Below are positions 1 through 64,000 of a stretch of DNA of 64,000 nucleotides, piece after piece; positions within the stretch are counted from its first letter, which is position 1; each line of letters opens with the position of its first letter. The notes under the pieces were generated by a model, which searched no databases, was not told the DNA's origin, and saw only the letters and a list, made by a program, of their open reading frames with translations. Position numbers and translations under genes: made by a program. Source of the stretch: Woeseia sp. (GTDB lineage Bacteria; Pseudomonadota; Gammaproteobacteria; Steroidobacterales; Woeseiaceae); contig JAJFKW010000006.1 of NCBI GenBank assembly GCA_021773015.1, positions 186,001-250,000 of the forward strand, given 5' to 3'.

Positions 1-808
1 ACGCCGTGTCGGCATCGTCAACAGCCGTATTTTGATACCAATCTCCAAAAACTGTGACTGGCCAGCCCGCAACTTCAGTGTCATACGCCGCAAAAACCTC
101 AATCAATTCATAATCGAATTGGTAATTGCCGTTGGTGTCGACGCTGTTGCCCCTAGCCTGTGCGCGAAAAAACGGTTCAACACCAACCGTATTATCATAG
201 GTAAAGAACCCTGAACCCAGTGTCAGTGCGTTGTCACGGCTAACATTGAGCTTCGTGCCGGCCTGCGCGTAGTACAAAATAGTATTTGAGTCCGAGGATC
301 GTTCCTCAACGGAAAATCCGCCAGCAGACGCAAACCAAGCCCCCTGACTGAACTTGACTGCAGCACCCTCCGGGTTCAAATCACCATCCCATGCCAGTGA
401 TGTACCGCCTGCTTTGTACCAAGCCTGCTTCGTTTTACCTGCGACCAAAGACCATTGCTCATTAATGGTCCAATCCACATACAGCAAATCGACGCCAATA
501 TCTTTGGTCGAAAAACCGTCACCAAATGTCTGATTGGTTGAAACTGGGTCGTCGCCGCCGGTTGCCAGACGCAACAAAACCTTAATGTCGTCCGCGACCT
601 TCGCACTTAACCCCAGGCGTCCCCTATAACGCGCCCGGCTCCGGTCATCTCGCTCATCCTGTTCAATGGACTCGTAACGCAATCGAAAATCGCCACTAAG
701 TGTCACCGAATCCGCCCAACTTGGCGCATTTTCGCTAGCAAGCAGATGGCCTGGCAACAGCACAATCACCACACAGCAATAGACCAATAATTGTTTGTTT
801 ATTAACAT
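1..808 (-). CDS. putative phosphate-type outer-membrane porin (3' end outside window)
   Basis: The frame reads from an ATG at 808 to the left edge with no stop, giving the first 269 residues. It begins with a hydrophobic signal peptide ending near LLAS-E and continues with alternating beta-strand sequence rich in aromatic and glycine residues (SGDFRLRYE, LSAKVADDIKVLLR, LLYVDWTINEQWSLVAGK). This is the pattern of the 'putative porin' and phosphate-selective porin families. It would form a trimeric outer-membrane channel for anions or small solutes. The gene follows phoR on the same strand, with a Pho box in the 200-base gap, so induction by phosphate starvation is likely. No strong ribosome site is visible before the ATG. 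The porin fold is well supported; phosphate selectivity is inferred from the regulation alone. Confidence 0.75.
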   Translation of the reverse strand, partial: MLINKQLLVYCCVVIVLLPGHLLASENAPSWADSVTLSGDFRLRYESIEQDERDDRSRARYRGRLGLSAKVADDIKVLLRLATGGDDPVSTNQTFGDGFSTKDIGVDLLYVDWTINEQWSLVAGKTKQAWYKAGGTSLAWDGDLNPEGAAVKFSQGAWFASAGGFSVEERSSDSNTILYYAQAGTKLNVSRDNALTLGSGFFTYDNTVGVEPFFRAQARGNSVDTNGNYQFDYELIEVFAAYDTEVAGWPVTVFGDWYQNTAVDDADTA

Positions 809-907
809 TATGTTCTGTATTCCGTCGAATAAGTGATGCACTGATCAGCGGCAATGCTTGGCTGATAATTACTTTTTGCTACTGCATAGCGCGCAAGTTT
901 AAGAGAC

Positions 908-929
908 ATTTATTGCAGTTTCATGACAA
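908..929 (-). promoter_or_regulatory. Pho box upstream of the porin gene
   Basis: On the minus strand two 11-base units lie in tandem, TTGTCATGAAA and CTGCAATAAAT. They match the PhoB repeat CTGTCATAAAT at 9 of 11 positions each. The site sits about 100 bases upstream of the porin start, between phoR and the porin, which suggests a separate PhoB-activated promoter for the porin. Confidence 0.6.
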
Positions 930-1007
930 CTTCAAAACCGAAGCTAGGTCTGGGTCGAACTCGCAGAAATGTAATTCAAACCGTAGGTAGTGGTTGTCAC
1001 GAGCCCG

Positions 1008-2300
1008 TCATTCGAATTCACCAATAAAACGCGACTCAGGAAATCTGCAAATGAATTCGCTGCCAACGTTCAGCGTACTATTGATTTCGAGCGTCGCATC
1101 ATGCCGCACTAGCGCATGTTTGACGATCGCAAGGCCAAGGCCGACACCCCCATCGTCGCGACTACGTCCAGAGTCGACACGGAAAAATCGTTCTGTGAGG
1201 CGTGGTAAATGTTCTTCGGCGATACCGACGCCGGAATCGCTAACGGTAAGCGCGGCGCCAAATTCGTCTCGTTTCCAGCTCAAGCGTACGCTGCTGTCAG
1301 CAGGAGTATGTCGTATGGCGTTTGACAGTAAGTTTGCGATGACCGATTCGATTTCAGAACTATTTCCAGAGATGTTTACCTGGGTATCGATATGCACGGT
1401 GATATTCGCCGTATTCTCGATTCCAACGTAGTGCTTTTTTGCGGAAGCCACCAGCGCTGCAACATCCACAGGCGTATTCGAGCTCGCAGCTAGTGTATTT
1501 TCCAATCGAGATAGCTCAAGCAATTCGGCGACGATCGTGGTCATGCGATTCGCTTGGGAACGCATTTGCTCGATTGGACGCCGCCATTCGTCGCCAATTC
1601 CCGGATCTTCCGCGAGCGAATCCAAATATCCGGATATCACTGTCAGTGGCGAACGCAATTCATGCGATGCGTTCGCAATAAATTCTCGGCGCGTAGTCGT
1701 CAATTTGAAACGTTCCGTGATATCGCGAATTAACAACAAGTGCTGCTTTGCTCCATACGGTACTAAGCGGCAAAACAACCAATTGTCTTGCTTGATTGGC
1801 GAGCGAATTTCAACTCCTGACGCAAAGTCCATGCCGCTCAGATACTTAATGAATTTTGGGTCACGCAAAATATTGTCGACGCGCTGACCTCGGTCCTTTT
1901 TAGAATGTATACCTACCAGCGCATTCGCAGATTTGTTGGCAATGAACACTTCAAACGCCGCATTAAGAACGATTCCGCCATCTGGCAGCGCGTTGGTTGA
2001 ATCCTGAATTTCTCTGAGCAATTTTCGATATCGCTGTTTATATTTTCGCGAGCGATTTTTTTGATGCCGAAATCTGGAATAGATCTGTTGCCAAATGCCT
2101 TCGCCAAATCGAAATTCTTCGAAATTTTTCGTACGCAGCGCACTCTCAAATGCTATGACCATGCGCAATTGCCAAGCCAGTGTGAGCAACGCTGCAATCA
2201 ACAATCCCAATAGCGGATAGCCATAGAGCCAGCCGATTAGCGTTCCTGCTATGAGGAGTCCGCAGGTCTTGGCGAGATACGCTTGCCAGCCGGTCAACAT
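1008..2300 (-). CDS. phoR: phosphate regulon sensor histidine kinase PhoR
   Basis: A 430-residue membrane sensor kinase that phosphorylates and dephosphorylates PhoB according to phosphate supply. Two adjacent hydrophobic segments span residues 12-45, with almost no periplasmic loop, as in PhoR. A PAS-like domain follows (about 95-190). The dimerisation and phosphotransfer domain has the H-box NASHELRSPLT with the phospho-acceptor His213. The ATPase domain has an N-box around Asn323-Asn327, a G1 motif DSGVGI near 355, and a G2 motif GVGLGLAI near 385. The ATG at 2300 overlaps the last codons of phoB by 7 bases, so the two are translationally coupled. Length and domain order match the family. 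Confidence 0.95.
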   Translation of the reverse strand: MLTGWQAYLAKTCGLLIAGTLIGWLYGYPLLGLLIAALLTLAWQLRMVIAFESALRTKNFEEFRFGEGIWQQIYSRFRHQKNRSRKYKQRYRKLLREIQDSTNALPDGGIVLNAAFEVFIANKSANALVGIHSKKDRGQRVDNILRDPKFIKYLSGMDFASGVEIRSPIKQDNWLFCRLVPYGAKQHLLLIRDITERFKLTTTRREFIANASHELRSPLTVISGYLDSLAEDPGIGDEWRRPIEQMRSQANRMTTIVAELLELSRLENTLAASSNTPVDVAALVASAKKHYVGIENTANITVHIDTQVNISGNSSEIESVIANLLSNAIRHTPADSSVRLSWKRDEFGAALTVSDSGVGIAEEHLPRLTERFFRVDSGRSRDDGGVGLGLAIVKHALVRHDATLEINSTLNVGSEFICRFPESRFIGEFE

Positions 2301-2992
2301 TCTGAATTGGGTTTCGAAAAACGGTACCCCGCGCCGCGTACCGTTTGAATGTAATTTTCACACTCGAATGGGGTAAGCGACTTGCGTAAGCGACGCACGT
2401 GAACGTCGACCGTACGCTCCTCAACATACACATTTGCACCCCAGACTCGATCCAATAGCTGTGAACGACCATACACACGATCGAGATGCGTCATAAAAAA
2501 TCGTAACAATCGGTATTCGGTTGGCCCCAATTTAACGTCCGTATCATCGACTAAAACGCGATGGGCGACTGCATCCAATGCGATCTTGCCGACTTCGATC
2601 ATTTTATTATCTGCAACCTTGCTACGACGAAGCACAGCCTTGATTCGCGCCACAAGTTCGCGGGGAGAGAACGGCTTCGTTACGTAGTCGTCTGCGCCAC
2701 CCTCCAACCCGGATACTTTATCGAACTCGTCGGCACGCGCGGTAAGCATGATGACTGCAAGATCGTTATTTTCATTGTCACGCTTAATTTGTCGTGTCAA
2801 TTCAAGTCCGCTCATGTCAGGAAGCATCCAGTCAACCAGTGCTACGTCCGGTCGCTCATCTGCTAGTAGTGCGCGTGCTTGGCGGCAATCTGCCGCTTGC
2901 AATGTCGAGTATCCGGCACGTTCCAGATGAAACGCGATCATTTCGCGTATCGGGGCTTCATCCTCGACGATCAGAATTTTGGTCGCTGTCAT
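2294..2992 (-). CDS. phoB: phosphate regulon response regulator PhoB
   Basis: A 232-residue OmpR-family regulator. The receiver domain has the acidic pair Glu10-Asp11, the phospho-acceptor Asp54 in LVDWMLPD, and the conserved lysine in VTKPF. The C-terminal winged helix (about 130-230) contains the usual RTVDVHVRRLRKSL recognition segment. PhoB binds Pho boxes and activates phosphate-starvation genes. It is first in the phoBR pair, and a Pho box 56 bases upstream of its ATG indicates autoregulation. Confidence 0.96.
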   Translation of the reverse strand: MTATKILIVEDEAPIREMIAFHLERAGYSTLQAADCRQARALLADERPDVALVDWMLPDMSGLELTRQIKRDNENNDLAVIMLTARADEFDKVSGLEGGADDYVTKPFSPRELVARIKAVLRRSKVADNKMIEVGKIALDAVAHRVLVDDTDVKLGPTEYRLLRFFMTHLDRVYGRSQLLDRVWGANVYVEERTVDVHVRRLRKSLTPFECENYIQTVRGAGYRFSKPNSEC

Positions 2993-3047
2993 ATGCAGTT
3001 AATACCAGTTTTTCCAAAAATTCAGCAGGCTAGACATTAGAGCAGGC

Positions 3048-3069
3048 AAATATTACATTTGTGTGACGG
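3048..3069 (-). promoter_or_regulatory. Pho box upstream of phoB
   Basis: The minus strand reads CCGTCACACAA followed by ATGTAATATTT, two 11-base units in direct repeat that keep the TGT/CA core of the PhoB site (CTGTCATAAAT twice). It lies 56 bases before the phoB start, the expected place for positive autoregulation of phoBR. Confidence 0.6.
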
Positions 3070-3116
3070 ACGAACAGCACAAAAATGTCTGCCGCTGACC
3101 GCAGACGTTTCTGCAG

Positions 3117-3794
3117 TCATCCACGCTTCGGTGTTGCGACCTGCATTCGCAAATAGGCCGGCTGCAGCTTATCCGGCGACACGAAATCGCCGGCCTCGGC
3201 CGCCCTTACTCCCAAGCGCAAAACAAATTCGGCCTTCGGCCAAAGAATATCTGGCGCAATATTGAGCGACTCGCTTGCTGCGACGTGCTGCGCCCTATAC
3301 GCCCGCCATCCGGCTCCGACGCCAATGCCGTCTCCCAGCAGGTCCGCTAGGTCGCCGATCGGTACGATTTTTTCATTATCCGCAGGCGCAGGAAAGCCGC
3401 TGTGTCCGCGGTCAAATTGACCGAGATAGACCTCGCCCATGTGCGCATCCTGTGCGACGCAAATACGCCCTTCCTCAGTGGTCGCCAATGCTTCGGCCGC
3501 GACGGCCGCAAGTGAAGAGACCGGTAGAATTCTTAGCTTCGCGCCATAAGCTAAACCCTGTGCAACAGATGCTCCAATGCGCATACCAATAAAAGAACCT
3601 GGTCCGTTGCCGAGTACAATACCGTGCAGATCGGCGACTTCAATATTTGATTGTTTCAGCAAATCGGAAATAGCCGGCACCAATATTTTAGTGTGAATCT
3701 TGGCCTCGACGACGTGGCGTTGGGTTATCTTATCGTCAACCTGTAGAGCAACGGAACAGGCCTCGGTAGACGTTTCTATCGCTAGCAGGTTCAT
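3117..3794 (-). CDS. tsaB: tRNA threonylcarbamoyladenosine biosynthesis protein TsaB
   Basis: A 225-residue protein of the ASKHA fold. It begins MNLLAIETST, the family's N-terminal phosphate-binding strand, and has the conserved GNGPGSFIGMRIG segment near residues 62-75. TsaB is the non-catalytic partner that scaffolds TsaD and TsaE in making t6A37 in tRNAs that read ANN codons. Length is normal. Its ATG overlaps the stop codon of the upstream helicase gene in an ATGA arrangement, so the two are probably co-translated. This yoaA-tsaB neighbourhood is common in Gammaproteobacteria. Confidence 0.95.
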   Translation of the reverse strand: MNLLAIETSTEACSVALQVDDKITQRHVVEAKIHTKILVPAISDLLKQSNIEVADLHGIVLGNGPGSFIGMRIGASVAQGLAYGAKLRILPVSSLAAVAAEALATTEEGRICVAQDAHMGEVYLGQFDRGHSGFPAPADNEKIVPIGDLADLLGDGIGVGAGWRAYRAQHVAASESLNIAPDILWPKAEFVLRLGVRAAEAGDFVSPDKLQPAYLRMQVATPKRG

Positions 3795-5731
3795 GCGCTT
3801 CGGTTTTTTCGCAATGTTGCTTTATTGTCTCTTGCAGTTAGAAAGCGTTGCACGTCGGTCAATTCACGCGTCGTTGGCATTGGCGCCAAACAGTCCAAAA
3901 ACATCTGGCCGTACTTCTTACCGGTGATTCTAGGATCGCAAAGCACAACCACGCCATAGTCCGTCTGGTCGCGCAATAACCTTCCAGCACCCTGTTTTAA
4001 CGATAATGCTGCCTGCGGCAACTGATGTTCCATGAAGCCATTACCACCTTGACGACGAATGAACTCCAGTCGTGCCATCATCAGTGGATCAGAGGGTGAA
4101 GCGAACGGAAGCTTGTCGATTGCGACGACCGTGAGCGCTTGACCGCGAACGTCAACGCCTTCCCAAAAGCTACCGGTACCAAAAAGCACGGCATTTTCGT
4201 GTTCGCGAAAGCGCCGCAACAAATCATCGCGTGGTGCATCGCCTTGCACCAGCAACTTGCGGCCCATAAGCGCGGATCGATGAGTTCGCACCCATTTTTT
4301 GGCAGCGTTGAGCGCTCGATGACTAGTGAACAGGCAAAACATGCCGCCTGATGTGACTTCTAGCAACGGCATTACTTTCGCTAGCATCTCGCTCGTATGC
4401 TGCGAGTCAGACGGCGGCGGCAAACCTGGCGGCAGATAGATTAGACCATTGTCCGCCAATGCATACGGGCTCGGAAACGTCAGCGACTGCGCGTCGCCGA
4501 TACCGATTCGGTCAGTGAAATGACTGAAGTCCTCGCCGATCGCCAATGTCGCTGATGTGAACACCCATGACTGATTCGGTTGATTGATAAGACCATGTAG
4601 GGTGTCTGCGACATCGAGGGGCGTAAGGTTTAGTCGAATACTGCGCGGATTAACATCTAGCCACCGCAATCCGTCCCATGCGTCCTCACTCGAAAGGAGT
4701 GACAAGCGCTCGATAAAGCCGACCGATTGTTGATGGAGTTTTTCGATATCAGCCGAAATATCTGCGAAGTCCGCGAGACCATTTTGTAAATTCGACAGCG
4801 TCATGCGCAGACCATCTAATGCGTTTCGTATGTCCGGCATGACCACCGACATATCGTGACGCCCTTCGCTTCGCGGCGCGTCCGCACGGAGAACACGTAA
4901 TGCCGTCGCCGTCTTGTCTATCCGCTTCTGCAACTCTGGCTGATTCATAGACATCGTTGCTGCACGAACTTCCTCTATGAAACGTTCAATTTCACGACTT
5001 CCCAGACCGACGCCGAAAAACTGTGCCGCAAGATCTGGAATTTGGTGTGCCTCATCGATAATGACCGCTTCCGTGCCCGGTAGGAACTCAACAAACCCTT
5101 CTTCCTTCATCGCAAGATCGGCCAACAAAAGGTGGTGATTAACGACGACCAGATCCGCCTCTTGGGCGGCGCGGCGTGCCTTCACCACATGGCATTTTTG
5201 ATAGACCGGGCATTCACTGCCCAAACAATTGTCGGCCGTCGACGTGACCAGCGGCCATACCGGTGCGTCTTCTGCAACATCGATCAACTCTGCTTTATCG
5301 CCGCTTTTCGTCTTGTGCCGCCACATCTTCACCGTATTCAAATCGTCGATTTGCGAATTCCCGGCGAGCTGGTCGGCGACAGTGTCCAAACGATGCGAAC
5401 ACAAATAATTCGCCCGGCCTTTTAACAATGCGGTTGATACCGGCCGTCCCACGACTTTGCCGACCAGCGGCAGGTCACGATGATAAAGCTGATCCTGTAG
5501 CGCCTTGGTACCAGTTGAAATGATGGTTTTTCTGCCGCTTAACAAGGCGGGTAATAAATAGGCAAAAGTTTTGCCGGTACCGGTACCGGCTTCGACTACG
5601 AGTTGATTGTTGCCAGCAATTGCCTCGGCAACCGCCTCGGCCATCCAAGCCTGGCCCGCGCGCGGCTGGAAACCAGGCAAATGCGCGCAAAGCGGACTCT
5701 CTGGTCCAAAAAATTCTTCTAGGGAAATCAC
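3791..5731 (-). CDS. yoaA: ATP-dependent helicase of the YoaA/DinG (XPD-like) family
   Basis: A 646-residue superfamily 2 DNA helicase with an iron-sulfur cluster. The Walker A motif GTGTGKT is at 49-55. Four cysteines (111, 169, 174, 180) are spaced to bind the 4Fe-4S cluster. VVNHHLLLAD near 197 and the DEAH box at 226-229 follow, and the C-terminal motif VI region has GAGRLLRD. YoaA-type proteins unwind 5'-3' and help repair stalled replication forks. Start is the GTG at 5731. It sits just upstream of tsaB, as yoaA does in relatives, which favours YoaA over DinG. Confidence 0.9.
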   Translation of the reverse strand: MISLEEFFGPESPLCAHLPGFQPRAGQAWMAEAVAEAIAGNNQLVVEAGTGTGKTFAYLLPALLSGRKTIISTGTKALQDQLYHRDLPLVGKVVGRPVSTALLKGRANYLCSHRLDTVADQLAGNSQIDDLNTVKMWRHKTKSGDKAELIDVAEDAPVWPLVTSTADNCLGSECPVYQKCHVVKARRAAQEADLVVVNHHLLLADLAMKEEGFVEFLPGTEAVIIDEAHQIPDLAAQFFGVGLGSREIERFIEEVRAATMSMNQPELQKRIDKTATALRVLRADAPRSEGRHDMSVVMPDIRNALDGLRMTLSNLQNGLADFADISADIEKLHQQSVGFIERLSLLSSEDAWDGLRWLDVNPRSIRLNLTPLDVADTLHGLINQPNQSWVFTSATLAIGEDFSHFTDRIGIGDAQSLTFPSPYALADNGLIYLPPGLPPPSDSQHTSEMLAKVMPLLEVTSGGMFCLFTSHRALNAAKKWVRTHRSALMGRKLLVQGDAPRDDLLRRFREHENAVLFGTGSFWEGVDVRGQALTVVAIDKLPFASPSDPLMMARLEFIRRQGGNGFMEHQLPQAALSLKQGAGRLLRDQTDYGVVVLCDPRITGKKYGQMFLDCLAPMPTTRELTDVQRFLTARDNKATLRKNRSA

Positions 5732-5776
5732 AACAGCGGAACTATACCGTGCGTCGAAGAAAAAGCATGCGCGAAA

Positions 5777-6007
5777 TTGCTTGTATCGCCGAATTACGTA
5801 ATCGAAGTAACGTTAACGGGCTATCAGTTGCGCTTGGACGTTGTGTCTGGAAGACCCCCCGACGCTATGAAACGGAAACCGGGCAAACGAAACCTGGACG
5901 GCGTAATCGAAATCTGGCGCAAGTATTTTGTCTTCCCGCAGGACCTGTTTGGCCCACTGCCTAGCGGCGATTGGCAATCTTTCGTAGCGTATGCTGATCC
6001 GCCTTGA
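5777..6007 (+). CDS. possible small protein of unknown function
   Basis: A 76-codon frame from a TTG, lying in the 229-base gap between the helicase start and the giant gene's stop and overlapping that gene's 3' end by about 47 bases on the opposite strand. The predicted sequence looks protein-like (YVIEVTLTGYQLRLDVV, then IWRKYFVFPQDLFGP), with a sensible mix of hydrophobic and charged residues. There is no ATG and no clear ribosome site. I do not recognise a family. It could equally be a chance frame. Confidence 0.28.
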   Translation: MLVSPNYVIEVTLTGYQLRLDVVSGRPPDAMKRKPGKRNLDGVIEIWRKYFVFPQDLFGPLPSGDWQSFVAYADPP

Positions 6008-9000
6008 TTGCCAATTGTAAAAATGGACCTTTGGCTGTGTAGCGTGCATCGCGGAAATCGCTGTCGTCAAAGCCAAGCACGTTATAGCCGACCGTTATCC
6101 ACATGTTGTCGCGCACATTAAAGCCGAGATCCAGTCCAAAGCCGTAATCAACGGTACGTGACTCATAAGAATGCAGAATGCTCGTGTGCACGCCAGCGTC
6201 CCAGCGTCGATTGAATCCGTGCCGATAGTCAACGCCAATCAAATCCGTATAGCCGGAGACCTGAAGGTCATCGAAGGTACTTCGCACATACTTGAATGCA
6301 TATTGCAGCGACAACTGACTGCGTTCGCTAATCCGCCGATTAGCATTGAAGTTATTGATCAAGCGCTGATTTTCCTCTTGCCGTGTACCGGCGACGAGTT
6401 CTTCGACAATCAGATCGATACGATTGAGGAATGACCAACGACTGTCGGCTTTGCGCCAAGCCCAACCGTAGCGCAGTGTCGCAGACTGTGACTGGTCGCC
6501 GCTAATTTCCTGGCTGTCCAACAATGTTAGGCCAGCTGACATGCTATGTCCTAAGCTTGGTTCACGAATCCAGCCGGCCAGAAGTCCCAAGCGTTCCTGA
6601 CTGTCAGTCTCGCGAATTTCCAGCCGACTATTGGCGCTCCATAGATTTGCGTTATATGTCGCGCCTAAATAGTACGCTTTGAAGTCGTCGTTTAACGAAC
6701 CCGAAACGAATTCCCGGTCCGGATCGAGACGTCGAATACCTGGGTCCACAATTGTGTCTGTAGAATCTACGCCGAAGTCCAATACCCAGTTTTCGTTGAG
6801 CTTGAATCCCTGTACTAATCCAATATTCGAAAATACGCGTGGACCAAACTCCGTCGACTCATTGCTGATTGAACTATCGATTTGCGCCCTATGCCAGGGG
6901 CTGGCTCGAACGCCGAGTCGCGTCATTTGAGCATCAATGTCCGTACCGCTGGCATCTTCATACTCGGCGTAGACGTCTACGCCCGGAAGCACCTTATAAT
7001 CTGCGCCAAACACTAAGCTTGTTGGAAAATCGACATTATCCGCGGAATCGCTCAGCGCGAAGCTATTGGTAGCCCGTAAAGTGATATCGCCAATTTTGTA
7101 GCTGATACCCAATTCAGCAAGGTCACTGCTTAGGCTTTCACCATCATCGAATTCATCTTCCGCATGCACGACACCGGCTGCAGCATTGAAACCACCATTT
7201 TCGTATCGCAGCCTGGCTCTAGCCGTTGCCCGGATGGTTTCAGTAGCTAGGTTTTGCTGCCAGGACGCTTCACCATCAAAACTAAAGTGTTCCTTTATCT
7301 TTGCCCTCCCATCGATTCCGACCTTGCGAATACCGGCTTCCGCAGCCGATTGCAGACCAAGTCCGAAATCGTCTTCAACTTCCTTAAAATACGCCCTGAC
7401 GTCAACGCGCTCACCTTGATGCTCCACTGTCGCGGAGTGTGCAGATGCCTCCAAGTCACTGGTCAGACCGCTTCGGTTACTCTTGGCGATCTCCGCACGA
7501 AACTCGGTTTGATCATTGATCTGCCAACGCAAATCGACGCCCGTTAGATCGGCCTCAGTACCTTCTTGGCGATCGTCGATATGTGTTACACCCAATTCCA
7601 CTCTGTTTTCTTTGAAATGCAGAGAAGCCCGGCCTCCGGCAACCACACCTTCATTGGCGTCGGCAATACTCTCGTATTCAGCGACAATAAAAACTGGATT
7701 GAAGTTTTCGTCGCGACTGGCGACCGGCTTCTTGAAAAACAATGTTCCGTCAAGGATATCGATGCTGTAGTCGAGAAAGCGGGTCAGAGGCGTCGTCGCC
7801 AGGACACGGCCGGTGTCGAATCGATCACGAACCTCTAATCTGATGTTGTCGGTATTACCAATAATCGGGGCGCTCGATAATTGGTACAAACCCGAGGTGC
7901 CGTCACCGCGAATTTCGTCGCGAACCAAAGATTGATCGGTTTCGCTCGCGAACACCGTATAGCCAACGTTCTCGCCACGGTATTCACTATGAAAGCCGTT
8001 CATTCGCCGTTGATAACGTGCGAGTTCGGTGTAAGTAAGCGCCGTATCAAAGTCACCAAACAATGCGAAAAACTGTTTCTTCTCAAGTTTCACGAATATC
8101 TTTCGCTGGCTTGCCGCTTCAAATCGCTGCTCGCTGCGGTCCGCGTACAGAGAATAAAATGCATTCGGATCGATAATCGAGTCGAATTGATTCCTGGTCT
8201 GGTCACGATCTCGTTTCGAATCGAATGCGAGGGTCAGCAAATACTCGCCTTTCACGCTGCCCTTGGCAAAAAATGCAACACGTCCATCGTCATAATAGCC
8301 GTCTTCCGAACCCGCATTGAATGCGGCGGTCTGATTATCGCTAAGCGTGTTATACCCTACGGTGCCCTCCGCGAATCCAACCAAAATCCACTCCCGTGGC
8401 TCCGCACTCAGCCACAAGCGCACTTCCTGCTCACGGTTGTTTTCGAACTTGAACGTCAGTACAGCTTCACCAGATTCCGTCGTTGGTTCAAGTTCGATTA
8501 GCGCTACGCCATCATCGTCGACTCGGTAAATGGGTTCACGATTTCCGATTTCCACGATCTTGTTTTTCCGGCCATCTTCTACTGACCACCAAGAACGGTA
8601 GGGGTTCGATACCGAAAAGGTTCCCGAAGAACCTTTGCGAGTTTTCTCTCCGCTCCGGTCAAAAAACCGCACCGCAATGACTGGCTTCGTTTTGCCGTCC
8701 GCGACTAGCACCGACATATCGTCGACCACTACCCCGCGCGAAGGCGCTCCGGTGTAAACGACCGTTCTTTTAACGGTCTTGGCAACACTACCGTCCGCGT
8801 TTCTAACGATGGCACGAATCGTGTTCGCACCGTCAGTCAGGGGTACGCCGGCCCACCGAGAAATGGCAAACGTTCGCTCGACGTCTGTGACAAGACCATC
8901 AAAATTGTATGCCGATACTGACTTGTCGTTAATCTCCACGGTTACCGACTGATCAAGATTATGCTTTACTGAAATTCGCGTTACGGGTAGTGGCGGCAAG

Positions 9001-11771
9001 TAATTCCTGGCAGGTAACAAGAGACCGATACCTGGCTTCAGCGTAGTAATTTCAGGTTCCTCTTGGCGCGCAAAATTTTCATATGACTCTGCGCGCTCCT
9101 GACGCCATTTTTCTGCAATTTTCTCCTCCTCGCTTCCCGGCACCGAGCCCTTCGTTTCGGCAAAACGGATTCCACTCGAAGCTTGTGTGACCTCCAGGAA
9201 AGAAGGCTGTTTCGGACGACGACCGCTAAGTACCATCTCAACACGTCGATTTTTCTGCTTACCGGCAGTGGTGGTATTATCGGCGACTGGGTCATCCGGA
9301 CCCCGTCCTTGCACTTGCACGTTTTCGCGCGGAATGTTTAGCGCCGTCGCAATGTAATCTGCGGCTGCTCGCGCTCTAGACTCAGAAAGAATGTAATTGT
9401 TGGCAAAACGGTGCTGATTCGCTGCGGAAATTTTGTCGCTATCGCTGTGTCCGATAGCCTGAATGGATATATCGCGCACACCCTGCCAATTTTCGATCAA
9501 TATTCCCAATGCCAACTGGTCCTTATCGGATAGTTCGGCCGATAAGACGGGAAAGTTTAGGTTAAGAACGTAGCCTTCGTTTTTGACGACCGCCGGCTCT
9601 CGAGACATTTTGGTTTCTACAACCGGCGTGCGCTGTGCCGCTTCTATTGGAGAGTCGAATTTGGCGGTTGCCTTGGAAACCAATTCACCGTCGACGGCGG
9701 CGTCTATAGTCGCTGTAAATTTCAACGTCGATGACCAGTCTTTTGTTTGGTCAGGCAGCTCGATGGTGATCGAAGGACCGGCGATTCGTGGTTCGCTCGT
9801 CGAAGCACCGTCAACAGTTAGCGAGTTGGTCAAGTAACTTACACCGTCAGGCAAGAATACCATCGTACTTATTTCGCTGACTTTGACGTTTCCCTTTCCG
9901 GTTAGCGTGACTGCATAGCCGACCAGGTCGCTGCTATCCAGGGCATAATTACGCATTTCAATATTGACCTGACCTTCAGGTGCCTTCTGGCGTCGCAAAT
10001 AGAAGTCCGCACGCGCCATGCTACCGCGACGCAGTCGAACGTATTGCGATTCCGCACTACCCGCATACGACGTTGCAGAGTTGCAACCAACAATGTCGTA
10101 ATAGTCCGGAACAGAGTCAGGATCCAATTGCGCAACGTGGGTTCCCGGAGTCAAGCCTTCGAAGTGGAATCGACCGCCGTCGTCAGATACAGCGTAACGT
10201 CCGTCCTCCAGATATACGCGTATATTCGCGACGCCAGCATCCTCGCTAAACGTCGCCGAATTGCATTCGCCGCTAACAACCCGGCCAATGAGTGTACTTG
10301 TTGAGCGAAACAAGTCTTCAGTAATTCTAATACTTGCGTCGGATTCGTTTGATATAAGTCCATTACCTGCAAATGCAGTTGCTGAATTGATCAATTCTTT
10401 ATTCGCCTCTCCGGCGACGATCTCAACAACGTAGAACAGGCTCATTCTATCGCCGACCGCGAGGTCGCCGAGTTCAAAGCGCAGAGTTCCCGCTGCCATA
10501 TTGATAGCTGGATCGGATATGCTCACGTTATCCAGCGTGCTTGTGCCGGGAACATAACGGACTCCAGCGGGCAATCTGTCCAAAATCGTTACGTCCGGGG
10601 CAACGCCCGATGCGGAAGCGTTTTCAACGATTAATTCGTAACGTACGAAATCTCCGGGCGCCGCGATTGTAGTCAGTGTACGTTTTTGCAGGAACAAGGC
10701 AGTCGATTGTGGATCGACCGGAATGTCGACGCCAAAAGACAGTTCACCATTCTTGACAAACGCCACGCCAAACGACGCAGGTCCTAGCGCAAAAGGCGCA
10801 CCAGGCAAGACTTGCAGTTCGGCTATTGATCGTGATGACGGAGCAGCAAAATCGTTTTGTGGTGAAACCCGTATTCGATAGTTTCCATCCGGCACAACCG
10901 GAAATCTATATTGTCCCGGACCGAATACGTAAACAGTGCCAGAACTGTCAGTTTCCACCCCGCCACTTGTAATGGCTGACGGAAATACACTAACGCCATC
11001 ATTGCCGAATACAATTGCAGGAAGCCCGGTCGTGGCATCCAGCAATTCGATCAGTGCGTTGCTAACGGCAGTTCCGGTACGAGACTCAAATACCCTTTGC
11101 AGCGGATCCAACTGTGCCGCAACAGAAGAAGTATCGTTGCTATTGTCTGGATCAATGTAAGTCGCAATCAGCCCACTATTGGGTACACCCTGAAGTGTAC
11201 AATCGCCAGATACAGCACTTCCGGTCGATGTTGGAAGGTAACCGCTGAAAATTCCAGTATTGACGCCCGTCTCAGTCAAACGAACAACTTCGCTGTCACC
11301 ACTGGTTGCACTCGTGATAGTTACTATGGCGAAGTCCAATACCTGGAAGTCTCTATTTTGATCCGCGTCAATCAAACGAATAAATATCGACTCACCCAGG
11401 TTGTAATTCGCCGTCTCGCTAATCTGCTGCGGTTGCAATGGATCGATCAGCACGCCGCCGACGAGAGTTGGGTTCGCCAGATTGATGAAGTTATTCGCTT
11501 GTAGGCAGGCGGATGGCCCGACGGTTTCTTGGAAAGACCCGGTTGTTGTAGGTTGTACGCGTGTGAGCTGAATGCTCGAAGTGCTTGGAGCCGGCGCCGT
11601 TACAATGTCGACGACGTTGCTCGTGAAGACTTGCGCTTGATTCGCCGAGTTAGTGAATTCTACGCTTGCCTGATTGCTGATAATTGCACCCGGCGGTGCG
11701 GCGAGAACCGAATTCGCGGCCAGAAATGACAACAAAACAGTCGCAATTGATCCTCTAATAACGCATTTCAC
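5961..11771 (-). CDS. giant outer-membrane protein: DUF11-like, SdrD-B-like, OmpA and beta-barrel domains
   Basis: About 1936 residues from a GTG at 11771. That start gives a clean signal peptide (MKCVIRGSIATVLLSFLAANSVLA, cut before APPG); the frame stays open 54 codons further upstream, but that stretch reads through a 34-base palindrome. Domains by residue from the GTG: an N-terminal SNQASVEF segment shared with the small neighbours; strands with a DADQNRD...GIFSGY motif (about 125-200); a DUF11-like domain (360-480); a prealbumin/SdrD-B-like domain, YLEDGRYAVSDDGGRFHF (493-590); another DUF11-like stretch (600-710); an OmpA peptidoglycan-binding domain with GHSDSD, LSESRARAA and NRRVEMVL (740-850); an Ig-like region (930-1040); then about 800 residues of amphipathic beta strands ending LQLAIKAD, read as an outer-membrane barrel. 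It is last of four same-strand envelope genes. Envelope location is well supported; function is unknown. Confidence 0.85.
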   Translation of the reverse strand: MKCVIRGSIATVLLSFLAANSVLAAPPGAIISNQASVEFTNSANQAQVFTSNVVDIVTAPAPSTSSIQLTRVQPTTTGSFQETVGPSACLQANNFINLANPTLVGGVLIDPLQPQQISETANYNLGESIFIRLIDADQNRDFQVLDFAIVTITSATSGDSEVVRLTETGVNTGIFSGYLPTSTGSAVSGDCTLQGVPNSGLIATYIDPDNSNDTSSVAAQLDPLQRVFESRTGTAVSNALIELLDATTGLPAIVFGNDGVSVFPSAITSGGVETDSSGTVYVFGPGQYRFPVVPDGNYRIRVSPQNDFAAPSSRSIAELQVLPGAPFALGPASFGVAFVKNGELSFGVDIPVDPQSTALFLQKRTLTTIAAPGDFVRYELIVENASASGVAPDVTILDRLPAGVRYVPGTSTLDNVSISDPAINMAAGTLRFELGDLAVGDRMSLFYVVEIVAGEANKELINSATAFAGNGLISNESDASIRITEDLFRSTSTLIGRVVSGECNSATFSEDAGVANIRVYLEDGRYAVSDDGGRFHFEGLTPGTHVAQLDPDSVPDYYDIVGCNSATSYAGSAESQYVRLRRGSMARADFYLRRQKAPEGQVNIEMRNYALDSSDLVGYAVTLTGKGNVKVSEISTMVFLPDGVSYLTNSLTVDGASTSEPRIAGPSITIELPDQTKDWSSTLKFTATIDAAVDGELVSKATAKFDSPIEAAQRTPVVETKMSREPAVVKNEGYVLNLNFPVLSAELSDKDQLALGILIENWQGVRDISIQAIGHSDSDKISAANQHRFANNYILSESRARAAADYIATALNIPRENVQVQGRGPDDPVADNTTTAGKQKNRRVEMVLSGRRPKQPSFLEVTQASSGIRFAETKGSVPGSEEEKIAEKWRQERAESYENFARQEEPEITTLKPGIGLLLPARNYLPPLPVTRISVKHNLDQSVTVEINDKSVSAYNFDGLVTDVERTFAISRWAGVPLTDGANTIRAIVRNADGSVAKTVKRTVVYTGAPSRGVVVDDMSVLVADGKTKPVIAVRFFDRSGEKTRKGSSGTFSVSNPYRSWWSVEDGRKNKIVEIGNREPIYRVDDDGVALIELEPTTESGEAVLTFKFENNREQEVRLWLSAEPREWILVGFAEGTVGYNTLSDNQTAAFNAGSEDGYYDDGRVAFFAKGSVKGEYLLTLAFDSKRDRDQTRNQFDSIIDPNAFYSLYADRSEQRFEAASQRKIFVKLEKKQFFALFGDFDTALTYTELARYQRRMNGFHSEYRGENVGYTVFASETDQSLVRDEIRGDGTSGLYQLSSAPIIGNTDNIRLEVRDRFDTGRVLATTPLTRFLDYSIDILDGTLFFKKPVASRDENFNPVFIVAEYESIADANEGVVAGGRASLHFKENRVELGVTHIDDRQEGTEADLTGVDLRWQINDQTEFRAEIAKSNRSGLTSDLEASAHSATVEHQGERVDVRAYFKEVEDDFGLGLQSAAEAGIRKVGIDGRAKIKEHFSFDGEASWQQNLATETIRATARARLRYENGGFNAAAGVVHAEDEFDDGESLSSDLAELGISYKIGDITLRATNSFALSDSADNVDFPTSLVFGADYKVLPGVDVYAEYEDASGTDIDAQMTRLGVRASPWHRAQIDSSISNESTEFGPRVFSNIGLVQGFKLNENWVLDFGVDSTDTIVDPGIRRLDPDREFVSGSLNDDFKAYYLGATYNANLWSANSRLEIRETDSQERLGLLAGWIREPSLGHSMSAGLTLLDSQEISGDQSQSATLRYGWAWRKADSRWSFLNRIDLIVEELVAGTRQEENQRLINNFNANRRISERSQLSLQYAFKYVRSTFDDLQVSGYTDLIGVDYRHGFNRRWDAGVHTSILHSYESRTVDYGFGLDLGFNVRDNMWITVGYNVLGFDDSDFRDARYTAKGPFLQLAIKADQHTLRKIANRR

Positions 11772-11784
11772 GGTACTCAAGATG

Positions 11785-11818
11785 CACTTCGGGGGAAACA
11801 ATTGTTTCCCCCGAAGTG
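11785..11818. repeat. perfect 34-base palindrome in the leader of the giant gene
   Basis: The arm CACTTCGGGGGAAACAA (11785-11801) is exactly complementary to TTGTTTCCCCCGAAGTG (11802-11818), with no loop bases and no mismatch. It ends 14 bases before the GTG start. As RNA it would make a very stable hairpin next to the ribosome site; as DNA it could be a dimeric protein site. No T-run follows on either strand, so it is not a typical Rho-independent terminator. A second GC-rich stem (CCGCTC/GAGCGG, 11881-11896) lies further up the same leader. Confidence 0.85.
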
Positions 11819-11966
11819 TGTTTCGCACAAGGCGTCGCAGACCGTTCCCAGGGGGAGCGGCCCACGCAGCGCGCGCTCCTCCGCTCTTCTGAGCGGCGGA
11901 GTTCGCACCAACCGTGTGTGATTTACCTAGCACCGTGATTTATTGAACTAATCGCTTTCCGTGCGA

Positions 11967-13091
11967 CTAGTCAATCGTGACCTGAAAACGAATGGTCAAC
12001 GTTGTGTTAGCGACCACTGTAATCACCAAGTTTGCGTTGCCCACAGTCAATGTATTGGTACCAACAGCCGGCGTATCAAGATCTAACGCACAGCCATCTG
12101 TATCACCATCGCCACCATCCGCATCACAATCAAGGATTGCTGCAGCGCCGTTATTGATGATCTCAACGTCGTAACCAAGCGCAAACGGGTCTGCCACCAA
12201 TGTCACATTTGTCAATTCATCGCTAATCGAAATCGCATCAGCATCAACAGTAAGCGAGTTATTGGTTACCGTAATGGTATATTCCACAGTCGCGCCGGGA
12301 ATATGGAACGGGTTAACAGTGCCATTGATTGGGTCGTCAATCAGTAACGACGCCTTGGTGACTGTTAATGATGCAGAAGCTACCTGATACGTGTTTTGCG
12401 CCGAAGCGGAATCTTCGTCCAGCACGCCGCCAACAGCCACTACCACGTCCTCGGTGCCGACGGTATCGGATGCTGAGGTTGTGATTATGCCGCCTAACCC
12501 ACCGCCTCCACCGGCACGAACCGTCGCAGAGAGCAATACATGCGCGAAGTCGCCATCAAGCAGTTCGTTCGGAATTGGTGTGTCTGCGTCGGCAACGATC
12601 CAAACGACACGAGTCGCGTCTGCAGTTAGCTCTTCAATGAAGTCTTCCGCATCATTCACGGTGTTGTCATCATTGTTATCGGCAACTACCGACAGGTTGT
12701 TCATCTGACCTGAGTCGGTGTTGCCATTGACGATCACGCCGTCGGCTTCATTGGTTGGCAAGAACGCGAAGTCCTGCGTCTGGTTGCCCGTATTCTGCAG
12801 CAAAAATCGCACAGCAACTTGAGTGTCGCCGACATTCACTTGCGTTGGCACAACAGGGTTAGGATCGGGAACCAGCGTAAAATTCACGCGGTTATCAACC
12901 CGGAACGTTGCGATATTGGATTGAACTGCGGTTTGCGGAACACTGCCAACAGAATAGGCTATCGATGCCTGGTTGTTGACATCTGTCCCCGCCGCGGTTC
13001 CGACGGCAAATGCCTGCTGAGAAAACAGCAGGACAGCTGCCACCGTCGCCAGTCTCGTTACAAGACCGTTGAGGTTAATTACAGATTTCAT
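11967..13091 (-). CDS. secreted DUF11-type repeat protein
   Basis: About 374 residues from the ATG at 13091, preceded by AGGAG at a 7-base spacing; a GTG lies one codon upstream. The signal peptide ends at QQAFA-VG. The mature N-terminus, GTAAGTDVNNQASIAY, then SNIATFRVDNRV, matches the neighbour at 13750-14772. The middle is an Asp/Asn/Val-rich beta-sandwich type sequence with a glycine run (AGGGGGLGG). A DUF11-like domain (ASLTVTKASLL, then VEYTITVTNNS) occupies the C-terminal third. It ends in FQVTID, as the neighbour does. Likely exported and cell-surface or periplasmic. No enzyme motif was seen. It is third of the four envelope genes. Confidence 0.8.
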   Translation of the reverse strand: MKSVINLNGLVTRLATVAAVLLFSQQAFAVGTAAGTDVNNQASIAYSVGSVPQTAVQSNIATFRVDNRVNFTLVPDPNPVVPTQVNVGDTQVAVRFLLQNTGNQTQDFAFLPTNEADGVIVNGNTDSGQMNNLSVVADNNDDNTVNDAEDFIEELTADATRVVWIVADADTPIPNELLDGDFAHVLLSATVRAGGGGGLGGIITTSASDTVGTEDVVVAVGGVLDEDSASAQNTYQVASASLTVTKASLLIDDPINGTVNPFHIPGATVEYTITVTNNSLTVDADAISISDELTNVTLVADPFALGYDVEIINNGAAAILDCDADGGDGDTDGCALDLDTPAVGTNTLTVGNANLVITVVANTTLTIRFQVTID

Positions 13092-13108
13092 CACGGTACT
13101 CCTTAGTT

Positions 13109-13139
13109 AAAAAAACAATCTATCGGCAATCATTGCCGA
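13109..13139 (-). terminator. hairpin followed by a T-run between two DUF11 genes
   Basis: On the minus strand TCGGCAA, a 3-base loop and TTGCCGA (13139-13123) are followed after seven bases by seven T residues (13115-13109). The spacer is longer than in a standard intrinsic terminator, so it may only attenuate transcription into the downstream gene. Confidence 0.45.
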
Positions 13140-13191
13140 GCAGGTTTCCTTAAGACGCGGCGTTACCTGCATACGCTGCGAATGGTCGAAA

Positions 13192-13212
13192 GCAATCGCT
13201 ACCTGCGATTGC
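13192..13212 (-). terminator. stem-loop just after the small DUF11 gene
   Basis: A perfect 8-base stem, GCAATCGC with GCGATTGC, and a 5-base loop lie 14 bases beyond the stop codon, followed on the minus strand by TTTC. It is the first of two hairpins in the 134-base gap. Together they may lower or adjust expression of the downstream pair, or stabilise the upstream mRNA. Confidence 0.4.
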
Positions 13213-13225
13213 CCATCAAATCGTA

Positions 13226-13714
13226 TTAGTTGAGTCGCGCTCTGAAGCGGGCAACACCCTGCGCACCGGCCGCCAGATCGTTTTGCATGATCCAACGAAT
13301 GTGGGTGTAGTCATCAGCCGTGGCTGCGCGCACCTCACCGTTCTCGGTAACCGTCAATTCACTCGCGACCGAATAGTACTTGCCGCCATCGACGGAAAAC
13401 TCGATGACCGTTCCTGGTCCGAACGCAGAACCCGATTCGTAAGTCAGATTGACCGGCACTGGGTTGGTAATCGTTACGTTCTCAGCAGATTCCTGGCTGA
13501 CGTTTCTGAACGTAATTGTGTAGATAACGCTATCGCCTGGCAGCACTGTCGCTGCTTGCACTAATTCTTTTTGTTGCTTGCCATCGTCATCCACGCTGAT
13601 CTGCTCTTTCTGCACCACGGTGGTTAATTCCAAATGCCCGCTGCCTTGCGCAAAAGCCATCGCCGCACATAAGTATGCGAACGCGAGAACAACAAATTTC
13701 ATAAAGATTTTCAT
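13226..13714 (-). CDS. small secreted DUF11-domain protein
   Basis: A 162-residue protein with a signal peptide ending AMAFA-QG and essentially one DUF11-type domain: a charged N-terminal stretch, then VLPGDSVIYTITFRNVS, ITNPVPVNLTYESGSA and FSVDGGKYYSV, ending ARFRARLN. This domain type is a beta sandwich found in surface and envelope proteins, often as repeats; here it stands alone. The ATG at 13714 is preceded by a G-rich ribosome site. It lies second in the four-gene run, 35 bases after the first gene. It may be a structural subunit or partner of the larger proteins, which is inference. Confidence 0.82.
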   Translation of the reverse strand: MKIFMKFVVLAFAYLCAAMAFAQGSGHLELTTVVQKEQISVDDDGKQQKELVQAATVLPGDSVIYTITFRNVSQESAENVTITNPVPVNLTYESGSAFGPGTVIEFSVDGGKYYSVASELTVTENGEVRAATADDYTHIRWIMQNDLAAGAQGVARFRARLN

Positions 13715-13749
13715 AACAGCCCCCTGTCAAGGATGTGTAAAAGTGTTTA

Positions 13750-14772
13750 TTAGTCGATCGTGACCTGAAAAATAATCGTTTGAATTCCATCGGCTTGACT
13801 TAGGTCACCAAGCCGAACAACCACCGTTGGTGCGCCGCTGGTATCCAGTTCACCCAAATCCGCATCAACTGCATCCGACAAAGCCCCACCGTTCAGTAAG
13901 ATGCTATTGGCTGAATATGTTGTACCCGTCGGAACTACATCGCGAAATGCTGCTCCTGTTGCAGCACCCGTCGTCACCTCTACGGTGGCCGTATAGGTTA
14001 GTGTCGCCCCGGGAATCGGATCTTGGTTGCCGAATTGATCATTGACTAGAACGGATTTGACGATACTCATTTGAACATCGGAAACCAGATACTCACCAAA
14101 CTGTACAGCGAGCCCGCCGCTGCTACCGAGTACCGCATCCACGCCGCCATCACCTTGCCCTGCGAACGAGTCGCCCGGTGCTCCGGAACCCGTACCGGCT
14201 GCTACCGACAGTTCGCTGCGACCAATTTGGCCATTCAGCGCAGTTGACGGAATATCGTTAACCAAAAGGATGTCGACCGACTCATCTGCCGCCATATTCG
14301 GGTCATTTGTACCTGGATCATACGCAACGTCGCCAGCGCTAAAATCTCCGCTCAAATCGGTATCGAAATAGATTGCTGGCACCGCCGGCACAGGGTCGAA
14401 ATCGTCACCCGCCAAAATGCTGTCGATTGCGAGCGAGAATGTCTCGCTGCCATTCCCCGTATTTGTCACGGAAAAAAGTAGGGATCTGTTGGCGTCGTTA
14501 GCTGCCACCAGTACCTGGCCACTTTGCAAAGTAACCACCACGTCAATGCGTTCCTCGACGGTTATGCTCGCGACGTTAGACTGCTGTGTTGCCGTTGTCC
14601 CGTTTAGGTCGAATGTTACTTCCGCAATGTTGTCGATGACCGTACCGGCGGGCGTTCCCGCGGCACTAGCCAAATTGCCAAGCAACAGCGAGGCGACAGC
14701 CAGGATAGGCACATAGATTTGAAACCGCGACCGGCAAATACCAGACGCGCGAGCAATTGTTGCCACAGTCAA
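13750..14772 (-). CDS. secreted DUF11-type repeat protein
   Basis: About 340 residues. The TTG at 14772 has AGGA seven bases upstream; a GTG six bases further in is the alternative. The signal peptide ends NLASA-AG. The mature N-terminus, GTPAGTVIDNIAEVTF, then SNVASITVEERIDVVV, is the same module as in the 375-codon neighbour. A middle part rich in Asp and Gly precedes a DUF11-like domain (MSIVKSVLVND, then ATLTYTATVEV) and the end FQVTID. First gene of the run, 272 bases after the sigma-54 activator gene. The two long DUF11 proteins are clear paralogues. Function unknown. Confidence 0.8.
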   Translation of the reverse strand: MTVATIARASGICRSRFQIYVPILAVASLLLGNLASAAGTPAGTVIDNIAEVTFDLNGTTATQQSNVASITVEERIDVVVTLQSGQVLVAANDANRSLLFSVTNTGNGSETFSLAIDSILAGDDFDPVPAVPAIYFDTDLSGDFSAGDVAYDPGTNDPNMAADESVDILLVNDIPSTALNGQIGRSELSVAAGTGSGAPGDSFAGQGDGGVDAVLGSSGGLAVQFGEYLVSDVQMSIVKSVLVNDQFGNQDPIPGATLTYTATVEVTTGAATGAAFRDVVPTGTTYSANSILLNGGALSDAVDADLGELDTSGAPTVVVRLGDLSQADGIQTIIFQVTID

Positions 14773-15044
14773 GGTTCATTCCTAATAAATGGCTATCAAT
14801 GGCGCTACAAGCGCCGCAAACAGCATCATTGCTGTCTGCCAACGAACTGTTGTCTATTGAATGCTGCAGCGCACTTAAAACGGCGGATTTGTCATTAATT
14901 CGTGATGCGGTTCACAGTTTGATAGTGAAGTCGCTCACAGTCGAAAGTCGTTTGCTGGCGCTGGGCAGCGCTGGAAATCGCAGTGTGAATTCGGCAAATT
15001 ATGTCCAAATAACCGGCTTATGTGATCACCTGGCCCACCAAAGT

Positions 15045-17483
15045 TTACGGCCGAAAAATCTGCAGTTTTTTCATTTTCGAGCGCAGCGTGCTCGCCGGCA
15101 ATCCCAGCTTCGTCGCGGCGCCCAACTTACCGGAGATTTTCCAACCCGTCTCTTCCAGCGTGCTGATAATATGATCCCGCTCGACGCTGTGTAAATTCGA
15201 TACACTGGAACTAATCACTCTAGGTAGTTCGCTACGATTGCCGAATCGTGAGACATCCTGCGATGGGGATCTTGAAACAATCAACGGTTCGGCCAACTCA
15301 AGCACCGGGCCCGTTGTCGAGATTATTGCACGTTGAATGACGCCCTCCAGTTCTCGAATATTTCCTGGCCATGGATAGTCGTTAATCTGCTGCATCATGG
15401 ACGCAGAAATCGCACCGATATCACGCCCCAGTCTTTGCGCATGAATGCGTGCAAAGTGCTCTGTCAACAATCGTATATCGTCGCCACGATCCCGTAACGC
15501 CGGCAGGTCGATAGGAAATGTACTAATACGGTAATACATATCTGAGCGAAACTCGCCTGCCTCAATTGCCTGTGAAAGGTCACGGTTAGTCGCTGCAATG
15601 ATACGCACATCAACATGTGTCGTACGGTCACCGCCTAGCCTCTCAAATTGACCTTCCTGCAGCACACGTAACAATTTCGCCTGCACGCCTACAGGTAGTT
15701 CGCCTATTTCGTCGAGAAACAATGTGCCATTATCCGCAAGATCGAAGCGACCACGCTTTGCGACTTTCGCGTCAGTAAAAGCGCCAGCTTCATATCCAAA
15801 AAGCTCGCTTTCAATTAGATCACCCGGTAATGCCGCACAATTCACTTTTACCAGCGGTCTATCTCTGCGTCCGCTGCGCTCGTGGATCGCGCGGGCGATG
15901 AGTTCCTTGCCCGTTCCTGTTTCGCCGGATATAAGCACCGGGGTTGCCGTATCAGCAACCTGCTCAACCATTTGCAAGCATTGCATAAGAACCGCACTTT
16001 GACCGACGATTTCGTCAAATCCGTGCGACGATTCGATCTCCTGCCTGAGATATATATTTTCAGCTTCCAAGCGATCCGTCGCGTTACGCAGACCGTCAAG
16101 CGCCTGATCGAGATCACGATATGATTTCAGGCGCAATATAAAGTTGGCGAAAAGGTCCGAAAACACACGCAGTTCTAATATGTCTTGGTCTGTCCAGCGG
16201 CGACACTCGGAAAAGTTACTGAATGTTGCGGCGCCAACCACTTCGTCAGCAACCAAAAGAGGTAGAACCGTAAACGACTTTACGCCGATCTCCGATAATG
16301 ATTGCCGGTCACGCGTATAGCTTCGAGGCAGTTCCCTTACGTCATCAATGCGAATGACTTCGCCATTTCTTGCGCATTCCGCCAACTTCGGAAATTTCTC
16401 CATGGAGACGACCCGAGAAGGTGCGACGTCGACTTCATTCCAGTAGTACTCCATAAGCGCCACATTGGTCTGAGGATCCAACCATATCAATGTGGATCTG
16501 TCTGCTGATACCGATTTACATATCATCTGCAGACAATTTCGCAACACAGAATCTACGTCTTCATTGGTCGACTTCAGAAGTTTGGCGGAGATGTCCGACA
16601 CCAGTTGTTGGTAGCGCAGGCGACTGTTCAAAGCACTACGAGTTTGCCGAAGATCGAGAATGTTTGTTTCCGAACCCCACATTCTATAAAGACAGCCGTC
16701 CTTTATTTCACCCGATAAACTAACGCGCAGCGCGCACTCCTCCGCATTTCGATTTTTATAAATTAGCTCATAGTCAGAAATTCTGTAGTTATTTTCAACG
16801 AATGATCGGAAGTAACGCGAATGCGCTTCATCATCATTGTTGCTATCCAACAATGCCATTTTGTTGCCAACGACCTCAGCAGGCGAGATTGCTTCTAGCT
16901 CCCTCGCAAAGGCCTTGTTACACCATATGAGAATCGCGCCATGGCTGCGCTTGATTTGTTCATCGACAGATACCGATATCGGCATTGGGGGATCGAATTC
17001 GTAACAGTAAACTGCGTTTGTCGTCGTATCTAATACTGACTCGAAACGATCCTCCGATTGCGACAAATTGGACTCCGCAAGACGTACACGGGCAGCGGAT
17101 GCCAGGTAGGCGCTCTCGAATTTCTTACGATGTAGAAGCGCGATCAGCGTGCCGAATGCAACCAATGCAAATGCGCTCCTCGATAGGAACCAGTGCACCC
17201 AATAAGGAACTAGGCTGTCGCCGCCATGCGGCATGCGCTGGTCCGAATTGCTCGTATCGAGCACGAGCAAAACCTGATCAACACCGACAACAATGACCGC
17301 AAGCAAGATGCCGACAAACAACATAGTCCGTCCGAGGGTTGGTGCCACACTTTGCGAAAGCGTACCGGTGCAAACAATCATACAAATTATGCAAAGTGAC
17401 GATACAAATATGATCAGGTCAACGACCTGCATTAGAAATTCGGCGTTTAAATTCAGCACTTGCAGCTCAATTTGTGCAGCCAT
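15045..17483 (-). CDS. membrane-anchored sigma-54 transcription activator with PAS and GAF domains
   Basis: An 812-residue enhancer-binding protein. Three hydrophobic segments (about 20-40, 53-74, 96-117) anchor it in the inner membrane. A PAS-like domain (about 142-270) and a GAF domain (about 295-445) follow, then a coiled linker and the AAA+ domain. The latter has Walker A GETGTGKE, Walker B LFLDEIGEL, the arginine-finger region and PWPGNIREL. The C-terminus is a Fis-type helix-turn-helix (765-810). The loop that contacts sigma-54 reads GAFTDA instead of GAFTGA. The gene lies between the DUF11 cluster and a divergent sigma-54 promoter at 17913-17928, so that promoter, the DUF11 genes, or both are candidate targets. 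Ligand unknown. Confidence 0.9.
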   Translation of the reverse strand: MAAQIELQVLNLNAEFLMQVVDLIIFVSSLCIICMIVCTGTLSQSVAPTLGRTMLFVGILLAVIVVGVDQVLLVLDTSNSDQRMPHGGDSLVPYWVHWFLSRSAFALVAFGTLIALLHRKKFESAYLASAARVRLAESNLSQSEDRFESVLDTTTNAVYCYEFDPPMPISVSVDEQIKRSHGAILIWCNKAFARELEAISPAEVVGNKMALLDSNNDDEAHSRYFRSFVENNYRISDYELIYKNRNAEECALRVSLSGEIKDGCLYRMWGSETNILDLRQTRSALNSRLRYQQLVSDISAKLLKSTNEDVDSVLRNCLQMICKSVSADRSTLIWLDPQTNVALMEYYWNEVDVAPSRVVSMEKFPKLAECARNGEVIRIDDVRELPRSYTRDRQSLSEIGVKSFTVLPLLVADEVVGAATFSNFSECRRWTDQDILELRVFSDLFANFILRLKSYRDLDQALDGLRNATDRLEAENIYLRQEIESSHGFDEIVGQSAVLMQCLQMVEQVADTATPVLISGETGTGKELIARAIHERSGRRDRPLVKVNCAALPGDLIESELFGYEAGAFTDAKVAKRGRFDLADNGTLFLDEIGELPVGVQAKLLRVLQEGQFERLGGDRTTHVDVRIIAATNRDLSQAIEAGEFRSDMYYRISTFPIDLPALRDRGDDIRLLTEHFARIHAQRLGRDIGAISASMMQQINDYPWPGNIRELEGVIQRAIISTTGPVLELAEPLIVSRSPSQDVSRFGNRSELPRVISSSVSNLHSVERDHIISTLEETGWKISGKLGAATKLGLPASTLRSKMKKLQIFRP

Positions 17484-17770
17484 CTATCTGAGAATCGCAG
17501 TCTCAAGCAACCACACGCCAGCCTGCCAATTCTCCAAAATTGAGCAGACGAACAATTATAGTTGACGTTAGCAATGCGGCTCACGACTGTAAGCCTAAGA
17601 TTCGCACATCGAAAAAAAGGCCTGCGCGCGGAGTGTCGAAAGCCGCCGGATATCGCGGTCAACATCACACGACTTCCAAATATGGCATTGCCCGACTAGC
17701 GTGCTACGCATTTCGATGCAGAAGCGTCCCAGATAAATTCCTTCGACACGTCTTTTTTATCACTGATTTG

Positions 17771-17825
17771 CGACAAAAGTCACGATATTTCGCGACCTTA
17801 CGCGGAGTTTCGTCACTTTTGGTCG
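17771..17825. promoter_or_regulatory. candidate enhancer: inverted repeat upstream of a sigma-54 promoter
   Basis: The left half CGACAAAAGTCACGA (17771-17785) and the right half TCGTCACTTTTGGTCG (17810-17825) are inverted copies that differ by one inserted base and one mismatch. Their midpoint is about 120 bases upstream of the -24 element, a usual distance for an activator site. The adjacent sigma-54 activator is the obvious candidate to bind it. Confidence 0.5.
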
Positions 17826-17912
17826 TCATCTCATTCATACAAATTTTAGCCTAATTTCATAAGCTATTGTTTTACATAATATTTTCGAGTTTTTTTCTGG
17901 TTTTTCAAAAAC

Positions 17913-17928
17913 TGGCACGAGTTATGCA
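17913..17928 (+). promoter_or_regulatory. sigma-54 promoter of the receiver/HDOD genes
   Basis: TGGCACG-AGTT-ATGCA keeps the invariant GG and GC ten bases apart and matches the -24/-12 consensus almost fully. Transcription would start near 17940, about 93 bases before the receiver gene's ATG. Confidence 0.8.
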
Positions 17929-18032
17929 ATAGATGGTCGTAAACGAGCAAAATTTTGGATTCCATATTTCGTGCGCTAAATGTAGTCCGAAAACGTACAA
18001 CCGGATTGGGCAGACAAGTGGAGAATCATGTA

Positions 18033-18530
18033 ATGAATATGCTTTTGATTGAAGATAATAGAAGCAAAGCGGCATGGATAAGCCAAGCGTTTAAGACCAG
18101 TAGACTAAAATGCGTAACTCGCAGAATTGATCAGTGCAAAGCCATCATGAAATTCGTCAGCGGCATGGCATTGTACGAAGCGACCCCCGCCCCAGATCTG
18201 ACACTTTTTGATTTTTCGGAGCCTGACGCAAACAGCGTGAAACTCTTGCGTGGCTTATTGCGAGCGACCAAGAAGATCGACGAACCGATTGTCCTGTTTA
18301 CCAGCGAAAAATCTGAACAACTCTTAAAGGAAATTTGTGCAATCGAAAAAATGCGTGAGCCGCACGCGGCGACAGCATTTTTTCCGTTTGTCAGACGGAT
18401 GCGCGATTTACCCACGCAGAGATTTCTCGATTCGCTTAGCTTAGTTGCCAATTTGGGCACTGTTGTCGTAAGAGTTCCCGAGCAATTACTGGTAAATGGT
18501 GGTGACGAAGATTCATTGATCAGTGCATAG
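18033..18530 (+). CDS. stand-alone divergent response-regulator receiver protein
   Basis: 165 residues from the ATG at 18033, which has GGAG nine bases upstream; the frame is open further up but without a better site. The first strand MNMLLIEDN carries the acidic pair, FDFSEPD supplies a candidate phospho-acceptor aspartate near residue 58, and VLFTSEKS supplies Thr/Ser and Lys, so the phosphorylation site looks complete though the sequence is divergent. No DNA-binding or enzymatic output domain follows; the last 50 residues are of unknown role. It sits behind a sigma-54 promoter and 132 bases before an HDOD gene, so it probably acts by protein contact in the same pathway. Confidence 0.75.
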   Translation: MNMLLIEDNRSKAAWISQAFKTSRLKCVTRRIDQCKAIMKFVSGMALYEATPAPDLTLFDFSEPDANSVKLLRGLLRATKKIDEPIVLFTSEKSEQLLKEICAIEKMREPHAATAFFPFVRRMRDLPTQRFLDSLSLVANLGTVVVRVPEQLLVNGGDEDSLISA

Positions 18531-18662
18531 CGCGAATCAACCCTACTGTTTTTTTAGTTCGGCCATGCCGCTGATATCGCGGACAAGGAGCAAGCGATCA
18601 TTTAGAATCACAAATCACACGCGCTATTCTTGCCGAGGCTAGGATGCACCCAGGAGTACTCC

Positions 18663-19505
18663 ATGTCGGCTGAAGAACAAAGCCAGTTTTTAACTGAACT
18701 CGCACAAGATCTAAATTCCAAAAATATCGATTTACCCTCTTTTCCGGACGTGGTCATTAACATTCGAACGTCACTTGAGGACCCCGGATGTACTGCCGAA
18801 AGGCTTGGCGGCGTCGTAAAGGCCGACCCAGTTCTTGCGGCGCGTTTACTTATTGCGGCCAATTCGGCGTTTCACAATCGTGCTGGAATCGAAATTGTCG
18901 ACTTAGACCTTGCGATCAGTCGACTCGGATTTGAAGTCGTTCGAAATACCGCCATTACGCTCGCTGTCGAGCAAATATTCAATGCGTCGCAACATGAAGA
19001 ATTACGAGAATCGGTCAAGGGAATTTGGAATAATAGTCTGGCGCTCGCATCTATGTGCTTTGTTGTCGCACGCGGCTCCGGCTCGGTTAACCCAGACAAT
19101 GCGTTTATTGGAGGCTTACTGCACGAAGTTGGTAAGCTCTACATTCTCACCAAGGTAAGAAATTTCCCTGCATTGATGGGAGATAGCGAATCACTAGAGC
19201 AAGTACTAAATCAGTGGTACAGCACGGTCGGAAAGTCGATTGTAGAGGCATGGGGCTTTTCTGACGAAATTGCCGACTCCATCGACGCCGACGAAAATTT
19301 CACTAATAATGCCAGCGGTCCGGCATCGTTAGTCGACGTGGTCTTTACCTCGCGAATATTACTCAGCGGCTCGGAGGAGGCGTTCATTGCTGATGCTGGG
19401 CCGGAAACTATGGGTAAATTGAGAATCAGTGAGGAATCACTGCCTTCGCTTCGAAATGCATATGATTTGCATTCGGAGTCGCTGCGCCAATCTGTTGGCC
19501 GCTAA
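18663..19505 (+). CDS. HDOD-domain signalling protein
   Basis: 280 residues from the ATG at 18663, with AGGAG six bases upstream. Nearly the whole length is an HDOD domain (DLPSFPDVVINIR, then KADPVLAARLLIAANSA, then LLHEVGKLY). The HD dyad of true HD hydrolases is HE here (LLHEVGK), so catalysis is unlikely; HDOD proteins mostly act as regulatory scaffolds in c-di-GMP, motility or stress signalling. A close paralogue of the same length lies at 37830-38669 at the end of the flagellar run. It is probably transcribed with the receiver gene upstream. Confidence 0.88.
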   Translation: MSAEEQSQFLTELAQDLNSKNIDLPSFPDVVINIRTSLEDPGCTAERLGGVVKADPVLAARLLIAANSAFHNRAGIEIVDLDLAISRLGFEVVRNTAITLAVEQIFNASQHEELRESVKGIWNNSLALASMCFVVARGSGSVNPDNAFIGGLLHEVGKLYILTKVRNFPALMGDSESLEQVLNQWYSTVGKSIVEAWGFSDEIADSIDADENFTNNASGPASLVDVVFTSRILLSGSEEAFIADAGPETMGKLRISEESLPSLRNAYDLHSESLRQSVGR

Positions 19506-19513
19506 TTAAGAAT

Positions 19514-19543
19514 GCCCTTTCGCACCAGTAGATGCGAAAGGGC
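19514..19543. terminator. 10-base stem-loop after the HDOD gene
   Basis: GCCCTTTCGC (19514-19523) pairs fully with GCGAAAGGGC (19534-19543) across a 10-base loop, just past the HDOD stop codon and in front of the convergent pilus operon's end. There is no T-run, so it may be a Rho-assisted or bidirectional boundary element. Confidence 0.45.
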
Positions 19544-19640
19544 CTGTACGAGCACTAATCATGACTTCCGTCACGATCTGCGAAACAAATGCCCGCACTG
19601 ACGACCGTTGTTTGAATTCAACCGAATCTTATGTCGCTTT

Positions 19641-20261
19641 CTATTGGCGAAACCCGACGTCGTATCGAGAGTCGATATTGTAAGCAGTCTGCGTGTTGTC
19701 CGATTGAATACTGCCACTGCTTGGCACACCGTCATCGCCACGAGCCTCCAATATCTGCGCTATGTCACCTGGAATTTCGCCGAATACAACATTGTGGCCG
19801 CTTAGATTATAGAGCGCCAAGTCGATACCCACTAAGCCGCCAAATGAATTAGACGGCTGCTGATAGCTCGCGTTGGTGCTGTCAATCGGACCAGCGATCA
19901 GGCCCGCGCCGCGTAAGTGCTTCCAAATCTTGCGGGATTCGTTGCCGTTGTTGGTCGAATTCCATCGGCCATCGATATTGCCATTTCCGTTACCGTTATC
20001 CGCTGCCGCCCAGGTTCCTGAGAAGCGGGTAGACGCTGACGGGTCGTCGCCAGGCAGTGAACCATAGCGATCCTGGTACGCGTAAATTGCCGCCGACACA
20101 CCAGAGAAGTCATTCTCGATTCGCTTGATTTTCGCGTTAGTAATCATCTCCCGGCCCTTCAACACGCCGCCGATCAACAGACCAATTATTACCAAGACAA
20201 TAGCGATTTCAACCAGAGTAAAACCTGACTGTTTTCGCAGATTCGGCAGTTCCATTTTCAC
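19641..20261 (-). CDS. type IV prepilin-like protein (major or minor pseudopilin)
   Basis: 206 residues from a GTG at 20261 with GAGGA seven bases upstream. The prepilin leader ends QSG, cut before FTLVEIAIVLVIIG, with Phe+1 and Glu+5. That hydrophobic helix forms the pilus core. The globular part is rich in Asn, Gly and Ser and has no cysteine pair. It is last in the MSHA-like operon and separated by 175 bases from the gene before it, so it may have its own promoter. Needs a prepilin peptidase, which is not in this window. MshA-like in position, but identity to MshA cannot be judged by eye. Confidence 0.88.
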   Translation of the reverse strand: MKMELPNLRKQSGFTLVEIAIVLVIIGLLIGGVLKGREMITNAKIKRIENDFSGVSAAIYAYQDRYGSLPGDDPSASTRFSGTWAAADNGNGNGNIDGRWNSTNNGNESRKIWKHLRGAGLIAGPIDSTNASYQQPSNSFGGLVGIDLALYNLSGHNVVFGEIPGDIAQILEARGDDGVPSSGSIQSDNTQTAYNIDSRYDVGFRQ

Positions 20262-20436
20262 GATAGCATCCTCAATTAGTTGTGCGTGAAGCGGGTTAAT
20301 TATCGTCCATTCGCGAGCAGAACGATTTCATCCTATGAGTATGTCATCGGCCTGAACGGCAAATTCTTTAGGTCATTAATATCATTAAATACAATAGATT
20401 AGCGAAAATGAGACGTAATTCCGCAACCGACTAGAA

Positions 20437-21207
20437 CTACGGTAATTGACCCGCCTCGAGCATCAGTTTGTAGAGTAGGTTTGGCGAACTCCAGATGACC
20501 AAATCGTCGTACTCGGCCCCGCTCAATTCACTACGATCCCTAGTAACAAAGACGCCATCCAAATTCACCGTATAGCTTTGACCGGATGCACCACCGCCGA
20601 TTGTTCCTCCAATATTCTCCATTTGGTCAGCTGATGTCGTGCCAGCCCAGTCCTCGCCGAGCGAATAGACAATGAACGGTGCCGTGTCGGTCAGCGTTGA
20701 ATTAGCAGATCCGCATGCCGTTGCCGTCGTCCCGGTTGAGGTCGAGCAGACTACTAAATCCGGCATCAATGAACTAATCGTTACATTCTGCATCTCTCCG
20801 ACGGTCGTTAAGTCCCATTGGCCGTTGCTATCGCTGTCCGATGCGGAAACGCTATAGCGAACGGGTGCGCCCCACTTGTCTAATAACAAGTTGTCGTTGT
20901 TTCTGGCACCGCTCAGCCCGAGCGTTGTCGCCGGTATGAAGCCATGTTGCGCAATGCAAGATCCAACATTGGCTGCTGCAGCGCCGTTGCTTGCTGGCGT
21001 CGCTGGACACGGCAGCCGTCCATTTGATATTGCGTAACCATGAATCGCGTCTTCAATTAGCTTCATCTGATCACGCGCTTCACGAATACGGGCGTTTTCC
21101 CGCTGCACGGAAAGCGGCATTGCTAGTCCGCCAAGTACCAGACCCATTATCAAAATGACGATCGCAAGTTCGACGAGACTAAACCCACTTTGCTTCATAG
21201 TATTCAC
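20437..21207 (-). CDS. prepilin-like protein of the MSHA-like pilus
   Basis: A 256-residue pseudopilin. The leader MNTMKQSG is cut before FSLVELAIVILIMG (Phe+1, Glu+5). The globular domain contains four scattered cysteines (LPCPATP, VGSCIAQ, VVCSTST, TACGS) that could pair in the periplasm. Larger than a typical major pilin, so a minor pilin at the tip or an assembly initiator is likely. It starts 8 bases after the stop of the neighbouring gene, in one operon. Confidence 0.85.
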   Translation of the reverse strand: MNTMKQSGFSLVELAIVILIMGLVLGGLAMPLSVQRENARIREARDQMKLIEDAIHGYAISNGRLPCPATPASNGAAAANVGSCIAQHGFIPATTLGLSGARNNDNLLLDKWGAPVRYSVSASDSDSNGQWDLTTVGEMQNVTISSLMPDLVVCSTSTGTTATACGSANSTLTDTAPFIVYSLGEDWAGTTSADQMENIGGTIGGGASGQSYTVNLDGVFVTRDRSELSGAEYDDLVIWSSPNLLYKLMLEAGQLP

Positions 21208-21214
21208 GGTTACT

Positions 21215-22648
21215 TCAGCACTCGAAATTGTTTAGAGATTCATCGATACAGAACAATCGATCATTGAAAATACTGGTGCTCGGCATTGATTCAAAATTCG
21301 CAGCACCACCGATATAGGGCAACGCAGCGAGATTGCCGCCTTCCAAGTAATTATCCAGCGCCCCCTTGGTATCAACGTCTATCGGCGGCGCGTCGCGAAC
21401 TTGTGAGAGGCTCCGAAGCCGGCTACCAGAGAAAATTATTAGTGCCGCGTACTGGCCCGAACCATTTACGGCGAGGCAGTTTGAGCAACTGTTAGGTACG
21501 GCGGAGTTTGGTTCGAATGACTCGGCGACGACGTAGAAAAAGTGATCCTTCCAATTTCGCCATGAAGCTAGCATCGTTGCGGTCCATTGAGGAACCGCCG
21601 TCGAATCACAATCGTTTAGAATTTGCGAAATAGTGTTACCGATTGCCGCATTGCTTTGCGCTACATTATCCGGCAAGCGACCGGATAAAACACCGAAATC
21701 TGCATCGGCATATGCGCCATCAAGACGATAATCAGACAGCGAAAGTGGGCTCGGCCACGGAAGCCGACGGTCGTTACTACCACCAACATTATTTTTCGCA
21801 TAGTCCGCAACACACGCGGCAACGGCATTTCCGAGATCGCCAATACGGCTCGTATAGTCTTGGCGACCGTCGACTAGTCGGGCAAGGTCGCTACGAGAGA
21901 TTGATGCGATTCTATCGTTGTGTGAAAACTCGTCCGATGAGCCAACGCGTGCTATCAGTTGATCTATGCTGTCAGGCGTCGACGAAAGGGTCGCATTTGA
22001 GATTCCCGTAATCGAGTCAGCCTCAAGAAAATTCGCCGCGTTAAAATTGCTGTCGCAGTGCTGTAGCGGATCTGTAGTAGCAACTCGCTGTTGTCCCGGA
22101 TGCGCATCCATAGCCGCAATGACCAGTGCAACCGGACGCTCTCGCGGCAGTGCGCCTTCAAGCAACATGCCATCTTCCAATGCATATAATTGAAGTTGCC
22201 CGTTACTATCTGGATTTATCATCGAAGAAGTTGCAGAGGACCCGGCCTTATGCGAACCCGAAACGACATACCACAAGCACTCTTTCGCACCGTCGGTGGG
22301 GACATTCAATCCCAGCGTTCGCCATGGCAACCTGCCAATCACTGTGACGCCAGGAGCAGCACAGTTTGCCGTATGTGCGACACCTTCTATTGTCGCGCCC
22401 GTGTCGTCTATGTCTGGACAAGGTAGTTGAAGCATATTCCCAGGGGTGCGCTCAACGGTGGTTGCAGCGTATGCCAGCAAAGCGTCGCGAGCCGCCGAAA
22501 GCGAAGCTTGCGTGTGCTGCGCTTTACGAATTTTGAATGCGCCGGAACTAATTCTTGCTACCAATAATGCGGACGTCGCGAGCAACACCGCCAGCATCAT
22601 CATCAACAGTGCCGCACCGCCTTGCCGCGGTGCCACGGACCTAGCCAT
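21215..22648 (-). CDS. large minor pilin-like protein (MshP/PilX/GspK type)
   Basis: 477 residues from the ATG at 22648, which overlaps the preceding gene's stop by 8 bases. The N-terminus MARSVAPRQGG followed by AALLMMMLAVLLATSALLV is a class III-like leader and helix, but Glu+5 is missing, as in GspK/PilX-type proteins that cap the fibre. The long periplasmic part has about a dozen cysteines, including two close together in SCSNC, and many Asp/Asn/Ser. Likely a tip-located minor pilin. Confidence 0.8.
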   Translation of the reverse strand: MARSVAPRQGGAALLMMMLAVLLATSALLVARISSGAFKIRKAQHTQASLSAARDALLAYAATTVERTPGNMLQLPCPDIDDTGATIEGVAHTANCAAPGVTVIGRLPWRTLGLNVPTDGAKECLWYVVSGSHKAGSSATSSMINPDSNGQLQLYALEDGMLLEGALPRERPVALVIAAMDAHPGQQRVATTDPLQHCDSNFNAANFLEADSITGISNATLSSTPDSIDQLIARVGSSDEFSHNDRIASISRSDLARLVDGRQDYTSRIGDLGNAVAACVADYAKNNVGGSNDRRLPWPSPLSLSDYRLDGAYADADFGVLSGRLPDNVAQSNAAIGNTISQILNDCDSTAVPQWTATMLASWRNWKDHFFYVVAESFEPNSAVPNSCSNCLAVNGSGQYAALIIFSGSRLRSLSQVRDAPPIDVDTKGALDNYLEGGNLAALPYIGGAANFESMPSTSIFNDRLFCIDESLNNFEC

Positions 22649-23153
22649 TGTGTTTGCCGTCCCGGCTGGACACGCCACGATCTAACGGATTATCAGTATC
22701 ACCGACAGATTCAATATTGGAGGTCTCTTCGCTCTCCGCGTCCCGCTTCCCGTCCGATTCTACGTCGCCTTTTCCCGATGGCAGAGATGTTTCCCGGTGG
22801 CGAATTATTGTTACTTCGCCAGGAAACAGGAAGTCCTCCGGCACAATTCGTCGCGAGCCTTCTATAAAGTCTCCGTTGCGCCAGCTACGTGCCTCACCGG
22901 TCGAATTTATTATGAAACCGGCAGCACCAGCCGGTTTTCTCATGCGGACAGGTTCTTCCGAGCTGCGTTCTCCTACAACGCCAAGATCTTGCGGGTCCAT
23001 TCTCGCAGCATCCAATTGGCGCCGTTGATCCGGAGAAAAAAACACTCGATCAACGGATATGGTATCTAACGACTCGTACACCGTCTGGCCCTCCGCGAAC
23101 GCAGAAACCGTAATTCCACTGCCTATCACTAGCATTGCGAACCTAGCATTCAC
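22641..23153 (-). CDS. MshK-like periplasmic pilus assembly protein
   Basis: 170 residues with a signal peptide (MNARFAMLVIGSGITVSAFA). Motifs RVFFSPDQRRQL, then GAAGFIINSTGEARSWRNGDFI, then VTIIRH, resemble the short GspC/PilP-like MshK proteins, which link the inner-membrane platform to the secretin. The C-terminal 50 residues are charged and low in complexity. It overlaps the MshJ-like gene by 4 bases and the following pilin gene by 8, so translation is coupled along the operon. Confidence 0.7.
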   Translation of the reverse strand: MNARFAMLVIGSGITVSAFAEGQTVYESLDTISVDRVFFSPDQRRQLDAARMDPQDLGVVGERSSEEPVRMRKPAGAAGFIINSTGEARSWRNGDFIEGSRRIVPEDFLFPGEVTIIRHRETSLPSGKGDVESDGKRDAESEETSNIESVGDTDNPLDRGVSSRDGKHNG

Positions 23154-23779
23154 GACTGAGCGTCCTTATCGATTACATCGGAGGTCACCACACTGAATAT
23201 TTGCAGCGAACACGTCGCCTGCAAATTAACTTGGTTTGCCTTCAACACACTTCCGACGTTGTTTCGGATCAATGAACAGGCATCAATCTTAATCAGCCCG
23301 GGTGCCTGCTCTTGAATCTGATCGATGAATCTCAATAGATCGACTTCGTGTAGCAGTCCCATCTCAAGCCGCAAATGACTCAGTCTAATTTGAACTTGAC
23401 CATCGGCCAGTATGGAATCGGTCGGCGCAATCACTTGCAGTTGCGGCTCAATCGCGTAGTTCACTCTTGGCAGCACTAGGTCTTCCGTGGTTACGCGAAG
23501 CGTCTCCAACCAATCCAATCGGCGCTCTTCGCCAACAAAACCTAAATCACGCAGTGCGTTGTATCGCCGATGATATCGATCGACTAGGCGACGTCGATAC
23601 ACCAACGCCGCGTAATCCTCATGCACTGCGCTCTGATTAGCGCTAAAACGCAGGTGTGAATTCTGTTGACTGTCATGGAACATCGACGTAGCTAGCAACG
23701 TAGCCAATGACATTATTGCCGATACCAACGGTAGCAACATGTTTCTGCGAAGGTAGGCCCAATCCATTTCAAATGTCAT
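23150..23779 (-). CDS. PilO/MshJ-like inner-membrane pilus assembly protein
   Basis: 209 residues from the ATG at 23779, which lies inside the last codons of the preceding gene. One transmembrane helix (about 14-33, LLPLVSAIMSLATLLATSMF), then a coiled-coil-prone stretch rich in Arg, Tyr and Asp, then a ferredoxin-like beta-alpha fold, as in PilO and MshJ. These proteins pair with PilN/MshI to form the inner-membrane alignment complex. Confidence 0.78.
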   Translation of the reverse strand: MTFEMDWAYLRRNMLLPLVSAIMSLATLLATSMFHDSQQNSHLRFSANQSAVHEDYAALVYRRRLVDRYHRRYNALRDLGFVGEERRLDWLETLRVTTEDLVLPRVNYAIEPQLQVIAPTDSILADGQVQIRLSHLRLEMGLLHEVDLLRFIDQIQEQAPGLIKIDACSLIRNNVGSVLKANQVNLQATCSLQIFSVVTSDVIDKDAQS

Positions 23780-25361
23780 GGCCTTGCACCTCCGCCGAGC
23801 TAGCGCGCAGCTCATTGACTACAAATGCAATCTGCAAGCGAAACTTCGCCACCTCTGGCGCCCCGTCGGCTGCGATCTCACCAGAGATGGCGGCCTGCGG
23901 ACTTGCATTTACCGGATGATCGACGGCAATCAAGCGATTGAATGCAGTCTTTTCTAGAAAGTCCGCGGCAAATGTATCGATGCGGTGAAATGCGTCACGA
24001 AGGTTGCCATCGTAATTACGAATATTGGCGGCAATATTTGCATTGACTGCAACAATCTCTGGAATTACGACGGGTAGCGGTTGATCGCCACGTTGCCGGC
24101 GATCTGGCTCGGGCTGTGGTGGTGTCTCTATCTGCCAGGAAATTTCCTCCAACTCAATGTCGGGGTAATCCGCCAGAACCATGCCCATTTGCTGCATCAC
24201 CCACGGTACCGGCAGGCGATTTCTGAGAATGTAATCGCCCGTATCAACGGCTATTTTCATCTCATGCGAGGTTGCTTTGATCGGCTCGAATTGTGCGTTT
24301 TCCTTGCGAAAAATCTCTGACATTTGTACAACTTGCGATTCGATAGCCTCAGTGTGCTTTCTCAGTGTCCACGCCTTGCCAAAATTCAAACCGGCCATTA
24401 CGGAGCAAACGATTGTGATCGCAACAGCGGTTGATATTGCGGTCTTACGCATGTATGACATCTTCGCGTATCGCGTTTCACCTGAAACCGCGTAGTTGGA
24501 CGTGGAGCGTTTTTTGCAGGACAACGCAACATAAATCGACTCAAGCGAGTGCTCGTCACACGAACTTCGAAGCCCAACTTTTCGAGCGGCGGTTTCTGGC
24601 TCAACAAAATAAAAGTTCAATGCGCTATTGTCAGCGGCGAATCTCCGGACGTCATCTGCAACTTTCGTATTCGCTATGAGACAGACTTCTAGCGGCTCCA
24701 TACCCTCCAGCATCCTCGTTCTTTCTAGATACCGTCTACTGCGCATGGATTCGGTCACAACAAATTCAGCGTAGCTGCTGTGCTCACTATCTGGCACTCT
24801 TGCCAAGCGTGCACTCTTGACCAAACCATCCCGAAGAAAAACCTGTCTCAGCTTGCTCTGCTGATGTTTCGAGAGTAGTAGGACGGGGCTATTGCCTTGA
24901 TGCAGTCGGGCAATCAGCATACCCGCGAAATGCGGTACCGAATAGATACCCTTAAGTGGGAGTTTGCAGCGTTGAATTATTCGTATCCACGGGTCCAGCA
25001 ACTCTGGGTTGGTTACTGCGCTATGAACGACTTGAGATTCGTTGTTGCCACGTCTATTTGCTCCGCCTACCACCGATAGCTTGTACTGGGTACGCGGATA
25101 CTTTCTTCGTAGTTTCCTGTTAACCAGCGAAGTTCGATCCCGCAATCCCAATTTCGGTACGAACTCCGTGGAAAACTCCTCCTCAATTACGTCAACAAGG
25201 ATATGCGCGCCCTCTACGCCGCTGTCGATCAAGTAATTTTCAAAGATCGAATACCCAGCCTCGCTGCTTTCGAACGCTTGTAGCTGTGATACACGCGCCT
25301 CGTGACGACGCCATAGTACTAGGCGTTCCTGTGTGATATAGAAAACGTATTGCGCTGCCAT
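23769..25361 (-). CDS. MshI/PilMN-like pilus platform protein
   Basis: 530 residues from the ATG at 25361, one base after the stop of the platform gene. The N-terminal half has a weak actin-like fold, as in PilM/GspL. A transmembrane helix follows (AISTAVAITIVCSVMAGLNFG, near 338-358 from this start) and then a periplasmic coiled coil and PilN-like domain. So PilM- and PilN-type functions appear joined in one chain, as in GspL and MshI. It should bridge the cytoplasmic ATPase and the periplasmic parts. Confidence 0.78.
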   Translation of the reverse strand: MAAQYVFYITQERLVLWRRHEARVSQLQAFESSEAGYSIFENYLIDSGVEGAHILVDVIEEEFSTEFVPKLGLRDRTSLVNRKLRRKYPRTQYKLSVVGGANRRGNNESQVVHSAVTNPELLDPWIRIIQRCKLPLKGIYSVPHFAGMLIARLHQGNSPVLLLSKHQQSKLRQVFLRDGLVKSARLARVPDSEHSSYAEFVVTESMRSRRYLERTRMLEGMEPLEVCLIANTKVADDVRRFAADNSALNFYFVEPETAARKVGLRSSCDEHSLESIYVALSCKKRSTSNYAVSGETRYAKMSYMRKTAISTAVAITIVCSVMAGLNFGKAWTLRKHTEAIESQVVQMSEIFRKENAQFEPIKATSHEMKIAVDTGDYILRNRLPVPWVMQQMGMVLADYPDIELEEISWQIETPPQPEPDRRQRGDQPLPVVIPEIVAVNANIAANIRNYDGNLRDAFHRIDTFAADFLEKTAFNRLIAVDHPVNASPQAAISGEIAADGAPEVAKFRLQIAFVVNELRASSAEVQGHDI

Positions 25362-25362
25362 G

Positions 25363-26574
25363 CTAGATTCCGATATTGCTAATTGTGTCGTAGATTGGGC
25401 CAAGCACCGACAACATGATCCAAGCCATGATTCCTCCAAGAACAACGGTCATAGCAGGTTCAATCATCGATTGAAGACGATCTATGGATTCGGACACCTC
25501 GCGATCATAAAAATAGCCAATACTTTTTAGCGCGTGATCCAAGCGTCCGGAGGATTCCCCCATTTTTATCATTCTCACAACCAACGCTGGGAATAGTCCG
25601 GTTGATTCAACCGCGGCACTCAGCGTATTGCCATCCACGATAGAAGACTCAATCTTGCGAATACCCTCCTGAATGACCGAATTACCTGCGATGTTTCGGC
25701 TGATTTTAAGTGACTGCAACACGTCGAGGCCGGAGCTGTAACAAAGTGCGAAGTAACTCGCAAATCGGCTCAAAATGATCTTCGAAATGATTGGCCCAAT
25801 GTACCAAGCATTCAATTTCCAACCGTCGACGAATAGGCGAAATCGTTTGTCATGATCTGCATATAGTTTTCCAGCGAACGCTAGAACAAACGGTAACGGC
25901 ACGGCCCACCACCAATTTCCAACGACAAAATTTGACAAGCCAATGAGCGCACGAGTGTGGATAGGCAACTCATTTCCCATTTCCTTAATGAAGTCGACCA
26001 TCTGCGGCACAACATAAACCATCATGAATAAAACAACTGCCATGACAACGATGCCGACAAACGCAGGGTACGTCACCACCGACCTTGCTTTCGCGATGAG
26101 TTCATCCTGCCACTTGAGCGACTCTGTTAGCTTTAAGAGCACATCGGGCAATTCGCCGGTTTCCTCACCAACCGCAACAAGACTTGTAAATACTTCGTCG
26201 AAGGTCCCTGGATACGCCGACATTGCTTGAGACAGTGTTTTTCCCGATTCCACGGAGGTGAGTATGTTTGCGACAATTTCCCGAAAATACGGCTGGGTAA
26301 CGCTATCGCGAAGATCGACTAGCGCTTCCAGAATGGGCAGTCCAGCTCGCGTCATCTGCTCCATGTGAAAACAAAACCCGATAAGATCTTTTCGTCCGAT
26401 TTTCCCAGTACGACGAAATCGACGGGTGGACTGATCGACGCAACGCAAAAGTTCGTTTCCGGATCGACGCAGTTGCGTTTCCAGTGCATGTTCGTTGATA
26501 GCATCTTGGCTGCCCTGAATGACGTTTCCGCTTGTGTCGACTGCTCTATAGATGTACGTCGGCATTTTCGTCAC
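25363..26574 (-). CDS. mshG: type IV pilus/type II secretion platform protein, MshG/PilC/GspF family
   Basis: 403 residues with the expected duplicated T2SSF domain and three membrane spans (two near the middle, VGIVVMAVVLFMMVYVVPQMV and WWAVPLPFVLAFAG, and one at the C-terminus). Signature stretches FCFHMEQMTRAGLPILEAL and VESGKTLSQAM are clear. It transmits ATPase motion to pilin insertion. Overlaps the ATPase gene by 4 bases. Confidence 0.92.
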   Translation of the reverse strand: MTKMPTYIYRAVDTSGNVIQGSQDAINEHALETQLRRSGNELLRCVDQSTRRFRRTGKIGRKDLIGFCFHMEQMTRAGLPILEALVDLRDSVTQPYFREIVANILTSVESGKTLSQAMSAYPGTFDEVFTSLVAVGEETGELPDVLLKLTESLKWQDELIAKARSVVTYPAFVGIVVMAVVLFMMVYVVPQMVDFIKEMGNELPIHTRALIGLSNFVVGNWWWAVPLPFVLAFAGKLYADHDKRFRLFVDGWKLNAWYIGPIISKIILSRFASYFALCYSSGLDVLQSLKISRNIAGNSVIQEGIRKIESSIVDGNTLSAAVESTGLFPALVVRMIKMGESSGRLDHALKSIGYFYDREVSESIDRLQSMIEPAMTVVLGGIMAWIMLSVLGPIYDTISNIGI

Positions 26575-28298
26575 ACCACTCTTGCAGTTAGGTCAACCAC
26601 CCGCGATATTTCACTTAAACCGGTAACGCCGTTCAATACATGCCTTACAGCATCTTCGGCTAGATCACAGAAACCGCTTTCGACTGCCGCGTCGTGCATT
26701 TCCTTGCGAGTCGCGTTGCGCGCGATCATCTCGTCCATTGCATGATTCATTTTCAGCACTTCCAGTACTGCCACCCGGCCTCGATAGCCAAGGAAGTTAC
26801 AGGTCTCGCAACCTTCTTCACGATAAAGCAGGACCGGCTTGGATTGCGATATACCGAGTAACCGACGTTCCGCCTCATCGGGAGCGTACGCTTGTTTGCA
26901 TTGGCGACATAACCTACGTACCAGCCGCTGCGCCACAATCCCAATAATGTTTCCCGCCATTATTTGCGGTTTAACACCGATATCGATGAGCCGCGGTACC
27001 GCGCCTAGCGCAGAGTTAGTATGCAAAGTCGAGAAGACCTGGTGCCCTGTCATTGCTGCACGAAACGCCATCTCCGCGGTTTCTTCGTCTCTAATTTCGC
27101 CGACTAGAATAATATCGGGGTCCTGTCGCATCATCGATCGAATACCATTCGCGAAATCCAATTTGGCAGCCTCATTCATAGAGGTTTGTCTGATCATGCT
27201 CATCGGATATTCGACCGGATCTTCGAGTGTCATGATATTGACCGATTCGTCGTTTCGATAATTAAGCATCGAATATAGCGTCGTAGTCTTGCCACTACCG
27301 GTCGGTCCGGTGACCAATATGATCCCTTCGGGCCTCGCCATCATCACCTGCAGCATCGTGAGTGTTTCGCGCACCAGATTCAGTTTTTCCAGTGGCACAA
27401 TGCCCTTTTGGCGATCGAGAATCCGCAAGACGAAATTTTCGCCATAGGTTGTTTGTTGAGACGCAACCCGAAAATCTATTGGCCGACCGGCGAGTGTCAA
27501 CGAAATTCGGCCATCCTGTGGTGCACGGGTTTCTGCAATGTTCATCTTGGCCATCACTTTCAAGCGCACTACCATGCCCGGCCAGTAACTCCGATGAAGC
27601 GCCATTACCTGGCGCATTACACCGTCTATTCGATACCGCACGCGCAAAAACCCGGACTCCGGTTCCAAATGAATGTCGGAGGCGTCGCGTTTGACGGCAT
27701 CTGCGAGAATTGCGTCGACTAGACGAATGAGTGGATGGCTGTATTCTTCATTCTCAATGGCCAGATTGAGTTGATCTACTTCGCCAGTATCTATCTCGCG
27801 TAATATTCCTTGAATCGATAGTTCGAACTGATAAAACTGCTCAATTGCTGCTTCGATTTCCGCCTCACCTGCAACCAACGTCGAAATGCCGATACCACTG
27901 CCCAGGAGAGCCGCCACCTGATCCATTGCGACGACGTTAAATGTATCGGCCATCGCAAGCGTAAGGACTTTTTCATTCTTATCGAAGTTGATCGGCAGCA
28001 GGCTATAGCGGCGGGCAATATTCTTCGGCACCATTTTAAGCGCGTCTGGATCTGGTATTGCCGTTGATAGATCAATGATTTCATGGCCGAGCGATTCACC
28101 GAGCGTATCGCGCAATACGCCCTCACTGATCAAACCAAGCTTCACAAGAATTCGGCCAAGTGGCTCGTCGTGCCGGCCTTGTTCGGTAAGTGCCACTTGC
28201 AGCTGATCTTGGGTAATAAGTCCGGCAGCAATTAAACGCTCACCAAGCGGCAAACTTGGTGTCGTCGTTTGTAACTTGCGAACCGTTACTGTACTCAT
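26571..28298 (-). CDS. mshE: pilus extension ATPase, MshE/PilB/GspE family
   Basis: 575 residues. An N-terminal MshEN-type domain (about 10-150), known in relatives to bind c-di-GMP, is followed by the secretion ATPase: Walker A GPTGSGKTTTLYS, an Asp box (VEYP region), Walker B DIILVGEIRDEET, a His box HQVFSTLHTN, and a four-cysteine zinc site (CRQC and CETC). It powers pilus assembly. Start and stop overlap both neighbours by 4 bases, which indicates tight translational coupling. c-di-GMP binding here is inferred from the domain, not seen. Confidence 0.95.
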   Translation of the reverse strand: MSTVTVRKLQTTTPSLPLGERLIAAGLITQDQLQVALTEQGRHDEPLGRILVKLGLISEGVLRDTLGESLGHEIIDLSTAIPDPDALKMVPKNIARRYSLLPINFDKNEKVLTLAMADTFNVVAMDQVAALLGSGIGISTLVAGEAEIEAAIEQFYQFELSIQGILREIDTGEVDQLNLAIENEEYSHPLIRLVDAILADAVKRDASDIHLEPESGFLRVRYRIDGVMRQVMALHRSYWPGMVVRLKVMAKMNIAETRAPQDGRISLTLAGRPIDFRVASQQTTYGENFVLRILDRQKGIVPLEKLNLVRETLTMLQVMMARPEGIILVTGPTGSGKTTTLYSMLNYRNDESVNIMTLEDPVEYPMSMIRQTSMNEAAKLDFANGIRSMMRQDPDIILVGEIRDEETAEMAFRAAMTGHQVFSTLHTNSALGAVPRLIDIGVKPQIMAGNIIGIVAQRLVRRLCRQCKQAYAPDEAERRLLGISQSKPVLLYREEGCETCNFLGYRGRVAVLEVLKMNHAMDEMIARNATRKEMHDAAVESGFCDLAEDAVRHVLNGVTGLSEISRVVDLTARVV

Positions 28299-29575
28299 CG
28301 CAGTTGGCCCATCTGCTGGGTGTCCTCAGACAGTCTTGCTAAGCTCCGAGACACCGCTTGTTCGCTTACGGCCGATTCCGGTGCCAACAATTGCATTGCC
28401 AGTTTGTAAGTCTTTTTTGCGCTGTCAAATTTCCCCAAATTTTCAAAACTAATTGCAAGATTGTACGCATAGTCAGCGTTATCGGCGTCAAGCGAAAGCG
28501 CTCTCTCATAGCCTACACGTGCCTCGGGCCACTTTTCGCTGTTTGCGTAGTGTGTAGCAATCGCGAACTGTAGCTGTGGCGAAGCCGGATATTTATGCAC
28601 GAGAAATTTTAGCTCTAACTCTGCTTTCCCTGGAGATAGTCGTCGATTACCTGCCAGCACCGCAGCAGCCGCCACCGCATTGCTCGGTTCCAGTGAAAGC
28701 AATTCCTCGTATAGAACCAAAGAGTGTTCTAGTCTATTTGTCCGTTGCATTACCGCGGCATAGCCTTCCAGGGCCCTCGGGTGGCTGGGGGATATTTCCA
28801 ATGCCGTGCGATAATTGGATTCCGCCTTGCCTAAGTCGCCGCGATTGAACGCGTCAAATGCGGCCGACACCGCTAGATAAGCTACATCGAGAATCGCGGT
28901 AGAGCCGTCCGCATTTCGTTCTGGCGTTTCTACTGAAGACCTAGTGTCAACTGATGAAGCAATAGCTGCCTCGCTGGCAGTCGTTCTCTGTATACCCTGA
29001 ATATGTTTTTGCTCTTCGAATTGAAAAGGGCTGCTCACTGCGAACGCTTCGTCGTTCAGCTGGAGTGCCGTGCCCTGCTGATTCTGGCTACCTAATCCAG
29101 CAAGGTCCTGATTTAGATAGGCACCACTCACCTTTTGGTACAACATGTAGGATCCGCTCGCAGCCACCATCAATAGTATTCCAATGATCGGTGATGCCCA
29201 GGCAAGCCTGTCGTAGCGTGCTATCCGCGAACTGCCGGCAATATCTATAGTCGCTGTAACGCCAATTTCGGCAGACACGTTGTATTTTTGACTCTCTCTT
29301 TCATACGCAACGGTTTCGCCGCGAGTTGCATCCGACGAAGTGAGCGCAAGTGAGCGTTTGCCGCCATCGCCATCTAACACCCCATCAGCGGTGTCAAATA
29401 CGCCCGTCGACACAAGCAACGCAAGTTCTTCTATTGCATCGTGAGCAGCAGGCTGCTCAAGTTGATGTTGAGCGGTCGAGTGCGCTACGTCAGCGGGACC
29501 CTCCGATAGCTCGGAAGATTCATCGTTAGTTCCGCCATGCGCTTCGCGAATTGCATCAACGAGAATGTTTTTCAT
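28295..29575 (-). CDS. MshN-like TPR protein with one membrane span
   Basis: 426 residues. An acidic N-terminal 120 residues, likely cytoplasmic; a single transmembrane helix (about 135-156, WASPIIGILLMVAASGSYMLY); a linker; then tetratricopeptide repeats from about 235 (AFNRGDLGKAESNYRTALEI, NAVAAAAVLAGNRR, WPEARVGYERALSLD, FDSAKKTYKLAMQLL). MshN in MSHA operons has this plan and acts as a scaffold. The ATG has GAGG nine bases upstream, 12 bases after the secretin stop. Confidence 0.78.
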   Translation of the reverse strand: MKNILVDAIREAHGGTNDESSELSEGPADVAHSTAQHQLEQPAAHDAIEELALLVSTGVFDTADGVLDGDGGKRSLALTSSDATRGETVAYERESQKYNVSAEIGVTATIDIAGSSRIARYDRLAWASPIIGILLMVAASGSYMLYQKVSGAYLNQDLAGLGSQNQQGTALQLNDEAFAVSSPFQFEEQKHIQGIQRTTASEAAIASSVDTRSSVETPERNADGSTAILDVAYLAVSAAFDAFNRGDLGKAESNYRTALEISPSHPRALEGYAAVMQRTNRLEHSLVLYEELLSLEPSNAVAAAAVLAGNRRLSPGKAELELKFLVHKYPASPQLQFAIATHYANSEKWPEARVGYERALSLDADNADYAYNLAISFENLGKFDSAKKTYKLAMQLLAPESAVSEQAVSRSLARLSEDTQQMGQLR

Positions 29576-29587
29576 GTGCTACGAACC

Positions 29588-31264
29588 TCACCGATACTCC
29601 ACCTCTGCAGCGGGGCCTACCGCAGCCGCAGGCTGATAATAGTCGCTGACCGTTGGCGCGCCTGGTGCACCGGAAGCGTTGTTAATTACCGTAGGCTTCA
29701 AGAAAATAACAAGTTCAGTTTTCATCATGTCGTCACGTGTGTACGAAAATAGCTTGCCGATTTTCGGAATTCTCGAGAGGCCCGGAACACCATCTTTCTG
29801 ACTGACCTGTTCGTTTTGCATTAGCCCGCCGAGCACGACCGTGCGACCGTCAAGAACTTGCAACAGCGATTCAATCTCCCTTACTTGAATTTCCGGAATC
29901 AGATTGTCGAAGTCGGCGTCCGCCAAGCGTGGCGCGGGATCTACAGCGAATCCGGTTATACGGCTTATCGTTGGCCGGATGTTCAAACTGACATAGCCAT
30001 CGTTACTGATCTGCGGCGTCACGCTGAGGACCAAGCCTACAGGCACGGTGTGGATCTCACTGGTAAAAGTACGCCGTTCCGGTATGTCGGCAGTTGCGTC
30101 CCGAATGTCCAACTCGATAGTGAAGTAGACACGTTCATTTACTACTTTCAACAAAGCGGTCTGGTTATTCAGCGCCATAATCTTTGGACTGGATAGCACT
30201 TTTGTATCACCAAACTGCTGCAATAACCGAACAGTGGCTGCAACGTTACTACCGTTAGCGTCAGTGGTCGTGTAATCAAGCGCAACAAATGGTGCCACGC
30301 CAAGACCGGGGGCAGTCAAATCAGATGTCACCGATATACCGTTGCTCCCAAGGCCGGCATTGTCCGACAGTCGCTGCCAATCCACACCCGCTTGATACTT
30401 ATCGCTGAGTTCGACCTCCACAATTGTCATTTCGATGAGCACTTGCCGCTGCGAGTTTTTGATTATCGTATCCAGGTATTTCTGGATACGCCGGTGTTGT
30501 CGCTGTGTCGCTGAGACTGTTGCAACTCCAGCCATCGCATTAACAATTACCGGGTTATTTGACTCCGGCGTATTGCTGGGTGCAGCCTCCTCAACGCTCA
30601 ACAAAGATATCAACCCGTATTCAAGTGCAGTCCAGAAGTCGTTCTTCGATACGTTTTTGACGATGGTCTTAGACAGGTTACCTTGGTCACTGCCCTGCTG
30701 GTTTGATTCCTCTGAGACACTGCCTCCAGAGGTTGCAATCTCTGTTGCGACGCCAACTTCTCCGGTGCTATCTCTTGAAACATTCACGTAGTTGACCAAA
30801 TAGTTGTGCCAATATGGCGAGTCATCTTGAATAAGCAGGTTTTTGCCGTTTATTTGGTAGCGCAGCAGCGCTTGATCGGAGATTCGACTCAAGATCTTCT
30901 GTAACGGCTGTTCAACCGCGTTGATCGTTATTGTCTTGTCCGGTTGGGCTTGAATATCTAGCTCGAGTCCTGCATCGCGAGCCAATGAGAACAACAGATC
31001 AACAACTGGGACATCCTTCACAACAACCGTATAAGTCTCAACCGGTGCCGCAGGTTTAGGCCTCGGCAATACCGGTGCCTGAGCAACAATCGGTGGGACA
31101 TGCACCTGCTCCAACTCTGGATCCACGTTGTGTCCCACGGAAAGGTCGACAGTCGCCGGTCCGGCGCATGCCAATAACAATGACTGCGATACGATCATTA
31201 GAATCGCATGGCTACCCCGTCGCTTACCGTTGAACGTAGTTACCGCGCGCCGTGTTAGCGACAT
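29588..31264 (-). CDS. mshL: pilus secretin, MshL/PilQ/GspD family
   Basis: 558 residues; an outer-membrane gated pore through which the pilus exits. The signal peptide ends in a lipobox, SLLLAC, so the protein is probably a lipoprotein, as many MshL proteins are. A STN/N0-type domain (YTVVVKDVPVVDLLFSLARDAGL) and N1-like domain precede the secretin core (VPVGLVLSVTPQISNDGYVSLNIRPTI region and VPGLSRIPKIGKLF near the end). It is first in the operon. A candidate sigma-28 promoter lies 41-67 bases upstream. Confidence 0.93.
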   Translation of the reverse strand: MSLTRRAVTTFNGKRRGSHAILMIVSQSLLLACAGPATVDLSVGHNVDPELEQVHVPPIVAQAPVLPRPKPAAPVETYTVVVKDVPVVDLLFSLARDAGLELDIQAQPDKTITINAVEQPLQKILSRISDQALLRYQINGKNLLIQDDSPYWHNYLVNYVNVSRDSTGEVGVATEIATSGGSVSEESNQQGSDQGNLSKTIVKNVSKNDFWTALEYGLISLLSVEEAAPSNTPESNNPVIVNAMAGVATVSATQRQHRRIQKYLDTIIKNSQRQVLIEMTIVEVELSDKYQAGVDWQRLSDNAGLGSNGISVTSDLTAPGLGVAPFVALDYTTTDANGSNVAATVRLLQQFGDTKVLSSPKIMALNNQTALLKVVNERVYFTIELDIRDATADIPERRTFTSEIHTVPVGLVLSVTPQISNDGYVSLNIRPTISRITGFAVDPAPRLADADFDNLIPEIQVREIESLLQVLDGRTVVLGGLMQNEQVSQKDGVPGLSRIPKIGKLFSYTRDDMMKTELVIFLKPTVINNASGAPGAPTVSDYYQPAAAVGPAAEVEYR

Positions 31265-31304
31265 TGTACTGACCCTTTATCGAATGCGACATGTATCAAT
31301 ATGT

Positions 31305-31331
31305 TTGTCGCCTTTGTTGGCAAAAACTTTA
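31305..31331 (-). promoter_or_regulatory. candidate sigma-28 (FliA) promoter of the pilus operon
   Basis: On the minus strand TAAAGTTT (8 of 8 to the -35 consensus) is followed after 11 bases by GGCGACAA (6 of 8 to GCCGATAA). The start point would be near 31298, giving a 34-base leader before the secretin ATG. It is weaker than the pomA and GGDEF-gene promoters in the -10 element. Confidence 0.45.
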
Positions 31332-31468
31332 GTGTTTTTGGCGCGTTAGTCGTTGCTACGTAAGGTGGCGTCGGGTTTGACTAAGGTTGAATCCGTGACC
31401 CGGCCGACGCTAAAGAAGACTGATGAAAAGCCGCTAACCATTCTAATAGAGAACTTCGGGATTGAACT

Positions 31469-32482
31469 TTGCCTCAAAGCTCGGCAACCACTTTGCCAAC
31501 CAACCCCGCCGAACGAAGCGGATCGTTTCGCTATACGCTTTATCGACTGCTTGAGACAGCGGGCGACACCGATAAAGCCAGCCGCATAGTTGATGCAATA
31601 CTGATTTGCTTCATTTTGGCAAGCGTGGTCTCGGTCATACTTGAGTCAATTCCGACGCTAGAAGCGCGCTACGGCACATTTTTCACTTGGTTTGAGGTCG
31701 TGACCATCTCGATATTTTCCGTCGAGTATTTCTTACGAATCTGGTCATCTGTCGAGCGATCGGACAAAGCGAAATCGAAGCCATTCACTTCACGACTCAA
31801 ATTTGCGTTGTCCTTCGGCGCTATCGTAGATCTCCTGGCCATACTGCCCTACTACTTATTGATGTTCGGTCTGCTTGGCAACGTAGATACGCGTTTCCTC
31901 AGGTCCCTCAGGCTTCTTAGAACGCTGAAGTTAACGCGTTACTTCGCGGCACTCAATATGTTGGTGACAACAGTTATTGAAAATGGCCGAGCGCTTGCTG
32001 CTGCGTTCTTGATACTTGTCACTGTAATGTTGCTGGCGGCGTCGGGCATGTACTATTTTGAGCGCGAATCACAGCCGGTAGATTTCGGCAGCATTCCCGC
32101 GGCAATGTGGTGGGCATTCGCAACGTTAACCACTGTCGGATACGGTGACGTAACCCCCATTACAGTCGGCGGTAAAATTTTCGGCGCATTAATAACCGTG
32201 GTCGGAATTGGTATGGTTGCGCTACCTACAAGCATACTCGCGTCCGGCTACACGCAGCAGTTACGAGTTAGTACAAAGAAGTATCGACGCAAAGCCGACG
32301 AGGCTTTAGATGATGGAATTGTTACCGAAGATGAGCATCGTGATCTCGAGAAATATCGGCTCGACTTAGGAATCGGCAAAGCGGCTGCAAGCCAGATTCT
32401 CGATGAAGAAAAAGTGCGTTTTGCTTTGCAGTTCGAATCGAGCAAGAAACGATGTCCACATTGCCGCGAAGTCATCCCCTAG
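31469..32482 (+). CDS. voltage-sensor type potassium channel
   Basis: 337 residues from a TTG at 31469; no ATG or GTG occurs in a better place. Six membrane segments. S4 has basic residues at every third position (R142, R145, R148, R151, K154, R157), the mark of a voltage sensor. The pore has the selectivity filter TVGYG at 222-226. The cytoplasmic tail is helical and ends with a CPHC pair near 329-332, half of a zinc-ribbon-like motif. It should pass potassium in response to membrane potential. Divergent from the pilus operon and convergent with the split fleQ paralogue; no functional link to either is evident. Confidence 0.9.
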   Translation: MPQSSATTLPTNPAERSGSFRYTLYRLLETAGDTDKASRIVDAILICFILASVVSVILESIPTLEARYGTFFTWFEVVTISIFSVEYFLRIWSSVERSDKAKSKPFTSRLKFALSFGAIVDLLAILPYYLLMFGLLGNVDTRFLRSLRLLRTLKLTRYFAALNMLVTTVIENGRALAAAFLILVTVMLLAASGMYYFERESQPVDFGSIPAAMWWAFATLTTVGYGDVTPITVGGKIFGALITVVGIGMVALPTSILASGYTQQLRVSTKKYRRKADEALDDGIVTEDEHRDLEKYRLDLGIGKAAASQILDEEKVRFALQFESSKKRCPHCREVIP

Positions 32483-32522
32483 TTTTACTTCCACAGGCGA
32501 AATCCGGCGTAGATTGCCCTAA

Positions 32523-33659
32523 TTAGTGTTTTCTTATTTCGTAACGGCGCATTTTCTCCACCAACGTGGTTCTCCCAATGCCGAGTAGATCAGCCGCACG
32601 CTGCGCGACTCCGTCCGTCTCAAGCATCGCGGATTCAATAAGCTTACGTTCGATATTCGCCAAGTATTGCTTAAGATCAACGCCATCCGCCGGCAGCATC
32701 GTAACACTTTGATCTACAATACTTTCTTTTTCCGGCGAATCACCGTCGATCAAATTATCTGCCGTCGAAATCGGCCGTGGCAAATCTCTTGCACGCACAA
32801 TACCGTTCGGTCTTATCACCGCTAAACGCTCTAACAAGTTGACGAGCTCTCGCACATTTCCGGGCCAGGAATAGTCCTGCAACAGTCGAATTGTCTCGTC
32901 GTCCACCGCCACAGATACGCCCCTATCGCGCATCAAACGCAAATTAATTTCATCAATAAGCGCGGGAATATCTTCCGGCCGCTCCCGCAGTGGCTCCACA
33001 TCAATCGGAAACACGCTCAAGCGGTAATAGAGATCTTCTCTGAATTCGTTTTTCTTGATACAAGCCGAGAGATCGCGATGGGTAGCGGCAATGACACGCA
33101 CATCTACCGGAATAGGTATGCTTCCGCCGACACGCTCTACGATTCGTTCCTCTAGTACACGCAGCAATTTCACCTGCATCGCAGAAGGCATGTCGCCGAT
33201 CTCATCAAGAAAGAAGGTGCCGCCATTCGCTAATTCAAAACGCCCTGCCCGAGCGACCACCGCTCCCGTAAATGCACCGCGTTCATGTCCAAACAACTCG
33301 CTCTCAAGGAGTTGGTCCGGAATCGCACCACAATTAATCGCAACAAACGGGCCTTTGCGCGCTGATGCCTCATGAATAAGTCGCGCAATAACCTCTTTCC
33401 CAGTTCCGGATTCACCTAGAATTAGCACCGAGGCAGTGGACGGTGCGACCTGTAATGCCAGCCTTTTAACGTTACACGTCCCATCACTATTACCGACCAA
33501 ATTTACCGCTGCCGAATTACTGTGTTCTTCCCGGGAACGACAATGCGCAGCCCGAATGTCATCTAGAACTTCACCCAACGCATCCAATCGAATGGGGTAT
33601 TCAAGGGAATGAAGCCGCGCCCAAGGATGGCGCCGTTGCAACGTTTCGGAATCAATCAC
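32523..33659 (-). CDS. FleQ paralogue, AAA+ and DNA-binding part (second half of a split gene)
   Basis: 378 residues from a GTG at 33659 that overlaps the stop of the preceding frame (GTGA). The first 40 residues ([20 protein letters not shown]) resemble the last strand and helix of the FleQ receiver-like domain, not an independent start. The AAA+ domain follows with Walker A GESGTGKE, an intact GAFTGA loop ([10 protein letters not shown]), Walker [10 protein letters not shown] and PWPGNVREL, then a Fis-type helix-turn-helix ending [13 protein letters not shown], which is very FleQ-like. It should activate sigma-54 promoters. A -1 frame change at 33657-33661 would join it to the frame at 33656-34021. 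Confidence 0.88.
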
Positions 33660-34021
33660 TCTAAGTCCCTTCGCAACATGACAATGGGAATATTCGGATC
33701 AAAATTTTTGACAGCCTGGAAAAACATTTCTGTATCGGTTTGATCCATATCGGCCGCGACAAATATCGCCTCCAAACGACGGCCCTCAAGTTTTGCCTGC
33801 CAGTCGACCAACGATGCAGACTGAACCAACGGTGTATCCATAAATTCAATCAAACCCCGCAATTCCTCTGCTTCTGTCACCGCCGACTCTTCATTGTTAA
33901 GCACAAGAATCAGGTGCTGTACTGCGCCCGCCGATTCGCCAGTTTGTCCACGTAATTCGTTGCCAGCCACCGTCACCGAGACTGTAGAAGACAGATCAGA
34001 AACTGGCTTTTGAATTGTCAT
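33656..34021 (-). CDS. FleQ paralogue, N-terminal receiver-like part (first half of a split gene)
   Basis: 121 residues from the ATG at 34021; a TTG seven codons upstream is the alternative. The sequence [10 protein letters not shown], then [22 protein letters not shown] and NIPIVMLRR, matches the first four strand-helix units of the FleQ-type degenerate receiver domain, in which the phosphorylation aspartate is lost. It stops one strand short of a full domain. The missing part is encoded at the start of the overlapping next frame. So this is either a frameshifted gene, a genuine two-chain protein, or a site of programmed frameshifting. Confidence 0.72.
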
Positions 34022-34225
34022 GGGCAACGGTTGAGTCTCCAAGTCCGGGGGAGCCTATTGGGGGCTGGGTTCCAATGAATGCAGGCAGCTTTGAATTTAC
34101 AAAATATAGTACTAAACAACAGCATTTCCAGATCTTTATTGCTGAATTTCGGTTAATGGTCGATATATCCCATTTTTGTTAGAACTTTTTGTCGTAATTT
34201 TGTCGGTTTGGAAGGCGGCAGAACT

Positions 34226-34252
34226 TAAAGAAACAGCACTAAGCGCCGATAG
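34226..34252 (+). promoter_or_regulatory. sigma-28 (FliA) promoter of the GGDEF gene
   Basis: TAAAGAAA, 11 bases, then GCCGATAG: the -10 matches GCCGATAA at 7 of 8 and the -35 keeps TAAAG. Start point near 34259, about 58 bases before the ATG at 34317. Confidence 0.65.
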
Positions 34253-34316
34253 CATGAATACGCGCAGATAGGCTGTGCGCGCCACTTTAACGCAGCATTG
34301 TTGGACTTTCTCACCT

Positions 34317-35438
34317 ATGGGACTCGTCGAAAAAATTATTGGCTCTAAAGAAGAGGACGGCATCAGCGATGGACCCATGCATCAGCAATCGGAGTCCATG
34401 ATTGATGGCGCGTTAGATACTCTGAGCACTATCTACCGAGTCTTTGGGGATGAATCATTTGCGATCGATGGCGAGATCGACCCAGCCGCATTTAACGATG
34501 CATGCATTAATTTTGTTCGTCATATCGAGAATGGCGCTGCTGTTACCAACCACGGCATACCAGCCTCCGAAAATGGCGCACGAGATTGGGCAAAACTGCG
34601 ACGATTTTTTGGCGACAGGCGACGCCAAGAAAAGGCGTTTGTAACAGAACGACTGCATGACTACCGCGGCGTCGTTGATGACTTAATTGGTGGCTTGAAG
34701 CAGATCGGCGAGCGGGATGAAGATACTGCGATATCCGTCAAACACTCGTTATCAGAAATTGAAGCGGCAGTAACTAACGGCAAACTGCCTGAGATTCGCG
34801 ATGCTCTCAACAAGACAGTAGAAACAGTCACGGGCACATTCGACAAACAAAAAGCGGAATACGAACAGCGTATTACCGAAATGAATAGTCGGATGAGCAA
34901 CCTACGGCAAGACCTGGTCGCAGCTCATGAAGAAATGCAGCGGGACAGCCTAACGGATGTTTTCAATCGCGGTGCTTTTGACAAGGCGCTGGCACAGAGT
35001 CTCAATGCGCGATTCATATTGGGACAGCCAATAACCGTGATTTTTGTTGACCTCGATGACTTCAAATCCATCAATGATCAGTTTGGGCACGCCGCCGGTG
35101 ACGATGTACTCAAATCTGTCAGCGATTGCCTTACACGATCGTTTATTCGGAAAAATGACTTGGTCTCTCGATTTGGCGGCGATGAATTCGCGGTGATTCT
35201 CAATGACACGACCGCTGATCATACTGCGATACTCCTCGACCGCCTGATGAACTACCTCAAACAGATTGTGGTTCCAAGTGCGCCGGCGGAGAGAAGAATC
35301 ACATGTTCCTGTGGCTACACCGAGATATCGACGAATGACTCGACAGAGTCGCTCATCGATCGAGTAGATAAGGCCTTGTATCAGGCGAAGGCCAACGGAC
35401 GTAATCAGGCAAGCTATTTTCCCATTCCTAACGACTAA
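34317..35438 (+). CDS. GGDEF-domain diguanylate cyclase
   Basis: 373 residues from the ATG at 34317; a GTG at 34275 in the same frame is possible. The N-terminal 200 residues are mostly helical, acidic and soluble, with no membrane span, ending in a coiled coil before the catalytic domain. GGDEF is intact (RFGGDEFAV, 287-291) and an inhibitory RxxD site (RKND, 278-281) sits five residues before it, so it should make c-di-GMP from two GTP with product feedback. Lies between a FleQ paralogue and pomAB, behind a sigma-28 promoter, so it is probably made late in flagellar assembly. Confidence 0.9.
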   Translation: MGLVEKIIGSKEEDGISDGPMHQQSESMIDGALDTLSTIYRVFGDESFAIDGEIDPAAFNDACINFVRHIENGAAVTNHGIPASENGARDWAKLRRFFGDRRRQEKAFVTERLHDYRGVVDDLIGGLKQIGERDEDTAISVKHSLSEIEAAVTNGKLPEIRDALNKTVETVTGTFDKQKAEYEQRITEMNSRMSNLRQDLVAAHEEMQRDSLTDVFNRGAFDKALAQSLNARFILGQPITVIFVDLDDFKSINDQFGHAAGDDVLKSVSDCLTRSFIRKNDLVSRFGGDEFAVILNDTTADHTAILLDRLMNYLKQIVVPSAPAERRITCSCGYTEISTNDSTESLIDRVDKALYQAKANGRNQASYFPIPND

Positions 35439-35478
35439 TGAATATCCGATATCGGCAAATAGGTGTCACCCTGATATC

Positions 35479-35505
35479 TAAAGAACGCGTTGCGATTGCC
35501 GATAT
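35479..35505 (+). promoter_or_regulatory. sigma-28 (FliA) promoter of pomAB
   Basis: TAAAGAAC, 11 bases, then GCCGATAT: 7 of 8 in the -10 and TAAAG kept in the -35. Start point near 35512, 43 bases before the pomA start codon. Motor genes are standard FliA targets. Confidence 0.75.
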
Positions 35506-35554
35506 TTAATATCAAGGCACGCTGCAATATTCCGAATGAGCGGAGGATCATAAG

Positions 35555-36319
35555 TTGGATTTGGCGACACTGATAGGACTGATCGGTGCATTCGGCATCG
35601 TGATGGCATCGATTATGCTTGGCGGATCCGCGGGCACGTTCGTAAACGGGCCTTCGTTGCTCGTCGTACTCGGCGGTACGGTGTTGGTTACGATGATGAA
35701 GTTCAGCCTCGGGCAGTTTCTGGGTGCCGCAACTATTGCCGTCAAAGCGTTCTTACACAAACCCACCGCACCTGAGGATTTGATTGACAAGGCGGTTGAG
35801 CTTGCGAAAACCGCACGACAAGGTGGTTTGTTGGCACTCGAAGATGCTGAAATTCCTGATCAGTTCATGGAGTCGGGCCTTGGACTCTTAATCGACGGCC
35901 ATCCTGCCGACACGGTCAGGGCAATGCTAACCAAAGACCTTAACCAAACGCTGCAACGGCATAGCGACGGCCAAGACATTTTCAAGGCAATTGGTGACGT
36001 TGGTCCAGCCATGGGAATGATCGGAACACTGATTGGTCTGGTCCAGATGTTATCGAATATGGACGATCCAAAACAGATTGGACCGGCAATGGCTGTCGCG
36101 TTGTTGACAACATTGTATGGCGCGATTCTCGCCAACATGTTTGCACTGCCTATTGCCGACAAGCTTGCAGTGCGAAGCCGCGAAGAAAACACTAGAAAAT
36201 CTTTGGTGATCGACGCCCTCTTAAGTATACAAGGCGGTCAAAATCCCCGGGTTATTGAGAATATGCTGCAGACGTACTTGCCGCGCTCACAACGCAAAGA
36301 GGAAGCAGACGCGGCCTAG
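35555..36319 (+). CDS. pomA: flagellar motor stator protein PomA/MotA
   Basis: 254 residues from a TTG at 35555 with GGAGGA about nine bases upstream. Four transmembrane segments (about 5-25, 30-50, 145-165, 180-200), a large cytoplasmic loop with charged residues, and the MotA signature near GPAMGMIGTLIGLVQML. Forms the stator ring with PomB and converts ion flow to torque. Begins a three-gene operon with overlapping or closely spaced genes. Confidence 0.94.
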   Translation: MDLATLIGLIGAFGIVMASIMLGGSAGTFVNGPSLLVVLGGTVLVTMMKFSLGQFLGAATIAVKAFLHKPTAPEDLIDKAVELAKTARQGGLLALEDAEIPDQFMESGLGLLIDGHPADTVRAMLTKDLNQTLQRHSDGQDIFKAIGDVGPAMGMIGTLIGLVQMLSNMDDPKQIGPAMAVALLTTLYGAILANMFALPIADKLAVRSREENTRKSLVIDALLSIQGGQNPRVIENMLQTYLPRSQRKEEADAA

Positions 36320-36339
36320 CCGGCCACGTCAAACATGTC

Positions 36340-37209
36340 ATGTCCGATGGGCCCCCGAAGAAGGCTGAAAGTGCGGGTGTACCGGCGTGGGTCATGACTT
36401 TTGCAGATTTGATGACGCTGCTAATGTGCTTTTTCGTCTTACTGTTGGCATTTTCGGAAATGGACGCCGCGAAATTCAAACAACTTTCAGGCTCAATGAA
36501 GGATGCCTTTGGCGTTCAAGCTGAAATAGAAGTGCGTACAATTCCGAAGGGTACCAGCGTCGTCGCTCAAGAATTTAGTCCTGGCAAACCGGAACCGACG
36601 TCGGTGAACGAGGTTCGCCAATTCACAATCGACTCCAACCGAAACACGCTCGACGCCCTAGACCGGGAATTGAAAGAGATAAAAGAGACGCGAGATCATG
36701 CGCGTAGAATTCGCGCCGCACTAAAGGAAGAAATCAAGAACGGCGACGTTTCAGTGCAAACCGAGGGCATGAAGGTCATCATTCACGTTATGGAGAATGC
36801 TTCGTTCGCCTCCGGAATGGCGGATATTCGACCACGCTTTCTGCCGGTACTGCACAAAATTGCATCGCTAATAGACAAAAACAGCGGCACTGTGACAATT
36901 TCCGGTCACACGGACAACGTACCCATCTCAAATAGCCGCTTTCGATCGAATTGGGACCTTTCCACATCGCGTGCTGTTTCTGTAACCCACGAACTCTTGA
37001 AAACAGCCGAATTGGATTCCAGTCGATTCGTCGTCTCGGGACATGCCGACACCAAGCCAAGAGCCGAAAATGACACGACCGACAACCGCGCAAAGAATCG
37101 GCGAGTCGATATCAGCATCGTGCGCGGCGCCGATATCGATAGAGTTAGTCATCTTAGCATCGACGAAGCACTTGCCAATGAGCAGTCAGCAGAGGAACAG
37201 GCGCCATGA
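36340..37209 (+). CDS. pomB: flagellar motor stator protein PomB/MotB
   Basis: 289 residues. One transmembrane helix (about 14-40) with the ion-binding aspartate Asp23 in TFADLMTLLMCFFVLLLAF. The linker and plug region follow, then an OmpA-type peptidoglycan-binding domain with SGHTDNVPI, LSTSRAVSV and NRRVDISI. Anchors the stator to the cell wall. Ion choice (sodium or proton) cannot be settled by eye; the PomB-like TFADLMTLLMCFFVLL segment leans to sodium. Overlaps the PilZ gene by 4 bases. Confidence 0.94.
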   Translation: MSDGPPKKAESAGVPAWVMTFADLMTLLMCFFVLLLAFSEMDAAKFKQLSGSMKDAFGVQAEIEVRTIPKGTSVVAQEFSPGKPEPTSVNEVRQFTIDSNRNTLDALDRELKEIKETRDHARRIRAALKEEIKNGDVSVQTEGMKVIIHVMENASFASGMADIRPRFLPVLHKIASLIDKNSGTVTISGHTDNVPISNSRFRSNWDLSTSRAVSVTHELLKTAELDSSRFVVSGHADTKPRAENDTTDNRAKNRRVDISIVRGADIDRVSHLSIDEALANEQSAEEQAP

Positions 37210-37820
37210 TTGACCCCAAAGAAAACCGACGTTCTTTCCGTGTGAGTGAGCCCGTTTACTTGATGTATGAGCGCATAACAGACAGAGAGTTTGCTCAGGG
37301 GTTGGAACACCGTAAGATTCGTCTAGGTCAAGACGACGGTGCTAAAGCCAAACTTCTCGACATTGATGCGAGGCTCAGCGAGGCAATGTTTCAGCTGAAT
37401 GGCGAGTCCGAACACTTCGGTAAGTGCATTACGCTACTGAACGACAAGATAAACGCGATTGCTGGGCAACTTCCGGCATTCAAAAAAACAAAGTCTGAAA
37501 TCGCTAGCCAGCCACCACAAACCTGCGACGTTGGCGCAGACGGCATGGCATTTCATACAAAAGAACGGCTCGAACCAGGGACGAAATTGTCGCTACGATT
37601 TTTGTTGGCCGCCGACAATCTTTATGTAGAGTCGTTCTGTGATGTAATTCGAGAGGAGGTTCTAGCTGAAAATGCCGACCCAAGTCTGCCGTATTCCGTC
37701 GCAGTTCGTTTTCATGCCATGAGTGTCTCGCAGAAAGAGGTGCTTATCCAACATATGTTTAGTCGCGAGTCGGAAACATTGCGAATGCGACGTCTGCAAA
37801 TCGATGCTCAAGATAATTGA
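37206..37820 (+). CDS. PilZ-domain protein, likely c-di-GMP receptor linked to the motor
   Basis: 204 residues. The start ENRRSFRVSEPVYL holds an RxxxR arginine motif near residues 8-12, and CDVGADGMAF holds a variant of the DxSxxG motif with Gly in place of Ser. Between them is a helical insertion of about 70 residues. PilZ proteins bind c-di-GMP and can brake the motor, as YcgR does. Translational overlap with pomB and a diguanylate cyclase gene just upstream support a local c-di-GMP to motor circuit. Binding strength is uncertain given the Ser to Gly change. Confidence 0.8.
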   Translation: MIDPKENRRSFRVSEPVYLMYERITDREFAQGLEHRKIRLGQDDGAKAKLLDIDARLSEAMFQLNGESEHFGKCITLLNDKINAIAGQLPAFKKTKSEIASQPPQTCDVGADGMAFHTKERLEPGTKLSLRFLLAADNLYVESFCDVIREEVLAENADPSLPYSVAVRFHAMSVSQKEVLIQHMFSRESETLRMRRLQIDAQDN

Positions 37821-37829
37821 CTGCGTGGC

Positions 37830-38669
37830 CTATACCAAGGATTGCTGCATCGTCGAGAGTTTCCCTCGATAATTGTCCATAACGTGCTTAATTGACGCCT
37901 CATCAATACCGAGCTTTTTGCACGAAGGTGAATCAAATAGCGATAGCGTCTCTTCCTCACTATTGTCGAGTAACAGCTTAGCAATGTAGATTGCGTCTGC
38001 TAGTTTCGGCTGCAAACTTTCGTCCGAATCGACATAGGATTCTGGATCTGTCGATTCCACCATATCGTACGAAAAACCCCACGCCTCAATTATGCTTTTA
38101 CTGACTTGAGGATTCCACTCTTCAAGCACGCCTTGAAATGTATCTGGATCGCCAAGAAAATCGGGAAATCCTTCCGCCTTAGTGATGATGTATAGCTTCC
38201 CCACCTCATGCAAGAGACCACACATAAATGCTGACTCTTCATTTAACGCCGAATGCGCTTGGGCAACCGCATACGCCATGCTGGAGAGCTTCATACTTCT
38301 TGCCCAGACAGCTTTTAAGTGTTTTGCCGCCCTGCTATGTTTTTCAGAAACGTAAATTTGATTGATGGCAAGCGATACGGCTGTGCTTCGAACCACCTCA
38401 AAACCGAGGCGCCCGATTGCTGTATTCAGCGACTCGATTTTGACATTTGCGCGATTATGATATGCGGAGTTAGCGAATAGCATCAACCTAGACACTAATA
38501 CCGGATCAACGCTGACCGCCTTACCTATCCGTTCGAAGTCGCAGTCTTCCTTTTCTAGCATGCCACGAATTTTCAAAACTACGTCCGGCAATGATGGCAG
38601 CGTAATGTCGCCATTCTCCAGTTCTAGAGCGAGCAAATTAACGAATCGAAATGCATCCGAGCCGCTCAC
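37830..38669 (-). CDS. HDOD-domain signalling protein at the end of the flagellar run
   Basis: 279 residues from a GTG at 38669 that overlaps the DUF2802 stop (GTGA). HDOD domain over most of the length: LPSLPDVVLKIRG, VDPVLVSRLMLFANSAYHNRA, CGLLHEVGKLY, with HE replacing HD as in the paralogue at 18663-19505. The two share most of these segments almost word for word. Likely a regulatory scaffold in motility signalling; its translational coupling to the end of the flagellar genes is the best clue. Confidence 0.88.
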   Translation of the reverse strand: MSGSDAFRFVNLLALELENGDITLPSLPDVVLKIRGMLEKEDCDFERIGKAVSVDPVLVSRLMLFANSAYHNRANVKIESLNTAIGRLGFEVVRSTAVSLAINQIYVSEKHSRAAKHLKAVWARSMKLSSMAYAVAQAHSALNEESAFMCGLLHEVGKLYIITKAEGFPDFLGDPDTFQGVLEEWNPQVSKSIIEAWGFSYDMVESTDPESYVDSDESLQPKLADAIYIAKLLLDNSEEETLSLFDSPSCKKLGIDEASIKHVMDNYRGKLSTMQQSLV

Positions 38670-39106
38670 GCTCTTCCTTGCGATGGTGTGGTCGACAAAT
38701 CAGGCAAAACGTGAAGCTTTTTCAGTAATTGCGCCTCTCCGATATTCAACCCACAGGTGCGCGCAAGCTGTTCTGGGGTAGCGCCGCTCTTGACCATGTT
38801 AATTGCGTTCTCTATCAGCAATTCACGGCTGGATGTCGTACCTGCATTTGCCTTGGCATTGGTGAGGTGTTTTATTTCTTGCTGAAGCGCATCCATTTGG
38901 CGGTGGAGATCGGCGCTCTCAATATCATCGATGTTCGCTCCTGCCAGTTTCTTCCCGGAAATCAGGCTACCGGTCGGGCTCGCCCAAAACGATTCGGACT
39001 TCCTGACGCGCTGCTCAAATCTGAGTACCGCGATACAGGCAGCGGCGAGTAACAGTGCATTTGAAATTTGTAGTAGAAAAAAACTTGTAGACTCGAAAAG
39101 TATCAT
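38666..39106 (-). CDS. DUF2802 protein of the flagellar gene cluster
   Basis: 146 residues from the ATG at 39106 (a GTG one codon earlier is possible); start and upstream stop overlap as TGATG. One N-terminal membrane helix (about 8-28), a short coiled-coil stretch, and a C-terminal DUF2802 segment with a helix-turn-helix look (MVKSGATPEQLARTCGLNIGEAQLLKKL). In Pseudomonas and relatives a DUF2802 gene sits near the end of the flagellar/chemotaxis region. Exact role unknown. Confidence 0.82.
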   Translation of the reverse strand: MILFESTSFFLLQISNALLLAAACIAVLRFEQRVRKSESFWASPTGSLISGKKLAGANIDDIESADLHRQMDALQQEIKHLTNAKANAGTTSSRELLIENAINMVKSGATPEQLARTCGLNIGEAQLLKKLHVLPDLSTTPSQGRA

Positions 39107-39291
39107 CACACGTGCTCATCTATGGTTGTATTTGATTCCTGCGGTTCGGCAGAATCTGAATTCGCTTTTTCATCGTCATGCTGCCGCTGTTTTTTCCGGT
39201 TTCCAACATCCGGATCTTTCTTAACAGGTTGCACGGGCGACACTGGATACGATGGTGTAATTCGATTGATTGGGTTAATAAAATCGGCCAT
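39106..39291 (-). CDS. small conserved-looking flagellar-cluster protein
   Basis: 61 residues, ATG with GAGGA five bases upstream. The N-terminus INPINRITPSYPVSPVQPV is proline-rich and the rest is very charged (KKQRQHDDEK), so it is probably disordered. Small proteins with this look are found before DUF2802 genes in other flagellar clusters. It lies 13 bases after fliA and overlaps the DUF2802 gene, in one operon. No fold or function can be assigned. Confidence 0.7.
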   Translation of the reverse strand: MADFINPINRITPSYPVSPVQPVKKDPDVGNRKKQRQHDDEKANSDSAEPQESNTTIDEHV

Positions 39292-39304
39292 GTGTCTTCC
39301 TCAT

Positions 39305-40024
39305 TTAGCGATCTGAAATGGTGCCACGTAATCGTAGAAGCGCCTGACCGTGAATCTGACATACGCGTGATTCGCTGACCTCAAGAACCGCTCCTATTTC
39401 TTTCAAATTTAGTTCGCGCTCGTAATATAGGGATAGAACCATCCGCTCGCGTTCTGGCAATTGAGATATTGCTTTCGCTAGTAGTTCACGGAATTGACTA
39501 TCGAAAAGCTCCTGATCGGGAATCGCCGTTTTGGAAGCTGGTACGGATGTATATGAAGACTGTTCGTCCAGAGTCTCCTCTAAACTGAAGAGCCTGCTAC
39601 CCGCGCTATCGGCCAAAATCTTGTGATAATCGTTCATCGAAATGTTCAATTTGCTCGCAATGTCTGCTGCTGCAGCCGATTCTCCGGTTTCGCCCTCGAT
39701 GGTCTTTATAGCCTCCATCACCTGTCGATATTTTTGATGGACTGAACGCGGTGTCCAATCATGCTTTCGAATATCGTCGAGCATTGCGCCACGGATACGG
39801 ATGCCGGCATACGTTTCGAAACTCGCGCCTTTGGTCATGTCGAAGTTATTCGCCGCCTCGAGCAAGCCGACCATTCCAGACTGCAACAAGTCATCGAAAT
39901 CTACAGAAGCAGGAAGTCGCGCAGCGAGATGGCGGGCGATACGATTTACAAGGCCAATATTCTGAAGTACGAGGTCATCGTCGGATGCATGATCTATCGC
40001 AGCAATGTTGCTATATCCAATCAT
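39305..40024 (-). CDS. fliA: flagellar sigma factor FliA (sigma-28)
   Basis: 239 residues from the ATG at 40024, in an ATGA overlap with flhG. Region 2 (FDDLLQSGMVGLLEAANNFD, then FETYAGIRIRGAMLDDIRKHDW) and region 4 (LPERERMVLSLYYERELNLKEIGAVLEVSESRVCQIHGQAL) are typical. It directs RNA polymerase to late flagellar promoters. At least two good sites lie in this window (GGDEF gene and pomA). Confidence 0.96.
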   Translation of the reverse strand: MIGYSNIAAIDHASDDDLVLQNIGLVNRIARHLAARLPASVDFDDLLQSGMVGLLEAANNFDMTKGASFETYAGIRIRGAMLDDIRKHDWTPRSVHQKYRQVMEAIKTIEGETGESAAAADIASKLNISMNDYHKILADSAGSRLFSLEETLDEQSSYTSVPASKTAIPDQELFDSQFRELLAKAISQLPERERMVLSLYYERELNLKEIGAVLEVSESRVCQIHGQALLRLRGTISDR

Positions 40025-40896
40025 GCAACTTGTCCCCGTAGGCATTGCTCGTTGGCCAGCAAGTGTTCAAAAAAGAACTCGATTCCACCTTTCGGTCGTT
40101 GCGCGGCGGGCAATTCGTCGATCTTTTTCGCGATCTTGTAAAACGCAATGCCACTCGGGCTGTCTGGGTATTTCTCGACCACGGCACACTGTTCCTGGAC
40201 CGAACGACGAAGATGTCGGTCATTGGGCACGTCGCCTAAGTGATTGATGACGACGTCCAAATAGGTGTCCGTGACCCTGCGAAGCTTATTAAACAGGGCT
40301 GCACCGCCCGTGGCGCTGGCCGTTTGGTTGGTCACCACTTGAAAATGACTGATACCGTAATGTCGGCTGAATACCTTGATTAGCGCGTAAGCATCGGTGA
40401 GCGATGCCGGTTCGTCGCACACGACAACAATGGGATACTGTGCGGCCTGAACGAATCGTCCAACGGACGACGATAGGCCTGATGGGGTATCGACGACCAA
40501 TGTATTTGGCGGATTCACGAGATCCGTGAATGCCTGAATAATGGCGACTTGGGCTGCCGCCGGCAAATCGCACATGTTGAAGTTTCCAGATGCAGCCGGA
40601 ATGACTCTAATGCCGCCTGGTCCGTCAATTAGTGTCGCTTCAAGGTCTACGTCACCAGACACAATATGTGAAAGATTGAATTTCGGTTGTAGGCCTAGCA
40701 GTACGTCGACGTTGGCCAGACCCATATCGGCATCAAGCAGACAAACATTGCGGTGCATTTTTCCAAGTGCTACAGACAGATTTGCCGCGATATTGGTTTT
40801 GCCGACACCGCCTTTGCCGCTGCTGACCGCTATTACTTTTGGCGGATTACGGCGAATGGCTCGGGTCACCTGCTGTGATTGTGAGTGTCTACGCAT
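40021..40896 (-). CDS. flhG: flagellar number regulator FlhG/FleN (MinD-like ATPase)
   Basis: 291 residues. The deviant Walker A SGKGGVGKT is at 26-34, switch I DADMGLANVD follows, and switch II reads VVDTPSGLSSS. The C-terminus is amphipathic, as in the membrane-targeting FlhG. It restrains flagellar number and inhibits FleQ. Overlaps flhF by 8 bases and fliA by 4. Confidence 0.95.
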   Translation of the reverse strand: MRRHSQSQQVTRAIRRNPPKVIAVSSGKGGVGKTNIAANLSVALGKMHRNVCLLDADMGLANVDVLLGLQPKFNLSHIVSGDVDLEATLIDGPGGIRVIPAASGNFNMCDLPAAAQVAIIQAFTDLVNPPNTLVVDTPSGLSSSVGRFVQAAQYPIVVVCDEPASLTDAYALIKVFSRHYGISHFQVVTNQTASATGGAALFNKLRRVTDTYLDVVINHLGDVPNDRHLRRSVQEQCAVVEKYPDSPSGIAFYKIAKKIDELPAAQRPKGGIEFFFEHLLANEQCLRGQVA

Positions 40897-42184
40897 GTGC
40901 TACGCTCGCTTGGGCGAAATTTTCCGCCAGAATTTGTTCATCAAGACGCGGTTTACTACTCTTCATGCACTCCAGCGCTTGATTGACCAGCCAGAGTTTC
41001 TTCTTATCGGCGGCATGCAGATCCTCCGGAATCCGCTGTCCGTCAGATAACCACGCCACCGGCAGGTCGTTTCTAATCAGTGTGCTAATGACACAGCCGA
41101 GCTGTGCTGCTTCGTCTACTTTTGTGACGACACAACCCTTAAGCGGTACATCATTAAATGCGCGAACGGTTTCGTCGATCCCTGCTTCTTGACTCGCGGC
41201 TGACAATGCAAGATAGAAGTTGACGCGCTCATCGTTATTTCCGTAGGCAGCGAGGCGTGAAGCTAAATCGCGGTCCCGCTGGCTTCGTCCCTCGGTGTCA
41301 ATCAGCACCAGTTTTTTGCTTTTTAAACGATTAAGCACACTATTCAATTCAGCAGAATTGCCGACCGCATGTACGCCGACGCCGATGATGTTCGCAAAAG
41401 CCATAAGATGCTCTTTCGCACCGATTCGATAGGCATCGGCACAAACCAATGCGATGTCATCCGCACCATGTTGCATAGCGTAGCGGACGGCCATTTTCGC
41501 GATTGTCGTTGTCTTGCCGACACCGGTTGGCCCTACTAGAGCCGCTACCCCGCCTTCCTCAAGCAGCGTATCGTTGACCACTGGAATTGTTTTGGCGAGC
41601 GTCGTTAGAGATGCACGCCAAAGTTCGCGTTGATCCGTGGACGGTCCCAGTCGATTAACGATAATGTTTGCGACGTCCGCAGCGACACCCAATCTGGCCA
41701 AGCCCCTATGTACATTGGCCCGCATTGGGTAACGACGATTTGCGTCCTGCCAAAGCAAGCCGGACAACTGTGTTTCGAGTAAATTTCGCAATGACGAGAG
41801 TTCAGTTTGCACGTCCTGCGACGACGCCACGGGAACTTGCAATTCTGTATCGGCGAGTATCGCTGCTGAGTCATCCACTAATGCCGCAGCGGGCGTCAAA
41901 CTGGCGTTGATTACCTCTGGTTTGTTCGACGCAACGGCAGACTCAACAGTATCGTCATCTTCCGCTACCTGGACGAGTGATTCTCTATCCAATTTTTCCG
42001 GTATTTTGGCTTCTGTGCCTAGCGCGTGCCTGACCAATGCCTCGTCGTAGTCGACGGCCGCGATGACTTCGATGCCATCGTCGATGCGACGGTTTGAGAG
42101 AATCACGGCCTCCGGACCTTGGTCCTCGCGAATGCGGCGCAGTACTTGCCGCATATCCTTGTCAATGTATCTTTTTATTTTCAC
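40889..42184 (-). CDS. flhF: flagellar biosynthesis SRP-type GTPase FlhF
   Basis: 431 residues: a variable basic/acidic N-terminal B region (1-130), an N domain, and the G domain with G1 GPTGVGKTTT, VCADAYRIGAKEHL, G3 IDTEGRSQRDRDL and G4 TKVDEAAQLG. Places the flagellum at the cell pole. 71 bases separate it from flhA, with no promoter evident. Confidence 0.95.
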   Translation of the reverse strand: MKIKRYIDKDMRQVLRRIREDQGPEAVILSNRRIDDGIEVIAAVDYDEALVRHALGTEAKIPEKLDRESLVQVAEDDDTVESAVASNKPEVINASLTPAAALVDDSAAILADTELQVPVASSQDVQTELSSLRNLLETQLSGLLWQDANRRYPMRANVHRGLARLGVAADVANIIVNRLGPSTDQRELWRASLTTLAKTIPVVNDTLLEEGGVAALVGPTGVGKTTTIAKMAVRYAMQHGADDIALVCADAYRIGAKEHLMAFANIIGVGVHAVGNSAELNSVLNRLKSKKLVLIDTEGRSQRDRDLASRLAAYGNNDERVNFYLALSAASQEAGIDETVRAFNDVPLKGCVVTKVDEAAQLGCVISTLIRNDLPVAWLSDGQRIPEDLHAADKKKLWLVNQALECMKSSKPRLDEQILAENFAQASVAHA

Positions 42185-42255
42185 AGCCCTTCCTCATTGA
42201 ATTGCTCGCTCGTTTCATTTCTCATCGCTATGCGGACTCTTTGCGTCGTATTGAC

Positions 42256-44313
42256 CTAGCTGACAGCCGCAATCATTTGAATGCGTTTGTCATCGGGTAT
42301 TTCGTTGTAAGACAGGACATGAAGATTACGAATACTTCGCATCATGCGTGACATCCAAGGACGTACCTGCGGCGAAACCAACAACACCGCCGGCTCGCCG
42401 GCAACTTCTTGATTTTTCGCTTTGTCAGTCAGCGTTTCGTGTAGTCGTTCAACCATGCCCGGCTCAAGTCCCAATTTTCCATCCTCTGCAGCAGACTCAT
42501 TCAAGATTCGTTCCAACTCTGGGTCCAATGTCAAAACTGGTAGCTCAGGCCGCATTCCTGCTACGGATTGCACGATTGAGCGCCCCAGAGCGATGCGCAC
42601 AACAGCAGACAAAACGTCGGGATCCTGACTACGTACCGCATGCTCCGCCAATGTTTCGACGATTTTTCGAATGTTGCAGACAGAAATTTGCTCTTCCAAT
42701 AAGTTCTGCAGGACTTTCGCGATCGTGCTCATCGGCAGTAATTTCGGCGTCAACTCTTCGACCAGTTTCGGCGCTGTAGTCGCAAGGCGATCGAGCAGTT
42801 GTTGCGTTTCCTCATGCCCCAATAGGTCCTGCGCGTTGGTTTGTAATACTTGGCTAATGTGAGTCGCGACGACAGTTGCCGGGTCGACGACGGTAAATCC
42901 GAGCATTTGCGCTTCCTCGCGTTGCGATACATCTATCCAGTAAGCCTGCAAACCGAAAGCCGGATCTTTTGTTTCAACGCCTTTGAGCTCACCAAAGACC
43001 TGTCCGGGATTAATGGCGAGTTCCTTGTCGACGTGAATTTCGCTTTCACCAATGGCAACGCCAGATAGCAAAATTCGATAGGCGTTCGGCGCCAACTCGA
43101 GGTTGTCGCGTATATGGACTGGCGATATCAAGAATCCCAGTTGTTCCGTCAGCTTTTTTCGCACGCCCTTGATCCTTGCCACCAACGCGCCGTTCCTTTG
43201 CCTGTCAACCAGCGGAATCAAGCGATAGCCAACTTCTAGACCAATCAGGTCAACCGGATCGACGTCTTGCCAGCTCAAGTCCGGAAGCGCGATCGCGTCA
43301 TCGCTTTTCTGCGGTGCCGCTTGAACTACTTGTTTGGATCGATTTGCGACGCGAATCGCGAAGATGGCGCATAGTACGGCGAGACTTAAGAATGCGAAAT
43401 TGGGCATGCCTGGAATCAAACCGAGAGAACCGATTACCAAGGCAGTAACCATTAGCGTTCGATAATCGCTGAACAGTTGATGAAATATTTGCGTCCGCAT
43501 GTCCTGCGAACGAGAGACGCGGGTAACGATAATGGCGACAGCCGTTGAAAGCAGTAATGACGGTACTTGCGCAACCAATCCATCACCGATTGTCAATAAA
43601 GTGTAGTTATGTACCGCCGCAGAAAGCGTTAGATCGTGTTGCGCGGTACCAATAATGAGACCGCCAATAATATTGATAAACAAAATTAGAATGCCGGCAA
43701 TAGCATCGCCTCTAACGAACTTGCTAGAACCGTCCATGGAACCGTAAAAGTCCGCTTCTTCGCCGATCTCCCGACGCCGTTTGCGAGCTTCGTCCTGATC
43801 GATTACGCCGGCATTCACATCTGCGTCGATTGCCATCTGTTTGCCCGGCATCGCGTCCAATGTAAATCGCGCGGACACTTCCGATACCCGGCCAGCGCCT
43901 TTGGTCACTACAACAAAGTTGATAATGACCAGAATTCCGAAAATGACGAGACCGACAGCGTAGTTGCCACCAACGACAAAATCACCGAATGCTTCAATCA
44001 CTTTTCCTGCCGCCGACGTCCCGCTATGACCATTGAGTAACACGACGCGTGTCGATGCAATATTGAGTGCCAACCTTAGTAAGGTAACGACTAATAGGAT
44101 GGTCGGAAACACGCCGAAATCGAGTGGGCGACTCACGTAAACGGTCGTCAGCAGAATCGCTACGGAGAGTGCGATGTTGAAGGTAAACAGAATATCCAAA
44201 GCCAACGGCGGCAGTGGTACCATCATCATTGCCAGAATCGCCAGGAGCAAAATCGGCATACCGAGCCCCCGCATAATGTCTGCAATCATTCCATTTTGTG
44301 ATACGTCTGCCAT
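42256..44313 (-). CDS. flhA: flagellar export apparatus protein FlhA
   Basis: 685 residues. Eight membrane spans in the first 330 residues, including the FHIPEP-family signature near LPGKQMAIDADVN (here MPGKQMAIDADVN), followed by a large cytoplasmic domain that docks substrate-chaperone complexes. Part of the type III export gate with FlhB and FliPQR. Its start is 20 bases after flhB. Confidence 0.97.
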   Translation of the reverse strand: MADVSQNGMIADIMRGLGMPILLLAILAMMMVPLPPLALDILFTFNIALSVAILLTTVYVSRPLDFGVFPTILLVVTLLRLALNIASTRVVLLNGHSGTSAAGKVIEAFGDFVVGGNYAVGLVIFGILVIINFVVVTKGAGRVSEVSARFTLDAMPGKQMAIDADVNAGVIDQDEARKRRREIGEEADFYGSMDGSSKFVRGDAIAGILILFINIIGGLIIGTAQHDLTLSAAVHNYTLLTIGDGLVAQVPSLLLSTAVAIIVTRVSRSQDMRTQIFHQLFSDYRTLMVTALVIGSLGLIPGMPNFAFLSLAVLCAIFAIRVANRSKQVVQAAPQKSDDAIALPDLSWQDVDPVDLIGLEVGYRLIPLVDRQRNGALVARIKGVRKKLTEQLGFLISPVHIRDNLELAPNAYRILLSGVAIGESEIHVDKELAINPGQVFGELKGVETKDPAFGLQAYWIDVSQREEAQMLGFTVVDPATVVATHISQVLQTNAQDLLGHEETQQLLDRLATTAPKLVEELTPKLLPMSTIAKVLQNLLEEQISVCNIRKIVETLAEHAVRSQDPDVLSAVVRIALGRSIVQSVAGMRPELPVLTLDPELERILNESAAEDGKLGLEPGMVERLHETLTDKAKNQEVAGEPAVLLVSPQVRPWMSRMMRSIRNLHVLSYNEIPDDKRIQMIAAVS

Positions 44314-44332
44314 TGATTGGTCTCAATTATCC

Positions 44333-45466
44333 TTATGGGCTAATCGGGTCAAAGTCTTCAGCTGAAAACGTCGGGCGTACCGGCTGTTTGCGTCCCGGTG
44401 AAAAGGCACTATTGAGTTGAAAGATGTATGCGAGAACTTGCGCTACCGCTGTATACAGTTTTCCAGGTATTTCTTGCCCTATGTCCGTCGTGCGGAACAG
44501 CGCTCGTGCAAGTGGCGGCGCAGAAAACAGCGGTATGCTGTGATTTGTGGCCAACTCTCTGATTCTTTGGGCAACAAGATCCTTGCCCTTTGCGATAACG
44601 CGCGGTGCGCCCATTGATTTTTCGTCATACTTCAGTGCAACGGCGAAATGGGTCGGGTTAGTGACCACCACGTCCGCCGTTGGCAAGTCTTCCATCATTC
44701 GACGCGTTGCGATTTGTTGCTGTAGTGCCCGAATTCGCGACTTGACCTCCGGTCGTCCCTCCGTATCTTTTAGCTCGTCCTTCACTTCACGGCGTGTCAT
44801 TCGTAGCTTCTTTTTGTAGTTCCAGAGCTGAAAAGGCACATCTGCCGCGGCAATTAGGATCAGACCGGAACTTACGATAAGCAACGAAACCCCGCAGATT
44901 TTTAGCGACTGTCCGATTGCGATGCCGACCGGTTGACTGCCCAAGCTCAGTAAATCCTCCACAGACCACCAAAGCCAAATAACAGCGATTACACCGACCA
45001 ATCCAAATTTGGCGATCGCCTTGACCAATTCATTCAGGCTATTTGCACTGAACACCTTTTTAATGCCTTTAGCGGGATTGATTCGTTCCACTTTGAACGC
45101 CACGGCTTTCATGCTGAACGACCACCCTCCAATTAGCGATGCGCCGAGAAATACCGCACCGATCAATACCAATGCAAATGGTGCGAACGCCAGCATTGAT
45201 TCAACGGCGACCTCACCGAAAGTGAGCGCTATCGAATTAGGGTCATAAAGCTGACTACGCTCAACGACCAGACCGCTCGCAAAGGCATTCGTTAAGCGTT
45301 GGCCGATGGGTTCTGCAAGGATCAGTAATGTCGATGCGCCGGACAACATTACGCCGGCCATGGTCAGCTCGCGAGAGCGTGGTACATCACCTTTTTTTCG
45401 CGCATCTTCGATGCGCTTGGGTGTCGGCTGCTCTGTCTTATCTTGCTGTTGTTGTTCGTCGGCCAT
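44333..45466 (-). CDS. flhB: flagellar export switch protein FlhB
   Basis: 377 residues with four membrane helices and the cytoplasmic domain carrying the self-cleaving NPTH motif (VVTNPTHFAVALKY). Cleavage changes export from hook to filament proteins. The Pro/Lys-rich start DKTEQPTPKRIEDARKKGDVPRSRE is standard. Lies between fliR and flhA. Confidence 0.97.
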   Translation of the reverse strand: MADEQQQQDKTEQPTPKRIEDARKKGDVPRSRELTMAGVMLSGASTLLILAEPIGQRLTNAFASGLVVERSQLYDPNSIALTFGEVAVESMLAFAPFALVLIGAVFLGASLIGGWSFSMKAVAFKVERINPAKGIKKVFSANSLNELVKAIAKFGLVGVIAVIWLWWSVEDLLSLGSQPVGIAIGQSLKICGVSLLIVSSGLILIAAADVPFQLWNYKKKLRMTRREVKDELKDTEGRPEVKSRIRALQQQIATRRMMEDLPTADVVVTNPTHFAVALKYDEKSMGAPRVIAKGKDLVAQRIRELATNHSIPLFSAPPLARALFRTTDIGQEIPGKLYTAVAQVLAYIFQLNSAFSPGRKQPVRPTFSAEDFDPISP

Positions 45467-45478
45467 TACGAATTAGTC

Positions 45479-46267
45479 CTATGCTGCCATCTGCTTAAGC
45501 AATTGCGAAATCGCAATCATTGATTCGTTGATAAACAGTGCGACCGCTTGCTGCAGGTTCCCCATGCTAAGAAAAATGACCGCGAAGCCCAACAACATCG
45601 CTACTGGGAAGCCCACGGCAAAAAGATTTAGTGTTGGCGCTGCTCGGCTCATCACGCCAAACGACAAATTTACGATCAAGAGTCCGGTGATCGCCGGCAG
45701 TGCAATCTTCATCGCGAACACGAATAACTGCCCGGTCCATTGCACCAGTTCTTTCAATACTGTCGGCGTTATACCGACCTCTCCTATCGGAATCGTATGA
45801 AAGCTGCCTGCCAGCAACTTGATCAGCTGCAAGTGACCGTTCATCGTCAGGAAGATCAACATCCCCAGCATCATGAACAACTGACCAAGTACCGGGATAT
45901 TGACGCCGCGCGCACGATCGAGAAACACTGCGAATCCCAGTCCCATGCTCATGCCTATGACCTGCCCGCCGAGTCCGATCGCGTCGAAGACAAGCTGCGC
46001 TAAGAATCCCATCGATACGCCGATCGCGATCTCCTGAATCATCGTGACCAGACCCTCCGCACTCAGTACGTCCAGTGTAGTCTTCGGGGATAACACCGGC
46101 GCTACTACCGCTGTCAGCGCAAGAATCAGTAGGAGTCGGATGCGCACTGGTACCGAATGTCCGCCGACCAACGGCATTACCATGACGAACGCGCCAATTC
46201 TCACAAACGGCCATATGTAGATTTGCAGACCTTCCAATAGCGCGTTCAAAGCAATTGTCAAATTCAC
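45479..46267 (-). CDS. fliR: flagellar export gate protein FliR
   Basis: 262 residues from a GTG at 46267. Six hydrophobic segments and the FliR pattern (RIRLLLILALTAVVAP, MGFLAQLVFDAIGLGGQVIGMSMGLG). Assembles with FliP and FliQ in the helical export gate. The frame in another phase inside this gene is long but not protein-like. Confidence 0.96.
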   Translation of the reverse strand: MNLTIALNALLEGLQIYIWPFVRIGAFVMVMPLVGGHSVPVRIRLLLILALTAVVAPVLSPKTTLDVLSAEGLVTMIQEIAIGVSMGFLAQLVFDAIGLGGQVIGMSMGLGFAVFLDRARGVNIPVLGQLFMMLGMLIFLTMNGHLQLIKLLAGSFHTIPIGEVGITPTVLKELVQWTGQLFVFAMKIALPAITGLLIVNLSFGVMSRAAPTLNLFAVGFPVAMLLGFAVIFLSMGNLQQAVALFINESMIAISQLLKQMAA

Positions 46268-46306
46268 TGTCAGTTCTCGCTTTCATGACCTGTTTCGTTC
46301 CTGTCG

Positions 46307-46576
46307 TTAGGAAATAATCGATGGAATGTTTTGCATCATTGATCGTGTGTAGTTAACGATCACACCTAGCATCCATGGGCCCGCGATGACGAGCGTCAAA
46401 GCCAACACCATCAGCTTCGGTATAAAACTAAGTGTCATTTCATTAATTTGTGTCGCGGCCTGAAACATGCCGACGAGTAGCCCTACCGCAAGCGCCGATA
46501 ACAACATTGGCGCCGCCAGAAGGATGGTGACCCAAAGTGCCTGCTGCCCGATCGTGGTAACTGTTTCAGGTGTCAT
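46307..46576 (-). CDS. fliQ: flagellar export gate protein FliQ
   Basis: 89 residues, two membrane helices, with FQAATQINEMTLSFIPK between them: the family signature and usual length. 39 bases precede fliR. Confidence 0.97.
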   Translation of the reverse strand: MTPETVTTIGQQALWVTILLAAPMLLSALAVGLLVGMFQAATQINEMTLSFIPKLMVLALTLVIAGPWMLGVIVNYTRSMMQNIPSIIS

Positions 46577-46587
46577 TCAAATATCCT

Positions 46588-47319
46588 TTACGTGTAAAAA
46601 CTTGATGCCAACGTCCCCAACACCAATACCCAGCCGTCAACCAGTACAAACAACATGATTTTGAAAGGCAAAGAGATGAGCATTGGGGACAGCATCATCA
46701 TGCCCATCGACATTAAGACGCTCGATACGACCAGATCGATGACCAAAAATGGAATGAATATCAAAAAGCCAATCTGAAACGCGGTTTTAAGTTCGCTGAC
46801 CATGAAGCTTGGGATGACTATCGACATTGGTACATCATCGATTGATTCGATATCATTCCGCCCCGAAATACCCGCGAACAAGCTGATGTCGGATTCACGC
46901 GTTTGGTCAAGCATGAACGCGCGCAGCGGCTGAATTCCCGCGTCGAGTGCCTGTTGCACCGTGGCAGCCCCTTCCATGTACGGGACCGCTGCCTCCTGAT
47001 AGATACTGTCAATCACAGGTGACATGATAAAAAACGTTAGAAATAGGGCCACACCTAGCAATACTTGGTTGGGTGGCGTTTGCGCCGTACCCAACGCTTG
47101 GCGAAGGATCGACAGAACAATAATGATTCGGACAAATGCGCTGCTAGACAGGATGATCGCAGGCAACAGCGTCAACAATGTCATCAGCACGAGTATTTGG
47201 ATACTCAGTGTATAGGTACCGTCGTTCGTTGAGGACATTGCCAATTCAATAGCTTCTTGCTGGGCGCTCGCCGCTGTACAGAAAATTAGTGAAATAGCAA
47301 TGGGCACAAGACGTTTCAT
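46588..47319 (-). CDS. fliP: flagellar export gate protein FliP
   Basis: 243 residues with a cleavable signal peptide ending ASA-QQ. Signature segments TLLPAIILSSSAFVRIIIVLSILRQALGTAQTPPNQVL and FMVSELKTAFQIGF. Overlaps fliO by 4 bases. Confidence 0.97.
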   Translation of the reverse strand: MKRLVPIAISLIFCTAASAQQEAIELAMSSTNDGTYTLSIQILVLMTLLTLLPAIILSSSAFVRIIIVLSILRQALGTAQTPPNQVLLGVALFLTFFIMSPVIDSIYQEAAVPYMEGAATVQQALDAGIQPLRAFMLDQTRESDISLFAGISGRNDIESIDDVPMSIVIPSFMVSELKTAFQIGFLIFIPFLVIDLVVSSVLMSMGMMMLSPMLISLPFKIMLFVLVDGWVLVLGTLASSFYT

Positions 47320-47768
47320 TTCTTCGCCTCGCGCAGTATCTCGCGAAACCGTTGCCCGAATCCGCTGGATTGGCTGGCTTCTGAACGCGTAACAACAGGC
47401 TGCTCAAATAGGTGCAGTGTTTGTACATTTGAAGACGTGATGCCAACTAACAATTGCTTGTTCGCAATCTCAATGAGCAGTAGGCGTTCTTTCGGACCGA
47501 TCGAGCGACTCGCCACGATATCGATAACATTATTGCCAACACCGCCGAGCCGACTGACTCTCGAATACAAAAAACCGACGATGAGGATTGCGGCGACGAC
47601 CATAACCAAGCCTGTGGTTACGGAAAGAATGTCTTGCCCAAGCTCAGGCGTTGCTATCTTCGCCTCATCGATCGACAAAGCTGTGTCCGTGGCTTTCGCC
47701 AAGGCCGAATAGAATAGGCAGCAGAATGCTGCACCGCCTACCAGACATTTCGAATTCGCAATGCGCAT
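47316..47768 (-). CDS. fliO: flagellar export assembly protein FliO
   Basis: 150 residues. An N-terminal hydrophobic segment, a single main membrane helix (VTTGLVMVVAAILIVGFLY), then a cytoplasmic domain with IGPKERLLLIEIANKQLLVGIT, typical of FliO. Helps FliP assemble. ATG directly follows the fliN stop codon. Confidence 0.92.
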   Translation of the reverse strand: MRIANSKCLVGGAAFCCLFYSALAKATDTALSIDEAKIATPELGQDILSVTTGLVMVVAAILIVGFLYSRVSRLGGVGNNVIDIVASRSIGPKERLLLIEIANKQLLVGITSSNVQTLHLFEQPVVTRSEASQSSGFGQRFREILREAKK

Positions 47769-48155
47769 TTAATTAAGCTTCTCAATACGTTCGGCAGGAC
47801 CAATAACATCGGTCAAGCGAACGCCGTACTTGTCGTCGACCACTACTATTTCGCCGTGAGCGACCAATGTCCCGTTAACCAAGACATCCATGGGTTCTTC
47901 CGATTCGCGGTCCAACGCAACGACGGACCCTTCCACTAGTCTCACAAGATCGCGAATAGAGATGTCAGTTGAGCCGACTCGCAATGAGACGGTGACGGGC
48001 ACATCGAGCACTAGGTCCAAATTAACGTCTGCTGCGACTTGCTGGCCGGCCGCATCTGCGTCGCCAAGTTGTTCTGGCGCATATTGTGCAGCCTGGTTAG
48101 CGTCGCTTGCGGCCTCGCCCGCCGCGGCAGAATCTTCGGGTGTCTCATTTGCCAT
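47769..48155 (-). CDS. fliN: flagellar switch protein FliN
   Basis: 128 residues: a variable Ala/Glu-rich first half, then the SpoA/C-ring domain (LDVPVTVSLRVGSTDISIRDLV, VLVNGTLVAHGEIVVVDDKYGVRL). Forms the lower C ring with FliM and FliG. Confidence 0.96.
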   Translation of the reverse strand: MANETPEDSAAAGEAASDANQAAQYAPEQLGDADAAGQQVAADVNLDLVLDVPVTVSLRVGSTDISIRDLVRLVEGSVVALDRESEEPMDVLVNGTLVAHGEIVVVDDKYGVRLTDVIGPAERIEKLN

Positions 48156-48173
48156 TGATTGTTTTCCTTCCCA

Positions 48174-49175
48174 CTAAACGTTTGAAATTGATTCTTCAGT
48201 GCTCGCAGCACTGATCCAGGTCCGGGTTTCGATCGCGTTGAAGCCGTCATGTATGCCGAATGAGCCTTCAATGATCGGCACTTCGCCGGCAAATATCCGT
48301 GCGGTTCGCGGGCTCTCAATGTCCACGATATCTCCAGCCGTTAGTGAAGCGACCTGACCAAGTGTTATGTTGGCATTGCCGACACGCGTCGAGATATTGA
48401 CTTGCGCGTCCGTCACTCGTGATCGAATCGATCGCTCCCATCGTGCGTCCTCCGATGGATTTCGCTCGCGCTTTTGACCTTCAAATACCGGAACGATTGG
48501 TGCGACGGTACTAACCGGCCAAACCAGCGAAAACTTGCCCGGTTGTTCCGCAAGCGTGATTGAGAAGTCGGAGCAGATGACTGAGTCGGTATTCTCGACA
48601 CCTTCAACGATGTCGGTACTTTGTTTCGTACTTACTTGCTCCGGCGTGATCTCGATTGTGGATTGCCAGGTTGACGCAAGGGTGTCCAAGAGGGCATTTA
48701 CAAAATGCGACGCAACGCTAATTTCACCGGCGGTAAAGAACTGCTCGTTTTGGCGCAACGGCTCGTTTCCGACGCCGCCGTAAAACGATTCGACGAGGTA
48801 GCTCATCATGTCTGATTCGAGGTATATAAGACCGCAACCGTCCAACGGTGTACATGAAAATTCGATCACAAGTGCCAAACCGTTGAGACGATCAATGTAT
48901 TCGCTCAACGAACACGAATATGTCGAACCAAACGCTACTTGCGTTTCAACACCGAGTAGCTGGTCGGTTTGCTTACTTAGGCGCGTTGCCATGTGCTCAT
49001 TGAGCAGTTTAAGTCGTGGGTAACTGCGTGTGACAATACGTGAGCGCGGCCCAACAACGAAATCACGGACGCTCTCCATTGGCGAGGACGAATCACCGTC
49101 AACATCAACCTCCCCGGCCGATATTCCATCGATTAATGCACCTTTTTCTTCGTCGGTGAGTACTTGATCTGTCAT
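48174..49175 (-). CDS. fliM: flagellar switch protein FliM
   Basis: 333 residues. Middle CheC-like domain (RLKLLNEHMATRLSKQ start) and C-terminal SpoA domain (ITLGQVASLTAGDIVDIE). The N-terminal peptide that binds CheY-P is LTDEEKGALIDGI here, where most relatives have LSQxEIDALL: Ile-Asp before Ala is replaced by Lys-Gly. The C ring core is normal. Whether CheY still binds is open, the more so as no che genes are nearby. Confidence 0.96.
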   Translation of the reverse strand: MTDQVLTDEEKGALIDGISAGEVDVDGDSSSPMESVRDFVVGPRSRIVTRSYPRLKLLNEHMATRLSKQTDQLLGVETQVAFGSTYSCSLSEYIDRLNGLALVIEFSCTPLDGCGLIYLESDMMSYLVESFYGGVGNEPLRQNEQFFTAGEISVASHFVNALLDTLASTWQSTIEITPEQVSTKQSTDIVEGVENTDSVICSDFSITLAEQPGKFSLVWPVSTVAPIVPVFEGQKRERNPSEDARWERSIRSRVTDAQVNISTRVGNANITLGQVASLTAGDIVDIESPRTARIFAGEVPIIEGSFGIHDGFNAIETRTWISAASTEESISNV

Positions 49176-49192
49176 TTCCGGTGTCCGCCAGA

Positions 49193-49735
49193 CTATTGAA
49201 TGATCAAGTTCGTGAAGTAAACTGCTTCGATTCCGGGAGAGCCGATTTGCTCAGTTAGAATCGTCTGAATTTCCGCCAAACCGTCGGCAAGCATTTTTTC
49301 TTTGCCCGGACGGGTGGTGACGAATTCATATTCAGCATTACCATAGAGCAATATCAAGCTGTTACGGATGACCGGCGTATGTTCGCGGACGGCGTTAATC
49401 ACGTCCTGGTCGCGCGCCATGACCTCCATGGTAATTTGCATGAAATGCGCCGCGCCGCCGGCATCTTTGAAATTAATGACGAGCGGCGGATGCAGGCTGT
49501 TGTATATAGCCGGACCGTCGACGGTGACTTTGTCGACCGTCGATTCATCCGTCGCCTCAGCGTCTGGATCGCCCGAGATTTTATTCATGACGACCGGACC
49601 AGCAAATATTCCGCCGGCGACCAGGGCCAGACCGACCACGCCGAAGATGATTTTCTTCATCATGCCACCGCCTTTGGTCTCTTCGGCGTCGGCGTCGGCT
49701 TCTGTATCTTGCTCTGCTTCTGTATCTTCTGCCAT
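49193..49735 (-). CDS. fliL: flagellar basal body-associated protein FliL
   Basis: 180 residues from the ATG at 49735, with GGAG six bases upstream. The frame stays open to 49771, but that start lies upstream of the transcription start expected from the sigma-54 promoter. A Glu/Asp-rich cytoplasmic tail, one membrane helix (IIFGVVGLALVAGGIFAGPV), and the FliL stomatin-like periplasmic domain. Supports stator function. Confidence 0.94.
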   Translation of the reverse strand: MAEDTEAEQDTEADADAEETKGGGMMKKIIFGVVGLALVAGGIFAGPVVMNKISGDPDAEATDESTVDKVTVDGPAIYNSLHPPLVINFKDAGGAAHFMQITMEVMARDQDVINAVREHTPVIRNSLILLYGNAEYEFVTTRPGKEKMLADGLAEIQTILTEQIGSPGIEAVYFTNLIIQ

Positions 49736-49766
49736 TGCATACTCCATCAGTTCTTGCACTGAGTGA

Positions 49767-49782
49767 TGCAAAGGTCATGCCA
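49767..49782 (-). promoter_or_regulatory. sigma-54 promoter of fliL-M-N-O-P-Q-R
   Basis: Minus strand TGGCATG-ACCT-TTGCA keeps GG and GC ten bases apart. The start point would be near 49756, leaving a 20-base leader with a ribosome site. FleQ/FleR-type activators drive fliL in relatives. Confidence 0.75.
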
Positions 49783-49922
49783 GAAATTTCGAGAATCTAT
49801 TAGTTGTTATTTTTCAATATGTTATGAGTTTTCATCACACGCTTTGCGGAACTCAAAAGTCCGATTTTTGACAGCCGGGTCAAGCGAATAATGGCGATCG
49901 TCATTATTTTGACAATGTGGCG

Positions 49923-51194
49923 TCAAACGAACGTGTCCAGTAACGCACTAGATCTGCGACTTTGAGCGGACTGCGGGTCGGCTTGTTCAACATCGTGTTT
50001 CGAGCCATCGGGCGAAGCGATATTCGTCGCTGCTTCGTCTTCCGTCTCTGATCGGCCGTTCTGCAACGATTGGTCGCTAACGCTAGCGTTCTGCAACGCG
50101 AGTCCGTTTTCTTCCATCAATTCACGCAATCTAGGTAGCGCTTGTTCAATCGCCTCCCGTGTCACAGCGTGTTGCGCTTGGAAGTTGACGCTTGTGATGC
50201 CGTCGTCCATTGTGACCTGAACCTTGATGGGTCCCATCTCCGCTGGATGGAGGCGTAATTCCGCATTTTGAAGTTTGTTGCTGGCCATGAGCATCACGCG
50301 CTGACCAAACTGTTCACTCCATTGGGGACTCTTGAGCGACGCCTGAATTGATACGACGGTTGGTAGGCCGGTAGAAACAGTACCCTGCTGCAACTTGCTG
50401 TCAGTAAGTACCGCAGACGATGGTGATTCTGGTGTCGCTGTCGCGGCGATTCGGGAAGCGTCATCAGCCGACATTTTGGTAACCTGGCGGATCACCGGGA
50501 CTAACCCTAGCTGGCTAGCCGGCAGATTCGATTGCCCTGAATTCAGTGCGTTAGCCGCAATATCCGCAATGGGCGGCGCTAGCGGACTGACTTCCAGGCG
50601 CGCGGTTGTCGCAACAGGTAGCAATGAACCCGTCGTCGGTCGCGCCAAGACGCGCTGATCGTTCGCCGGGGTCGACATCTTATCGATCAGCGTTTTACGA
50701 TCGAGGCTCAACCCAGGTGAACGAATCTCTTGCCGCGCGGCATTATTCTCCGTCGCATCGGCAGTTGCTAATGCAGCATTTAGGTTTGTCGATTGCAGCG
50801 GTGCCGTAATTCTCAGCGGTGTAGGTAAATCGGCGACACGCGTTGCTCTGCCGGGAGCCTGTTGAAATTCAGTTGCTGTGGTTCCCACAGAAATAACCGG
50901 GCCGCGCAGGATCCTCAAGGACTCATCGATTCCAGCGCCAGTCATCGTCAATAGCGTGGCTGACGGTAGTTCGGCCAGTTCTTGTTCGCTGTAATGCGGC
51001 AACGAATTGCCGGTCAACGGCAAAACCTCGCCTGACTGAGCAACATCGTCCACGCCGTCTGTACTTTCTGCGTGCAGCGTGTGACTAAAGTCGGAGTGCT
51101 CGGTTGTCGGCTCCGGCGCCGCGGTTGAATTAACACCTATATTTCCATCAGCGCTGGATACGTCGTTCAATTGAATGTTTATCGTTTGCAGCAT
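49923..51194 (-). CDS. fliK: flagellar hook-length control protein FliK
   Basis: 423 residues: a long, low-complexity, Ala/Thr/Ser/Pro-rich N-terminal part (molecular ruler) and a conserved C-terminal domain with NAELRLHPAEMGPIKVQVTMDDG, which switches FlhB specificity. It stands alone between fliJ and fliL, with a promoter of its own. Confidence 0.93.
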   Translation of the reverse strand: MLQTINIQLNDVSSADGNIGVNSTAAPEPTTEHSDFSHTLHAESTDGVDDVAQSGEVLPLTGNSLPHYSEQELAELPSATLLTMTGAGIDESLRILRGPVISVGTTATEFQQAPGRATRVADLPTPLRITAPLQSTNLNAALATADATENNAARQEIRSPGLSLDRKTLIDKMSTPANDQRVLARPTTGSLLPVATTARLEVSPLAPPIADIAANALNSGQSNLPASQLGLVPVIRQVTKMSADDASRIAATATPESPSSAVLTDSKLQQGTVSTGLPTVVSIQASLKSPQWSEQFGQRVMLMASNKLQNAELRLHPAEMGPIKVQVTMDDGITSVNFQAQHAVTREAIEQALPRLRELMEENGLALQNASVSDQSLQNGRSETEDEAATNIASPDGSKHDVEQADPQSAQSRRSSALLDTFV

Positions 51195-51236
51195 TCGCTA
51201 TCTCTTAGTCAATGGGTGAAGATCATGACTAGTAAA

Positions 51237-51252
51237 AGCAAGAAGCGTGCCA
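51237..51252 (-). promoter_or_regulatory. sigma-54 promoter of fliK
   Basis: Minus strand TGGCACG-CTTC-TTGCT, a full match to the -24/-12 consensus, in the 109-base gap after fliJ. Start point near 51226, 32 bases before the fliK ATG. Confidence 0.82.
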
Positions 51253-51303
51253 CTGCGCAAGAAGCTGACGGGCCGAGTCACGAATGCCCGGAAACATCCA
51301 TGC

Positions 51304-51747
51304 TCACGACTTATGCATGAAACTATTTTGCATTTTTGGTAAATCGTCTTGCACTTTTTGCTCAAGCCGATCTCGACCCACCTGTTCTTCGCGCTGATAA
51401 CGTTCAATAACACGTTCGAGCGACTCTAGTCGTTGACGTTTCGCCATCCATCGACGTTTGTGGGTCGCCAAATCTCGTTCGCCATCTTTCACAATCTGTT
51501 GCTGCGACTGAACTGCTAAATCGAGTCGGGCCAAAAACTGCTGATAATCCTGCCAATGCGCTGGCGCCACTGCGCCATTGCCGTGAGTTTTAGTTTTATA
51601 CATCTGCCGATAGGAATTCAGTTCGCCGAGCCGGTCTGTTTGCTCGTCGAGTTTTTGTTTGGATGTGCCCATTGTTTGCATCAAGTGCTTTTCCTCTGCT
51701 GCCGCAAGCGATGCGACCTTTTGTATTTTTTCTGAGCGGCTAATCAC
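51304..51747 (-). CDS. fliJ: flagellar export chaperone escort FliJ
   Basis: 147 residues, almost wholly coiled coil and rich in Gln, Arg and Lys, as in FliJ. GTG start overlaps the fliI stop codon (GTGA). Binds the FliI ring and FlhA. Confidence 0.92.
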
Positions 51748-53162
51748 AATGCTTCCGCGTTTTCGACAACTTCACTAGTGTTGCCAACGGTATCAAACAG
51801 AGCTCGAAGTTCCGCGAGGCTGGTGTCCGAATCAACACATTGATTATGATGCTGTCGTAGGAAATCGAGAATTGCAGGCCAAAGGGCGATCGCCTCGTCA
51901 ATTCGCGCATTTGACCCGGCATGGTATGCGCCAACCGAAATCAGGTCGCGACTTTCCTGATATGTGGAGTAAACCTGCCTAAATCTGGATATCAATTGTT
52001 GTTGACTATCTGTGGAAATCTGCGCCAACGCTCGACTGATCGACGCTTCGACATCGATCGCCGGATACACACCAGCATCGGCCATGGACCGCGACAATAC
52101 AATGTGCCCATCGAGTATGGCTCGCGAAGCATCGACAATCGGATCATTCTGGTCGTCACCTTCTGCAAGTACGGTATAGAACGCAGTAATAGAACCTTTG
52201 CCATCCGTTCCGTTGCCAGCACGCTCGACCAATTGCGGTAGCTTGGCAAATACTGACGGTGGATAGCCTTTCGTAGCGGGCGGTTCGCCGATCGCTAGCG
52301 CGATTTCACGTTGTGCTTGCGCAAATCGCGTTAACGAATCCATTAGCAACAAGACGTGCAAACCCTGGTCTCGAAAATGTTCGGCGATTGCCGCAGTCAA
52401 CCACGCACCGTGCATGCGCATTAGCGGTGTTTCGTCAGCGGGTGTCGCAACAACAACCGAGTGCTGCATACCATCTTTGCCCAACGACTCATCGATGAAT
52501 TCGCGAACCTCCCGGCCACGTTCGCCGACCAGCCCAACGACCACGACATCCGCATTAGTGTTGCGAGTCATCATGCCGAGCAACATGCTCTTACCGACGC
52601 CACTGCCAGCAAATAAACCCATCCTCTGCCCACGCCCGACCGCAAGCAGACCATTGATTGACCGCACGCCAACGTCCAATTGCGTCCGAATAGGAGAGCG
52701 ATCCAAAGGATTTATTGACTTACCAAAAAGTGGTACGCGTTTCCCGGAAACGATAGGCGGTCCAGAATCTAATGGTTTGCCCCGTCCGTCCAATACTCTA
52801 CCAAGCAAATCATTTCCGACCAATACTTCGGGGTTGCCGGACACTGGAATGACGCGTGTGTTGGGTAACACACCTCGCATGTCACCGACGGGCATAAGAA
52901 ACAGTCGCTCGCCGGAAAATCCGACGACTTCTGTTTCAATTTTGCGTCCATCTGCTGCGACGACATCGCATCGCCCACCCAACGGTGCGTGGCATCCTTC
53001 GGCTTCCATCGCCAACCCAACGGTTCTTTTCAAAGTACCTTCAACCACCATTTTCGGGCCACCGTCCAATGCGCGATCAATGAACGAGCCTAATCGAATG
53101 GATCGCTCCAAGTTTCGGTCTGGGTTCGGACCCACAACAATTTTGCTATCTTCCGCGGTCAT
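51744..53162 (-). CDS. fliI: flagellar export ATPase FliI
   Basis: 472 residues, an F1-beta-like ATPase. Walker [16 protein letters not shown], catalytic [14 protein letters not shown], Walker [21 protein letters not shown] and [18 protein letters not shown] are all present. Unlocks export substrates. Overlaps fliH by 4 bases and fliJ by 4. Confidence 0.97.
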
Positions 53163-53752
53163 CCTCGGTCGTCACCCATTATTTTGTTGATAACCGCCGC
53201 CAACCTCGACTCGGCCGAAGCATCAATTTGCGAATTGTCCGTGGTCACACGACAGCCACCCCTACTCGATAGCGGATCCTCAACAATCGTCCATGCAGGT
53301 TCACCCTCTGCTGGAGAAAGCGTATCTCTGATAAGCGCCGCATCATCGGGGTGCAGGTGAACTTGAACGGTCCGGCTGGCAATTGGCAACATTTGAATGG
53401 CCTCGCGCACCACGCCAATTATGTGCGTGGGTTCCAAGCGCAATTCGCGTCGGAATAACTGCTTGACGACCACCATGGCGAGCTCCACCAATTGCGTTTC
53501 AACCGATTCATCCAATTCCTCAAATGGCTCGCACAAAGCATGCAAGAGCTGATTCAGACGTTCCGCGCGCAGCGCAATGATGTCTTCTCCCGCCTTTTCG
53601 CCGGCCGCTTTGCCTTTTTCAAAGGCTTCGTCGTATGCCTCTTTTTGTAGCTCCTGAAGTCTGCCCGCAGTCAGATAACTTGGTCCGTCCGAGCCATCAA
53701 TTGATGGAACATTCCAACGCTGTGGATCTGCCGCACTCGGCGAATCAGACAT
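53159..53752 (-). CDS. fliH: flagellar export ATPase regulator FliH
   Basis: 197 residues from the ATG at 53752, which overlaps the fliG stop by 8 bases with GGAG just before. The frame extends 29 codons further into fliG but without a ribosome site. A Lys/Gly/Glu-rich helix ([19 protein letters not shown]) has GxxxG-like repeats, followed by the V-ATPase E-like domain. Holds FliI inactive and docks it to the C ring. Confidence 0.93.
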
Positions 53753-54752
53753 ACTCCTCACCGCCTTGGCCAAGGTTGATGTCGCCTGCTTCCGCCAAGC
53801 GCCTGGCGACATCGAGTATTTCTTTTTGCGCTTCCTCAACCTCGCTCAATTTGATAGGCCCTTTTGCTTCCATATCCTCTTTCAACAGTGTCGCGGCGCG
53901 TTTCGACATATTGCCTAGAATCTTGTCGCTGATTTCCGGATCGCAACCCTTCAGAGCAACAACCAAAAGATCATTCGATATTTCGCGTAGCAGCGATTGA
54001 ATTCCGCGATCGTCAACTTTGAGGAGAGTATCGAATACAAACATCATCTCTTGTATGCGATCAGACAGTTCCTCGCTCTTGCTGCGAATTTCTTCGAGCA
54101 ACTCTTCGCCACGCTGCGGCTTGAGGGCATTGATAATATTGGCCGCAACCTTATCGCCGCCGACCTTTCGCGAGCCACCGACTGTTTGCTCGGACGATTT
54201 GCTCGCGATTAAGTTTTCAATTTCGGCGAGCGCGCTTTGCTGCACGTCGCTTAATCGAGCCACACGCATGATGACTTCGGATCGCAGTTCATCTGACAAC
54301 AATTCGATAACATCGGCGGCTTGCTCGGGTTCGAGATACGCCAAGACAATTGCGATAATCTGCGGATGCTCATCCTCTATTATGTTGGCAACTTCCCGCG
54401 ACGACATCCATTTCAAGGCATCAAGCCCTTTTGCTTCATCGCCGGAAATTATTCTGTCGATAAATGCGTTCGCCTTTGCGGGCCCAAAGGCGTTGCCCAG
54501 CAAATTGCGCACATAGTTTTCGGTGTCAACGCCAAAGGCTGTTTGGTCTTCAACGTCGGTAATAAATACATCCAAGACTTGGCCCGCTTGTATTCGAGAA
54601 ACATTTTTGAGGGATGCCATCGCCGTTCCAAGGCTCTGAACTTCCTTCGCGCCCATGTACTTTAGAACTTCGGCTGCCTCGCTCTCGCCCAGTGTCATCA
54701 ACAGCAAAGCCGCGTTCTGCGTGCCGGTGAGCTCACCATTCACTTCATCCAT
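53745..54752 (-). CDS. fliG: flagellar switch protein FliG
   Basis: 335 residues. N-terminal domain binds FliF; EHPQIIAIVLAYLEPEQAADVI is the middle-domain signature; the C-terminal domain holds the charged helix that meets the stator (DDRGIQSLLREISNDLL, then KRAATLLKEDME). Overlaps fliF by 8 bases. Confidence 0.97.
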   Translation of the reverse strand: MDEVNGELTGTQNAALLLMTLGESEAAEVLKYMGAKEVQSLGTAMASLKNVSRIQAGQVLDVFITDVEDQTAFGVDTENYVRNLLGNAFGPAKANAFIDRIISGDEAKGLDALKWMSSREVANIIEDEHPQIIAIVLAYLEPEQAADVIELLSDELRSEVIMRVARLSDVQQSALAEIENLIASKSSEQTVGGSRKVGGDKVAANIINALKPQRGEELLEEIRSKSEELSDRIQEMMFVFDTLLKVDDRGIQSLLREISNDLLVVALKGCDPEISDKILGNMSKRAATLLKEDMEAKGPIKLSEVEEAQKEILDVARRLAEAGDINLGQGGEEYV

Positions 54753-56415
54753 CGACCGACACCCACTTCTTAACGACTTGCGCTACGCGCGCCGGATCGT
54801 GACCGGTAATGTTCTTGGCGGCAGCAACTTTTTCATCATAATTGGGCAACGGCACAGGCGCGCCTGAAGAGGAAATTTGCGGGGCGCCTCCCGGCGTAAC
54901 AACATAATTTGGCATGCCGGTGACGAAATCCGCGGACACTCCAGCGCCGCTCGAGACAACGCTTCGCAGCATTGGTCGCACAACGCCGAAAGCGATAGCC
55001 AGAACCAGCACCGCACCGAGAATTTGTTTCAGCGAATCACGAACAATAGGTTTTTCCCAAATCGCCGGCGCTTCTGCTTCCTCCACCGGCGCCACACTCT
55101 TAAAGGCTGTGTTCATAAACACCACGGTATCGCCACGAGCCTCGTCGAAACCCACCGCCTCTTTCACAAGCGCTGTAAATCGGGCGACATCTTCAGGCGT
55201 TATAGATGATTGAGCCTCTGCGTCTGACGAAGCAGCACTACCTGCGTTAGCATCGGTGACACTATCGTCGACAAGAACGGCAACCGATAATTTGCTAATG
55301 TTGCCCGCATTCGGTCTTACATGGCTAATGGTACGATCCACCTCGAAATTCCGCACACTTGATCGTGTCGTATTGGATGGCGGAGTTGCTTCCGCACCTG
55401 TATCCGCGGCTGCCTGAGGATTTGCTGCACCCGATGATTCCGGCGGCTGGTTGCTTACGGCGCCCGGCACGCCGGATGCTGCGGAGGTGCCGCCCGAGCG
55501 CTGCTGTTCATTAATTTGCTCGCTTCTAACGACAGTTTTTGCTGGATCGAATGACTCGCGAGTCTCCTCCGTAATTGTAAAATCAACGTCTGCCGACACC
55601 TGAGCACGAACGCGCCCGGCACCAACAATCGGTGTCAACAGATCTTCGATCTTGCGTTTTAGCGTTTCCTCCAGGCGCTGTGAATATCTGAACTGACTCG
55701 CCGCCAGAATGTCTCCCGCTTTTTGGTCTCCAGAACTCAGCAAACGGCCTTGTTCGTCAATTACAGTTACGTTCTTGGTTGATAAATTCGGAACGCTGGA
55801 CGCAACGAGGTTGACAATAGCTGACGCTTGATCCGGCTCCAAAGATCGTCCACGGCCAAGCTGCAGAAACACAGATGCGCTTGCTTGACGATCACTACGT
55901 ATGAATGACGTTTGCTTTGGCAAAGCAAGATGAATCCTTGCATCGTTTACTGCACCGATGCTTGAAATCGTTCTCGCAAGCTCGGCTTCCAGTGCATGTT
56001 GATAACGAGCGCTCTCCATGAATTGACTGACACCAAAGCTTGATTGATCTTGCATATTGTCCATGCCGGCCGACACGCTTTGTGGTAATCCTTGCGATGC
56101 CAGGCGCAGCCGTGCAGTGTGCAGGCTGGCTACCGGCACCATTACACTGCCATTTGAATCGCTAATCTTAAATTCTATATTCGCGTTGCGTAATGCCTCC
56201 GCGACCTCCGATGCCTCTGCCGCATCCAGGCCGCCGTACAACTGTGTGTAACTTGGCGTCTGCGACCAAAGAACGATTGCAAAACCTGCGGCAACAGCCG
56301 CAGCCACGCCGATCAAAAGTATCAATTGACGCACCGCCGGTATGCGCTGCAAACCTGCAAGATTGATATTCGATGCCGGTATCACGTTTTGTTGTATGAC
56401 TGTACTGTTATCCAT
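54745..56415 (-). CDS. fliF: flagellar MS-ring protein FliF
   Basis: 556 residues with two membrane helices (about 28-48 and near 445-465), ring-building motifs (QLYGGLDAAEASEVAEAL, ESARYQHALEAELARTI, HLALPKQTSFIRSDRQASASVFL) and the C-terminal FliG-binding tail. A low-complexity Ala/Ser/Pro loop near 310-345 is common in the family. Confidence 0.97.
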   Translation of the reverse strand: MDNSTVIQQNVIPASNINLAGLQRIPAVRQLILLIGVAAAVAAGFAIVLWSQTPSYTQLYGGLDAAEASEVAEALRNANIEFKISDSNGSVMVPVASLHTARLRLASQGLPQSVSAGMDNMQDQSSFGVSQFMESARYQHALEAELARTISSIGAVNDARIHLALPKQTSFIRSDRQASASVFLQLGRGRSLEPDQASAIVNLVASSVPNLSTKNVTVIDEQGRLLSSGDQKAGDILAASQFRYSQRLEETLKRKIEDLLTPIVGAGRVRAQVSADVDFTITEETRESFDPAKTVVRSEQINEQQRSGGTSAASGVPGAVSNQPPESSGAANPQAAADTGAEATPPSNTTRSSVRNFEVDRTISHVRPNAGNISKLSVAVLVDDSVTDANAGSAASSDAEAQSSITPEDVARFTALVKEAVGFDEARGDTVVFMNTAFKSVAPVEEAEAPAIWEKPIVRDSLKQILGAVLVLAIAFGVVRPMLRSVVSSGAGVSADFVTGMPNYVVTPGGAPQISSSGAPVPLPNYDEKVAAAKNITGHDPARVAQVVKKWVSVDG

Positions 56416-56452
56416 CGCAGATTATTTTTCCTCAATATCTCAATGCGCTTTC

Positions 56453-56773
56453 TTAAACGGGCATATTCATAATGTCCTGATATGCCGTAACCAATTTGTT
56501 CCGCACTTCTGTTACTGCTCGAAATGACAGATTCGCCTTTTGGCCAGAGATCATTACCTCGGCTAGTGTTGCGCTGCCCTCGCCCGCGCTAAATGCTTTG
56601 GTCATGTCACCCGCATGCATCTGTGCCTCATTGACGGAGTCCAACGTCGACTTCAACATCTCGCCGAAGCCGCTGGTGCCATCTATGCTATTTTCCGGCG
56701 CCTGTAGATTTCCGCTGTACGAGCGGATTTGCTCCAACAATTGCTGAGAATTAATCGGGCTAATCTGATTCAT
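56453..56773 (-). CDS. fliE: flagellar hook-basal body protein FliE
   Basis: 106 residues with FGEMLKSTLDSVNEAQ and EVMISGQKANLSFRAVTEVRNKLVTAYQDIMNMPV, the diagnostic C-terminus. Joins MS ring and rod. ATG overlaps the fleR stop by 4 bases, so fliE is read from the fleSR operon. Confidence 0.95.
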   Translation of the reverse strand: MNQISPINSQQLLEQIRSYSGNLQAPENSIDGTSGFGEMLKSTLDSVNEAQMHAGDMTKAFSAGEGSATLAEVMISGQKANLSFRAVTEVRNKLVTAYQDIMNMPV

Positions 56774-58137
56774 CTTGGATCTCCGGTATGAGTCTGAGTC
56801 GTGTCATTCGCGCGAAAGTCGCCCGGAATATCAATGCCCTGCTCGCGCATCCGGGCAAGTTTGTATCGTAGCGTTCGCGCACTAATACCAAGGGATTTCG
56901 CCACGTCACTGCGTCTTGCAGTGCCGTTTCGGAGAGCGTCAAGAATTAAGCGATGTTCGTGAACACGCACGTCATCTTGGAGTTCACCAGGCAGCGTAGC
57001 GTGCTGATTTGCGACACCGCAGTGTTCGAATATCAGCTGGTCGGCATCGATGGTGTCGCTTTGGCTCAGAATAAGCGTCCGTTGCAATGTATTTTGCAGC
57101 TCACGAACGTTTCCCGGCCAACTATGCCCGAGGAGCTTTGATTCCGCATCGCGCGAAAGTACCGGCGGTCTCGCCGAGCTCGATGCGAATTTTGCAAGCG
57201 CCATTTCCGCTAACGGAATGATATCGGCAGGGCGCTCTCTGAGCGGGGCGATATGCAAAGGAAAAACGTTCAAGCGGTAGTAGAGGTCTTCGCGAAAATT
57301 CCCATCGGCTACGAATTGCCGTAGATCCCGGTTGGTTGTTGCCAAAACTCGAACGTCCAGCGCGATCGTGCGCTGCGAGCCAATCCGTTCGACCTCTCGC
57401 TCCTGTATGACTCGCAGTAGTTTCGCCTGCAGGCCGAGATCCATTTCAGATATCTCATCGAGGAGAATGGTGCCACCGTTGGCCTGCTCAAATTTTCCGG
57501 CGTGTGCCGAAATGGCTCCGGTGAATGCACCCTTTTCATGACCAAACAATACGGCCTCAAGCATGCTCTCCGGAATAGCCGCACAGTTGATTGCGACGAA
57601 TGGTTGATTGGCGCGACTAGAATGTCGATGAATATACTTTGCGACCACTTCCTTGCCGCATCCACTATCTCCACTGATCGTTACCGTGGCATCTGTTTTC
57701 GCTACTCGACCAGCAACACGCAACAGATTCTGTGACTGAGGGTCTTCCGCGACCGGTCTGTCCGGATCTGTCGTCGGATTTAGATATTTGTCTGCCAAAT
57801 GTTTTATTTGCTTTGCGTCAAATGGTTTCACCAAGAAATCGGATGCGCCGTTGCGCATGACAGACACCGCACTTTCAACGGATCCGTACGCGCTCATCAA
57901 CACCGTCGGCAATGCCGGGTAGTCTTTGCGCAGCCGCCGAAGTAGTTGATTGCCGTCGATAGGCGCCATTTGAACATCACTGATTACGAGCCCAACCGCT
58001 TGCTCGCGCAGAACATCAAGCGCTTCTTGGCCGTTCTCGGCGGTGATTACCGGACGCTCTTCGCTATTTAGCGTTTCGTATAGCGCGTTGCGCAAATTCT
58101 CATCATCTTCGACGACCAGAATGGCTGGGCTAGTCAT
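56770..58137 (-). CDS. fleR: sigma-54 response regulator FleR/FlrC
   Basis: 455 residues. Receiver domain with Asp11, Asp12, phospho-acceptor Asp54 (VISDVQM) and the lysine in LVKPF; AAA+ domain with GDSGCGKE, intact GAFTGA ([10 protein letters not shown]), ILLDEISEM and [14 protein letters not shown]; a Fis-type DNA-binding end ([20 protein letters not shown]). Activates mid-tier flagellar operons. Walker A has Cys in place of the usual Thr. Overlaps fleS by 4 bases. Confidence 0.95.
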
Positions 58138-59291
58138 GATCCATGCTCCAGTAGGGAGTCGTTGGCATTCGGTAGCTGCAAACTGAATGTTGTGCCTGTA
58201 CTGTCCGAGTCACAAACGACCGTTCCGCCATGTGCTTCCGCTACCGTTTTAACAACGGCGAGGCCAAGTCCGGTACCTTGTGGCCTCGTGGTGAAAAACG
58301 GTTCAAATATTTTAGATGACAGGTCGCTCGAAATTCCGGGGCCGTCATCGGCAACCATCAATGTCGTATGCTTATTGTCGCGGTGCGCTAGTAGCGCGAT
58401 TTTCGCCGTTCCCGGTGCGGACTGCGCAGCGTTCGCAATTAGGTTGATCAACGCACCCTTCAATGACTCGGCGTTTGCAAATATGCGTAATTCGGTGGGT
58501 ACTTCGCCGACGATGAGTTTTGCGCCGCCGGGTAGCTGACCGCTTATCAAAGCGTCAGTATCGGCAAATAATTCGGCAACTGAAACCGGCGCTTCTACGG
58601 CCCGTGCGCCGGCGGCGAAGCCAAGCATGTTACCGACCATGTTCTCAATGTCGTTTAATCGATCGGCGATTTTCCGAACAACGTTAGCGTTTTCATGATG
58701 CGCGGTGTCGATCTGCTCCAATCCAAGCATCGCGGTTGCTAATGGTGTCCGTACCTGATGGGCGAATTCTGCGGTCATTCTGCCTATTTCGGATAGGCGT
58801 TCTTGCTGTTGTCGCAATTGCGTCATTTGTTGACTTTTTGTGACGTCCGACAGAAGCAGTATTTCGCCGATGCCGTTTTGCAGCGGATTCCGCGACAGAT
58901 TCAGCCAGCGGCCATCGCGCAATTTCAAGTGGCCGTTGTTGCTGGAATCTGCGCAGAATTCTCGACTGACAATTTCAGACCACGAACATTTTAGTAACGG
59001 TCTGTGCAACAGCTTCGCAGCATGACTGTTTAGATCTCTAACAACGCCGTTAGCATCCAACACCACTACGGCACCAGGCATCGCTTCCAGAAGTAGTTTC
59101 AACTGCTTGCCCAACCGCTCGTTCTTCATGTGCTGGGTGAGGCTTTCGGTTCGCGCAAGCCGCAATTCACGGCCTAGCGTATCGACCTTTTTCTGCAATG
59201 ACTTGGACGTCTGATCAAGTACGCTGGAATGCTGATTGAACACGTCAAAAGCATTCTGTAGATCATGTGCTGTCGATGATGGCGTAGCCAA
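58134..59291 (-). CDS. fleS: soluble sensor kinase FleS/FlrB
   Basis: 385 residues without membrane helices: an N-terminal coiled coil, a PAS domain (about 70-155), an H-box AHQVRTPLATAM with the phospho-acceptor histidine, and an ATPase domain with NLIANAAQSAP, DDGPGI and GTGLGLAVV. Phosphorylates FleR during flagellar assembly. Confidence 0.94.
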   Translation of the reverse strand: MATPSSTAHDLQNAFDVFNQHSSVLDQTSKSLQKKVDTLGRELRLARTESLTQHMKNERLGKQLKLLLEAMPGAVVVLDANGVVRDLNSHAAKLLHRPLLKCSWSEIVSREFCADSSNNGHLKLRDGRWLNLSRNPLQNGIGEILLLSDVTKSQQMTQLRQQQERLSEIGRMTAEFAHQVRTPLATAMLGLEQIDTAHHENANVVRKIADRLNDIENMVGNMLGFAAGARAVEAPVSVAELFADTDALISGQLPGGAKLIVGEVPTELRIFANAESLKGALINLIANAAQSAPGTAKIALLAHRDNKHTTLMVADDGPGISSDLSSKIFEPFFTTRPQGTGLGLAVVKTVAEAHGGTVVCDSDSTGTTFSLQLPNANDSLLEHGS

Positions 59292-59599
59292 TCCAATTCT
59301 CCGTCTCTAAAATGCACTTTAAATAGGACAAAGCAAATTGCGTGCCAAGATAGCTTATCGTTAATTATCAATAAGTTAGAATGTGCTCGCAGTGCTCCAA
59401 TCGCGTCAATTTTCTGACACTAGACAATATTTCGCCGCATCGGCACTTACCAACTGATAGCGGCCAGGTGCGTCGCTGCGCTGAATTTCTCGGTCAGTAG
59501 GCGTATGGGAGCGTGGGGCACCATGCGATCTAACGGCCGGCGCTGAGCCAATCTATCGTTGAATATGGTTTGAATCGTCGGGAATAGTTGAAGCGATGG
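59292..59599 (-). other. intergenic region between fleQ and fleS
   Basis: 308 bases without a gene. It holds the sigma-54 promoter of fleS at its left end (59332-59347). The rest, which follows the fleQ stop, shows no clear terminator or repeat; activator sites for FleQ would be expected here but none is recognisable by eye. Confidence 0.6.
59332..59347 (-). promoter_or_regulatory. sigma-54 promoter of fleSR-fliE
   Basis: Minus strand TGGCACG-CAAT-TTGCT, a complete -24/-12 match. Start point near 59321, 30 bases before the fleS ATG. FleQ is the expected activator. Confidence 0.85.
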
Positions 59600-60943
59600 C
59601 TATCGCTGTTGAATGCCGTACTTGCCGAGTTTCTCAACTAACGTTGTCCTGCGCATCTTTAACATTCTCGCCGCCTTGGCAACGACAGCGTTCGATGCAT
59701 CCATAGCTTGAACAATTAAGTCGCGCTCAACCGCTTGAATGTGACTCTTTAGATTTGCCGTACCCTGTTGCAATGTCTCGATAGACACTGATGTTTGATC
59801 AAGCGATTCAATTTGATTCTTACAGTACTTTTCGGGTAAATCAGTAACTTCGATGACGCCGTTAGGCTTCAGAATTGCCAAGCGCTCCACCAAATTACTT
59901 AGTTCTCGAATATTGCCCGGCCAATCGTACCTTGCCAAGACTTGTACAACACTCGGGCTGACGCGAAGTTCGGTAGTCGCATCGGCATTGTGGCGTAGCA
60001 GTAACTCGTCAAGGAGCTGCGGCAAGTCCGATGCTCTTTTGTACAATGGCGGCATTTCGATCGGAAATACGTTGAGGCGATAAAACAAATCTTCACGAAA
60101 ATCACCACTTTTTACAGCTGCCGGCAAATCGCGATGCGTAGCGGCGATGATTCTAACGTCGCATTTTTTTATTTTGTTACTCCCGACGCGTTCGAAAGTA
60201 CGTTCCTGTAAAACGCGGAGCAATTTGACTTGCATTGGCAGACTCATGTCGCCGATTTCATCTAAAAATAATGTGCCGCCTTCTGCAAGCTCGAAGCGGC
60301 CTATCCGCGCGCTGATGGCGCCGGTAAACGCGCCCTTGTCATGGCCAAAAAGCTCGCTTTCCAGCAATTCAGGGGGAATCGCACCACAGTTGATTGGCAC
60401 AAATGGCTTGTCGGCGCGCTCTGATAGCTCATGAATCGTGCGTGCGACGAGTTCCTTTCCTGTGCCTGACTCGCCCGTAACCAGCACGGTCGTGTCAAAG
60501 TCTGCCACCTGCTCGATACTTCGTCTTACTGCACGAATCGGTCGCGAGGTGCCCGTAATGGTCTGCCGGCGGTTTCGACCGCGATAACGCTCGGCCCGAC
60601 GCAACAGCCGAACGATTTGTGATCTCTTGAGTGGGCTATCAAGCGTCCAGATCGGTCCGTCACCCTCTAGCGCAAGCGCACCATCCACGGAATCGATTCG
60701 CAATACTGGAAGATTCGGTCGCGCTCGACGCAATATGGCAGCGGCGCTTCGCAAACCCGAACCACTCGGCATATCGCCTAATACTAAGGCGACGTCCGCG
60801 TCGTCCATCCAGTCTTTTGCAGTAGGGTCGGTATCGCTGGTCGCTGAGTAGTTTAAGAATTGCAGGCGGTGCGATAGCTCGGCTGCTCGAGCCAGATTGG
60901 CATCGATTATGTGTACTCGAGGCTGTTTGATCGCAGACTGCAT
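59600..60943 (-). CDS. fleQ: flagellar master regulator FleQ/FlrA
   Basis: 447 residues: a receiver-like FleQ domain (1-120) without a convincing phosphorylation site, the AAA+ domain (Walker A GESGTGKE 157-164, GAFTGA 204-209, [25 protein letters not shown]), and a Fis-type helix-turn-helix ending [15 protein letters not shown]. FleQ starts the flagellar cascade at sigma-54 promoters and in Pseudomonas also answers c-di-GMP and FleN. A second, split FleQ-like gene lies at 32523-34021. A CRP-type site is 73-94 bases upstream. Confidence 0.95.
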
Positions 60944-61015
60944 ACCGTTTTTCCCAACCCTGCTTATGTAAAAGCGCTACATCGAGGGTCGAGCATATCG
61001 GCTCAAAAGCGCCAG

Positions 61016-61037
61016 ATTTGTGATTCACCTCACAAAT
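61016..61037. promoter_or_regulatory. CRP/Vfr-type operator upstream of fleQ
   Basis: ATTTGTGA, six bases, TCACAAAT: perfectly symmetrical 8-base arms with the TGTGA-N6-TCACA core of CRP-family sites. The centre is about 83 bases before the fleQ start. In Pseudomonas Vfr acts on fleQ, in Vibrio CRP acts on flagellar genes; the direction of control here is unknown. Confidence 0.75.
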
Positions 61038-61124
61038 ATCGACATTCTTACGTAATACTGGCAAAGCGATTTACGGGAAAATCTGCCAGCCGAATGGCAA
61101 AATCAGTGTGACACTCGCTCAAAT

Positions 61125-61475
61125 TCAGCCTGGTGATCCCGCCAAATCGGCGTTCTTATAGGCCTTTGTTGCCGTCTGTCCATTGCGAATCGCTGTCAGT
61201 TTCTCAACGACTTCACGCTTAGCATAGCTTGCCTGCGCGTTGACCTTGTCGGTACTACGGCGAACAGCAGTCACCAATTGACGCCGTTCACCCTCGGGTA
61301 CCTGCAGCAAAACATCACACATTCGAGCTGCGATCGCCTGCACGCGAACCCATTCACCGTTCTCGGACAATTCTTCCATCTGCGCCGCCATATCCAACGC
61401 GATGTCCCTTGGACAACTTTCCCTTGGGCCATTTTCCTTTGGGCTACTTTGTATAACTTCTGCATTTGCGGCCAT
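61125..61475 (-). CDS. FliT-like flagellar chaperone
   Basis: 116 residues. A charged start, then helices (MAAQMEELSENGEWVRVQAIAARMCDVLLQV) resembling the FliT/FlaI-type chaperones found after fliS. FliT usually holds FliD before export. Assignment rests on position (fliD-fliS-this gene) and the helical pattern; sequence alone is weakly diagnostic. Starts 17 bases after fliS. Confidence 0.65.
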   Translation of the reverse strand: MAANAEVIQSSPKENGPRESCPRDIALDMAAQMEELSENGEWVRVQAIAARMCDVLLQVPEGERRQLVTAVRRSTDKVNAQASYAKREVVEKLTAIRNGQTATKAYKNADLAGSPG

Positions 61476-61492
61476 ATCTCACCTCACTGCTG

Positions 61493-61912
61493 TCAGTTAG
61501 AAACTACTTCCATGTCTGCCACCTCGTCTGCAATAGCATCCCAGGCCTCTTTGACTTCGCGCATCAGTCCCGCCACCTCATCAATTAGAGCGATATCGTT
61601 TTGCATGTTCGCCTGCAACAGGCGTCGCGTCATGTAGTCATATAGGGCATCGAAGTTACCCGATAACCTAGCATTCGGCTTATGATTCAGACTCACTTGC
61701 AGGCCACTGATGATGCCAATTGCGGCACTTATGTTGCTGCCCTTTTCGGCAACCGCGTTGCGCTGCATGTAGCCGCGAGCTACGACCAGCTTCGTCAATA
61801 CACGTTCCATCATTAACTGAATCAATCTGTGCGGCGACGCTTCTTCGACTTCGCTGCGAACATCAATCTGCTGATACGCTTTTGCGCCGGCGGTTGTCCC
61901 TGAATTGATCAT
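61493..61912 (-). CDS. fliS: flagellin export chaperone FliS
   Basis: 139 residues, four-helix bundle with the FliS signature (AYQQIDVRSEVEEASPHRLIQLMMERVL, GLQVSLNHK, YDYMTRRLLQAN). Prevents early flagellin polymerisation. 9 bases after fliD. Confidence 0.95.
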   Translation of the reverse strand: MINSGTTAGAKAYQQIDVRSEVEEASPHRLIQLMMERVLTKLVVARGYMQRNAVAEKGSNISAAIGIISGLQVSLNHKPNARLSGNFDALYDYMTRRLLQANMQNDIALIDEVAGLMREVKEAWDAIADEVADMEVVSN

Positions 61913-61921
61913 TCCAAATTC

Positions 61922-63307
61922 CTAATTGTTATTGCCATTTGTTACGCCCGGCAAATTGTCGAGCTGCTGTGTCAGAAAATTACTCGTCGAAGACAATTGC
62001 GCTAGCAGTGAATCGAGCGCGTTAAATTGTCGTAGCAGCCTGGTTTCCAATGAAGCAAGGCGCTCGTTTAGTGCAACACGGTCGTCATTGATTCCATCTA
62101 TCGTGGTTGACAAGCCCTGGGTTCGAGTTTCGATTATTCCATCACTACCCAAAAAGCTGTCCGCCAAATCAAATAGCCGCACTGCAAAGCCGTCAGTGTT
62201 CGCAAATAGTTGACCGAATTTCGCAAAGTCGTCTGCAAGAACAACTGATAGTTCATCGTCGTTCACCTTAAGTTTCCCATCAAGTTGCGCTTCAATACCA
62301 ACATCTCGGAGGGTTGAGAACGAGGCTTCTATGCCGAATACCGCGGTACCCAATTCGCGTCTTATTTGATCTCGAATACTGCGGATGGTCGCGTCGCCAA
62401 GTAGCGGTGCCGCAAGCTCTGCATCGGCGTCGAAACTTGTCAAGGCGTCGAATGTTGAAATGAGCTCGTTGTAGCTTTCGACAAAGTCGTCGATCGTTTT
62501 CCTAGTAACTTCTTCGTCGTTTTCTACGCTGAGTTGATCAGCTGAACCACCCGATTCCTGCAAAATGCTTATCGTTACTCCTTGAATTGCACCCGCAAAA
62601 GTATTGCTGGAACTCGCAACGTCAAGACCATCGATACGAATAAGCGCATCTTGAGGTGCGATGGATTCCGTCAGCGATGCCAGACCGTTGCCTGGGTCAT
62701 ACTCCAAGGCCGAAAGACCGCCATCTCCGCCACTCTGCGTAATCGTTATCTGCTGCGCCGCCCCGCTATTCTCGCTTGTTAGAATCAAGTAACTGCCGCT
62801 GTCCGCGTTGATAATTGTTGCGGCGATGCCGGGATTGTCTTGCGCCGAATTGATCGCGTCACGTATTCCAGAGAGCGTATTGTTTTCGCTTGTTATGTCT
62901 ATCGTTGACGTCAGTGCACCTACAGTGACTGATAGTTCGCCGGTACCAACGACGGCGGCGGAATCGGTAAATGCACCCGACGTAAGTTTCTGTGTTTGCG
63001 CCAGCTGAACAACTTCTAAAGAGTAACTCGCAGGCAGTGCCTGCGTATCGGCGACTGCCGTGAAAACGCCGCCGTTACCGGACACTGCCTTTCGCGCAAG
63101 GAACGTATCAAGCGATTTCATGACCTCGAGTTTGTCCCGCAGATCAGAAAGAGCGGATTTCAAACTGCCGAATGCCGACAGCTTAGATTGAGCGCGCACT
63201 TCTTGCAGCCCCAGTCTGGACTCCACAGGTTGAGCCTCCGCAGCCACCAATTGCTGGACGATTCCCGCAATATCCAGGCCAGATCCAATGCCGCTTGAAA
63301 TGATCAT
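61922..63307 (-). CDS. fliD: flagellar filament cap protein FliD
   Basis: 461 residues from the ATG at 63307 (MIISSGIGSGLDIAGIVQQL), the true conserved start; the frame is open 11 codons upstream. N- and C-terminal helical parts for filament binding and a beta-rich middle with a FliD_N-type YSLEVVQLAQTQKL. Caps the growing filament. Confidence 0.95.
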   Translation of the reverse strand: MIISSGIGSGLDIAGIVQQLVAAEAQPVESRLGLQEVRAQSKLSAFGSLKSALSDLRDKLEVMKSLDTFLARKAVSGNGGVFTAVADTQALPASYSLEVVQLAQTQKLTSGAFTDSAAVVGTGELSVTVGALTSTIDITSENNTLSGIRDAINSAQDNPGIAATIINADSGSYLILTSENSGAAQQITITQSGGDGGLSALEYDPGNGLASLTESIAPQDALIRIDGLDVASSSNTFAGAIQGVTISILQESGGSADQLSVENDEEVTRKTIDDFVESYNELISTFDALTSFDADAELAAPLLGDATIRSIRDQIRRELGTAVFGIEASFSTLRDVGIEAQLDGKLKVNDDELSVVLADDFAKFGQLFANTDGFAVRLFDLADSFLGSDGIIETRTQGLSTTIDGINDDRVALNERLASLETRLLRQFNALDSLLAQLSSTSNFLTQQLDNLPGVTNGNNN

Positions 63308-63362
63308 ATTTGTATCTCGGTGATAATCGTTGTCTGCCAAATTTCGGGTACACCGACATCAC

Positions 63363-63378
63363 TACAAGAAACGTGCCA
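63363..63378 (-). promoter_or_regulatory. candidate sigma-54 promoter of fliD-S-T
   Basis: Minus strand TGGCACG-TTTC-TTGTA. The -24 half is perfect, but the -12 has GT in place of GC, which usually weakens the promoter. Start point near 63353, 46 bases before the fliD ATG. In Pseudomonas fliD is a FleQ/sigma-54 gene. Confidence 0.55.
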
Positions 63379-63406
63379 CGTTCTCGGGTTTTGGGCCAAT
63401 TGCACA

Positions 63407-63772
63407 TCAAACTTGTTCATCAAATAGTCTCAGTAGGACCGCACCGCTCCCGTCCAAAAAGCGATCCGCTTGTTCTGGCGGTATTTGCCTAATGACTTCG
63501 CCCGTTTCCCGGTCCAATACCTGAATGACGGAGTGTCCGCTGTCGAGATCAACTTCGAAGCGCAATTTACGTCCTATGCTTTCAATCGCCTTGTTGAGCT
63601 TGGCAGCGATTTCACCGATATCCGCTTTTGCCGTCCTGGCGACCGGCACAAGTTCGCCGGTTTTAGGTCTGTCATTGCCGCCCGCAATCTCGTTTACACT
63701 CGATGGCGGTGACTGCAAAGATGGAAATGTCCCGGTACCACCGGAGATTGCTCTGGCGCTTTCGTCAGACAT
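63407..63772 (-). CDS. flaG: flagellar protein FlaG
   Basis: 121 residues from the ATG at 63772, with AGGAG seven bases upstream; two earlier in-frame ATG/GTG-type codons are too close to that site. C-terminal FlaG domain with LNKAIESIGRKLRFEVDLDSGHSVIQVLDRETGEVIRQIPPEQA. Thought to affect filament length. Between flagellin and fliD, as usual. Confidence 0.92.
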   Translation of the reverse strand: MSDESARAISGGTGTFPSLQSPPSSVNEIAGGNDRPKTGELVPVARTAKADIGEIAAKLNKAIESIGRKLRFEVDLDSGHSVIQVLDRETGEVIRQIPPEQADRFLDGSGAVLLRLFDEQV

Positions 63773-63843
63773 TTTCATTCTCCTATCACCCAAAGCGCGA
63801 CGGCATCCCTGCCGCCGCCGCCCGGGTTTTTACGCTCGATTTC

Positions 63844-64000
63844 TTACTGCAACAAACTCAATGCCAGCTGCGGCTGGGCATTGGCCTGTGACAACACAGA
63901 TACGCCTGCTTGCTGCAATATTTGTGCTTTTGTCAGCGCTGCCGTTTCAGCCGCGAAGTCAGCGTCCTGAATTCGTCCACGCGATGCTGCCAGGTTTTCA
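63844..64000 (-). CDS. fliC: flagellin, C-terminal end (5' part outside window)
   Basis: 52 codons to the TAA at 63844. The sequence [16 protein letters not shown], then [15 protein letters not shown], ending ALSLLQ, is the D0/D1 helix found at the end of all flagellins. The start and any sigma-28 promoter lie beyond the right edge. An imperfect 9-base stem (63797-63818) follows the gene, without a T-run on this strand. Confidence 0.93.

Follow-up and report, generated by a model that had tools for sequence, protein, structure and literature searches.

The window analysed here is a stretch of 64,000 nucleotides from a Woeseia genome (contig JAJFKW010000006.1, positions 186,001 to 250,000). 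Four of its open reading frames, A, B, C and G, all on the minus strand, concern us. The initial annotation had described them, at these same positions, as three small exported proteins of the DUF11 type followed by a giant protein with DUF11 and OmpA domains and a predicted C-terminal barrel, and the open reading frames, the Pfam and NCBIfam matches and AlphaFold2 agree with this description.

13750-14772, minus strand: gene A (340 aa), putative exported shaft-type subunit with a donor hairpin, an Ig-like domain and a truncated DUF11 domain
13226-13714, minus strand: gene B (162 aa), putative exported, acceptor-only protein with a single DUF11 domain
11967-13094, minus strand: gene C (375 aa), putative exported shaft-type subunit with a donor hairpin, an Ig-like domain and a truncated DUF11 domain
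11782-11939, minus strand: conserved RNA structure at the C-G junction, which extends over the first codons of G
5961-11933, minus strand: gene G, putative giant anchor protein (1990 aa; 1936 aa from the alternative start at 11771)

The four genes have been conserved together. Homologues of A (49-67% identity) were found in 19 of 20 neighbourhoods, one of these 19 being broken by a contig end. The order A-B-C-G was complete in 15 of the 20 neighbourhoods; four were interrupted by contig ends and in one C lies in two frames. At the 55 loci with enough upstream sequence, B was present in 54 cases, C in 52 and A in 44, so that in other genomes, too, the small genes accompany the large one. Cultured carriers of the operon include Thalassolituus alkanivorans (L118) and Marinobacterium profundum (L098). 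Upstream of A we found only a poor match to a sigma-54 promoter (8/11 positions), and a search of the PDB with a profile of A returned no match at E up to 1.

The giant protein had been given 1936 residues, which corresponds to an internal GTG at position 11771. In all 11 aligned orthologues the reading frame from a conserved GTG at 11933 stays open, and the 1990-residue form is therefore likely to be the real one. Its main features are:

11589-11696, minus strand: N-terminal donor hairpin of G (aa 80-115), with candidate isopeptide residue Asn87
10317-10721, minus strand: complete DUF11/CLIPPER domain, with Lys417, Asp452 and Asn516
9246-9554, minus strand: OmpA domain (aa 794-896), putative peptidoglycan anchor
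6006-7697, minus strand: predicted outer-membrane barrel (aa 1413-1976), about 30-32 strands

The complete DUF11 domain was matched above the Pfam cut-off (residues 416-522, E 1e-11) and its three residues are conserved (Lys 70/73, Asp 72/73, Asn 71/73). It has a CnaA-like fold and superposes on the crystal structure 9ifr (Z 13.2, 2.6 Å, 117/123). The latter is the CLIPPER (DUF11) domain of the Gram-negative fibrillar adhesin B9T28_05395 of Acinetobacter silvestris, in which a Lys715-Asn806 bond with Asp748 is observed (PMC12617251). The peptidoglycan anchor assigned to G is supported by a match to OmpA (PF00691, E 3.3e-8, 34.2 bits for a cut-off of 27.2) and by the similarity of its model to YfiB (Z 15.6). 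Matches to CarboxypepD_reg and OMP_b-brl fell below the Pfam cut-offs, and the SdrD-B-like domain that had also been assigned corresponds to a weak match (SdrD_B, E 0.038). In the structure model of the N-terminal part, the hairpin forms two strands (model residues 6-16 and 22-33). The fold search left this hairpin uncovered, none of the 50 matches listed beginning before residue 35; the fold matches of this model include 4hss and 8wxd, from sortase-built pili (CnaA/CnaB).

The large C-terminal barrel that had been proposed is also predicted by AlphaFold2, with 32 strands within residues 1413-1976 of the 1990-residue form (model residues 623-1186), two of which fall in a stretch with pLDDT below 50. 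Among the best large-barrel matches were 8agd_A (Z 12.5, 439 residues aligned, rmsd 11.1 Å, Foldseek E 1.3e-8) and 6r2q_B (Z 12.9, 395 residues aligned, rmsd 10.4 Å), from Deinococcus SlpA/SDBC and the barrel of the Mtr complex, respectively; SprA (8gl8) and LptD chains also matched, with poor superposition. SlpA links the outer membrane and the wall, and neither a DUF11 hairpin nor an OmpA domain is known from SlpA/SDBC or Mtr in a G-like arrangement. No usher family was found among the Pfam matches listed for G and the best 25 of its 31 NCBIfam matches. The order of its domains (N-terminal Ig-like stalk, OmpA, barrel) may allow the barrel-borne export of a passenger, as in type V autotransporters.

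Of the small proteins, B matched DUF11 above the Pfam cut-off; A and C had no match to Pfam DUF11 (PF01345) at E up to 1, and with NCBIfam TIGR01451 A passed the cut-off of 24 bits (24.5) and C remained below it (21.4). Profile-profile comparison matched the last domains of A and C to the complete DUF11 of G with probabilities of 96.8% and 97.1%. In this alignment both domains end at column 103 of 137, which is the end of both proteins. The final hairpin is absent from them, and is present instead at the mature N-terminus of A and C, and also of G. The two half-domains are separated by about 150 residues that look Ig-like by eye:

14545-14661, minus strand: donor hairpin of A (aa 38-76), directly after the signal peptide, with candidate isopeptide residue Asn48
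13753-14079, minus strand: truncated DUF11 acceptor of A (aa 232-340), with Lys239 and Asp278, ending in ...FQVTID-stop
12891-13001, minus strand: donor hairpin of C (aa 32-68), with candidate isopeptide residue Asn41
11970-12374, minus strand: truncated DUF11 acceptor of C (aa 241-375), with Lys247 and Asp292

Profile alignment showed the donor of A to be homologous to those of C (97.7% probability) and G (98.3%). The complementarity of the halves was assessed with a DUF11 profile, iterated from the G domain, which comprised 10 complete domains from seven other proteins and no row of A, B or C. Appending the hairpin to the acceptor raised the score of A from 12.4 to 24.4 bits (16/16 rows up) and that of C from 26.9 to 35.8 bits (17/18 rows up), the native order scoring 9.7 and 24.1 bits. 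Shuffled hairpins matched the real gain in 5 of 3400 cases (0/1600 for A, 5/1800 for C). When sliding segments of the proteins were appended (170-216 per protein), the best one was the N-terminal hairpin in 16/16 A and 18/18 C, although the margin was thin for the A protein of the locus itself (8.6 bits for the hairpin versus 7.8 elsewhere). The gains were small with the DUF11 domain of G as the profile: from 21.2 to 24.3 bits for A (16/16 rows up, equalled by 43 of 1600 shuffles) and from 16.9 to 18.7 bits for C (10/18 rows up, equalled by 215 of 1800 shuffles). With Pfam the appended hairpin added 1-6 bits, and one shuffled control, among the eight of ten control constructs that were run, scored higher on a neighbouring family. 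Segments at the N-terminal hairpin of G gave small gains, of -1.7 to 9.0 bits, on the acceptors of A and C, lower than those from the internal DUF11 of G, in a comparison that is confounded; sliding segments from the N-terminal half of G are uninformative on these acceptors because those of the internal DUF11 score as a second domain.

To judge from the alignments, the Lys, Asp and Asn of an isopeptide bond are present in A and C, divided over both ends of the chain. Gaps set aside, the acceptor Lys was found in 50/50 A and 69/70 C, the acceptor Asp in 50/50 A and 68/68 C, and the donor Asn in 43/46 A, 66/67 C and 68/70 G. A donor profile, trained partly on the same genomes as those counted, detected the hairpin at the N-terminus of 42/46 A, 59/67 C and 51/58 G, and in none of 59 B, 10 large DUF11 proteins and 1375 background sequences. 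We used it in place of an earlier count by regular expressions, which was too strict (donors in 36/46 A and 42/58 G). Among the seven of 58 giants with no detected donor, L104, L115, L116 and L118 resemble a divergent hairpin, and L090, L103 and L106 hardly do. The split of the domain, the complementarity of its halves, the residues of the bond and the co-occurrence of the genes can all be read from the sequences. The earlier suggestion that the giant might dock DUF11 subunits gains a concrete molecular basis in the split domain, as seen in the profile alignments and gains, the sliding segments and the conserved Lys, Asp and Asn.

B has no N-terminal hairpin, and the position of the catalytic Asp is occupied by Asn in 51 of 63 cases. 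These features set it apart from A and C as a subunit of another kind, either a cap or minimal tip or possibly a chaperone; no PapD-type chaperone family was matched by A, B or C at E up to 1 in Pfam and NCBIfam. The same truncated DUF11 also occurs at the C-terminus of further proteins, here called heads, which have no donor hairpin (0/26) and whose genes are mostly unlinked to the operon. In relatives, the C-terminus of 25 of 26 heads lies no more than 3 aa from where the acceptor profile stops, a position that is partly by design given that this profile was used to retrieve them; six of the 26 reading frames have an open 5' end. The aligned heads have the acceptor Lys in 10/11 cases and the Asp in 9/11 (one Glu, one Val), and the head of L105 has neither. 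Their N-terminal parts are lectin-like or MAM-like, with Pfam H_lectin above the cut-off in two of the 10 proteins scanned. Of 18 genomes that contain G, 17 also contain heads, against 0 of 18 that lack G (raw counts that ignore phylogeny). The four genes, once regarded as self-contained, are thus a conserved unit and not a closed set, since head proteins encoded elsewhere belong to it too.

We think it probable that the locus encodes a surface fibre built by beta-hairpin exchange, with a self-ligating shaft of A and C, a FimH-like head and a base anchored in the outer membrane. A DUF11/CLIPPER domain, CnaA-like and with a self-forming Lys-Asn isopeptide and a catalytic Asp, has been split in two: its truncated half, with Lys and Asp, forms the C-terminus of A, C and the heads, and A, C and G begin, once mature, with the missing last hairpin, which carries the Asn. 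Each subunit would offer its N-terminal hairpin to complete the truncated domain of the next, so that A and C would chain head to tail, and the isopeptide bonds would probably form spontaneously and make the joint covalent. B and the heads, having the truncated half only, could stand only at the distal end, as FimH does in type 1 pili, and B, with its catalytic Asp usually replaced by Asn, would be a non-covalent cap or minimal tip. G, having a donor hairpin and no truncated domain, could only be the base, with its OmpA domain holding the peptidoglycan and its C-terminal barrel in the outer membrane. The fibre would leave the cell through this barrel or otherwise. The exchange between molecules, the formation of the bond, the polarity of the fibre and its exit from the cell are the four steps that we infer.

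A single C-terminal domain common to diverse N-terminal heads within a genome could also serve for sorting, as the type IX CTD does, and be read by G as a translocon or attachment platform; by strand count the barrel of G is big enough for a translocon, and the hairpins would be merely related strands. We regard this as unlikely, for it leaves unexplained that the N-terminal hairpin is the best completion in 34/34 A and C rows, that Lys/Asp are conserved in one half and Asn in the other, and that G has a hairpin without a truncated domain. A non-covalent donor-strand fibre, or a periplasmic scaffold between wall and outer membrane, seems quite unlikely. Archaeal threads, TasA and chaperone-usher pili do polymerise via donor strands (PMC9715654, PMC9674648), and B is part of the set while mostly lacking the catalytic residue, but the Lys and Asp of the A and C acceptors are invariant or nearly so, and the H-type lectin heads suggest a location outside the cell. 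It is very unlikely that the hairpin completes its own chain, making A and C circularly permuted closed proteins that form no polymer: both halves do lie in one chain and the appended-hairpin scores fit intra- and intermolecular pairing alike, but the Ig-like stretch separates the halves, and lone halves (the hairpin only in G, the truncated half only in the heads and B) would be senseless in closed monomers.

The proposed hairpin-exchange fibre would work like donor-strand pili, among which we do not claim to place it. Chaperone-usher pili (FimA/FimG/FimH, usher FimD) have a lectin head without a donor, shaft subunits with an acceptor and, at their mature N-terminus, a donor, and a large outer-membrane barrel. 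By analogy, and at the level of sequence, our system has an N-terminal donor that would complete a strand-deficient Ig-like domain, a shaft with both elements, a donor-less head and a predicted large outer-membrane barrel. No usher or PapD-type family was matched by the four proteins (for G, among the best 25 of 31 NCBIfam matches). Our system differs in that the element exchanged would be a hairpin from a CnaA-like domain that has the isopeptide residues, and that the base protein itself has a donor and is OmpA-anchored. Sortase-built pili also contain isopeptide-bearing Ig-like domains in a covalent fibre; there an enzyme joins the subunits and the domain bonds are internal, whereas here the split domain itself would form the joint.

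The CLIPPER adhesins share the domain family and the Lys-Asp-Asn chemistry, and B9T28_05395 also ends in an OmpA-like anchor. Their domains are described as complete, with an intramolecular bond in one long chain, whereas in our system it is divided over chain ends, and a barrel and a conserved operon of several genes go with it; the terms "donor strand", "split domain", "barrel" and "usher" do not occur in that paper (PMC12617251). Sulfolobus threads are likewise donor-strand fibres; an isopeptide bond between molecules has been proposed for them, and they have a putative cap protein. They differ in being archaeal and in lacking an outer membrane anchor; their subunit is described as structurally similar to type-I pilins, and the proposed bond would join the N-terminal Asp to an Asn at a distance of two subunits (PMC9715654). 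TasA/TapA fibres of Bacillus subtilis also use donor-strand exchange outside the chaperone-usher pathway, but in a Gram-positive, and "isopeptide" appears in the available text solely in a reference title (PMC9674648). Among the literature matches listed (bioRxiv lay outside the search) we recognised no paper describing a fibre of this type or a DUF11 domain split in two; a paper on Syntrophobacterium aggregation names DUF11 proteins, in its available part, only in the archaeal partner (PMC10787695).

A surface fibre of this kind would be new to description. More tentatively, and short of calling it probable, we suggest a new class of Gram-negative fibres, in which a self-ligating split Ig domain (a native tag/catcher pair) would covalently link diverse tip adhesins, the A/C shaft and a peptidoglycan-bound barrel anchor without sortase, pilus chaperone or usher, with the ~30-strand barrel of G serving also as the export channel and the C-G RNA setting the ratio of shaft to anchor. 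If the proposed fibre is real, it has gone unrecognised in Woeseiaceae, which are abundant in marine sediments, in a Geobacter-like isolate, in Thalassolituus and in Nitrospirota, and it would provide a natural instance of the split-isopeptide chemistry engineered in SpyTag/SpyCatcher. The role of many Gram-negative proteins annotated as "DUF11 domain-containing" or "OmpA family" could then be read from which elements they have, the donor hairpin, the truncated acceptor or the two together, and tip adhesins could be predicted in genomes where they are unlinked to the operon.

At the C-G junction, the search of Rfam gave one sub-threshold match (E 1.4), on the opposite strand, to a family of viral microRNAs, which is explained by a palindrome. 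We discarded the readings of the junction as a simple terminator or as a riboswitch of known type, since the helices of the junction RNA co-vary and the frame through the junction is open in 11/11.

Four genes make up the operon, all on the minus strand of the window:

14772-13750, minus strand: open reading frame of A, a small exported DUF11-type protein
13714-13226, minus strand: open reading frame of B, a second such protein
13094-11967, minus strand: open reading frame of C, a third
11933-5961, minus strand: open reading frame of G, the giant anchor

The intergenic gaps are short (A-B 35, B-C 131 and C-G 33 bases), and all four products start with a Sec-type signal peptide, as judged by eye. 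Above the Pfam cut-off, G and B both matched DUF11, and G matched OmpA as well. With TIGR01451, an NCBI repeat model, A scored 24.5 bits, just over the cut-off of 24, and C stayed under it at 21.4 bits. Gene A also encodes a conserved FDTDxSGDxSxGD motif resembling a calcium-binding loop (14329-14367, minus strand). Upstream, A is adjoined by an 812-residue regulator (15045-17483, minus strand; GAF-, AAA+/sigma-54- and HTH-like by eye). Of the 99 loci L021-L119, some of which come from the same genomes, 22 contain a homologue of this regulator. Beyond it lie prepilin-like proteins (about 19641-22678, minus strand), two of them with an FTLVEIAIV- or FSLVELAIV-type N-terminus.

The sequences of A, C and G suggest a DUF11 domain split over opposite chain ends. 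A and C of the window end in F-x-V-T-I-D; in complete DUF11 domains (e.g., in loci L104 and L081) the same strand leads through a turn into a hairpin holding I-x-N-x-A. The pattern AGTxIxNxAxVxF...SNxxxxxV, or a near variant, stands at the mature N-terminus of A, C and G. In profile comparisons the C-terminal domain of A and that of C aligned to the complete DUF11 of G through column 103 of 137 and ended there; the N-terminal segment of A proved homologous to its counterparts in C and G. We appended the N-terminal segment of A or C to the truncated domain and scored the product with a main profile of 10 complete DUF11 domains from seven other proteins, gathered by iteration from the domain of G (mostly heads of related operons; A, B, C and G are not among them). 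The mean rose from 12.4 to 24.4 bits for A (up in 16 of 16 rows) and from 26.9 to 35.8 bits for C (17 of 18 rows). Controls gave 9.7 (A) and 24.1 (C) in the native order and 10.9 and 26.0 with shuffled segments; the real score was equalled by none of 1600 shuffles for A and five of 1800 for C. The gain was smaller when the DUF11 of G itself served as profile: 21.2 to 24.3 bits for A (16 of 16 rows, 43 of 1600 shuffles equal) and 16.9 to 18.7 for C (10 of 18 rows, 215 of 1800). When a window of 39 residues was slid along the proteins, the N-terminal segment was the top completion in all 16 A and all 18 C, with a thin lead in the window's own A (8.6 vs 7.8 bits). Pfam DUF11 agreed weakly in four A/C constructs (16.1 to 21.9, 25.3 to 27.2, 26.9 to 28.4 and 24.6 to 25.7 bits; three shuffled controls scored 13.5, 25.4 and 23.8), and in one shuffled control of C the neighbouring family DUF7927 rose to 30.5 bits. 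The window's own A had no Pfam DUF11 match before or after appending; a DUF7619 match below cut-off spanned the junction afterwards.

PMC12617251 describes intramolecular Lys-Asn isopeptide bonds in DUF11 domains, which were renamed CLIPPER for this reason; the crystal structure 9IFR has the bond Lys715-Asn806, presumably catalysed by Asp748. The model of G's DUF11 superposed on 9ifr with Z 13.2 and 2.6 A over 117 of 123 residues. The acceptor residues, on the truncated domain, are kept nearly throughout: Lys239 and Asp278 of A in 50 of 50 rows (one gapped row set aside for each), Lys247 of C in 69 of 70 (no gapped rows) and Asp292 in 68 of 68 (two set aside). The donor Asn, on the N-terminal hairpin, is present in 43 of 46 A, 66 of 67 C and 68 of 70 G (5, 3 and 12 gapped rows set aside). 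B has Asn at the Asp position in 51 of 63 sequences (Asp in 10) and retains the nearest Lys in 45 of 63, and therefore probably cannot form the bond in most genomes.

A donor profile trained on rows of the window and L021-L040 was applied to L041-L119, partly from the same genomes, and detected the N-terminal hairpin in 42 of 46 A, 59 of 67 C and 51 of 58 G, the misses including fragments without their own N-terminus (in L054, for instance, C is broken and its second half counts as one). It was found in none of 59 B, none of 10 large DUF11 proteins, two of seven weakly assigned frames and none of 1375 other frames. Another contig of the window's genome (G000) encodes two proteins with a truncated DUF11 end and no hairpin, i.e., heads:

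G000 contig 1, about 1.135 Mb (L122 562-1992): head 1, 476 residues, H-type lectin domain
G000 contig 1, about 0.907 Mb (L123 559-2040): head 2, 493 residues, reelin-like repeat above cut-off, MAM-like by eye

A profile of 11 truncated ends gave 27 strong places in 36 genomes, of which we analysed the 26 with a locus, including these two. All but one of the 26 stop within three residues of the profile end, none has the hairpin (six of the frames remain open on the 5' side), and they are unlike one another in their N-terminal parts. Among 11 aligned heads, 10 retain the Lys and nine the Asp. Heads were present in 17 of the 18 genomes with a strong G match (>500 bits) and in none of the 18 without (Fisher P 4e-9, phylogeny ignored); the exception, G018, is 67% complete. 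Most are on contigs other than that of G, and the head of G015 is near G on the same contig. The match between the B profile and the acceptor of the heads reaches the very C-terminus of both (97.8%), so that B looks, by this comparison, like a cap or minimal tip.

The N-terminal model of G (mean pLDDT 88.2, pTM 0.50) opens with a pair of strands (residues 6-16 and 22-33), which are the donor hairpin. The profile of this half also matched chain 8c8k, a Nitrosopumilus S-layer protein, at residues 97-185 (E 5.4e-11). The C-terminal model (pLDDT 77.2, pTM 0.61) has an OmpA fold at model residues 1-115 (Z 15.6 to YfiB) and 32 predicted strands at 623-1186, two of which fall where confidence is low. 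Among its best barrel matches were the Mtr complex (6r2q chain B; 395 residues aligned, rmsd 10.4 A) and the Deinococcus SlpA complex (439 residues, rmsd 11.1 A, Foldseek E 1.3e-8). Judging from the frames of two relatives, the anchor can exceed the length of the window's version:

L109 3325-12390: G of 3021 residues
L115 5347-12591: G of 2414 residues

Further giants of 1400-2400 residues occur in G008, G016, G026, G040, G051 and other relatives. They share the OmpA domain of G and a stretch at about residues 1172-1489 (around 30% identity), some have two OmpA matches in one frame (e.g., G051 contig 22), and they may be paralogues that make up a broader family of barrel anchors.

We found some G match in 54 of the 60 genomes searched, many in the OmpA domain only, and near-full-length matches at 19 places, the window's own and 18 others at 41-60% identity. 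A-B-C-G was complete on one strand in 15 of 20 wider neighbourhoods; four of the others were ended by contig edges and one had C in two frames. At E 1e-100 or better, G was present in 11 of 185 genomes spread over the class, the window's own included. A scan of a species-genome collection returned 322 G relatives. The best 79 of these loci, which we fetched, are assigned by their titles to Woeseiaceae, other Gammaproteobacteria and Proteobacteria, Desulfuromonadales, other Deltaproteobacteria, Nitrospirota/Nitrospiria, one Krumholzibacteriia and a few others, with one contig labelled Halobacteria archaeon. Isolates with G relatives include Geomobilimonas luticola, Marinobacterium profundum and Thalassolituus alkanivorans. 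Among the 55 loci with at least 3.4 kb 5' of G, which share some genomes with the 20 neighbourhoods, B was found in 54, C in 52 and A in 44. B and two A/C-type genes were found together in 49 (exceptions L078, L090, L096, L097, L106 and L110); L078, L106 and L110 have a large DUF11 protein 5' of B. Distant operons have one or two large acceptor-only DUF11 proteins 3' of G:

L097 12525-17267: of this type, about 1 kb past G
L098 12809-15571: the same type, after G
L107 11748-14686: the same type, after G
L105 11729-13540: the same type, after G

The most likely mode of working runs from a head or B through A and C to G. A head or B would present a truncated domain, into which the N-terminal hairpin of A or C would insert, and the joint would be locked by Lys-Asn ligation where residues permit. 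Iterated insertion by A and C would build a chain, whose last free truncated domain would be taken by the hairpin of G, fixing it to the predicted outer-membrane barrel, itself tied to peptidoglycan. The fibre would have a polarity because some proteins carry one half only (heads and B vs G). It would work like chaperone-usher pili, yet it is not classed with them, since no PapD-like or usher family is among the listed Pfam and NCBIfam matches of A, B, C and G. Archaeal threads (PMC9715654) and TasA (PMC9674648) are other donor-strand fibres. In our searches of the open-access literature we recognised no description of a split DUF11 domain or an A-B-C-G operon. We regard the proposed fibre as a variation on the known donor-strand surface fibres, set apart by its own chemistry and anchor.

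The start of G also carries a conserved structured RNA of about 158 bases with four helices and strong covariation (11939-11782, minus strand), which is not among the Rfam families. In 11 sequences, helix cells were paired in 87.7% of cases vs 34-48% when slid, 19 of 35 pairs had two-sided changes (equalled by two of 500 shuffles), and the covariation score was equalled by none of 500; helix 1, picked on this very alignment, is paired in only 71.6% of cells. The overlapping frame starts with a conserved GTG in 10 of the 11 (GCG in the other) and is stop-free into G in all 11, so the RNA may lie within an N-terminal extension of about 54 codons preceding the signal peptide; coding and structure coincide there, as the RNA overlaps this open frame. 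As a guess, it sets the ratio of anchor to shaft. The RNA model scored above 60 bits in 14 of 37 genomes, at one place each, and matched weakly in two more. Sense-strand matches occurred in 27 of the 52 fetched loci searched, always at the start of the G frame, with the first start codon no more than six bases away in 25 of them and a frame that opens farther upstream in L069 and L108.
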